A stretch of 42,407 nucleotides of DNA from Plicaturopsis crispa FD-325 SS-3 (Eukaryota; Basidiomycota; Agaricomycetes; Amylocorticiales; Amylocorticiaceae), in assembly GCA_000827205.1 (NCBI GenBank), contig KN832556.1, forward strand, positions 795,325 through 837,731. Reading direction: 5' to 3'. Made by a program: the position numbers and the translations under genes. Below the pieces are notes generated by a model, which had not been told where the DNA came from, searched no databases, and was given only the letters and a program-made list of their open reading frames with translations. Below, in pieces: positions 1-42,407 of the stretch (positions are counted from its first letter, which is position 1; each line of letters opens with the position of its first letter).

Positions 1-676
1 TTTACCTTCTCACCATCATCCCATCCATTTTTCGTATATAAGTCAGCTGGCATGTACATAGTTCGACAGACTTAATATTGTTGTGATCTCTCCTCTTGCT
101 TCGCGTCCTCGTCTCAACGCTTGCTTGACTTTCGCCGGTTCCGTCCCGGTTTTTCTCACGCTCCGTCGCGACCAGGTTCCGCCCTGACCCCTCTCTGCGC
201 TCCGCCGCCTCCAGGTTCCGCCCTGACCCCTTTGCGCTCCGTCGCGACCTCTGCGTTCCATCGCCACTTCTCTGCCTCTCTGCGTTCCATCGCCACTCTC
301 CTGCACTCCGGCGCCACTTCCGCGTCCCATCGCGACCCCTTTCCCACGCTCTAGAACACCCTCGCGTCCTACCGCGACTTTTTCCCGCGCTCCGCCGCTT
401 CCCTGTATTATTTTCGCCACTCTCCTGCCTTTGCTGCATCCCTCTTGCGCTTCGCCGCCACTCTCGCGTCTCACCGCGACTTTTTCCCACGCTCCGCGAC
501 TTCTACCGCGTCCCGTCGCATCACTCCGCCACGGTCCCTGCACCGTCTGCCCTCGTATCGGGTCGCCCAGCGAGTTTTTCCACCTTTACCCCCTTTTACT
601 CCTTTTACTTTAGAGGTTTACTTGCTAAAGAGGGCCACTGCTGCGCATGGCAATAAACGAGTCCTTAGTTTTACCA
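1..676 (+). repeat. CT-rich flank, possible LTR remnant
   Basis: No credible gene. A TATATAA box lies at 35-41. From about 120 to 530 the strand is pyrimidine-rich and built of degenerate 15-25 bp repeats around the words GCGCTCCGTCGCGAC and GCGTTCCATCGCCAC; all long frames here, on both strands, are low-complexity shadows of these repeats. AATAAA is at 652-657, followed by ACGAGTCCTTAGTTT (657-671). The same 15-mer occurs on the minus strand at 42,039-42,053, beside the Copia-type gag fragment. TATA box, leader and AATAAA in this order would suit an LTR, and the shared 15-mer links both window edges to one repeat family. Neither LTR end nor a primer-binding site is visible, so this is inference. 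Confidence 0.35.
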
Positions 677-687
677 TTTAATGTTGT

Positions 688-3600
688 TCACTTCCGTGCG
701 TAGAGTGCCATGGATATCCTTCTACCCTTGCATCTCCTCAATTCATGCTCACTGATGTTGTCAATGAAGCCCTCTAACAGTGATGTGCCACCTGTTGTTG
801 CCCCATCATAGTACCATAATCTTCCATCTCTTGTTATAATCCTTGCAGTGAAATGAAAATCCCCATGATATATAACGCCCCTCAACCTCAGTGTAATCTC
901 CTTATCTTCCGTTGGGACTCGTATAATCTTTGCAGGATTAGTGTCACAGTTGTATAGGTTAAATGCGAGCAAGTGCGGTGTTGATGTGAACACTGTTCTA
1001 CGATGCATGGGAGAAGCACATAATGAACATAGCTGCCTACTTTTGGCATACATTGCCTTTCTAAGCCAATCACTTAACCTCCGTGTGTTTGCGTTACCCG
1101 GTATGTGTGTTGTATAGTGCATTCTATTTTGTCCAGAATCTATTTCGTGTCCACACGTATCACATATCAACTTGGACTCTGACATTACGCTGTCACTCAT
1201 CAGCATCGCCACTGTTAGATCTCCTATGCTAGTACCTGCTCGTGCATTGGGAAACTCTTCTGGATTCTCATTAGCTAATCTCAATCTCACGACATCTCTA
1301 GCCTCCTCGAGCGACATCTTGTGTTCCTTGACATGTTGGAAAGCATGTGACAGCACTTCTATATGATCGTTCAGATCTGAGAATATGTCGTGCCATTTTG
1401 GTATGTTGGTCGACCATACGTTATACAATATTGTATACAGTGCATCATAAGCGCAACTGTAATCCACAGCATCCCATATGATTCCCACTGGTGCGTTAGA
1501 TAAAGGTTGTGCAGATGTTTGATTGGTCTTCTTCTTTACAGTTTTTTTGAAGCTATCTTTTTCGTCTCTCTTCCGTTTACCGACCACCGCATTGTCTGGG
1601 TTTGATGTGGTATGTACAGTCGCCGTCGATCCCTTTGCTTTGACATATTGTACTACTGATTTTTGAGGTTTAGGTTTCTTACTGTCCGGTTCTATTAGTT
1701 GCCAAGGGCTATCTGTGACAAGGTCCACCATCTTCATTGGTCTTTCTCTAGTCCACTTAATAGATCTATGTACATTCACAGGGACATATTCAGTGCCTTT
1801 GAGTATCTGAAACTGACGTAATAAAGTGTTTCTCCTGTGTCCATCTACACTAGGATCTAACAGATTGTTATGCCTCAGTTGTGTTATATCATCCAACAGC
1901 TCCAGTTCTCTAAATTCCTGCCTTAGCCATCCTGATGCACCTCCTTGTATTACTGATCGGCTGAATCCTTGAACAATTATTGTTCCAGCTGCAGATGCGC
2001 TCCTTGATAGCGCGGTATAATACGACATATGTGAACGGCAGTTCAACAAATCAACAGGGTTGTATATTCTAGTTTTACCCTGAGATGCATAGTCTGTCAT
2101 TGCAAAGTTGGGCAGTACGCGTACTTGTGACCTCGATAGAGTAATCATTGTGTCGTTAGGCAGCATGCAAGGCACCTTACTATCTGTTGTTGGCACCATG
2201 GGAACAACATTCACAGGAAGACCATCTATTTGCACTGCCTTTGGAGGATGGTCTAGTCTTACAAATAGTGTTTCCAAAACCTTTTTACGGTGCGGACCAA
2301 GTGACCATGTCCAACCCGCAACTGTAGCTTCTTGACCGTTTGTAATGCCTAGCTCAGTCGCATCATTGTGTTTAATCAAAACAGGCATACCCATACACAG
2401 GGAAAGCTTTCCAGCAATGGTCTTTGTACAGTAAGGTGGTAGATTCCATATTATGTTTTGTAAATTTTCGTCTATTACGTTCGAGTGTCTAACACCAGCT
2501 GTTTTCTTTTTAGGTCTTCCTCTGCGTTTAGTTGATCCAACAGTATTCGTATCTTCGAGTTCATCTTTAGAATAAAAGTGAGTGAGTTTTTGATTCGTGT
2601 CAGCTGCAAATCGTTCACATCCCAACTCGTTGATTCTGTCTTTGTGTACATTTATTCCTGTTATTATAGCTGAGTTTCTGAACTGCTTGTCTGCTAGTCT
2701 TGGAGAACCTGGTAAGGTTCCGGCTATTCTTGTGATCAAGAAGTTGATATCGTCTTGTGTGCAGTCCTTATATCTCATATTTTCAAGCGCTGTTCTAAGT
2801 TTTTCGTCGTCGGGTGTCTGTGATTTTTGTCTCATATTCTCACGCAATATAACAACAGTTGTCACCTGATGCCAGAGAGCTTTTCCGATGCAGGCTTCTT
2901 GCTCGGCAATACCGTTTCCGGCGGTATGATGTGTGCCTACTCCGGCGCTATAAAGAGAAGAACTACCCGGCCCTGATGGTACGGGGGGAAGTTGAGCAAA
3001 GTCACCTGCAAAAATCATGTTCATACCCCCAAAAGGCTTGTCTACGTTGTTTGTGGCCCTCGCAAGTTGTGAACTGATACGATACATGTCGCGGCACGAC
3101 AACATAGACACCTCGTCAAAGAATATATAATCCACGCCTTGTATTTTTGTACGGACATTTGCTATGTTGTTGTCCGAAACCATACTCATTTTCTCATTAA
3201 CACCAAGCACTGAGTGATAAGTTGATCCATTAAGTAACGCAGCCGCCGATCCGGTCGGAGCAAGACACATAAATCGGTGTGGTTCATTTTGTTTATCAAA
3301 AAATGACATTAGTGCCTTGATCACTTGTGATTTTCCCGTCCCTCCCATGCCTCCCAAATACATCTTGAGTTGCTCATCAGTATCTTTACATGTCGTGTGG
3401 TTTGCCACAATCCTGAAGGCTCTTTCCTGCTCTTTATTTAACTTGAATTGTTTAACAGTTCCGTCTATATTTGACTGCGCAGCTTCTAACTCGGCCTGGA
3501 AATCCTTGTTCAAATACGACTTGTCTACAACTTTAACCCCGTCAAAGTGCTTCTTCGTTTCCCCCCTCTCATTTTTAGAATCGGGCAAATCTTTCATTCT

Positions 3601-6600
3601 ATTAGCCGCCTCTGCATCCCGTGTATCTTGTACCGCCTGTTGCCATTCTCTTCCCGTCCGGTTTTTTTGCGGTATAACAGGGTTTAATGATATGTCTGGC
3701 AGTCCGTTGGTGGACGCTCCAGTCCACCCAGACGCCTCTAGTACACGTTCTATTTCTGCTCTTTTTCGTTCTCTGTCTGTACTACTCGGACCAAGTTCTT
3801 CTTGTGCGTGCACTAGTTCATCATCGAATGCAGAGTCTCCGGTATTTGTCATGTCTTCTAAATCTTGGTCAACATCATGAGATTCGCCTGCATCCCACTG
3901 CGTAAAAAAACCTCCGTTACCTTTGCCAAGCTTCATTTGAGCAGAATAATCATCTCTTGCGTCGAGGCATTCATATTTTACGTTAAAGTGATTCATTGTA
4001 GCTACTTGCACGTCGGTAAAATTATGGCCTGTAAAAGCAGAATCCCAGGTCTGCGACTCTGGGCGTAGGTCTTTTCCGTTCCTCCAAGGCTTGAAAAAAG
4101 TCAACATAGTGCTACAGTAGTACTCTCTGTCACCTCTATCTACTCTCGGTAATGGGGCACCTAGAAAGTTAGGTACTCTGGCATGTTTTTCCTTTGCACA
4201 TCGGGCCATATGTGTTGCATACAATGGATGCCCCTTCAAAAAACTATTGGCACTGGGTTTATAATGTACTGGATGGTTGGCCGGATCATCAAACCCAGTG
4301 TCAAGTTCATCTCTGTCGCTATCGGACTCATATTCCGACTCAAAGTGTTCATTTGAGTCCTCTTGTGCGAACGCCTCCACAGCCCATTTTTTATCTCCCT
4401 GCCTAAAGTCATCTCCGCCAAAAGGTTTCGTGTCATCTGCTGGTTCGGGAGCAGGTGAATCTGATTGGTCAACAATATTCAATTCGTCATCTTCACAATC
4501 GTCATCCATATCCGCCAGGAGTTGTTTCTTTTCCCTTGGGCGTCTCTTCCTCTCGTATCTACTGATCCAGTCGTAGAGATTCATTCCAGAGTATTCTGGT
4601 GGACGGTAGATATAGTCATGTACATTAGTTAACCCTACTAGTTTACCCTTTTGTTTATTCAATACCACCTTATCATTCTCAGACTCTAGCTCCCCTACCC
4701 AAGGCCGACGAGCTTCTCTTACAAATGACTCCCAATAGAATGGCACAAATTTATGGTTTGTATAATGGTCAGGAAATCCCATCAGGTACATACAAACCAT
4801 CGGCCCACCCATCTCGCTCTTACGGGTCAATGCATTAACAATTTGAGTCATCAACTTCCGTGCTTTTTCTTTTCGCTCTAATGTTCCGCCAATCATCTCA
4901 GAGTTCTTCAAGAATACTCCTCGAATCGTCTCAAATATACTGTAAGTTTTGAGAGAGGGTTTAGTTATGTAGTCTGATATATATGCAACCACTGCCTTTA
5001 TTGCAGTTCCTGACAACAAATTCGTCACATCAGTGTTACTGCGAAACAGGTATGTGACCAATGGCGTAAATGTGTTCATATTGGGCTCTCCTTTTTTCAT
5101 ATTAAGTGCACCTGTCTCTGGGTCGATCATAGTGCTTTCAAACACTTCTCTGGGAAACCGCGCACGACATTTCCCCCACTTGTTTGCCCGACATCCGTTA
5201 TATTCTGCGATCTTTCCTTTGTACATCTGGCCGCGTTCATGGCCAGTGCAGTCGTGCATATTAGATTTTGACAGCAGGTCGTCCACAATGTGTGGATACT
5301 TGTCCCACCATATCTTGCTAACAGCACAATTAGGACAGTCCGATTCACACTTTCCTATGCATGGCATCGGGGGCTGTGCGGGTAAGGTGAGCGTAGGGTC
5401 CCTGTAAGCAGGTTCCGATGATGCTGTATTTACACTAACACGTACATCGTCTCTAGAACCTGTGGCAAATTCTCCGGAATGCACACTTTCTAAGTACTCC
5501 ACCATCTTCTTCTGAAACTCGGAATTTTCATCTAGCAGTTTGTCTCGTATATCTTGTGGCGAAAGTCCTCCGCGTATCCACAGCAGCATATGAAGATGTA
5601 GAGTCAATCGACCTTGTTGTTCAACAGCGCCATAGTACGCTGAGGTATCACCATACAGCCCCGCGTGATCTGTTCCGACGCCAAGGACGTGTTTGATGAA
5701 CATTTCTATCATATAATGAAAGTACCTCGCTGCGGCTACAGGGTTATGTGTAATTTCATAATTCCTTTTAGCCGCGTCCGATTTGACAAGTTCGGGCCTA
5801 AAGGTCTCGTTCGTTTCAGCAAAGTATAGGCACAAAGGACTTCGAGTATCAGCGGGTGACAATGTTATATACCAGGTAGGTGCCCCTCTGTACGATATCA
5901 AAGACCACACCTCTTTGCGCATGTATTTTTTATTCGTTGTGGATCCTTGCACATGATGGCCCACATGATCTAGGTCGTGTATTAGCTGATAACATTCTTT
6001 TTCCTCTCGGGTCTCGGGTTTCACATGTTCTTCTCTAATCAGTCTATCTGCCATGTCTTTCATAACGACATGATCGATATTCAGGAGGCGATTAGCGATA
6101 TCGTCAAATGAATGTCTTTTGGTCAACAAGAAACCCCCGGTTGTGCTGCCTTTTATCTGTTCATGATTAAAGGCAAGGAAAGGAAATGTCGAGTCTCGTT
6201 GGAACCTTTTATCGTGGTACATCAATAGGTGACGCTTGTGTTCTATTTCAGAAATCTTCACAGTCGAGTTTGGGTTCCCAAGCCCACCCAAACCATAAGG
6301 GAACAGCCAGGGGTACATCTGAGGGTACAACTGCGGATTATTGTACATTGATTCTGGTTTCTCATTCGATCCCACCAACAATATTTTACCTTGGTTGTTC
6401 AAGTGCTTCATTGCGATCGCCTTTTTCTGCCCAATATTCTTGTCGCTCAACTCATCACCAGTAATACCATGCACAATGAACGGGCAAGGCCCGTCTTCCG
6501 TCCCATCCTCTGGCTCAGTATCTTGCACACTAGCTCCTTCAGTCGTCTTGTTCGTTTCTGACTTTCGATAATCGACAACTACAGGCGGCTCGTTCTCAGG

Positions 6601-8748
6601 ATAGGATTCTAGACTTTCATAATCGATTTCTAAATCAGCATAATCCATATGATTTAACTTCAGCCACTCTAGCGCATCCGACACCTTTCTTCTGCGCACT
6701 AATAAAGGCGTCCGTTTGAAATCCTCGGTGACATCGATCTTTGGGCCGGTGAATATTATTGCGAGTACATCGTCTATTTCATCTATCGGCGGTGGTAGTT
6801 TATGATATATTTTGGCGGTGGGTACACCCACCATAACTGTGTTTGCCACCATCTTTCTCATCCCGGACGAAACTTTGCTTACAAACTTACTGTGGCGGAC
6901 TCTGGCTACTAGCAACTTTTCAGCGAAAGACAGGTCTTTCAACTGTTCTGGAATCTCACCGATCCATAGTCCGTTTGCTAAAGCATGTTTAGGTAACTTC
7001 CCACCTTTCAAAGATTTAGAACAACCGACGCAAACTTTGTCTGTCCCTGGCAGCCGCACATCGCCTCTCACGTTGCGAATCGCATCATTGGTACTGACAC
7101 GTTCTCTCCTAGTCACTCCACTTACACGCAATGCCCCTGTAGCCAGGTCGACATCATTCACACTTGACAACATGTGTAACGGAGTCAGTCGAGCGCATAC
7201 TGTGCACGCTCCCTCTTCAAGGGCTTTCAGATCGTTGCAAAATTCATGCACCATTCGTTGCTGTAGCTCCTTGGTGGGAGGCAAAGGAGGGAAACAATGT
7301 TTGGTGCGTTTAACTTTGGTTTGAATCTTATTGTACTTTGCTGTTCCCCGCCCGAGCGGCGTTGTTCTGTTGCGTTCGACAGACCGAGCCACGGTTTGCT
7401 TGTTCTTCCATGCACTAAATCTCTCTCCCGCAGTGCGAACAATATTCGACTCGAACACAGACACGTGTACCTTACAATCTGTACAATCGTGGAAGTCGAT
7501 CGCCTTTAAGTATGCAGCTTTATTAGATCGTGCCTTGACCCTTATATCATGCTTGTCGGCCACTAATTTCAGTCCCGCTAGGTTCAGCTTCGAAGTCAAA
7601 GCATGTAAATCCATCGCACATGTGATATACCGAGCGTCGTCGTATTCGGGTATGTCAGATAACAAGCGATGGTCCCTAAACGTGAACGACATATTGTCGT
7701 TCAATTGGGAATTAGACATCGGGTGCCATTTCTTCAACTCATTGCTCGTAAAAACAGTCCCAGCTCCACCTACCGGTTGGTGCATGTCATCCGTAAATGG
7801 CGCGTGTACATGCGCCTTTCGCGCACCGAACGAAACACCGGCGGACGGCGAATACGCATCAAAATAATTTCGATAACGGTGAAAATAAATTGCGTTGTCT
7901 GTGTCGAGAGTGGTCATCGATTCTCTGTGCAGTAATACACTGTATTGCCCTTTTCTCATGAAATGCCTTGTGACTTGTAGACGTGCTAGTATGGACACCC
8001 ACCGAACATTGCAGTACCTATCGTTGACTTGTACAAATATGCCGATCCAGATATTCATAGTCGGCGCAAGTCTCATGTGTACGAGCGAACGATATCCCAC
8101 ACATTTCGACATCATGCTTTTCCAGCGTTCACGTATCCGGTCTACAAATTGTACAACATTCGCTCGTACACCACTTATATACTTTCTGGAGTTATACTCT
8201 GTATCGCATCTGTACGGCCACTCCATCGAGTTCGCAATGCCATGAAGTTCATGTGGAAGTAACGTAGCGCTGTGCAGCTGATGGCTAGTGTTTGTGATGC
8301 TGGCCATCTCATAAGTTTTTGTAGGGGCGCTGTGCAGCCATTCGTGTATGTGTTCGGCGCCGTGCAGCCATGTGTTTGTATGTTCGGCGCTGAGCAGCCA
8401 TTTGGGTTTAAGTCCGGCGCTGAGCAGGCCACAGTTTTCTCCGCAGCGCACGGAACCTGTAGCGTTCCCCTGGTTGTGCGACTGGAGAATCCGCCACTTT
8501 GCGGTGTTCTGGATGCATATGTGACGTGTCAACCCAGTTGTGGTATTGTCGTCAAGGAACAAGTCTATCGCCGTAGTTTTTGAGGGCGGTAACGCGGGAT
8601 CTGCATGCCGTATCGGAACGCAGATGAACGCTCCCAGCACGACAGCATGAAGTAGAGTTATGAAGCGCATAAGTGCTATTCCCCGAATCGACACTGTAGT
8701 ATGTTGAAGCAAAAGACAAACCACACAAGCGCATTTCAACACGCGCAT
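688..8748 (-). CDS. Helitron Rep/helicase with C-terminal USP-like domain
   Basis: One uninterrupted frame of 2,686 codons from the ATG at 8,748. It encodes the rolling-circle transposition protein of a Helitron. In order: a variable N-terminus with a 10-residue tandem repeat (about 108-177); a cysteine-containing region with a C-x2-C and the segment ALANGLWIGEIPEQL (about 580-600), typical of DUF6570-like Helitron N-termini; a Helitron_like_N/Rep region with the HUH residues H1051 and H1053 (LTLHLHMLLW) and the paired tyrosines Y1256/Y1260 (YISDYITK); a PIF1-type SF1 helicase with Walker A GGTGKS at 1802-1807, Walker B FFDEVSML, GDFAQLPP and LRENMRQ; and a C-terminal papain-fold domain with Cys2432 (DYSCAYDAL), two C-x2-C pairs and His2632 (GDFHFTARI ... 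WYYDG), the pattern of ubiquitin-specific proteases. The first ~50 residues are hydrophobic and the true start may lie further in. No stop codons or lost motifs: it looks recently active. Confidence 0.93.
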   Translation of the reverse strand: MRVLKCACVVCLLLQHTTVSIRGIALMRFITLLHAVVLGAFICVPIRHADPALPPSKTTAIDLFLDDNTTTGLTRHICIQNTAKWRILQSHNQGNATGSVRCGENCGLLSAGLKPKWLLSAEHTNTWLHGAEHIHEWLHSAPTKTYEMASITNTSHQLHSATLLPHELHGIANSMEWPYRCDTEYNSRKYISGVRANVVQFVDRIRERWKSMMSKCVGYRSLVHMRLAPTMNIWIGIFVQVNDRYCNVRWVSILARLQVTRHFMRKGQYSVLLHRESMTTLDTDNAIYFHRYRNYFDAYSPSAGVSFGARKAHVHAPFTDDMHQPVGGAGTVFTSNELKKWHPMSNSQLNDNMSFTFRDHRLLSDIPEYDDARYITCAMDLHALTSKLNLAGLKLVADKHDIRVKARSNKAAYLKAIDFHDCTDCKVHVSVFESNIVRTAGERFSAWKNKQTVARSVERNRTTPLGRGTAKYNKIQTKVKRTKHCFPPLPPTKELQQRMVHEFCNDLKALEEGACTVCARLTPLHMLSSVNDVDLATGALRVSGVTRRERVSTNDAIRNVRGDVRLPGTDKVCVGCSKSLKGGKLPKHALANGLWIGEIPEQLKDLSFAEKLLVARVRHSKFVSKVSSGMRKMVANTVMVGVPTAKIYHKLPPPIDEIDDVLAIIFTGPKIDVTEDFKRTPLLVRRRKVSDALEWLKLNHMDYADLEIDYESLESYPENEPPVVVDYRKSETNKTTEGASVQDTEPEDGTEDGPCPFIVHGITGDELSDKNIGQKKAIAMKHLNNQGKILLVGSNEKPESMYNNPQLYPQMYPWLFPYGLGGLGNPNSTVKISEIEHKRHLLMYHDKRFQRDSTFPFLAFNHEQIKGSTTGGFLLTKRHSFDDIANRLLNIDHVVMKDMADRLIREEHVKPETREEKECYQLIHDLDHVGHHVQGSTTNKKYMRKEVWSLISYRGAPTWYITLSPADTRSPLCLYFAETNETFRPELVKSDAAKRNYEITHNPVAAARYFHYMIEMFIKHVLGVGTDHAGLYGDTSAYYGAVEQQGRLTLHLHMLLWIRGGLSPQDIRDKLLDENSEFQKKMVEYLESVHSGEFATGSRDDVRVSVNTASSEPAYRDPTLTLPAQPPMPCIGKCESDCPNCAVSKIWWDKYPHIVDDLLSKSNMHDCTGHERGQMYKGKIAEYNGCRANKWGKCRARFPREVFESTMIDPETGALNMKKGEPNMNTFTPLVTYLFRSNTDVTNLLSGTAIKAVVAYISDYITKPSLKTYSIFETIRGVFLKNSEMIGGTLERKEKARKLMTQIVNALTRKSEMGGPMVCMYLMGFPDHYTNHKFVPFYWESFVREARRPWVGELESENDKVVLNKQKGKLVGLTNVHDYIYRPPEYSGMNLYDWISRYERKRRPREKKQLLADMDDDCEDDELNIVDQSDSPAPEPADDTKPFGGDDFRQGDKKWAVEAFAQEDSNEHFESEYESDSDRDELDTGFDDPANHPVHYKPSANSFLKGHPLYATHMARCAKEKHARVPNFLGAPLPRVDRGDREYYCSTMLTFFKPWRNGKDLRPESQTWDSAFTGHNFTDVQVATMNHFNVKYECLDARDDYSAQMKLGKGNGGFFTQWDAGESHDVDQDLEDMTNTGDSAFDDELVHAQEELGPSSTDRERKRAEIERVLEASGWTGASTNGLPDISLNPVIPQKNRTGREWQQAVQDTRDAEAANRMKDLPDSKNERGETKKHFDGVKVVDKSYLNKDFQAELEAAQSNIDGTVKQFKLNKEQERAFRIVANHTTCKDTDEQLKMYLGGMGGTGKSQVIKALMSFFDKQNEPHRFMCLAPTGSAAALLNGSTYHSVLGVNEKMSMVSDNNIANVRTKIQGVDYIFFDEVSMLSCRDMYRISSQLARATNNVDKPFGGMNMIFAGDFAQLPPVPSGPGSSSLYSAGVGTHHTAGNGIAEQEACIGKALWHQVTTVVILRENMRQKSQTPDDEKLRTALENMRYKDCTQDDINFLITRIAGTLPGSPRLADKQFRNSAIITGINVHKDRINELGCERFAADTNQKLTHFYSKDELEDTNTVGSTKRRGRPKKKTAGVRHSNVIDENLQNIIWNLPPYCTKTIAGKLSLCMGMPVLIKHNDATELGITNGQEATVAGWTWSLGPHRKKVLETLFVRLDHPPKAVQIDGLPVNVVPMVPTTDSKVPCMLPNDTMITLSRSQVRVLPNFAMTDYASQGKTRIYNPVDLLNCRSHMSYYTALSRSASAAGTIIVQGFSRSVIQGGASGWLRQEFRELELLDDITQLRHNNLLDPSVDGHRRNTLLRQFQILKGTEYVPVNVHRSIKWTRERPMKMVDLVTDSPWQLIEPDSKKPKPQKSVVQYVKAKGSTATVHTTSNPDNAVVGKRKRDEKDSFKKTVKKKTNQTSAQPLSNAPVGIIWDAVDYSCAYDALYTILYNVWSTNIPKWHDIFSDLNDHIEVLSHAFQHVKEHKMSLEEARDVVRLRLANENPEEFPNARAGTSIGDLTVAMLMSDSVMSESKLICDTCGHEIDSGQNRMHYTTHIPGNANTRRLSDWLRKAMYAKSRQLCSLCASPMHRRTVFTSTPHLLAFNLYNCDTNPAKIIRVPTEDKEITLRLRGVIYHGDFHFTARIITRDGRLWYYDGATTGGTSLLEGFIDNISEHELRRCKGRRISMALYARK
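8218..8427 (-). repeat. 30-bp tandem repeat coding 10-aa units
   Basis: Seven consecutive 30-bp units in frame inside the Helitron gene. They encode the decapeptides LLSAGLKPKW, LLSAEHTNTW, LHGAEHIHEW, LHSAPTKTYE, MASITNTSHQ, LHSATLLPHE and LHGIANSMEW. The four units nearest 8,427 share the core GGCGC(T/C)G(T/A)GCAGCC at exact 30-bp spacing; the others are more diverged. Confidence 0.85.
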
Positions 8749-8799
8749 CACGTGATCTTTTAGTATCCGCGATACGGCGCACCCGTGAGAATTTGTTGC

Positions 8800-8839
8800 G
8801 GCGGCGATTGCGCCACGTGTAAACTCATCGTCGCCCTAG
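8800..8839. other. Inverted repeat ending in CTAG-T
   Basis: GGCGGCGAT (8,800-8,808) and ATCGTCGCC (8,827-8,835) form a 9-bp stem with one mismatch, directly followed by CTAG (8,836-8,839) and T. Helitron 3' ends are a hairpin followed by CTRR inserted before T. The orientation, however, is opposite to what the minus-strand helicase gene requires, so it may be unrelated. Confidence 0.3.
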
Positions 8840-8884
8840 TTTTGACCATCCGCTCTGAGTGCGTTTAGGTATAGCACGCCCTCA

Positions 8885-10846
8885 ATGTCAACCACGACTC
8901 CCTTCGCTTGGGTAGCGACCGATTACACTCGCCATACAAGCACCAAGCTCGTAAACCTCAGTAACAAAAGGTCTATCCCAGCAGGTAAACGGATGGACGG
9001 ACTTTCGGACTACGAGCGTACAACTTTCTCTACGGCCACCAAGAAGGATGGGTCCGCAGCAGAATTAGAAGAGTGGGTCACAGGGCCTGGAAGAGACTAT
9101 GTGAGTTCAGGTATACGGCATCACCCGTGGGTACGACGCTTACATACCCGCAGGCATGTGCCCGTTGCTCTGGATATCCGCAGCCTTGTATGGTTTCGAT
9201 GAAAAAGGCAGGATGTACGCAGTGCGAATCGTTGAAACGAGGATGCAGTCGCGTTCAGGCTTTCCGAGAATGGCGCACGCGTAGATGGATGGACCAGGCT
9301 GACGGATGGAGAGATCGCGGAGGATCTCACCTTTTTGAACAGGTCCTCGATGACCTGTACGCCACGTTGAGGGCATCGCGAGGCGGTGACAGCCAGAATT
9401 ACGATCGCTCAGCTTTGGACGGTGTCGACAAGGGAGCCGGCCATGATTCACGCGCACACGCTCACAGTCATCGGATGCCGAAGAGGAAGAGGGGCACCCT
9501 CGACGTGATACCACAGCCTAAAAGTGATTGCACTAGCGACGGGCCTGATTCCTTAGAGGGTAAATCTCATCGTGAGGTCATGTCCCGTAAAAAACGTAGA
9601 GTGGTTGTCCTAGTGCCCCCCATCCGGCGTAGAGTTGCAGGTGTAGATGAGGTGCGCGGACTTCCACTCGATACCGTCCCGTACTCAAAAATCGAACAGC
9701 GCCCGTCCGCCGAACCCCTCGGTACATATAGGTCCCCTTCCCTGCTAGAACTCAGTCACAACGTTACCCCCGGTTCTCCTGCTGAACGCGACCACATAGT
9801 CCAATCTTCCTCCACGAATGAATCGGAAATCGATGACTCCGGCTCGTTAGAGTCCGCAGATGACCCCCACGTCAACCTACCCGGTGACATCCCCAATCTG
9901 TCGACCCCCCTGCTTACACCTGCCGTATTTTCAATCGGATCAATCACCAACAACAGCTCCGAGACTGAACCATCCGAAAGAGCAAGCCCCGTTTCTCCGT
10001 CGTCCGTCCTAACCGGATCCTCCGTTGGTCGTGCCTCGCTCGTGCCAACTCCGACCGGTGAATACAGTCAAACCGCCGGAGACACATTGCTCGTCGATAC
10101 ACGTAGCTCGTCTGATGCTCATCTGGAAGCGGACCGTGCACGTCGACGTGCCGAGATCGCAGAGCGCAGGATTCTGGCATGGGAGGCCGTGGTAGCTGAT
10201 CGCGACGAGCAGATAGCCCGACTGGGACAGTCTAATCGGGAGAACACCGAGCGGTTGGCTCGCTTGGATACCACAGCGCGTGCTCTGAGACAACGTAACG
10301 ACGAGCTTGTAGCCGAATTAGCCTCGGCTCGCCAAACATGCGCCGAACAAACGTCGCTCATGACGACGCTCCTGGATCAAATAGCGCACCACGGTGAGCT
10401 CGCTAGTCGATACGATCGCCTCCAGGAGGAGCTGCGCGATATCGCAAAAGAGTCATCTTCGTACAAGATACGATGCACCGACTTGCTCAGGGAGAACAAA
10501 GAGTTGCATGCACGCGCAGAGTGCATTCATCCTCTTTCGTATGGCGACTTAGAGCAAGGGGGTGCGTGGCTTACACAGAACACGCGCGTATGTCTACGAT
10601 CACTTACTAGTACCATCTCAAGGCGACGATACTTCGAGCCGTTTGACGGATTTCATCGGGCGCACAATGGTGTCGAGGCTGTCCAGAGCACACGTCCAAC
10701 TACACGACATAGTGGACGAGAATCCTCTCCTGCCCAAAGACATCTCCGTTCGTCTCGTAACACTGGCAGCGGCGATGCGGAAGACCTGCACCGAAGCGAC
10801 GGCATACTCTGCTTTGTGTACCGGTCAAGGGAATTGTGCGTGGTAA
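8885..10846 (+). CDS. Zn2Cys6 coiled-coil protein, paralog 1
   Basis: Three exons, 8,885-9,100, 9,154-10,561 and 10,611-10,846, give 619 residues. Intron 1 (53 bp) is phase 0 and intron 2 (49 bp) phase 1, both as in the other four paralogs. Residues 1-72 are the family's N-terminal box ending in GPGRDY. The cluster follows at once: C74, C77, C84, C93, C96 and C103 with spacing 2-6-8-2-6, then FREWRTRRW. This is the spacing range of fungal Zn(II)2Cys6 DNA-binding domains. Basic stretches (KRKRG, SRKKRR) suit nuclear import. A long Ser/Pro-rich linker leads to a heptad-rich coiled coil at about 397-528. The last exon encodes a small helical domain (DISVRLVTLAAAM). The second exon's frame also runs on open to 11,004, but splicing joins it to the conserved C-terminus. 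It starts just beyond the Helitron 5' region. Probable transcription factor or chromatin regulator; target unknown. Confidence 0.8.
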
Positions 10847-12028
10847 CGACTTCATTGTTAATCTTTTGTACCAATAGCATACGCGTTCGGCATCCAATAC
10901 TTGTATATAATAATGCATGCATTCATCTCTCATGCAGAATAGAGAATAAGGCGAGCAAAAAACCATGGATCTGCCAAGGCGTCCGGCGTCTGCGGATACC
11001 GTAGGTATCCGCAAAGGCGGCAAGATCCTCATTGACGGCAGGTATCCTCAGTGGGAGCCGGTATCCGCAATCACAACAGGCATATGCAATGGCTGCAAGC
11101 ATCACAGTGGCATTAGGTATCCGCAATCGCCGCAACTATCCGCAGTCGCCGCAGAGATCCGCAGTCGCCGCAGGTATCCGCAATCGCCGTAGGTATCCGC
11201 AGTCACGCAATTATTCGCAGTCGCCGTAGGTATCCGCAATCGTCGTAGGTATCCGCAATCGCGGCCGTTATCCGCATTCGCAGCGGGTATCCGTCATCCC
11301 ACGCAGTCGCGGCAGGTATCCGCAGTCGCCGCAGTCGCCGCAGGTATCCGCAATCGCCGTAGTTATCCGCAGTCACGCAATTATTCGCAGTCGCCGTAGG
11401 TATCCGCAATCGTCGTAGGTATCCGCAATCGCGGCCATTATCCGCATACGCAGCGGGTATCCGTCATCCCACGCCGTATCCGCAAGCGGTGTCAGAAATA
11501 GTAGCCGTATCAGGTAACCGTGCTTCACATGACTATCCGCCATCAAAGTATGACGTCATCTTTCGTCAAACCATTCTCACAGACCGCTACATGACGCCAT
11601 AATTTAGTCATGTGACTTCGAACTGAGCGCGGATGGGTTATGCCCGCATATGATTCATTGCATTGTTGCCTCATCGATATAATTAAAGGTGCCCATTATG
11701 ACCATGAGTAAGTGCACAACTGCTGTACCGGGACAATACAAATGTGCCTCTGTGTACGACACACAGTGTGCTATAAGTCATTAGTCTATAATAATCAGCA
11801 CAAAATTTGCTGGTGCTAAGTGGCGCATCCGTGAACCGTGGGAATCGCGACTTTGCGCGTTTGCGGCCGCTCTGCGGATGCGCCAGCAAGCATAATCTTC
11901 CACTTTCTTCAAGTCAGGAGTGATCACCCTTATTCTACGCAACAAGTATCTTTCTCGTATGTTTTCGTACCTATCTTTCGTCTGTGTCTTGTCGCATAAA
12001 ATCTGATACTTCTTCTGACAACAGAAAC
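10847..12028. repeat. TATCCGCA array between paralogs 1 and 2
   Basis: No gene. From about 10,980 to 11,510 the DNA is a dense array of TATCCGCA words separated by CAATCGCCGTAGG-like and CAGTCGCCG-like spacers. A 132-bp block at 11,173-11,304 recurs at 11,343-11,474 (170-bp offset) with few changes, so the array grew by segmental duplication. The frames in it are repeat translations. TGACGTCA lies at 11,551-11,558. The remainder up to the ATG of paralog 2 is probably promoter. Confidence 0.85.
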
Positions 12029-14715
12029 ATGTCGCACCGACCTGCAACAGCTAGTGAACACTGGACAGCAGACGACCTCGAATCACACAAGTTGATAAAA
12101 ATGCCGGCGGCGAAGACCGTCGTAAAAGGCACACCTCACTCGGACATAAACGAAGACGATCGCGCCGAGTTTCGTAATCTCGTCAATGCTGAAAAGACCG
12201 CCGAGGACATCAAACTGTTCAACGAGACGGACGGTCGACGAGTGGTAAGTGCGCGCTCAATGAATCCGTATTACGCTCTCAAAGATTTACGATAGGCTTG
12301 CAAAAATTGCGTATCGCTGCGCAAGCGGTGCGAAATCTTCCCCAGTCGCTTGCTCTGCAAGAATTGCACCAGTAGAAAGACCGGCTGCTCCAGAATCGGG
12401 AGCTTCTTAGAATGGAGGATCAAGAGAGGCATGAATCGGTCACCCAGCCTCAGCGCTCTGGGCGGCTTTTCGCGATACGAGTATTTTCTCAGCGACTACT
12501 TGGCGGAGAAGGCGGCTAGGCAGAAATCTGATAAAACTCTCGAAGACGACCAGCAGGCTCCAATCAATCCGGACGGCCCTCGCGACGACGATAAGTCACC
12601 GAAAAAACGGAAATTGACGCACAACATCGTATTTGAGCCCAGCCCAGACAAGTCGACGCTTCCGACTTTAAAGATAAAGCTGTTCAAGGTGACATTGACG
12701 CCCCCTCGCTCCGTACGACACACTTGCTGACGTATACCAATGCTTATAAGGGGGCACATCCTAATCAGGCCGAGCCTGTGGAAAAGTCGTCGCCCGTTCA
12801 TAAGGATCAGCCTGTCATTGAGGAGTCCAGCGCTCCAGAGACTACCGTACGAAAGAGCCAGACTGCGGCGACCCCTGTTCAGGTAGTTCATTCCGTTCAG
12901 CCGGCTGCGGGCGCACATAGCGCTCCGACTGTCGAAACGGGCCCCACCGTTGCCCCTCATACGCCTGATCGAGACGAAGATCGTTGTCAGAAAGCCAAGC
13001 AGGATAGTCACGTCCTTGACAGTGGGCCCCTCGCGCGCAAGCGTAAACGACATGTAGATGGTGCGGCGGAACTAGTGTCCGTCACCCCGACTCAGTCTCC
13101 CATCAAGATCGGTCCCCCCAAGGTATACGCGATCTTCAACTCTCTCGTCGGCACTGTACTGACACTATTATATAGGGCGTGGCGAAAGAAGGCGCCTCGA
13201 CGATCTCGCGCTCTCGCGTTGCCGCTGAGTCCTCGAAACTTATCGAAGAATTACGTCAACGCGAAAGACTCTCTACTGAGAGAGCCAACGCTCTCGATCA
13301 ACTGAACATCGATCTCAACATCCACTCCGTATCGGTTACATCTCAACTGGAAGCGGCGAACATCGAGATTGCTAGACTGCAACGACGTCTTGAAGAGCAA
13401 GAACAGACGTTCCAGCAGGCCCTGGACACCTCCAACAAACTTTGTGCAGACGCCGATCTCGCTCGCTCGACATCGGCGACGGACTTATCGCTTTTACGCA
13501 TTTCCCATGATGACCTGGTGAAGAGCTCAAGCACCGCGCATGCCAAACACTTGGATACCGAACGCGAACTACGCGATCAGCTAGCGCTTGAAACGCAGTT
13601 ACGTGTTGGCCTAGAGTCGCAGCTAGGTGTAGCCCCCGTAGCCTCAACTCGCACGGACGAACCCGCCGTGGATCCCAGAGCCCTGACAGCCGCGCTTGCA
13701 CGTATCCAGGAACTAGAGGCGTCTATGTCGCGCCATCATCATGCGGAACAACCGGAGGTCAACCCTGCGTCGAATACATCATCGTCCAGCGACAACGGAC
13801 CAATTACCCAAGAACGAGCGCGCGCTTTACAATTGGCCAACACAGCTCTACGAGGAGAACTGGCACTCCTCCGTCGCCGCGCCGAAGAAGGAGACCAGCA
13901 GCGTCTCAACCTTGTCGAGGAGGCTCTAACTGCCCGCGAGGAGGCACGCGCGAATATCGAACTGAAGGAGAGTCAGCTGGAAGTCGCTGAGCGTCGGATC
14001 AAGAAAACCAAAAGCACCATCGCTGACCTCGAGGCCATGGTCGTTCGGTTCAATCCTCCGCGGCCCACCAACCCGAAATCTTGCGTCGACAAGGGCACGC
14101 AAGCTGATGGTCAACAAGACGATCACGATGCGGGAGTCACGCCACCGGTGGTAGACACCAATGCCGTGAACGAAGTGGTGCGACTCTCTGAGGAAGTTGC
14201 GCAATATGCTCGCATTGTCGCGTACGAGCGTGCACGCAATCGGGACCTGCAGTTGCTGCATCATCGTACGGAGGTCACAATGGGCCAGATGAGAGACGTC
14301 GCCCTTGGACCGATTGCGACCGATGAAGACGGTAATGTATTGCCAGCATCAACAATCGTTCGATCTGCCGAGGTTCTCCGCGTACAAGCGGATGTGCAAG
14401 GTAAGGAACATATCTTTATTTACTTCCGCATATTGATCGCTACTTTCAGACCTAATGTCGGAAGATGTACAAGAGGACCACACCGAGTGTTCCCGCATCA
14501 TCAGCGAGGCGTCCACCAACTTCAGCGCGTGCAATGAACATGTGAAGGATCTGATGCATTACATGCACAACAAGCAGGAGCATACCACCCGAATGAAAAT
14601 CCTCGCGGATCGGCTCCAGACTCTGTCCAGCAAATTTTTGCGCCATTCGATGAATATCGGAGGGTTAGAAGGATGGGGGCCGGAGGACCTTTACAAGAAG
14701 CCCGATAGCGCATAA
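12029..14715 (+). CDS. Zn2Cys6 coiled-coil protein, paralog 2
   Basis: Five exons: 12,029-12,244, 12,296-12,688, 12,751-13,122, 13,176-14,400 and 14,450-14,715; 823 residues. Introns are 49-62 bp, three of phase 0 and the last of phase 1. N-terminal box 1-72 (HSDINEDDRAEF ... DGRRV), then cysteines 74, 77, 84, 93, 96 and 103 and the motif FLEWRIKRG, where the first R of FREWR is L. A basic patch KKRKLTH is a likely nuclear localisation signal. The fourth exon encodes an extended coiled coil (about 336-615) with a second helical stretch before the C-terminal domain. It is the longest paralog. The second intron could alternatively end at 12,768, also in phase; a CTGAC branch site favours 12,750. 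Probable DNA-binding dimeric regulator; no recognisable activation domain. Confidence 0.8.
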
Positions 14716-15867
14716 GCTCAGTCCACTTTGTCATATCACACGCATACTGGTGCAGACATTCTTACAATACGACGAGCCTTGTTATTTTCGAAAGTTGATC
14801 ACTGGTGACTATGTATCTATCGACTAAAGAATCCCCGTCGCAGCCGTAGGATAAAGTAAGTCACTCACAAGCGAATATGTGCAATATTGCGGACTAGACC
14901 GTCGGCGAGGGGTATACGCCGAGGGGTATACCGCAGGTCATCCCCTCAGAGTTATTCCCACTTAACCCAATATATACTTGCAGCAGCAGCAGGGTTCGCC
15001 CAACTTACCCTTCGCGCGTCATGCGGATGCCACTCTGAAAATATACCCTATCATCATGTTGCACAGCAAGTATTAAATGTAAAATGGCGCAGATACTCGT
15101 TTCGGGACGATCATTGCGGATACTGTGGTCCGATTGTATTATCATTCTGTTGATACGCACTCATGGATTTGCTGTTCGCAAGATCGCTAGGGGGTGTAAC
15201 CGCAATAACTATCCGCAGAGAGGTATCCGCCAACCGGTAACCGCCAAGTCTCGTTAGCCTACAGGGAGTATCAGCGCAGACACTCGTATATGTGCCCGCG
15301 AGGTTTATGGTCGTATCTGATATGATAACGGATGTCATTTAAATCCGGTGGACTGACTTTGTTAGAAAGGTATGGATGGCCGCGGATACAATCGAATGTA
15401 AAATGTAATGCGATTCCTCGCTGCGAAGGCTGTATCGCAATCAATGAATCACAATTGGGTTGGCGTGATCGATTACCCGCAGAATGCGACATGACGATGG
15501 CTGCGAGCGCGTTAACGACATCCGCAAAAGTCTACGCTAGAAACCCGCAACAGCCACGATCCTCACAAGCTGGCGTCACCAACTCCAAGTCGTTCACTCG
15601 AAAACAGCCGGCCCATTTTCATGTGAATAAGTTCAATATTGAAAATCGTAAAGGCCTTATAGGACACAGCCCAATCTGGTGGCTAACAATGATACTAACG
15701 ATGCGCTCCAGTCGTTGAGTTCCTGCGCCGGCACGGTAACGCCAGCGATCATGGTAAGCGCCCACATTGACGTAATGGGAAGAAGCAGTCGGACTTCGCG
15801 TGTGCTTCTTCGATGTCTCATATTCAATGTTATCGCCCTCCGATACCATCTAGTTAGTCTCATAGTC
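14716..15867. promoter_or_regulatory. Spacer and promoter of paralog 3
   Basis: No supported gene. It holds a GAGGGGTATAC duplication near 14,905-14,935 and scattered TATCCGC words near 15,210-15,230. An open frame continues upstream of the ATG at 15,868, but it does not resemble the N-terminal box of the paralogs and is taken as leader. Confidence 0.5.
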
Positions 15868-17470
15868 ATGCCCAAACCGCCTAGGGACTACGGTCCAATC
15901 TCGATCGCCCGCGACCTGGACACGACAGACAAGCTTGTTCTTACCACCCGACTGACTGTTCGACGCGGCGCCATACACGACGAGATATCTGATGACCATC
16001 GCGAAGAGTTCAAGCACGCCGCCCGCGCGCGCAAAACCTGGGATTTCGATGAATGGACTAAACAGGGGGGTAAAAATGTTGTAAGTACTACGCCATACGC
16101 TTCCATGTGTGTATAAGCGGTTGACAGTGTGAACAAGGCGTGCAGTACCTGCAAGAAAGACGAAGTCGACTGCGAGGTATACGCGCGCTTCGTGACCTGC
16201 GTACGCTGCCTGAAGCATAAACGCACGTGCTCGCGTCCGTCGGTATTTCGAGAATGGAGGGCACGACGGCTCCTGGACACACCCGCGTTCGCGCGTTATG
16301 GTGGATCAGCTGTCGCATTCGATATGTTTCTCGAGGACCTGCATGAGACGCAGCGGATGTCGAAGCAGAAGAAGAGGATTAAGAACACTCCAAACTCCAA
16401 AAAGAAGGGCAAGGGCATTATTATCATCGAGAGCGACAGCGGAGACGACGAATATACGGAACACTACGACGAAGAAGAGGTCGATCAGCAGGAGGAATTT
16501 CTTGCTAGGGCGGAAAAAATCGTTCAGGATCCTAACGACATCGAAATCGACGAGTTGGACGACGACGAACCAGATCAAGACGCTCATCTTTCGGAAGTCG
16601 CGGACACGAGCGGCGAAGGCTCGAATCAAGAGTACAGCAATGTGAGCCTTCGCCTTTCTACGTAATAGATGTGTATTCCTCTAACCTCCAGCAGTGTAGA
16701 CCCGAGGACTTGGAATTTAAGTTCGACTTGTCACCGTTTCCTGAAGCGTACAAAGTATCACCCGATACCGCCAATCCCTTCAGCGTAAGCGCTTCTAACA
16801 CAGCACGCTCCGAGATTCACACAGCATTCAAGTCGGACTCTCCGCTCACCGATACCATACCGGGAAAAAGCACTACTTTCCACCATTCGAGTCGATCTCC
16901 CATCGACCCCATGGACGATGTAAGCTTCTATTGTCATGACACTATCCCATCAATGAATCACAACACGCCGACGAAATCGCAGATTCAACCAGAGTACAAG
17001 GAAAATCCAGCGAGTAAGTATGCTGACAATTTCGTTGACTAGAACCGGCGCTGACACTTATTTTGAGCAGCGTCCCCCTATAAACCCGCGTTGGTGGAAG
17101 AAAACAACATACTCAGGGCCCAGAATGCCGCGCTCGAGACGCGATGCGGAAATATTCAAAGTGAACTGGCCTGTAAGTGACCCGCATTGACATGTTCGAC
17201 TAGTCCATGCTTACTGGTTATCCGAATATGCCAGTACACGAGAAGGATTCCCGTCAAATCATTGATGATCTGGCGCGAGCTCTGGCTACATCATCGATGC
17301 AGTTGTCGAGCTCAGCTGATACATTGAAAGAAATTGCGGGCAATCCGACGAACGAATTTGACAGGACGACACGCGACAAATTGCAAGCTGCAGCCGCGGA
17401 ACTGGTCCAACGTCATAGGGAAACCCGCGATGTGATGATTGCTCACAATATCCTCGACCGGCTAGGCTAA
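15868..17470 (+). CDS. Zn2Cys6 protein with SIM-like motif, paralog 3
   Basis: Exons 15,868-16,080, 16,138-16,641, 16,692-17,013, 17,071-17,172 and 17,235-17,470 give 458 residues. The N-terminal box (SIARDLDTTDKLVL ... GGKNV, 1-71) is closest to that of the next gene. Cysteines 73, 76, 83, 92, 95 and 102 keep the family spacing, followed by FREWRARRLL and a GGSAVAF ... FLEDLHET segment. Then comes KKGKGIIIIESDSGDDE: four isoleucines followed by an acidic, serine-rich run, the form of a SUMO-interacting motif. A strongly acidic tract follows. The coiled coil is reduced to about 30 residues near 347-375. The last intron is phase 1, as in the other members. This is the shortest paralog, mainly through loss of coiled coil. 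Confidence 0.8.
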
Positions 17471-17892
17471 AAACATACGCACGAATCACGATTGGGTACA
17501 TCGAGTAGGCGACTGGCCGTTAATACATATACTTCTCATCAGCACGTCTTAGGTTGTAAGAGGTATTATCGCCGCGGAAGCCGGAATCCATGGACTACTA
17601 GCAAACGATTATGGTAGATACAGCTCTACAGCGCGTTCCATAACGGCCTAGGGATGTTATGCTCCTACTTTCGTTGATTATGTTACATTATTGTGCCCGA
17701 ATCGTTCGTTAAGCGCCCAGCGGTCGTGAGAATTCGTATCGCATACGGTTACTCGAACCCGCACGAGTTGCATTTGTTCGTCTTAACTATCCTCTACATA
17801 TCGTATACCTGAAAATTGGTCAGTGGTTATATAATCGTGCCAAGGCACCACATTAACAGACAGTAACTGTATGAAGATACCATTGTCCAATC
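17471..17892. promoter_or_regulatory. Spacer between paralogs 3 and 4
   Basis: No gene. It is the shortest spacer of the array and must hold both the 3' end of paralog 3 and the promoter of paralog 4. I see no TATCCGCA cluster here, unlike most other spacers of the array. Confidence 0.45.
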
Positions 17893-19872
17893 ATGTCTGC
17901 CAGAGAAACTGTCATTCCCAGTCACTTTGGTACAACCTCCATCGCAAGCGATCTGGACACCACAGAACATATAACGCTGTCCACGCGGTTCGCGATAATG
18001 ACCGGTCGCATTCACAATGACATATCGGACGCACAGCGCCTCGATTTCAGAAAAGCTGCGCGCGGCACGAATTCGGATGGAATCGAACGATGGCATAAAG
18101 AAGGCGGTAGAAACGTCGTAAGTTTACCGAAATGTGTACACCACCCCGTGTCTAACACTTATACACTAAGGCATGTTCTTCGTGTAAACAAGCGCGACAA
18201 TCGTGCGAGGTGTTCGCCCATCGTCTATCCTGCGTGAGATGTTACACGGGAGGACGTACTTGCAGTCGCACTCGAGTCTTCCGAGAATGGAGATCGAGAC
18301 GATTACTCGATTCCGAGCCGTATTCACAGCATGGCGGATCGAAAGTGGCGTTCCCGAAATTTTTAGAGGATATGCACGAAACCATCCGGCTCGAGAAGTT
18401 GCCAGACGGAGTTCACGTCAACGGAACGCCAAGTCCAGTGATACCACGCAAACGCACGGCGCGATATGTTGGCCATGACGTAGACTTGAACGTGACCGAA
18501 GCAGTCGAAGTCGATGAAGATACGCGCGCAGAGGAGACGGAAGTCACTGCCCGCCTCCTCTTTCAGGACGATGACATCGACGAGCTGTCCATTATCGGCG
18601 AGCCACCGGTAAGTCATATTCCCGCCAGTCCGACGATATCATAGCAATAACCATGTATTCAGTCCAAACGATCAAGAAACAAGCCGGTCATTACACCGTC
18701 GGCGTCTACGCAACCTGACGTGGACGAAGATCTGAAAGCAGTACGTGATTATACGTCAGAGCAGCCTCGCCATACTTAACGGAAACACAGCTAGATGAAA
18801 ATACATTCGAAACAATTTCAGGTGCAACCGAACGGAGGAAAGAGGGTCCCGGCACGTCTACAAAAGCGGCTGAAAATTCCAGCCACGGAAGAAGTCTACC
18901 ACCGGACGTACATGGCTCCCAATCCCCCCCACCGTCAACTACAGCTGAGGACGGAAAGGTTCTTCCTCGAGATATCGCAAACCCGCCTACACCGTCGTAC
19001 GACCCCGATCAAAGCGCGTCCCGCAACTACAGGCTGGCTCTGGAAGAAAACATACAGCGTCTCGAGCGAGTAAACACGAATTTGTCACTCCGAGTATCGT
19101 ATCTTCAGGATTCTCTCCAACACGCCAGGACGGAGCTCTCGACCAAAGCACGAGACCACGATCAACAGCTGGCGGATATACGCACCGAGAAAGACGACCA
19201 GATTGCGTGCGCAGGCAAAGAAATTGCCGAGTTAACAAACCGCGCAGCCGCCCTCGAGCATACTTTGGCTCGACTAGAGCAAGCCACAGACTCGCCCGCA
19301 CATGTCGAAGAACATGTCATCGTCAAGATCAAGACCCATCTGGATACCATAACGTCGCAGGACCGTGTCATAGATCGACTGCTGAACCATGTTGATGCAC
19401 TCACAAACGATCGAAACGCTTTGAATGAATGTGAGCTAAATAAGCCTAAAAACACATATTTACCCTAACGTCTCACGGCTCCGTAGCCCGCGAAAACGAA
19501 CGGCTCAGGCACGCGCGATTGCTCGAGGAGTACAAGACACAATGCGAAGGATTGGAAGAAAGAGTTCGCGGTATGTAATGCAATACAGTCCGGTATGCCC
19601 TTACTCGCTGACCCTCTCTGTTCAAAGTGGTGGAAAAGGATGCAAAAGACCGCCATTCACGTCACACAGGTCATCTTTCGGCCGCCTGCCTTCAGTTCTC
19701 TCGGGCGGAGGACGACATACTAGATGTCTTAGCGTCGCTTGACATCGGAACACAGCACGGTCGGGCCCTCAAGGACGCGGCGGACAAACTGCACGAATAT
19801 CACAGCCGTACTCGAGCGCTAGCCATGACACCGTATACAGATAACATTACCCGCGACGACGCGCGCTTCTAG
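17893..19872 (+). CDS. Zn2Cys6 coiled-coil protein, paralog 4
   Basis: Six exons: 17,893-18,117, 18,171-18,608, 18,663-18,740, 18,791-19,430, 19,487-19,570 and 19,628-19,872; 569 residues with phase kept throughout. The N-terminal box 1-75 (SIASDLDTTEHITL ... GGRNV) pairs it with paralog 3, suggesting these two are the most recent duplicates. Cysteines are 77, 80, 87, 96, 99 and 106, then FREWRSRRLL and GGSKVAF ... FLEDMHET. Basic patches PRKRTARY and KRSRNK may direct nuclear import. The coiled coil spans about 327-440 and continues over a phase-1 intron into the small fifth exon. The C-terminal domain contains ALKDAADKLHEYH, comparable to the end of paralog 3. Most of the fourth exon has no ATG near its start and is only found by following splice phase. 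Confidence 0.8.
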
Positions 19873-20470
19873 CTATTTTTTTCGTTGTACCCGACGGTTA
19901 CTATATGGAGTGGCCCATAAACGATAATTCCATCGCAGTCACCAGTCATTGTCGACATCACCTGTACCCAGTAGTCCTTATGTATACTGGTAAGGTGAAA
20001 GAATTCGCAACCACTGGTAGAACGCCAAAGTCGTGCCATCAATCAACTTCAAGACTATCCGCGATGGATTGAATAGACGAGGGCGTATCTGTAAGTTCTT
20101 TCGAAATCAAAGAGCATTTGGGAACAATATACGTATCGCTCACTACCGTGTGGCCGCGTATCGCTACGTGCATCACTACCATGGTAAGATAACGGGGACG
20201 CCACGCTAATACCTACAATAACCAATGTTAATAAGCACACCACCGATACAGATTCGCGTACCCATGTCGACTTCGCCATACACAGGTATATGCATCCTCC
20301 CTCCATCGTCAAAGTCGCACGTTCGAAAATTCGACTCTGACGATCCACTTGCGTAGCCTGCAAGCTGGTCTATAAATTGTCGGGAGAAACAACGTTAAAT
20401 TCTACATACCGGATTTTTGGACAACAATTTCCTTCAAGCTATACACAATGACGTCATGCATTCCATCCTG
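19873..20470. other. Spacer without supported gene
   Basis: No convincing gene. Several short open stretches end at good donor-like GTAAGT words (near 20,090 and 20,180), so a small or decayed gene cannot be excluded. TGACGTCA lies at 20,449-20,456. Confidence 0.4.
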
Positions 20471-20870
20471 CTCAAATTCCGCGATGAGACAAAAGGAGCA
20501 ACTTAGGCCAGATATGGTTGCTCCTTACAATGGGCTTGTGCAACCTTCTGGTGTCCGATATCCTCATGCTAACATGCAGCATGTCCTGATCCGGTGCCGA
20601 GCCAGCCTCAGGTCGGGCAAATATGGCATCGCCAGGGTAAAAATTCATGGTATCTGTTCAAGTGTCAGTACCATCGGATCATCGGGACGTCAATGAACAC
20701 TCGCCGACTAGCTTGTGAATTTCATGCAGTTGCAAAACCGGGACACCGCGGTCCGGGTTAAAAATGTATACATACGCGGTTCCATCTCCGATTTGGACAG
20801 GATGACCCTGCACTTTAAAGAGAGACAGTCGCGACAATCTAGAGAAATCCGATTCACTGAGATCTGTCAT
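20471..20870 (-). pseudogene. Fragment related to dioxygenase gene N-terminus
   Basis: A first exon from the ATG at 20,870 encodes a segment with GTAYVYIF, and after an intron-like interval (20,654-20,700) a second segment reads YPGDAIFARPEAGS. The gene at 25,102 carries GKSYVYLA and then TEGDAIFARDMHGS, also separated by an intron, so this is a diverged copy of its N-terminal module. The splice phase needed to join the two pieces does not work with the visible donor, and nothing resembling the rest of that gene follows. I therefore read it as a truncated, probably dead copy. Its ATG is about 140 bp from the SET gene start on the other strand, a head-to-head arrangement. Confidence 0.5.
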
Positions 20871-21009
20871 GATTGAGGGAGTAGGTGCGGCAGTACGGGC
20901 GTACGGGTGTACAATCAAAAATTCGGCCGTTTTCCGAATTCCGACCCGCGCGTGGTCATTGGCATGCGGTACGGCTCCAAGTCAGCCAGTTGTTCTTCCC
21001 AACTCCACT

Positions 21010-22220
21010 ATGTCGACCCGTCGCAAGAAGGCGTCGAGCAAGGCGCACAAAATCAAGATATATGCCAACAAGCTAACGGGAGCCCAGTTATTATCGGATG
21101 ATGTATTGGCGACAGATCCTATCGTCGTTCATGCTATATACGCACGGCGCGCTAAAAAGAGTGTTCATCGCTCACACTCGCCCTTGACAGTGTCTCAAAC
21201 TTTTCAATCGGATGACCAGCTGGCGAACAGGCTGTATGAACTGTTTCAACGGTCTCAGAGTACCTGGTCCTCATCTACGGGCAGAACGATCGCGGATGTC
21301 ATACTGGCAGAATACCCCGGCCATCTACCGGAGCGGAGACGCTCGGCTTTGTCCTGGTACGCTGTATTGATAAGGCATACAGGAAGGGCACTAACGTGTA
21401 CGCGTGACAGGGAAATATCTGCCTACCGACAAATGCTCGACCCTTTCAGCGCCGTCAAACTGCGCGTTGTCCGGATGGAAGATCGTATGCAATTCACGGT
21501 CGTCGCGCGGCGAGATATCGTGAAGGGAGAGGAATTATGGGAGCTGCTGGGTATCATGCCTATCGATGCCAATGGTCTCAACTCTCAGGTATCAGAAATG
21601 GCACCTCGCATCGGGGACAGACCGCGCGCACTCATCGGCCCCCTGCGATTTATCAACCACAGATGCCGGAGTTTCAATTGCGAGGTACACTATTTATGTT
21701 CACATATGGCCTACCGACATTAACCTTCACAGTTTACGCGCGTGAGAGGCACGAACGCTGTAATACCTACTGTTACAAAGCACATCGTCTGCAATGAAGA
21801 GTTGCAAGTCGATTATGGAGAAGGATATTTTGACGACGTACCCGGCGGTTGTCCGTGTTCGGACTCTACCTGCATACAAACACGGTCAAGCTATACGATA
21901 TCATCAAGCCCGTATTACAAGGGTAAGTAAGACTGTAGGTGCATGCACCACGCGTATGATGTCACCTGATTCAAACCCGCAGAGGACACGAACCCGCCCC
22001 GGACATCATCAAATACTGCAGCATTGACAAAGAACCAGCGGCGCAGCAGTGCGAGCAAGCAACGGAAGAACGCATCGCACAAAGCCAAGCGGAAATCCGT
22101 AAGTGCTCGATCCGTATAAGTCAACCGCGATGACCGACTGTTATACAGAAAATATACGAACACGCAGAGGCCTTGCAACCTGGTAAATCGGCCGATATGG
22201 GCTTATCGGAAATTTCCTGA
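21010..22220 (+). CDS. SET-domain methyltransferase-like protein
   Basis: Four exons: 21,010-21,684, 21,733-21,922, 21,983-22,098 and 22,149-22,220; 350 residues. SET domains transfer methyl groups from S-adenosylmethionine to protein lysines, usually in histones. The conserved core is at the exon 1/2 junction: RFINHRCRSFNCE with N216, H217 and C224, then ELQVDYGEGYF around 249-258, matching the SET NHxCxxNC and ELxxDYG motifs. A post-SET-like C-x-C-x4-C (CPCSDSTC) follows. The C-terminal tail is basic (KQRKNASHKAKRKS). An in-frame ATG at 20,869 is possible, but the start MSTRRKKASS at 21,010 avoids overlap with the divergent fragment. It interrupts the Zn2Cys6 array on the same strand, and its stop is 274 bp before paralog 5. 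The substrate cannot be told from the sequence. Confidence 0.8.
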
Positions 22221-22494
22221 TGCGTGCATTGATTCAAAGTGCGGTTGAGGAGATGCGGATATAAAGGTGTGTGCGGGGGTAAGAGTGGGGCACATCGGCG
22301 CAGCACATAGCATGTAGCACATGGTTATATCTTAGTAGAAATCACACACCTTGCGTTTATCCAGTATCAGCGTCCGAACAGGGGCTGTATCCGCAAACGG
22401 CATCCGCACGGCGGACAGCCACAAGACTATCCGCGTGCGAAAGTTCGTACTTCGGCCGTCTCACAGTAACCCTCCCATACGCACTTATCTGAAC
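22221..22494. promoter_or_regulatory. Promoter region of paralog 5
   Basis: Short spacer with a cluster of CCGC words at 22,385-22,435 (GTATCCGCAAACGG, GCATCCGCACGG, CTATCCGCG), shortly before the ATG at 22,495. The position fits a proximal regulatory element. Confidence 0.5.
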
Positions 22495-24533
22495 ATGAAC
22501 GACCGCCCCCCTCGCCGCTCTGTAGCGAAAATGCAGACACAAGTTCAAACATGGAAAGCTGTCGACTTTGATGCATACAAGACTCTGAGTCTGGGCAGCC
22601 CTACAGTCAAACCCGCGCGCCACGATGATATCACCTCTGAAGTCCGAGAACTGTTTCACCTGTGGACCAAGAAGACGAGATGGGAGAACGTCAATGAATA
22701 TAATTTAGGGGAAGGACGCCAGGTGGTGAGTCCCTTTCAGTTTCGATAATCACGGTGATCGATATGACAGGAATCATTTCAGGGCTGTCATAAATGCGAC
22801 CTGAACAAAGAGGAATGCGTCATCGACCGCAACGATATTACATGCGAGAACTGCGAAGAGGGGGGTTATCAATGCACACGAACGTTGAATTTCCGCGAAT
22901 GGAACATCCGCAACATGATGGGCCAGTCCGAATTGTTCAAGCCCTTTGGCGGTTCCGCCAGATTCCGCGACTTCCTAGCGGATCTGTACGCCGAAGAGCT
23001 TGCATCCTGGCCTCAGGGTAAACGATATGCTGTGCCTGTCCCCAGACCAGCTGGAAACAAACGTAAGGCTTCGACGGAGAGGAGACCATCATCCGTCAAC
23101 ACCGACTCTCGCAACGAGCCAGGCTCTGTCCAAGACAAAGTAAGTAACGGGTACGAATTTACTCGTGTCACATAGACTGACAGATAATGACCTGTAGAGG
23201 ACGCGTATAACATCTCCTGCCTCTCCAGTACATCAACTCGTACCCGACGCGCTCGTGTCGAACGAAGGCGTACCCAAAAGTCCATCTGGAGACCAGGGAC
23301 CCGCTAATCAGTTTCTTCCGGCCTCTACCGACGCGGCAACGCCAACAGCGAACTACCAAACCTCCACATCTGCCACCACTCCTCGCGCGAAACTGACTTC
23401 AGAAACTCTTATACAGGATCTCCGAGTACGACAGCGCGAGGCCACGGAATTGGCACACCGCGTCGAGCAGGAGAACTTGGATCTGCAAGTAAAACTGAAC
23501 GCCGACCACGTGAAGCTCGAGGAGACGGAACGCAAACTGAACACCGACCACGCGAAGCTCGATGAGACGGAACGCAAACTGAAGGATGTCGAGCAGCAGT
23601 GTGCGGCATTGCGACAGGAAAACCAGGAGCTGGTACGGAAGAACAAGGAAATCGTAGCATCGCAGTCCCTCGAGGGCGACGCCGTAGAGAGGGCTACCCC
23701 AACTCGCGATGCGCAGTCGAAACGGAAATCAACCCGCACAAAGGCCGACCTATTCGAAGAGAACGCCATCCTCATTGCAAACACTGCAAAGAGTGCGTCC
23801 ACACAGGAGAAGTTGGAAAAGCAGATCGAGGAGTTGGAGTCTCTCAATCGTTCGCTGAGTAGCACGCATGCTCAGCCACAAGACGGTAACGTCCCCGCCT
23901 CGACAGTTGACCAAGACACAGCGCTACATTCGCGTATTGCGTCGCTGGAAGAGAAGATAGAGCAGGACGAGGCAACCTCGACGCGCCGGATGGGCGAGCT
24001 TCTGAGCGAAGTCGCGGTCCTCAGACAGAAGGCGATCGATAACAGGCGTCTCAAACTATCGCTAGAAGACACTATACGCGATCTTCGTGAGGAATCGCGC
24101 GTTCTGAAGGTAGCCGTCGGGCCCTCATTTTTCAAGACGGAACAAGAATATCAGGAGGCGAAGTTGAATCTCTCGCGCGTTGCCAAATGTACGTCGAGCA
24201 ATATGTTTTATATTTCGATATGTTTACGATACGCTTGCAGTGGAGCACATAGACGAACTCACTCAGATGCGCACGCGATTGGGCTCGCATCTATGCGGTG
24301 CGGCCCTCGTATGCACGCACGCCGCCACAGAGCTGCAACGCTGCCATGATCAGTATATGCAGGACAAGGACGAGGACGCGCTGTCGCGCACACTTCGGAA
24401 AATAGCATCGACTCTCCTAGATTCCAACACCCGGATGGTACAAGAGGCGGGGTCGTGGACGGATATAGACGAAGTAGGGTTCGATGCGGCAAAGGCAGGT
24501 GCAATGAGGGCGGTTGATCAATACTACGTGTAA
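22495..24533 (+). CDS. Zn2Cys6 coiled-coil protein, paralog 5
   Basis: Four exons: 22,495-22,725, 22,783-23,139, 23,198-24,188 and 24,241-24,533; 623 residues. The N-terminal box 1-77 (HDDITSEVRELF ... GEGRQV) is followed by the phase-0 intron and cysteines 79, 82, 89, 98, 101 and 108 in the family spacing, then FREWNIRNMM and GGSARF ... FLADLYAEE. KRKAS is a short basic patch. The third exon is nearly all coiled coil (about 263-523), including the duplicated 14-residue units KLNADHVKLEETER and KLNTDHAKLDETER. The phase-1 intron precedes the C-terminal domain (RKIASTLLDSN). Probable dimeric DNA-binding regulator like its paralogs; it is the most acidic of them in the finger region (NKEE, CEEGG). 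Confidence 0.8.
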
Positions 24534-25101
24534 AAGCGATTGATATCTGAGGCATGCCAAAGCAACCAATTTATTGTTCAAGCTACCTTTTATAACACCA
24601 ACGCAATGATACCGAAGGTTACTACACATGCCTTGACATCGACCCGATACGTAATGCACTAATCGCCACAGAAAGCCCTTGCGGACAATATCCCGCATAT
24701 ATCGACAGTAGATGGTGCCAGTCCAGGGTATCCGCAGATCATAGGGTATCCGCGGATCACAGACTATCCGCAGATCAAGGAGTATCCGCACTCTATCGGC
24801 AGAAAGGGTATCCGCATCAAATCACTGACGTCACCATTCGACAAAACCAGTAGGTTTGACTCGTAGGTTATCCGCAGATCACAGGGTATCCGCAGTCACA
24901 TAGTATCCGCAGAGCATTGGGTATCCGCACTCTATCGGCAGTTAGGGTATCCGCATCAATTCACTGACGTCATCATGCAACAAAACTAGTTGGTAGGACT
25001 CGTATTGACGTCATCGATATTGGCACGTGACTTTTTCCATGTCTGCGGCCGGACTAAGTTGAACATCTTCCTTCTACAACTATCCACAGCAACTTACTCT
25101 C
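24534..25101. repeat. 140-bp duplicated TATCCGCA/CRE promoter block
   Basis: No gene. A unit beginning GGTATCCGCAGATCA at 24,727 recurs 140 bp later, at about 24,867. Each unit has four or five TATCCGC words, the phrase CACTCTATCGGCAG, and TGACGTCA (24,826-24,833 and 24,965-24,972). A third TGACGTCA is at 25,006-25,013. The block ends about 90 bp before the ATG of the dioxygenase-like gene, so it probably acts as its promoter. Confidence 0.75.
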
Positions 25102-26665
25102 ATGAGGTCAGAAACGGAATTTGCAAATTCTGCATGCGCAGTCGATGAGGAGGTGAGGCATCAATTTTTTTTTCTAATCCCACGGTACACCTCATCAGAA
25201 GTGAGTAGGTCTTGCCCACTGTTTCCATACAAGGCAAAAAAGTAGAAATACCAGACCGCGACCCTCGATGGCCCGTATTCTATATCGTAGAAGATCACCC
25301 CTTGCGATCTCATATTCCGCCAGAAAGACGTATTGGCAAATCATACGTATATTTGGCTGACAAGAGAGTCGAGGCGATGCACGCGGCATTTTCCTATTTC
25401 GCCACACTCTCAGTGCCCCAAGGAACTGCTGAAAGCGCACGGAATATCGGTAGTGCAAATATTGGTATCTCACAATACTAGATGCTAACATCTTCGCAGG
25501 ATATATGGAAGTAACGGAGGGCGATGCAATATTCGCGCGAGATATGCACGGCAGCGGCAATCCAACCGACGACGTTATTCAAGCATGGGTCGTAGGAGGG
25601 TACGTGTCAAGATGCTTTGCAACGCCTAATCTGAACTACAACTTAAACACCAAGCGAATGCATACCCTCGCATTACATGGGGATGATGATGAAGGCGGCA
25701 ACATCGATAATTGGTACACGCGAAGAGAGAGGAATCCAAGGAGAAGCAGGAAACCATAAACCGCAACTTATAGATGGTCAATACGTAGGAGGAGTGCCAT
25801 GGGAAAGATCACCCCGTGCCAAAAACTTACCAAAGGGACCTCGCGCTTACCCTATGTGCACTTCCATCGAGTCCCAGCGAGCACTGCACGCACCCGCGGC
25901 GGCGGCGAAGGATTCAGGTGACCCTGGTATACAACGCCATCTTGATGCACGTCGGGAGATGATAACGGTTCGTACATAGGTTCGCGTTACCATTCCCGCT
26001 CATATATTCTACAGGCAATGTCATATTTCTCTATGAACGCCTTCTCCTACGGACCATTGGAACTGCAGCAGCTAGTGGAAGATCACAGCGAGATTGTGAA
26101 TGCCCCCCATGTAGGCCACTGGGGGAATTATGCATTTGGCTCGATGCAATGTAATATTGCGGGGGCGCAGTCGGCGGAAGGCGGTAAATAGTATGCATTA
26201 CTTTTGGGAGAGATATAAATTTACCCAAAACACAGGCCAGTCCATGGTTGAGGACTTGGGCTCTTTCGGCGACGCAGTCACACACTTGGATGGAAATGAC
26301 TCATGGATGCAGCCGACAGCTATGTCGATGTTTGCGGACATACCAGACAACTACGACGCTGGACGGATGTTCTTGACCGAGCTAGGTATATTCGTATCAG
26401 TCAAAAAATTCCTCACCATCCTATTCTCGGGACTTCGGCTGCATGGCGGCTCTCCGGTTCGACCCCCTGCGGGCGAAGATCCCATCCCTTGGGCGGTGCG
26501 CTTGGGTCTGATATCGTACGGCAGCACCGGTATTGCCGATGGTGGGGGCGGTGCCGCATTGGCTGCATTACCGAACGGCGAACTACTGAAAGTGGGGAAG
26601 GAGATGAATTCAATACTGTGAGTACGATTTTAATTCTCCGTAGGCACGGTCTTACTCGCATATGA
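25102..26665 (+). CDS. 2OG-Fe(II) dioxygenase-like protein
   Basis: Seven exons: 25,102-25,152, 25,209-25,449, 25,500-25,599, 25,655-25,967, 26,015-26,183, 26,236-26,617 and 26,644-26,665; 425 residues, phase kept. The intron at 25,968 has a weak donor, GTTCGT. The C-terminal third shows the iron-binding triad and 2-oxoglutarate arginine of the double-stranded beta-helix dioxygenases: H308 and D310 (THLDGND), then AGRMFLTELG, H361 (LHGGSP) and R380 (PWAVRLGL). The H-to-H spacing of about 50 and H-to-R spacing of 19 are typical. A TET/JBP-type nucleic-acid dioxygenase is possible, since that family is expanded in Agaricomycetes and associated there with transposons, but motif reading alone does not settle it. 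The N-terminal module (YVYLA ... GDAIFAR) also occurs in the fragment at 20,471. Substrate unknown. Confidence 0.62.
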
Positions 26666-26738
26666 TCGAAGGGTCCAGAACAGAGACAACATTGGAACAT
26701 GTACACACGCCAACTACGCTCGTGACGGACACAATATC

Positions 26739-29700
26739 ATGGAACCAAGATCGCTGCTCAACTTTCTTGTCCGCGCGTTCCTCTACCTCGTACTTTATTT
26801 CTTCCTCCAGGTCCCAAAAGAATACCAAGCGCGGGTGGACATCGACAAGTTTTTCGAATGTTTCTCATTCACGGTAGATGGGATCGAAATAACGCCCACA
26901 TCTCTGCGGCATCCGCCCCCTTCCCCAACTCCGAGCAATCCGAACGCATCATCCGACTTCACTTCCGACGGAGAAAGTCAAGATGCCAACAGCAACGAAG
27001 CGGGTACGGCTATCTCCATACACTCAGTCTCGTGGAAGTCCCTCCGACCGGATCAGCAACTGCAACTAGAATTACGCGCTTATGGGACGTACGATCGAGT
27101 GGAGCTCATGCGTCGTATCAGATCTTGGCACGGTCGCGTAGCGGGCACTATACCCGTCGTCGTATTAGAACCGCGGTCGCGCGTCACAGCAGGATTCATC
27201 ATACCTGGCACCGTGGCAAACTGCCGACCAACCAAGTACACAAAGACAGGTGAGTAATCCACGCACTACGCTCAATGACTCATGTTACTCAAACTCTACG
27301 GACAGTTCCGGACTTGAGAGAGTTGCTCAAACAACTGTCTCTGCCGCCAGGTATCGGCGACACGCTGGCTACCAAAAACCGTGCATCGGCGTCCAATAAG
27401 AATCGTACGTGGAGAAAAACGATATATGGTCTAATACTGATACATACCAAATGTTAGCGCGTGGACCTAAAGACAATAAAAAGGGCAAAGCGAGGGAAAC
27501 ATCTAAGACGAAAAGGAAGGCCTCGCCGGACCGCACCGACAGTGGTGAAAAGAGAATTCGGTTGGATGACGGCATCGATCTGTGTAACGTCGGTCCTGCG
27601 TACATAGAGGGCGTATCAGGAGGGCAGAGACATCCCACGGATATCACGGCAGACCCACAGGGTTCGCGTAGGAGCACGCGAAACAAGTCGCAGCCAAATT
27701 ACAGCGATACGACCTCGACTCACGGAAACGAATCGTCTCGCGCGACAAAGCGAACCCGAAAACAAAAGACAGTAGGGTCAGAAAATAACATCCGGACAAT
27801 GTCAAGTGGTGAAGATGGCGACCGCGAAGAAGAACCGATCGTCGCTCCCAGCCTATCCGACAATGATACATTCATCGATCGCAACGGCGATATTGCAACC
27901 AGCATGGATGTTGACGCAGGAGATCAACAACAGCGACAGAGTGGGTGCAGCAAATGCGAATAAGGAGTCCGCTAATATTTCCATAGGATCTCCCTTGGTC
28001 CGCAACTTGACTCTAGAGTCGTTGACCCGACAACTGCTTAGCATGGAGGCAGCCGTCAATGTGACATCCGGTGCCTCGACCCATTCGAACTATGATGCGA
28101 TGGCCAACTTTGATATAGTAATCGGAGCGATTACGAAGACGCCCTTAAGCAAGGATGCTGGCACATCTGTGCCCCAACTGTGGAAGGCACTCGACATGCT
28201 CTACGATTGCGAAGCGCGGAACGCGGTCTCCATCCGCGCACAGAGACAGAGAATAATGTTTCTACATTTCTGCGCCTGGGACTGGTTGGAGGTGAAGGTC
28301 TACGACGCATGCGAGGCATACCTACACGACGACACTCAGCGTGACAATTGGATATCGCAACTCGCTAAAACGGTGGATACATTGTACACGACCGGCACAA
28401 AGTCAGCAGTAATCAACCCGACAAAGTATATCGTGTCTCAGCACGCACAGCCGTACTCTTACAAGGCTTATCGGATACCATCAATCGACATACACGTTCG
28501 CTTCGAATTCGTACAGCAAACGGTTATGTCCATCGTCAGACGTTGGTTATCATTCCCAGACCGCCAGACATCCATGCCGACGTACTGGCTTCTCGACATT
28601 GTCATCCGCAATCTAACACCTGCCGGGCTGCTACTCGACGAAGTGTGGCTGGCGTTCCGTTTCGTACGATCCCAGGTATTCGACCCACCCCTGAGGAGGC
28701 CTCTCAAGAAAGAGGATTTTGAATTTCTCGACAAGGCTTTCCAAAACCACCCGATAACGTGTCGTGGATCGGATGAAGCAGACGCGCTGCTCGGATTACA
28801 GACAATCGTTCAGAAGTTTCTGACATCCCGATCGCAGGTCCCACTGGAGGCAACGTACGCATACCAACCATCATCCAGGCGGTCCACGAGGACTCGCGCG
28901 GTGGACCCATTAGCAATACCGACCCAGCTTACAGTTCCCCGAACTGGGAAACCCGAGCATATGCTGGGGTTCTTGCGCGCACTCAAAGGATTAATCAAAC
29001 TCGACCTGCTGTCAGGAGAAATATGCGCAGATACCAAACTCACCGCATTCGTGACCAAGGACACCGATAAATACCTTCCATTCCGCGAGTACGGGCGTTC
29101 TCGTATCAGGATCAAACAAGACGGTGGTCCATTCACGCCCGAGGCCAACATCCGTACGGAATCAGGATTGTTCAGCAATCTGGTATTCAGAGGCATAACG
29201 TTTCACAGCAACTTTCTGTTGGATGGCGGTCAACGCACGCTATTCGCGAACTACGCAGAGTGGACAGACACCGTGAACGCGACGAAAGCAACACTGTTAA
29301 CGCAGACCTCCTGGTTGGATGCAACCGAACTCGAGAAGCACTTTTGCCTGACGACCGCATACGGACAGCCCACAAAGAGGTCTACAGCGTACGCCCAAAC
29401 GGCCTGCGACAAGTCCCGTAACACGTGGCTATTAGGGAGCAACCCAACTTCGTACAAGGCCTTATGGAAGGAAATATGCGCTGTCAAGAAATCACCAGAC
29501 ACCACTCCTGCAGCATACCCACAAATGGGCACCCTTATCGGACACCTATTCGTCGCCGATTATGTATACGCAGGCGTAATTCCAATGCCGAGCGCGGACG
29601 AGATGGCGGACATCATATGGGAGATTAACAAAGGTGGCGCGCGTGGGTTAGAAGAATTGGGACTCATACCAAAGGCGGATAGAGGGGCGAAGAGGGATAA

Positions 29701-29854
29701 ACAGGAAGTGCGGGATGCGCTGCGTGCACTGTTCCAATTCCTACAGGAAAACTTGGATCTAGAGGAGCAGACGCAGATGATTTTCGACATCATCATGCTG
29801 GAGCATGCACTTTGCAAGTATGTTAGATGTGTACAGAAGCATCTGACATGGTGA
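26739..29854 (+). CDS. Large unrecognised protein downstream of dioxygenase
   Basis: Four exons: 26,739-27,249, 27,306-27,404, 27,458-27,940 and 27,987-29,854; 986 residues, phase kept. I do not recognise the family. The N-terminus has a hydrophobic stretch (LLNFLVRAFLYLVLYFFL), which may be a membrane segment or may instead mean that the true start lies downstream. A middle region is basic and low-complexity (KKGKARETSKTKRKAS, EKRIRLDD), followed by an acidic tract. The last exon encodes about 620 residues of apparently globular, mixed sequence without repeats (for example WLEVKVYDACEAYL, GLLLDEVWLAFRF, NLVFRGITFHSNFLLDGG). It starts 73 bp after the dioxygenase-like gene on the same strand, so the two could be co-regulated or even one transcription unit. 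No frameshift or internal stop is seen. Confidence 0.68.
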
Positions 29855-31312
29855 TTACCACCACATAGCCACCCATTTAACGAGCAAGGAATATGCTACC
29901 GCGCAGGCATTGGTTTCAACATAATACTACTCTGAATATCATACACACGACGTACAATCCGCAAACAAAATTGGATACCTTTGTCATAAAATGTTCATAA
30001 GCCGTTGGTAACCAACGTGCGGATACCATCCGCAAATGACATAGGGATGAACTGCGCGCGGATACCATCCGCAGATGACCCGCAGATACCGTTTGCGAAC
30101 ATACTGCGGATACCCGATTAATATCCCACGCGGATACCGTTCCCGATCACAATGCGGATGCCATATGCAGATGAGATGTGGAGACCGTTTGAGATGACCC
30201 GCAGATACCGTTTGCGAACATACTGCGGATACCCTATGAATATCCCACGCGGATACCGTTCCCGATCACAATGCGGATACCATATGCAGATGAGATGTGG
30301 AGACCGTTCGCAAACAACGTGCTAATGCCATCCGCAACATCTGTGCGGTTCATGCGATCATATGACATGCGTGTACCATCCGCAAACCGTATGTGGACAA
30401 CATCCGCAAAACAAATGCGGACATACCATCCGCGATCCAAAGTATCACCCGCAATACAATACATATAGTTTGTATAGGAAACCCAACAGTACAATCGCCT
30501 GATGTAGAAATACAAATCGCCAAATAACACTGTAAAATTTTCACCCAATGATAAAGGACTTATGCGCGGATGCATTACTTGAATGTCGATCCAAATTTGC
30601 TCATTGCGGATGGACTATCCGCGGATGAAGCATCCGAATACCGATCACGCCACAAGCGGCCGAACAGCATTGTCTTCTGCTCTTATCTTATACCCTCGAA
30701 CCACCATTGTCTGTCTTAGGCCGGCTGCATTCCTTTGACGAGGAATAGCTACTAGTGCCTTGCGACGACGATCGGTCATTTACGGGTAATTGTACTTTGT
30801 GTCCCCGAGATGGTTGCACACCTTTGACAAGGAGTTGCGACCAGCGCTTAGGGACCGGAGTCCAAACAGTGGGATATTGGACGCCACCGTCACTGACGTC
30901 GTTCCCTCGAGAACGTTTCCTGAGTACGTTCAGGTATATTTGGCACCTCATGACAGAGACTGCAATTTACAATGGGCTTCACGAACCGGCAGTCGCATAT
31001 AGAATCAACTGCGGGCTACACATTAAGAGGTCACAAGCAAGAAGGTGAACAAGAAGAAGGACGAGCACTACGATGCAGACACGAGGCCACGGGTACTGAG
31101 AGCCCAATAGTATATATTGATGTGTATACGTTGTCTCCATAGATGCCATACTAAGTCGCATCTAGTGAGTAGGATACATCATATTGCGAGAAAAGAAACA
31201 CTGAAAGTTCAAAATTTTCCAGAATGTCATACGGAGTTAAATCATAATCATATTGAGCATAAAACAAAGTGAACATTGCTAGACTTTCCCACATAGCACC
31301 AGCCGCCGCTTT
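29855..31312. repeat. Convergent spacer with TGCGGATACC repeats
   Basis: From about 30,000 to 30,460 the words GCGGATACC, ACCATCCGCA and GATACCGTT recur. A 119-bp unit at 30,073-30,191 is repeated at 30,192-30,310 with few changes. More copies lie near 30,565-30,630. Between 30,700 and 31,100 there are overlapping 70-97 codon plus-strand frames without recognisable motifs; I do not call a gene. It separates the 3' ends of two convergent genes, so these repeats are not obviously in a promoter. Confidence 0.7.
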
Positions 31313-34300
31313 CTACATGGGATCTTTGCCAACGAGTAGAACTGCAAACATGATGTTCTGGTTAAAGCTTGCTTGGTTCTTGACTGGGGACCCCGACTGA
31401 GTGTATCGCGTAACCGTATACCCCACCAGAGCTAACGACTCCGGGCATAGCTCGCCGTCTATTCTAGGCAAACGACGAAGGACAGACTGGAAATCCTGGT
31501 CTATGTCGAAATCCAGGGCCCGACCATCGTAGACAGGAACTTAACAATATAAGGTCAGTCGGCAAATGCATGAAACGTGAATGAGACGGCGACGCACTAG
31601 TATCGGCAATGTACAGGACATGGCGAAACTTAGGTTCTGAGGTGGTCACCGCAGATGTGCTCGGGCGGAAGCCTTTAGTAGGGCTTGACACTGTAAGAGT
31701 AGACGAGTGAGCTAGACATTGCAGTGGGGACGACTGAACAAGAAATACCGTGGTCGTTCTGCGGTACAGAGGCGACAGTGCCGAAACGAAAGCCCCCGCG
31801 ATACAACGGTCCCGTGATCTGGGGCACCCCGAATACCATGCCCAGGGTGCTGCAATAACGTTCGAACTCGTGAATGTGAAATACACCAATGAGAGATTTC
31901 GACTCCTTGCCCTGAGCATTCGGCGGCCCCGGAGACTGGAGCTGAGACTTCTGAACAAACACCAAAGACAGCATGCAAGCTATGGTGTCTGTGCCAAGAA
32001 ACTTTACGACCGAGTGATCGCGCGCGACCGTTAGTATGGCGGGGTCGACTCTAGAAGGGTTGACAAATATGCCACCGTGCGAGAACGCAAACATCTTTTT
32101 CAGGGCCCTACGACAGCGATCAAAAAGCGGTCGAGAAACAAATGGAGTACACCGGTACCTGATATCCGAAGCATCTGACCAATATTCAAACAGGTACAGA
32201 TTGAGGGATGCATCGGAAGTGTCCGAGGAACTGGTGGCCATCTGGGCTAAGCTGCGTACAGGATAAGAAAGCCGCAAAGACGGTAGACGACAATGACATA
32301 CATAAGTTTGGGCAAATCCTTGTACGTTTTTTTGAGATCGGGATCCCAAACGGCGGCGCCCAGAGAAGCAACACCGCAAACGTCAGGGGACGGCAGTCTG
32401 GACGAGAACAGTGGGTAAATAAATATGCAGCTGAATAATTGTATACTCACGATGTAGGTGCCTGTAAATCAGTCAAGTAAACAATAGTATGCGCGCTAAC
32501 ACCTGGAACAAAACTCACAGGCGCCCTACACAATTTGTGGGTAAGCCAATAATGCCTACATATCTGCAACAATGACGAACTCACCGTTTCACAACCCCTT
32601 TCTTAGGCGTGGTTTTGGCATCGACCGTACTATCGTCCGAGCCATCGGCGTCCACCTGAATTCGCCGCCCCTTGCTCCTGCAGACAGTAGAAAGTCTATT
32701 CAGTACTGATGCGTCCGGAGGTCGGGTTACGAGCTTTACCCCGGAGAAGCCATAGGATTTACATCCGATTCACTATCAGACGACACCACTTTCTTCTGTT
32801 TCCCCCTAAACGTATGAAATGATCAGCAGGACAATACGTGTGATTGGGAAAGCGGCAATTATGACAGGACGTACTTTTTCACGGGGGAAACCACGATGTC
32901 GTCGTCGCTGTCGACCGCGACACGACCGGGTTTAAGCCTGCGAACAGCAAGTCAGCGCGTAATCAGCCGCCAAATAATGCGACTTACTTCTTAGACGGCG
33001 ATCGGTCGACCGACGGGATGTCAGCATTGTTATCCACCAGTGTACGGTTAGTGCGACCTCTTGGCACAATGGTCAGATGCCGCTTGCATCAAACTAATAT
33101 GAAGTGGACCAACCGTTTACTGGCGGATGCAGGGGTAGCTTTAACATCCTCATCACTATCTGATACAACCTGCAGCGCAAATGTCGCTGCCCTGAAAGTA
33201 CAAAAGGTAAGCTTGTGAACGATAGCAGTGTTATGATAAATTACTTAGTCACAACCATCCTAGACAGAGGTTTGTCGTCCGAGTCACTATCAGACTCGAC
33301 GACAATTGCCTTCCTGTTCTTCCTACTGAACGAGACCATAAGCATATTGCAAACACCACGAGCAAAGCAACTGACCTCTTCGGCGTCGTGACCACATCTG
33401 TCTTAGCATCCTGGTCGCTGTCGCTCCAGTGCATTTTACTCTTTTTTGCACTAAACGCGGCATATAAGTGTCAACTATTCAAGATGAAAACACAACTCAC
33501 ACTCGCGACACGACTACGGCATCGGATTCACCTCCGTCGTCAGCTGGGCCATTTTTTGCGTCCTGAACAGTTTGCTTGCCGCTGCCCCTACATAGCAGTA
33601 TAAGTTCAGAACCTATGTGCGATAAGATGCACACGCACCTCTTGGAAGGGAAAACAAAGTCGGGCAGACTGTCAGATTCAAGGTCCTCAGCCAGGTCCTC
33701 ATCTTCACCGTCGTCGTCGTCGTCGGACCCAGCGTCAACAGCTTGATCGTCGATGTACTTCCTGGCGGCGACAGACAATTTGCTGCCCCTGCCTCGAGGC
33801 TTAGGCTTAGAAGAAAATACGTCCTCTTCGTCGGAGGTATCGACTACTTTGGCTGACTTCTTGGGCGACCTATAACTATTCTCAGAGCTAATAATCGGTG
33901 AGGAATGAAAACACGGACGCGTTGATGAACACCTCCGGCTTTGGGAGCTTCGCGATGACCTCAGAGGGAACATGATCCCGGACAGTCTTCGGTTTCTTTG
34001 GGCTCGTGCGACTAGACAGTCAGCGGGAGATCAGCAGATAGCACTCGGATATAGATCGGCTCCTACACATCGTCCTGTGACGGCGCCGCAGCAGCATCTT
34101 CTTCCGAGTCCGGTTCAAACCGCCTTTTCCTGTAAACGGAATATCAGACAGAGTAGACTATGCAACGGGGGGATCGTACTTGTCGCCCGTGCGCGGAGTG
34201 GTCGAAGCGGCGGACCTATAATATATACACGTCTAAAAAAGCACATGAGTTATTACAGGTAAACACACGTAGTATTCTTGGTCTTGGGAGGGGTTATTAG

Positions 34301-34653
34301 GGAAGTCTTCGATCCTCTAGATATATTCATCAGATAACAGCGAGCGGCAGTGTATACAATGCAACGCACCCAGGGGCTTCCTCCTCGCCAGACGATACAT
34401 CCACAACTCTGAGCGGGTCGACAATCGTAAGACAAATCGATATTCAACGAGATAACGACGTACTCGGCACTATATCCAGACAACACGTTGGGTCACTGTG
34501 CTAAAGCCGAAATGGGAATATGCTCACGACTTGACAACTTTCTTGGATCCGCGAGGCCTTCCGCGCCTGCTCGACAGTCAGAAAGCGGCCGCCACATTGA
34601 GGAAATAAAAGGAAAACTGACTTAGCATTATTCGCTCTCGTCTTGGGCGGCAT
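31313..34653 (-). CDS. AT-hook protein of 22 exons with acidic SIM-like cassettes
   Basis: Exons, high to low: 34,653-34,622; 34,566-34,528; 34,408-34,370; 34,316-34,269; 34,215-34,180; 34,129-34,067; 34,011-33,934; 33,869-33,639; 33,587-33,501; 33,450-33,376; 33,322-33,245; 33,191-33,114; 33,059-32,988; 32,937-32,875; 32,805-32,740; 32,677-32,585; 32,525-32,519 (7 nt); 32,461-32,451; 32,397-32,302; 32,251-31,749; 31,690-31,577; 31,539-31,313. Total 2,136 nt, 711 residues. The first two exons join to an AT-hook (RGRPRGSKK) that binds minor-groove AT DNA. Exons 3-16 are almost all phase 2-2 cassettes ending in K/R and holding cores such as AIVVESDSDSDD, LQVVSDSDED, KVVSSDSESD and KVVDTSDEED, which resemble SUMO-interacting motifs. 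The last ~245 residues look globular and are unrecognised. Probably a nuclear chromatin scaffold. Some splice choices (exons 6/7, 17/18 and the 37-bp last intron) rest mainly on phase. Confidence 0.7.
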
Positions 34654-34736
34654 AATGAAGACACCAGAAGGTACTGAGAAGCGTACGAGGTGACGAGACA
34701 GAAATCGCACAAGGTATATCACAAATGTCGGCCGAG

Positions 34737-34744
34737 TATTTATA
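34737..34744 (-). promoter_or_regulatory. TATA box of the AT-hook gene
   Basis: TATAAATA on the minus strand, 84-91 bp upstream of the ATG at 34,653: a plausible core promoter position. Confidence 0.5.
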
Positions 34745-35162
34745 CAACGGCGGCTACCATGCACCCTAAAAATGTTAGCGGCCGGCGGTTGAACGGATGA
34801 TAGGTATTCATTATCCATACTTGCGGGTCGGCTGTGTTGCGGCCGACGACAACAATGATAAGATCGAGCACAAGGTTCGCATAATCATACCTTCTGATCA
34901 ACATCACTGATAGCGGTGTATGCGGCTCGCCATCAGATGAACCGCAATCGGCTATATGATCGTTCCAGACAACAACCGGGTAATATATATCGGATTGCGG
35001 GTATATATACGGGAGTCGAGAACGCATTATAAGTATACGGAATAGTCACAAAAAAAACATACGGTCCTCCTACGGGTACGAAGATACCCGCGACAAACGA
35101 GTACCGTGCGCCGAACAAATATAAGCCCGAAACAATCTCACTACGTGCTCGAGGCCACATAC
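34745..35162. promoter_or_regulatory. Divergent promoter region
   Basis: Spacer between the minus-strand AT-hook gene and the plus-strand gene beginning near 35,163. It has AT-rich TATATATA-like words near 34,983-35,010 and a TATAAG at about 35,119. No gene is visible. Confidence 0.4.
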
Positions 35163-36813
35163 ATGGCACAAGAGACACTGACTAACGACCAACTGCACAT
35201 TCATGAAGTGGACATCGGAACATGTTCAGACTCTGAGGCTATGCACAAAGCGCAAGATAAGATCCAAATGGGCGATGGTCTGATACGAATGCGGTCATAC
35301 TCATTGCGAATGACGAATACATGCGGGATCCTGATTCGAATGTATGAACCCATTTACGATCGCAATATATCCATTGACTAACTCGATTTGTACTCCAGAC
35401 GACATCAAAGGGCCCATCGTACGCCTTCCGGAACAGATCGAGATAGATCGAGGGGGGTATGCGTATGGTACGCTAAATCGGCAGGCCACCGCTGTAACCA
35501 GAGCGCAAGGAAGCGGGCCGACAGCTTTTTGGGAGATCGCGAGCGCACCAAACGCGATATTCAAAACCCCAATATTCAAGGCCCCACCGACAGCAGCGAA
35601 GGTCCAACAGAGGTACCCAACAAGAATCATGGACGACGGGCTATACGACACTGCCGCTGCGGGTAAGCGCACAAATCCATGCTCAGTATACATTGACTTA
35701 CATCTCATCCAACAATAGCGGCTGCCTTGAGAATTCTCTCAAGGGAGCGCGCGAATGCGAACTGCAATGCACAACTAGGAACTTTCTCGAAGGTGAGAGC
35801 ATCAACTGCGTAAATACGAAAATACTGACAATGCGTACTGCATCCAGAACGCGGAAGGACTAAGCAAGAGCCAGATAGTTGCGTCTGAGCAACCGTTAAC
35901 TTGGAGCCTCGCGACCCAATCCAACAAAGATGAAGATGTGGAGGAAATCGTGCTGCATACGCAAGGTATTATTGTCAACATGGACTTACCGCCGATCGAC
36001 AAATCCAAAGCGATGTGAGCACTACAGGTTGATCAGTACGATATACACGGGACACTAACATGCTCAACGAAAGGGACGTATCCGCGCGACAACGGAAGTA
36101 CATGAAGCAATCCGTGTCGCTTACTGGATTCGGCGAGGAAGGCTTTCATAACAGCATCGATAGTGTAATCGCCATACACGACACATTCTCCCGACAATTC
36201 AAGGAAGGCGAACTAGAAGCATGGTACCCGTCCACATTCAAAGGACACCCAACGATGGAAATCGCTAACAGATATTTCACACCCTGTGGCCACGGCGGAG
36301 CAACCCTCGATATAATCCCATTCCCATACACAGAAGACCCGCAAGGCACACTCCAATCGCTGACTGGATCGGCGCTAAAACACACTGCAGAGAACTCGGT
36401 AAGTTACTACGAGCGAGTACCGACGTCTAACAAGCAAGTAGCCTCTATTACCTAACTAATGGAGCAAAACTGACCATATACTAGGATGGTTGAAGCTGCG
36501 CCGTACTACTTTCGGGTCGGAGATATAGTCGAGGCACAGATATCCTTCAAAGTAGTTCCTCTGAAAGGCGGGAAGCGCAAGATGCTCATGGTGATGCGCG
36601 CCCTGGCGATCATGGACAGAAAACACAGCAAAGTGAGTGCATCCTGATTGACCGAACAAACATTGCATTAACGGTAAATAGGATGCCAGTGCTCTGCGAG
36701 CGAGAAGTTCCATACGCCCACCGATCCTGACCATGAAGCGCAAAATTGGATACTTCGACGTCGACGAAGAGGTTGGGAAGACTAGAGCCGAAATCGAACG
36801 CATGGTGGTGTAA
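35163..36813 (+). CDS. Unrecognised multi-exon protein
   Basis: The supported exons are 35,399-35,662, 35,719-35,792, 35,848-36,014, 36,074-36,424, 36,485-36,632 and 36,682-36,813; they join in phase and end at TAA, giving 378 residues. The 5' part is uncertain: an ATG at 35,163 and coding-like pieces (SDTNAVILIANDEYMRD) precede a good 57-bp intron (35,342-35,398), but the phase does not close, so I may be missing a small exon or the copy may be damaged. The intron at 36,425 uses a weak GTCTAA donor. No known catalytic motif is evident. The best-ordered stretch is YFRVGDIVEAQISFKVVPLKG ending in an acidic, basic-flanked tail; FTPCGHGGATLDIIPF precedes it. It ends 49 bp from the convergent MYND gene. 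I infer a beta-rich domain near the C-terminus; its function is unknown. Confidence 0.5.
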
Positions 36814-36862
36814 ATACAGTACAGGAATCGACTCAAGCACATGCAATTGAAAAGAGTCGAGT

Positions 36863-37686
36863 CTATTCTAAATTGACAGGAGAATTGAAAAGGGTGGTTA
36901 GCGCGAAACGCGAAGGTAACAAAAAATACGCACTGTTCAGGCCATTCAACGTACGGGCCAAAGTCTTGATCCTATTGTCCTTCCACACCTCTTGATCGGC
37001 AGGGAGTTCGCCCGCCTCGCGCCGCATAAGTTCCAATTCCTTTGAAAGTAGACCGTCGAACACGCTGTACGTCCTTACCCGCACCCCTCTCTCTTCGTAC
37101 ACAACGGCTGCATGGACCGTCACATTGTCCTCGCCTTCATCCGGTATGGTCCCGAGCAAAGGCTGGGGGTAGATGTCAAGGACCTGCCAACATACGCGTC
37201 AGGCAGGCACATTGCACATGACGTATACAAGTCCACAAAACCCACCGTAAAACGTTTATGCCGCGCAATAGGCACAGGGTTATACGCAAGGTCCACCCGC
37301 ACTGTCCTACGTCGCAACTTATCCGGATTGTCCACTGCTCGGATAATGTGGAGGGTCAATATGGCAAACTGTGAAAAATATCAGGAAGGGAGCAGGTAAA
37401 GAGAATGGACACATACCAGGTGATCATAGTAGCACCAGAACACATCCAAATCCCCCCACAATATTTTTTTATCATCGGAAGATTCAGCAATCTCATCGGC
37501 GAGCATACGGCAACGTCTTTTATGGGATGCCCTGTCGGCCCTCTGACAGGATTTGCTCTGCACAATTGTCAATACTGCACGATTACAACCTAAAATACTT
37601 ACGCAGTACACGACAAACCAACAGCCTAAACAGCGATAGAGCTTACGATCGTCCTCTTGCACTCCACACCGATGACACACGCGCAT
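36863..37686 (-). CDS. MYND-finger protein, copy 1
   Basis: Exons 37,686-37,603, 37,557-37,417, 37,368-37,246 and 37,183-36,863; 222 residues, all introns phase 0. The N-terminal MYND zinc finger spans the first intron: CHRCGV, YRCLGCWFVVYC, then SKSCQRADRASHKRRC, with the full C-x2-C, C-x2-C, C-x3-C, H-x3-C ligand set. MYND fingers bind proline-rich partner peptides, often in chromatin regulators. The rest (WCYYDHL, FAILTLHIIRA, LRRRTVRVDL, KRFT) is shared with the second copy at 40,242 but is otherwise unrecognised; no SET domain accompanies it. The start is fixed by the finger beginning only three residues after the methionine, as in the other copy. Confidence 0.78.
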
Positions 37687-38359
37687 GGCGAGCACGACTG
37701 CGGTACGCTGTCAGGGCGGTTAGGATGTTGGAATGCACAGCGGAAAAAATCAGCCCGACCAAGGTAGGCAACAAGCAAAAGTCGACTAGCGGAGTACTAG
37801 AGCACAAGACATAACTCCACCACAGCGGCTGAGTAGCCCCTGTAAAGCGGATACTACATTCGGATGCACAGGATCGGCCGAATGAAACAACTGCGCGGAT
37901 TGTGAAAACAGATACCATATTTGGGCAACCGCGCGTAGATACGTAAAACCTGATGACCTTATAAGCAACTTCGGATGCGGATACCCGAAGGGCGACGTGC
38001 ACAGCCGAATATAATCAGAGGAGCCGAGCGGATACTACTTATGGCAGTCATTTTGGTCACAATGTCTCGCATACAATGCCCTAGTGTAGACTATCCAGAT
38101 AATTCGGCGATCTTACTTTGCTTGTGGAGACCAGCCGCCGCAGTCTGCACATCATACTAGTCCATCGATGTAGAATTCAGGCCACGGCTATACATGTCAG
38201 GGCTGGCTACGATTGTCGAAGCTATCGACGTTAGCATGTGAAAACCGCACACTGGTGACATGTTCAATCATGAATCCTCATCATTTAACTTATTACATAA
38301 CACTTTCGTAGGGCATACGAATTTTTGGACATTGCGTGTCCACCTAACCACAACATAAC
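37687..38359. promoter_or_regulatory. Divergent spacer with GGATAC words
   Basis: No gene. Holds GCGGATACCCG near 37,977 and the phrase GATACCATATTTGGGCAACCGC (37,912-37,933), whose near copy is in the spacer at about 39,740-39,760. It lies between MYND copy 1 (minus) and the two-half protein (plus), so it should contain both promoters. Confidence 0.5.
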
Positions 38360-39437
38360 ATGGAAGCCAACCAGCCCACCGTGAGCGAGCAGCCCATGCG
38401 TCTGTACTAACATCGATCCCACTGACATACGCAATAACAGCCCAAAGAATTCGGCGCTATATTGATTTCCGACCGGACATCTTTCGTCAAAGTGTCATCT
38501 GTCTGGTACCCTATAGACAGAGGTTTCAGCGTACCCGACGTTTTCGAGCACCTGGGACACAACGTATCGGTGATGACCCATCAAGTCGCGCTCCAGGACG
38601 AGGTCCAACCGACCAAAGCTGTCACTTACCGCGTGTATTACAACCGCGACGATACCGTGACGCCAATTGTACTGTTCGGAGAGGACGAACGCTGGCCGGG
38701 CAAAATGCTCGTATTTCGCCTCGGTGTTGCAGACTCCGATTTGGAGAGTGTGCAGCCTTACGACAAAAACAATGCCAATATATGTGCAGCACGGTAAGCC
38801 GTCATCTACTGCGTGGTTGGATATTACTGTTAACATGAGCATATTACAGGATTCCTTTCCTGTGGGAACAAGGCAAAGACATTGACGACGCTATTTTTAC
38901 TAGGCCCCCCTTTCGATTTTACGAACCACCCAAGGTATGTTGACCGCATTCCCCCCGGTCATCCGCTCAATCAAAAGCAGGTCGTCGAAGTCAGGGCTTT
39001 GCTCATTTCAGACGAGAGGACGTACATCACGGTTCCTACTACAGTGTTCTCCATCGATAATGGCATAGCCATCCCCGATCTCTCTGCTTGGCTCAACACT
39101 GGCACAAGGATCCTCACCGATAGGTACACCCGCGAGGGGGTACAGTTCACTCTCTACTCGTGCAGATGCAACGGAGAAAACATGGTCACTAGCCTTAATG
39201 TGGGACCTGTGAGCGGCCTGTCGGTTCCCGTGCAAATGGTCGCGTTCAGGACCAACATCACTGGTTCTTTGTTACTACCTCTCAGAGTGGAGGACGCGAG
39301 ACTCGTCAATGAATGTGTCAACTGGTATGTCGTTTTCTGCCTAGATTGTTCATCTGTCTGATACAGAAATCAGGTACCTAGAAGAACAGGGGCAGGCGAT
39401 CGAGGCAATGCAAGGGGCAGTCATGGACGAGATCTAG
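38360..39437 (+). CDS. Protein with two related halves
   Basis: Exons 38,360-38,380, 38,441-38,793, 38,850-38,934, 38,981-39,324 and 39,374-39,437; 288 residues, phase kept. The first exon is only seven codons (MEANQPT). The second and fourth exons each encode a domain of about 115 residues with the same opening: AILISDRTSFVKV ... IDRGFSVPDVFEHL and ALLISDERTYITV ... IDNGIAIPDLSAWL. Both continue with comparable beta-strand-like segments. This points to an old internal duplication of one exon-sized domain. No known family, catalytic residues, signal peptide or membrane segment is seen. It sits between two MYND paralogs; a link to them is not shown. Confidence 0.68.
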
Positions 39438-40241
39438 TCAGAACAAGGGACGGCAGAATGGCCCATGTACATCATAACCCCAAATATTTAGTCACATATC
39501 CCTGCACAAACTTTGCCGATGCTCGGCCGAGCGGTCAAAAACAAGCAAATAAATATTCCAGAATAGCGGATACTGACTTTGGGGAACCGTGATGGAACGA
39601 TGATGTCATGTGGACGTCTGACAGTGCAAGACACCAGATGTTGACGTCATACGTGATTGCGGATACCAATGCTTATAAATCAATCCACAATGCAGCCGCA
39701 ACTGCGTGGGTTTTGACAAAACCAGTGGAAAGTCCGCACCACGGATACTGCATTTGGGCAACCGCATCGATCAATAACCCACGCGCAATCTCATATGTTA
39801 CAGATTTTGGACCGTTTTAGTATGTAGCCGTATAGAGATAGAACCAAAGCGGGATAGCGAAAAAGAAGAATGCCCTCGAGTGCACTGTTGCTGCCGATGA
39901 TGTAGGCGTGTCGTTCGGCGAGGCAGGCAATCGCAATGGGAGTGTAACGCCCTGGCATAATCAACAGAGACGATATCTGAATCAGCTTTATCTCGATCAG
40001 CTTATTGATATACCCATCGTCGGCGAAATCAGGACGGAGGTGCTCGTCTTCAATATTTTCGAAAGCATAAATATATCCATACACGCAAGACCCAAGATAA
40101 CAATCGATGACATAGAGGAAGAAGTGAATGGTGGGAAGGGAGAGTTTACAAGAATGTGAATTCAGTGTACACAGAGTGACCGTCAAATACGACCAAGGAA
40201 AACGGGTGAGACGATAAAAACATAATAACGAAAGACACACG
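39438..40241. other. Spacer without supported gene
   Basis: Contains TGACGTCA at 39,642-39,649, a TTGCGGATACC word, and a diverged copy of the ATTTGGGCAACCGC phrase found near 37,920. A plus-strand frame of 83 codons (39,908-40,159) and a longer minus-strand frame opposite it lack ATG starts and known motifs, so I do not call either. Confidence 0.45.
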
Positions 40242-40999
40242 TTAAGGTTGGTTCAGGCGATATAACATGCGGGACAATGTCGTCATCCTATTAATCCTCC
40301 AAGCCTCTTGGTCGGCAGGAGAATCGCCCGCCTCGAGACGCATGAGGTCTGATTCTTGCGCAAGCAGACCGGAGAAGTCGCTGTATGTCCTGGCCCGAGC
40401 ATCTCGCGGTTCGTACACACAACCCGCGTAGACCGTAACACGATCCTCGCCTTCAGCCGGCGGCGCGGCCAATGGCATAGGGTGGAAACCCACGACCTAC
40501 GGACGCGTGCGTCAGGAACATAGCGCGCACAACACACGAGACCCCAAAGCACGCACCGTAAATCTTTTACGCCGTGAAAGTGGTCTGAAGTCGTATTCTA
40601 GATCCACCCGCATGGATCGACGTCTCAATACGTCCGGATGTTCCAACGCTCCGATGGCGTGTATTGTCAAGATCGCAAACTGTCACAAAGATCAGTGACA
40701 GGCAAAGAAGAAAGCAGTAGGCCAGATACCAGATGGTCGTAACAACTCCAGAATGCCTTCAGAGCATCCAGCAATGCTCTTGAATCCTCGATCGTATCAT
40801 TTATCTGGGAGGCGAGCAAACTACACCTCGTTTTGTGCGATTCCCTGTCGGCCCTCTGACAGGATTTGCTCTGCATAACTGTCAACAAAGCACTGGGACA
40901 AGCTTAGGCACGTACACAATAGACTACAAACCAACAGCCTAAGCAGCGATACAGTTTACAATCAACCTCCCGCGCACCACAGGCTTCGCATGAGCGCAT
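40242..40999 (-). CDS. MYND-finger protein, copy 2
   Basis: Exons 40,999-40,916, 40,870-40,730, 40,679-40,557 and 40,496-40,242; 200 residues. Exons 1-3 have exactly the lengths of copy 1 (84, 141 and 123 nt), and all introns are phase 0; only the last exon is shorter. MYND ligands are intact: CEACGA, YRCLGCWFVVYC, SKSCQRADRESHKTRC. Shared body motifs are WSCYDHL, FAILTIHAI, LRRRSMRVDL, KRFT and RTYSDFSGLL. Intron sequences and the last exon are clearly diverged while the exon frame is preserved, so both copies look functional. Confidence 0.78.
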
Positions 41000-42018
41000 A
41001 TAAAGGAAGGCGACTGAGAGTAGATTGAAATAATAGTGAACAACAAGACACGCCGAACCGAAGGGGCCACTGGATGGAAGTCGACAAGAGGGAGACTCAA
41101 GAAACGAATACGACCGAGCGGCCGAAGTGGGGTTGACAGACTTGGGAAAACCCTCACAAACAACGTCACCAGACCGACACCGCACATTACATAACCATCC
41201 TATTCTGCGCAGAAACAATGTCAACACTGTACAACTGAAAAATAAAGGTATCGAGTTTCAATACCATACATTTTATTGGCATGTACTACCCGCCGAGAGT
41301 CATCCATGCGCACATGCGACCTTTGGATGGAATCCGCGAATGATATCAATCCGCGGGTTCATCACAACCGATTAAATGGCCATCCGCAAACGAACGATCT
41401 CCGTCTATTATTACATAGGATACATTCCCCGCGCGTGCATTATAAGTTAGGCGCTGATTTGATCTGCAGTCCAAGAGCAACCGAACCTACGTCCGGACAA
41501 AATCTACAGTCAACATACAGCGAGTATTAGATACAGGTAATATATGCACATATGATGCACGAACCACGACCATGGATATAAACGCGCAAGCCTACACCAT
41601 CTCCGATTATGACCAGGCCGCCATCTCGGTTGTGAATGGGTAGGGGACGGATATACTCAAGAAAGGGTACTATTGACGGAATCAAAAAGTAACCACCTAC
41701 GAGCAATGGACACTAACACCCACATCGCACAGAATCGCATCAATGGCAATGCTAATACTAACTGCGGCAAAGAAGACACCAACGGGATTCGAACCATCGA
41801 CCTTTCAGCGTTTCCGGCAATCGTATGGTTCAGTTCAAGGCATACAATGGCAATGTATGGTTCGAATTTTTCATTAGGTGGTTCGCTAGAAAGGTTAAGC
41901 GGTTCAACTCGAGTATTACAACTTTGTAATGGTTCAATTTTGAGACTACAAAATAATTTTCCCACGGCATGCAAGGTTCAACGTTGCAACTTTTTTTTTC
42001 GCCGCGAAAGTCCCAGTA
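41000..42018. other. Spacer with GGTTCAA words and A-run
   Basis: The region just above 41,000 is leader or promoter of MYND copy 2. Farther right, an ATG at 41,572 opens 23 protein-like codons (MDINAQAYTISDY...), ending at a possible GTAGGG donor, perhaps an orphan first exon. From 41,785 to 41,985 the words GGTTCAA, GGTTCGAA and their complements recur, and the minus strand has a run of nine A at 41,991-41,999. Probably degraded retroelement sequence. Confidence 0.35.
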
Positions 42019-42023
42019 AATAA

Positions 42024-42053
42024 ACGAGTACCCTTAGTAAACTAAGGACTCGT
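42024..42053. other. Hairpin shared with left window edge
   Basis: Arms ACGAGT-CCTTAG and CTAAGG-ACTCGT pair over 12 bp, with a 2-nt AC bulge in one arm and a 4-nt loop TAAA. A second, imperfect inverted repeat (CGACC ... GGTCG) lies at about 42,063-42,080. Both follow the gag stop codon, so they could be part of an LTR or a 3' processing structure. One arm matches 657-671. Confidence 0.6.
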
Positions 42054-42085
42054 AAAAGGCCTCGACCTTTCCTTTGGTCGGGTCC

Positions 42086-42407
42086 TTACAGCGCCTTCAC
42101 TTGGGCAAGGGAAGGCTCAGTGGACTGGGCGAGGATAGTGGTGCGAAGGGTGGAGAAAGAGGAGTGGAGATTTATGAGGAGGACATCCTTGAACTCGTTA
42201 TCCTCGATTTGGCACCCAAGGGAGCACAACTTTTCCTTCGCAGCGGTCAGCGACTGGATGTAGAGTGCGATGGGAAGAGCCGGATTGTGAACGATACCGT
42301 AAAACTCCTTCCTTGCTGTCATTCGATGACCCATTGTAGACCGCTCAAAGTGCTCCTGCAACGCCTTCCACGCATCAACAGCAGACTCCTTTCCGACCAC
42401 CAAAACT
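42086..42407 (-). mobile_element. Copia-type retrotransposon gag fragment
   Basis: An open frame entering from the right edge, about 107 codons, ending in TAA at 42,086-42,088. It has the features of Ty1/copia gag (UBN2-type): AWKALQEHFER, an RMTARKEFYGI stretch, YIQSLTAAKEKLCSLGCQIEDNE and LLINLHSSF. Here the frame stops right after SLAQVKAL, where such gag proteins normally continue towards a zinc knuckle. The copy is therefore truncated within gag or is a non-autonomous derivative, with hairpins directly after the stop. The start lies outside the window. Confidence 0.8.

Follow-up and report, generated by a model that had tools for sequence, protein, structure and literature searches.

What do five neighbouring genes for Zn2Cys6-like proteins serve: the fungus that carries them, or the DNA in which they lie? 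The genes, g1-g5, were found in a stretch of 42,407 nt from Plicaturopsis crispa FD-325 SS-3 (assembly GCA_000827205.1, KN832556.1:795,325-837,731, forward strand), all of which is called the window below. Their contig is labelled C3 here; a diverged sister block lies on the contig labelled C44.

The finger genes and their wider family

A preliminary description had proposed an array of five same-strand genes sharing an N-terminal box of 71-77 residues, a zinc finger of fixed spacing, an F(R/L)EW motif, a coiled coil, and two introns of constant phase, and had suggested that divergence in linkers and coils may set dimerisation specificities. As sequence, the five genes are real: all of the spliced models have complete frames, with first exons of 72, 72, 71, 75 and 77 amino acids (g1 to g5), and every one has the spacing C-x2-C-x6-C-x8-C-x2-C-x6-C followed by FREW or FLEW. 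A phase-0 intron directly 5' of the finger and a phase-1 last intron are likewise found in five of five models; these are sequence-only models whose splice sites were picked by eye for GT-AG and a kept frame, so that the frames and introns are part of them by construction. Four of the five proteins pass a crude heptad test for the coiled coil, while none was found in g5; coiled-coil Pfam families match g1 and g4, with scores below their cut-offs. The family is larger than these five, and its genes here lie inside a Helitron-type transposon.

The finger, used as a genome query, gave 16 places. The box, the six cysteines and an intron immediately ahead of the finger recur in every one of the 16 copies, which puts the family at 16 members or more rather than five. 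The strict spacing is kept in 14 of them (the exceptions being C44_b and C40_5), and the copy at C24:229916 loses its frame shortly after the finger. A second query returned the same 16 and two further hits, one of them weak (C18:165383, E 0.03) and the other a partial copy with an internal stop (C2:3582409). Elsewhere in the genome, too, family members form tandem clusters. A scan of viral contigs with a single protein gave no relatives.

The distinct architecture that had been claimed, Zn2Cys6-like but lacking fungal_trans, is borne out: none of the five spliced proteins matches fungal_trans at E 0.1 or any Pfam family above its cut-off, and none of the five finger exons reaches the cut-off for Zn_clus (PF00172). 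Across the family, five of the 16 copies match Zn_clus at E <=1, the best with 20.8 bits against a cut-off of 21. The finger halves might be in an altered order: in two copies the second half of Zn_clus aligns to the first half of the finger, but in the weak match of g5 the halves are in the usual order. Structure prediction, which had been suggested as a check, gave a model of the finger and the following segment with pLDDT 89. Foldseek placed 22 PDB rows beside it, all weak (E >=0.12): 21 Zn2Cys6 regulators and one CBF3 complex, which we take to contain a Zn2Cys6-type cluster as well. A PDB profile search with the finger found nothing. Compared with Gal4, Ppr1 and Hap1, the six-cysteine spacing is the same, the predicted fold may be alike over the first ~31 residues and most of the window proteins likewise have a coiled coil; unlike those regulators, the window fingers sit after the conserved 71-77 aa box and run on into a helical extension (F(R/L)EW, GG), and the proteins are without fungal_trans and below the Pfam cut-off.

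The enclosing element

That g1-g5 reside within one 41.4-kb Helitron2/Helentron-type element with an intact RepHel gene is well supported (Table 1). Among the 17 other partial copies listed for the repeat on the left flank, similarity stops at position 620 in 11 and at 619 in one, and the insertion site is uninterrupted at four other places (C9, two on C24, and C25). T follows the 3' end in all three elements compared; the 3' hairpin, as read by eye, includes a wobble and a bulge. The 5' end region has 24 genome matches including its own, hence 23 others. Longer end pairs, which may or may not bound single elements, span 30.7 kb on C6 and 49.7 kb on C10.

Table 1. Features of the window, with positions counted from its first nucleotide
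Feature	Position	Strand	Basis or remark
Host repeat, left flank of insertion	1..620	.	most partial copies elsewhere end at junction
Helitron2/Helentron-type element, 41.4 kb	621..42054	- (RepHel strand)	termini and uninterrupted sites; right limit +/-1-2 A/T bases
3' terminus, hairpin 13 nt from end	621..672	-	15 other genomic copies; aligned with two
Inner asymmetric inverted repeat copy, ACGAGTCCTTAGT	657..669	+	36 nt from 3' end
RepHel frame	688..8835	-	2715 codons stop to stop; DUF6570, Helitron_like_N, PIF1
g1, Zn2Cys6-like gene	8885..10846	+	3 exons; spliced model, 619 aa
TATCCGCA array between g1 and g2	10991..11484	+	17 octamers (first one minus-strand)
g2, Zn2Cys6-like gene	12029..14715	+	5 exons; spliced model, 817 aa
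g3, Zn2Cys6-like gene	15868..17470	+	5 exons; spliced model, 458 aa
g4, Zn2Cys6-like gene	17893..19872	+	6 exons; spliced model, 569 aa
SET-domain gene, approximate limits	21011..22221	+	PF00856 23.6 bits (cut-off 22.4); C44 counterpart
Two TATCCGCA octamers just upstream of g5	22254..22395	.	opposite orientations
g5, Zn2Cys6-like gene	22495..24533	+	4 exons; spliced model, 623 aa
TATCCGCA array	24729..24955	+	9 octamers
Gene X, several exons, approximate limits	25209..27254	+	conserved with C44; no Pfam match
Gene Y, main exon	27983..29854	+	C44 counterpart 49% identical; third copy absent
TATCCGCA repeats just after Y	30018..30279	-	4 octamers
Gene W, approximate limits	31316..32468	-	C44 counterpart
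MYND-finger gene, approximate limits	36935..37710	-	PF01753 26.9 bits (cut-off 22.7); C44 counterpart
Second MYND-type gene copy, approximate limits	40248..41257	-	repeat D2/D4; PF01753 14.7 bits, below cut-off
Outer asymmetric inverted repeat copy, 5' terminus	42041..42053	-	13 bp; 1 nt (or 2, by limit chosen) from 5' end
Right flank, host repeat resumes	42055..42093	.	92% to uninterrupted C9 copy

RepHel scores 119.9 bits for Helitron_like_N and 82.3 bits for PIF1, and has an HUH-like HLHML, the YxxxY motif YISDYITK and the Walker A motif GMGGTGKS. The ends of the element, TACGAG and CAAG, depart from the Helitron1 rule (5' TC, 3' CTRR, A/T insertion), and the marks of Helitron2/Helentron are present: RepHel, asymmetric inverted repeats, a 3' palindrome, and a T-rich site free of duplication. 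No endonuclease family, AP endonuclease included, is among the Pfam matches of RepHel at E 0.01, a result in keeping with Helitron2 rather than Helentron. In the available text of PMC4067079, Helitron2/Helentron elements and HINEs have the same RepHel, asymmetric subterminal inverted repeats and 3' hairpin, a T-flanked site without duplication, and non-coding copies with shared ends and repeats; hallmarks of the Helitron2/Helentron group are repeats of 12-15 bp and a palindrome that lies 8-35 nt short of the 3' end. The distances of our 13-bp repeat lie slightly outside the ranges of the mite elements in that source (2-4 nt at the 5' end; 38-60 nt at the 3' end, where the window element has 36 nt), and the 41.4-kb length and intron-bearing cargo set the window element apart from the Helitron2/Helentron elements it describes.

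The basidiomycete HELPO Helitrons of Pleurotus, as far as PMC4289320 is available, also have genes without known function beside RepHel; they differ in size (1.5-13.7 kb), hold between one and four captured genes, and have ends of TC/CTRR type and insertion sites of AT. A 2019 review, in its available parts, gives fungal Helitrons as up to 14 kb and those of maize as up to 39 kb, and describes full-length host genes as being captured exceptionally seldom (PMC6431247). A fungal element of 41.4 kb whose intron-bearing genes are ordered and constrained in two lineages widens the known cargo of Helitrons; no comparable element was found in the open-access literature searched.

Octamer repeats in two collinear blocks

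C44 carries a second, deeply diverged gene block in which RepHel, finger genes, SET, X and Y are collinear with the window. In a tree of the box plus finger, g1, g3/g4 and g5 pair with the three C44 genes. Between the blocks, synonymous change has come close to saturation or reached it, and change at the amino-acid level is restrained (pN 0.19 vs pS 0.86 for RepHel, 0.22 vs 0.73 for X). RepHel is the most conserved protein, and RepHel, X and Y are all more conserved than the finger genes. Gene X keeps HxD, H and R in both blocks; a 2OG/TET-like dioxygenase was considered for it and set aside, Pfam giving no match and PDB three weak, unrelated ones only, and its structure model (pLDDT 35) was unusable.

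The octamer TATCCGCA occurs 37 times in the window against 1.4 expected. All but one of these fall outside the gene spans checked, and eight, again against 1.4 expected, lie outside the three arrays. The octamer of C44, GACCCGCA, differs by two bases and is found 26 times (1.3 expected), 10 of them outside its two arrays (1.3 expected); two arrays are at matching places in the two blocks. There are five GACCCGCA in the window element and no TATCCGCA in C44. The octamer contains CGG, the usual half-site of Zn2Cys6 proteins: the opposite strand of TATCCGCA reads TGCGGATA, and the C44 word is TGCGGGTC. Among 100 sites listed for GGTATCCGCA, 23 are in the window element, 16 are within 3 kb inside one of the 15 other 3' ends (0.1 expected), and none is within 3 kb outside those ends. 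Two non-coding relatives, A and C1e, consist of termini plus octamer-type repeats, with 52 bp and 277-279 aligned columns in common with the ends of the element; TATCCGC occurs 30 times in A and 11 times in C1e, in a single orientation throughout.

Because a rolling-circle transposon of 41 kb surrounds the genes, that they serve the element is the foremost hypothesis to test, and we give a probability of roughly 55% to the reading that the finger proteins act on their own element via the octamer repeats, in the manner of VANC. These Zn2Cys6-like proteins, presumably zinc-binding and built of the N-terminal box, the finger with its helical segment and mostly a coiled coil, would bind the CGG-bearing TGCGGATA; the targets would be the repeats that occupy spacers of the element itself and recur in non-coding relatives, and binding would activate the element and its kin, lift their silencing or aid them in some other way. 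Such action would parallel that of VANC for VANDAL transposons and of TnpA for En/Spm. The C44 word, with two arrays still in place, fits a protein and its site changing together. Somewhat short of even, and so more tentative, are the odds that we would give the fuller picture: a giant rolling-circle element with its own multi-gene regulatory kit (the Zn2Cys6-like array, SET, MYND and other genes), acting on itself and its non-coding kin through CGG octamers, with proteins and repeats co-changed between two lineages whose gene order persisted as their synonymous sites saturated.

It is also conceivable, with perhaps half the likelihood of action on the element, that the cargo is passive or serves the host, captured regulators still acting on host genes and the octamers being ordinary minisatellites of such elements, to which no element-encoded protein binds. 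Half of the 16 family copies do lie outside C3 and C44, Helentron relatives often hold microsatellites or tandem repeats according to the available text of PMC4067079, and captured genes without known function exist in the Pleurotus Helitrons described in the accessible part of PMC4289320; against this reading stand the enrichment of both octamers outside their arrays, two arrays that keep their place when the word has changed by two bases, and a cargo whose order is kept under constraint. Less probable again is that the repeats serve RepHel, X or Y, for example as replication or strand-transfer sites, and that the finger proteins do something else. The repeats accompany the termini in non-coding copies as movement sites would, and the three proteins surpass the finger genes in conservation, but RepHel, the most conserved protein, sits badly with an octamer that changed between the blocks, and a CGG core best suits a zinc cluster.

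Comparable systems and the origin of the locus

Action of the finger proteins on their own element has likenesses in other transposons. In the Arabidopsis VANC/VANDAL system, as the available parts of PMC5735166 and PMC10398659 describe it, a transposon-encoded protein family likewise goes with a motif in which related elements are two or more bases apart; VANDAL is not rolling-circle, and binding and demethylation were demonstrated there, whereas for the window element such effects are predicted. Motif repeats in non-coding parts, differing between related elements, are what the two have in common, which is a likeness of working and not membership. TnpA of En/Spm, too, is an element protein, and it binds repeated sites retained in non-autonomous copies (PMC2613891, in the part available); En/Spm is a cut-and-paste CACTA element, and in the window element repeats lie internally as well, next to genes of the cargo. 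TET/JBP-carrying fungal transposons, Helitron2 included, hold a chromatin-related gene that is thought to counter silencing (PMC12730594, in the part available), while the window element is without a TET/JBP match. Should the finger proteins bind the repeats, the element would be a rolling-circle counterpart of plant VANC, with a two-base difference in site, and could be where odd zinc-cluster families of fungi come from.

A subtelomeric position was rejected: the sequence pieces examined hold no TTAGGGTTAGGG, and the 26 places where a longer run matches the genome all lie on contigs other than C24, C30, C40 and C44. A mating-type or allele reading of C44 was likewise rejected; Homeobox_KN matches are on C2 (two) and C11 (one), those for STE3 on C19 and C21, and as all are on other contigs nothing seen here links the locus to mating type. 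These matches also tell against an ordinary host locus, either a tandem expansion of regulators, the view of the preliminary description, or a highly diverged allele or a region without recombination whose second haplotype is C44, to which a Helitron is merely adjacent. Introns like those of host genes, the finger clusters elsewhere and the unsettled ploidy of the sequenced strain would suit such a locus, but we regard it as very improbable: the whole block is bracketed by the two ends of a single element, the site of which is uninterrupted four times elsewhere, RepHel on C44 has the same place and orientation as in the window element, and Y has two genomic copies, on C3 and C44. Least credible of all is a small Helitron-type element into which the gene block was later and separately inserted, since, for all that small elements with identical ends exist and that the empty sites show no more than that all sequence between the ends is additional, the RepHel stop codon starts 70 nt from the element's 3' end and C44 has the same succession of RepHel, finger genes, SET, X and Y.

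Limits and type of the transposon

The five same-strand finger genes (g1-g5) reported as an array in the preliminary description are real as observed, but their setting must be corrected: they sit, with a probability of about 0.95, inside a rolling-circle transposon of the Helitron2/Helentron type. Positions 1-620 of the window are a dispersed repeat with 17 other partial copies among the matches listed; 11 of them break off right at 620 and a twelfth at 619. A copy on contig C9 continues past that point into sequence matching window 42055-42093, and three further copies, two of them on C24 and the third on C25, are likewise uninterrupted at the insertion point. Since the repeat breaks at 620 and resumes at 42055, with uninterrupted copies elsewhere, all the sequence between these points (621 to about 42054) is additional DNA at a single site. 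The last 52 bp of this element are present at 15 other places in the genome. Its intact Rep-helicase gene, RepHel, is the frame left of g1, with a stop codon starting 70 nt from the 3' end. The element carries a 13-bp inverted repeat whose outer copy is separated from the 5' end by 1-2 nt and whose inner copy is separated from the 3' end by 36 nt; a hairpin sits 13 nt before the 3' end, and a T follows the 3' end in all three aligned elements. Inverted repeats, a hairpin and a T-flanked site are Helitron2/Helentron traits (PMC4067079), and two distances here lie slightly beyond the values given for mite elements. The termini lack the TC and CTRR signatures of classical Helitrons, a Pfam search matched no AP endonuclease in RepHel, and a search confined to the open-access literature found no comparable element.

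The C-terminus of RepHel contains the motif DYSCAYD with H and D residues further along, which we take to resemble a papain-like deubiquitinase domain; no Pfam match was found in that region.

A sister gene block

Gene after gene, window 2.4-34 kb can be matched, in inverted orientation, to contig C44 (27.9 kb), where a relative of the MYND gene stands elsewhere in the order. The 800-residue core of RepHel is 77% identical to its C44 counterpart, versus 24-44%, over partial stretches, for the remaining relatives among the matches listed. Cargo gene Y has two genomic copies, on C3 (the window's contig) and C44; SET and the core of gene X have copies on both, plus 40% partial relatives on C12 and C9, respectively. 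An HxD...H...R pattern in X, conserved with C44, resembles that of 2OG dioxygenases, an identity for which Pfam and PDB searches gave no support. Between window and C44 genes pS is 0.61-0.86, while pN is 0.19 for RepHel, 0.22 for X, 0.34 for SET, 0.35 for Y and 0.30-0.46 for the finger exons. In a tree with full support in just 3 of 13 inner branches, and with g2 as a long branch, g1, g3/g4 and g5 pair in order with the three C44 finger genes. Collinearity, pN below pS and this pairing argue that the block has long been kept together and coding; we infer that the C44 block represents a further copy of an element of this kind.

The finger genes and their products

Short introns, a Helitron, SET and MYND genes and the finger suggest that the 33.2-Mb assembly (49 contigs), in which the window spans C3:795325-837731, is fungal. 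Across it, a finger query gave 16 matches (five on C3, three each on C44 and C40, two each on C24 and C25, one on C30). All 16 have the conserved N-terminal box, the intron directly before the finger and the six cysteines; strict cysteine spacing is held in 14, and the frame is lost after the finger in one. A second query also picked up a stop-containing partial copy on C2, and C18 gave a weak match. The eight members outside the C3 and C44 blocks lie on C40, a 12.7-kb contig, and on C24, C25 and C30, there at most about 33 kb from a contig end.

All five array gene models are coherent, with splice sites picked by eye, and none of the five spliced proteins matches fungal_trans, both as first proposed; the coiled coils also claimed pass a crude heptad test in four proteins and fail in the fifth. 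The finger is very probably a zinc cluster. Finger and following segment are predicted with a pLDDT of 89, and the PDB matches of the model, every one weak, comprise Zn2Cys6 proteins plus a single CBF3 entry. The finger does not reach the Pfam Zn_clus cut-off, one C44 copy being a near miss.

Octamer repeats and their proposed role

The window holds 37 copies of the CGG-containing octamer TATCCGCA (1.4 expected), 36 of them outside checked gene spans, with 29 copies in three arrays and 8 in other places. It is absent from C44, where its counterpart GACCCGCA occurs 26 times (1.3 expected); two palindromic arrays account for 16 of these, and the other 10 lie outside them. Both C44 arrays match element arrays in position, between the first and next finger gene and directly after Y; the middle array of the element lacks a counterpart on C44. 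The C44 arrays enclose TGACATCA/TGATGTCA. Background sequence (91.7 kb of C24, C25, C30 and C40) holds four TATCCGCA and one GACCCGCA.

Genome-wide, GGTATCCGCA occurs 103 times and the reversed word 36 times. Among the 100 GGTATCCGCA sites listed, the element holds 23; a further 16 (0.1 expected) lie inward of another 3' end at a distance of at most 3 kb, none lies outward of one over the same distance, and the other 61 are elsewhere. Such an inward site is present at seven of the 15 other 3' ends and missing at eight. Two complete non-coding relatives, A and C1e, have only the two ends in common with the element by BLAST, and within each TATCCGC keeps a single orientation.

Coordinates of features in the window and on other contigs
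Feature	Position	Remarks
RepHel C-terminal motif region	window 688-1465	
Gene X HxD...H...R region	window 26223-26618	
Partial relative of X core	C9:1271861-1272235	
A	C3:773474-776327	contains 1242-base gap; 30 TATCCGC
C1e	C1:3804315-3805820	11 TATCCGC
Palindrome TGACGTCA	window 11551, 20449, 24826, 24965, 25006, 39642	
End pair on C6	C6:1837559-1868276	30.7 kb apart
End pair on C10	C10:1266299-1316014	49.7 kb apart

Because the element keeps several likely DNA binders together with CGG-word repeats in its own spacers and non-coding kin, the simplest reading is that its finger proteins would act on these repeats; we put binding by the finger at even odds. The effect could be activation, de-silencing or help in movement; de-silencing would be our first choice, because SET and MYND genes are present here and TET/JBP genes are carried by other fungal transposons (PMC12730594). 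The proposed action would parallel that of TnpA on En/Spm (PMC2613891) and of VANC on VANDAL, where non-coding regions contain the motif as tandem repeats and related elements differ in it by two or more bases (PMC5735166).

The palindrome TGACGTCA occurs six times in the window (1.1 expected), several copies lying beside octamer arrays. Same-orientation 3' and 5' ends of the element family on C6 and C10 possibly mark further giant elements, or the ends may be unrelated. Within its first 10 kb, the C6 stretch has the 3' end and two TATCCGCA, followed by unrelated frames, one of which we take to resemble a KDZ-type transposase.
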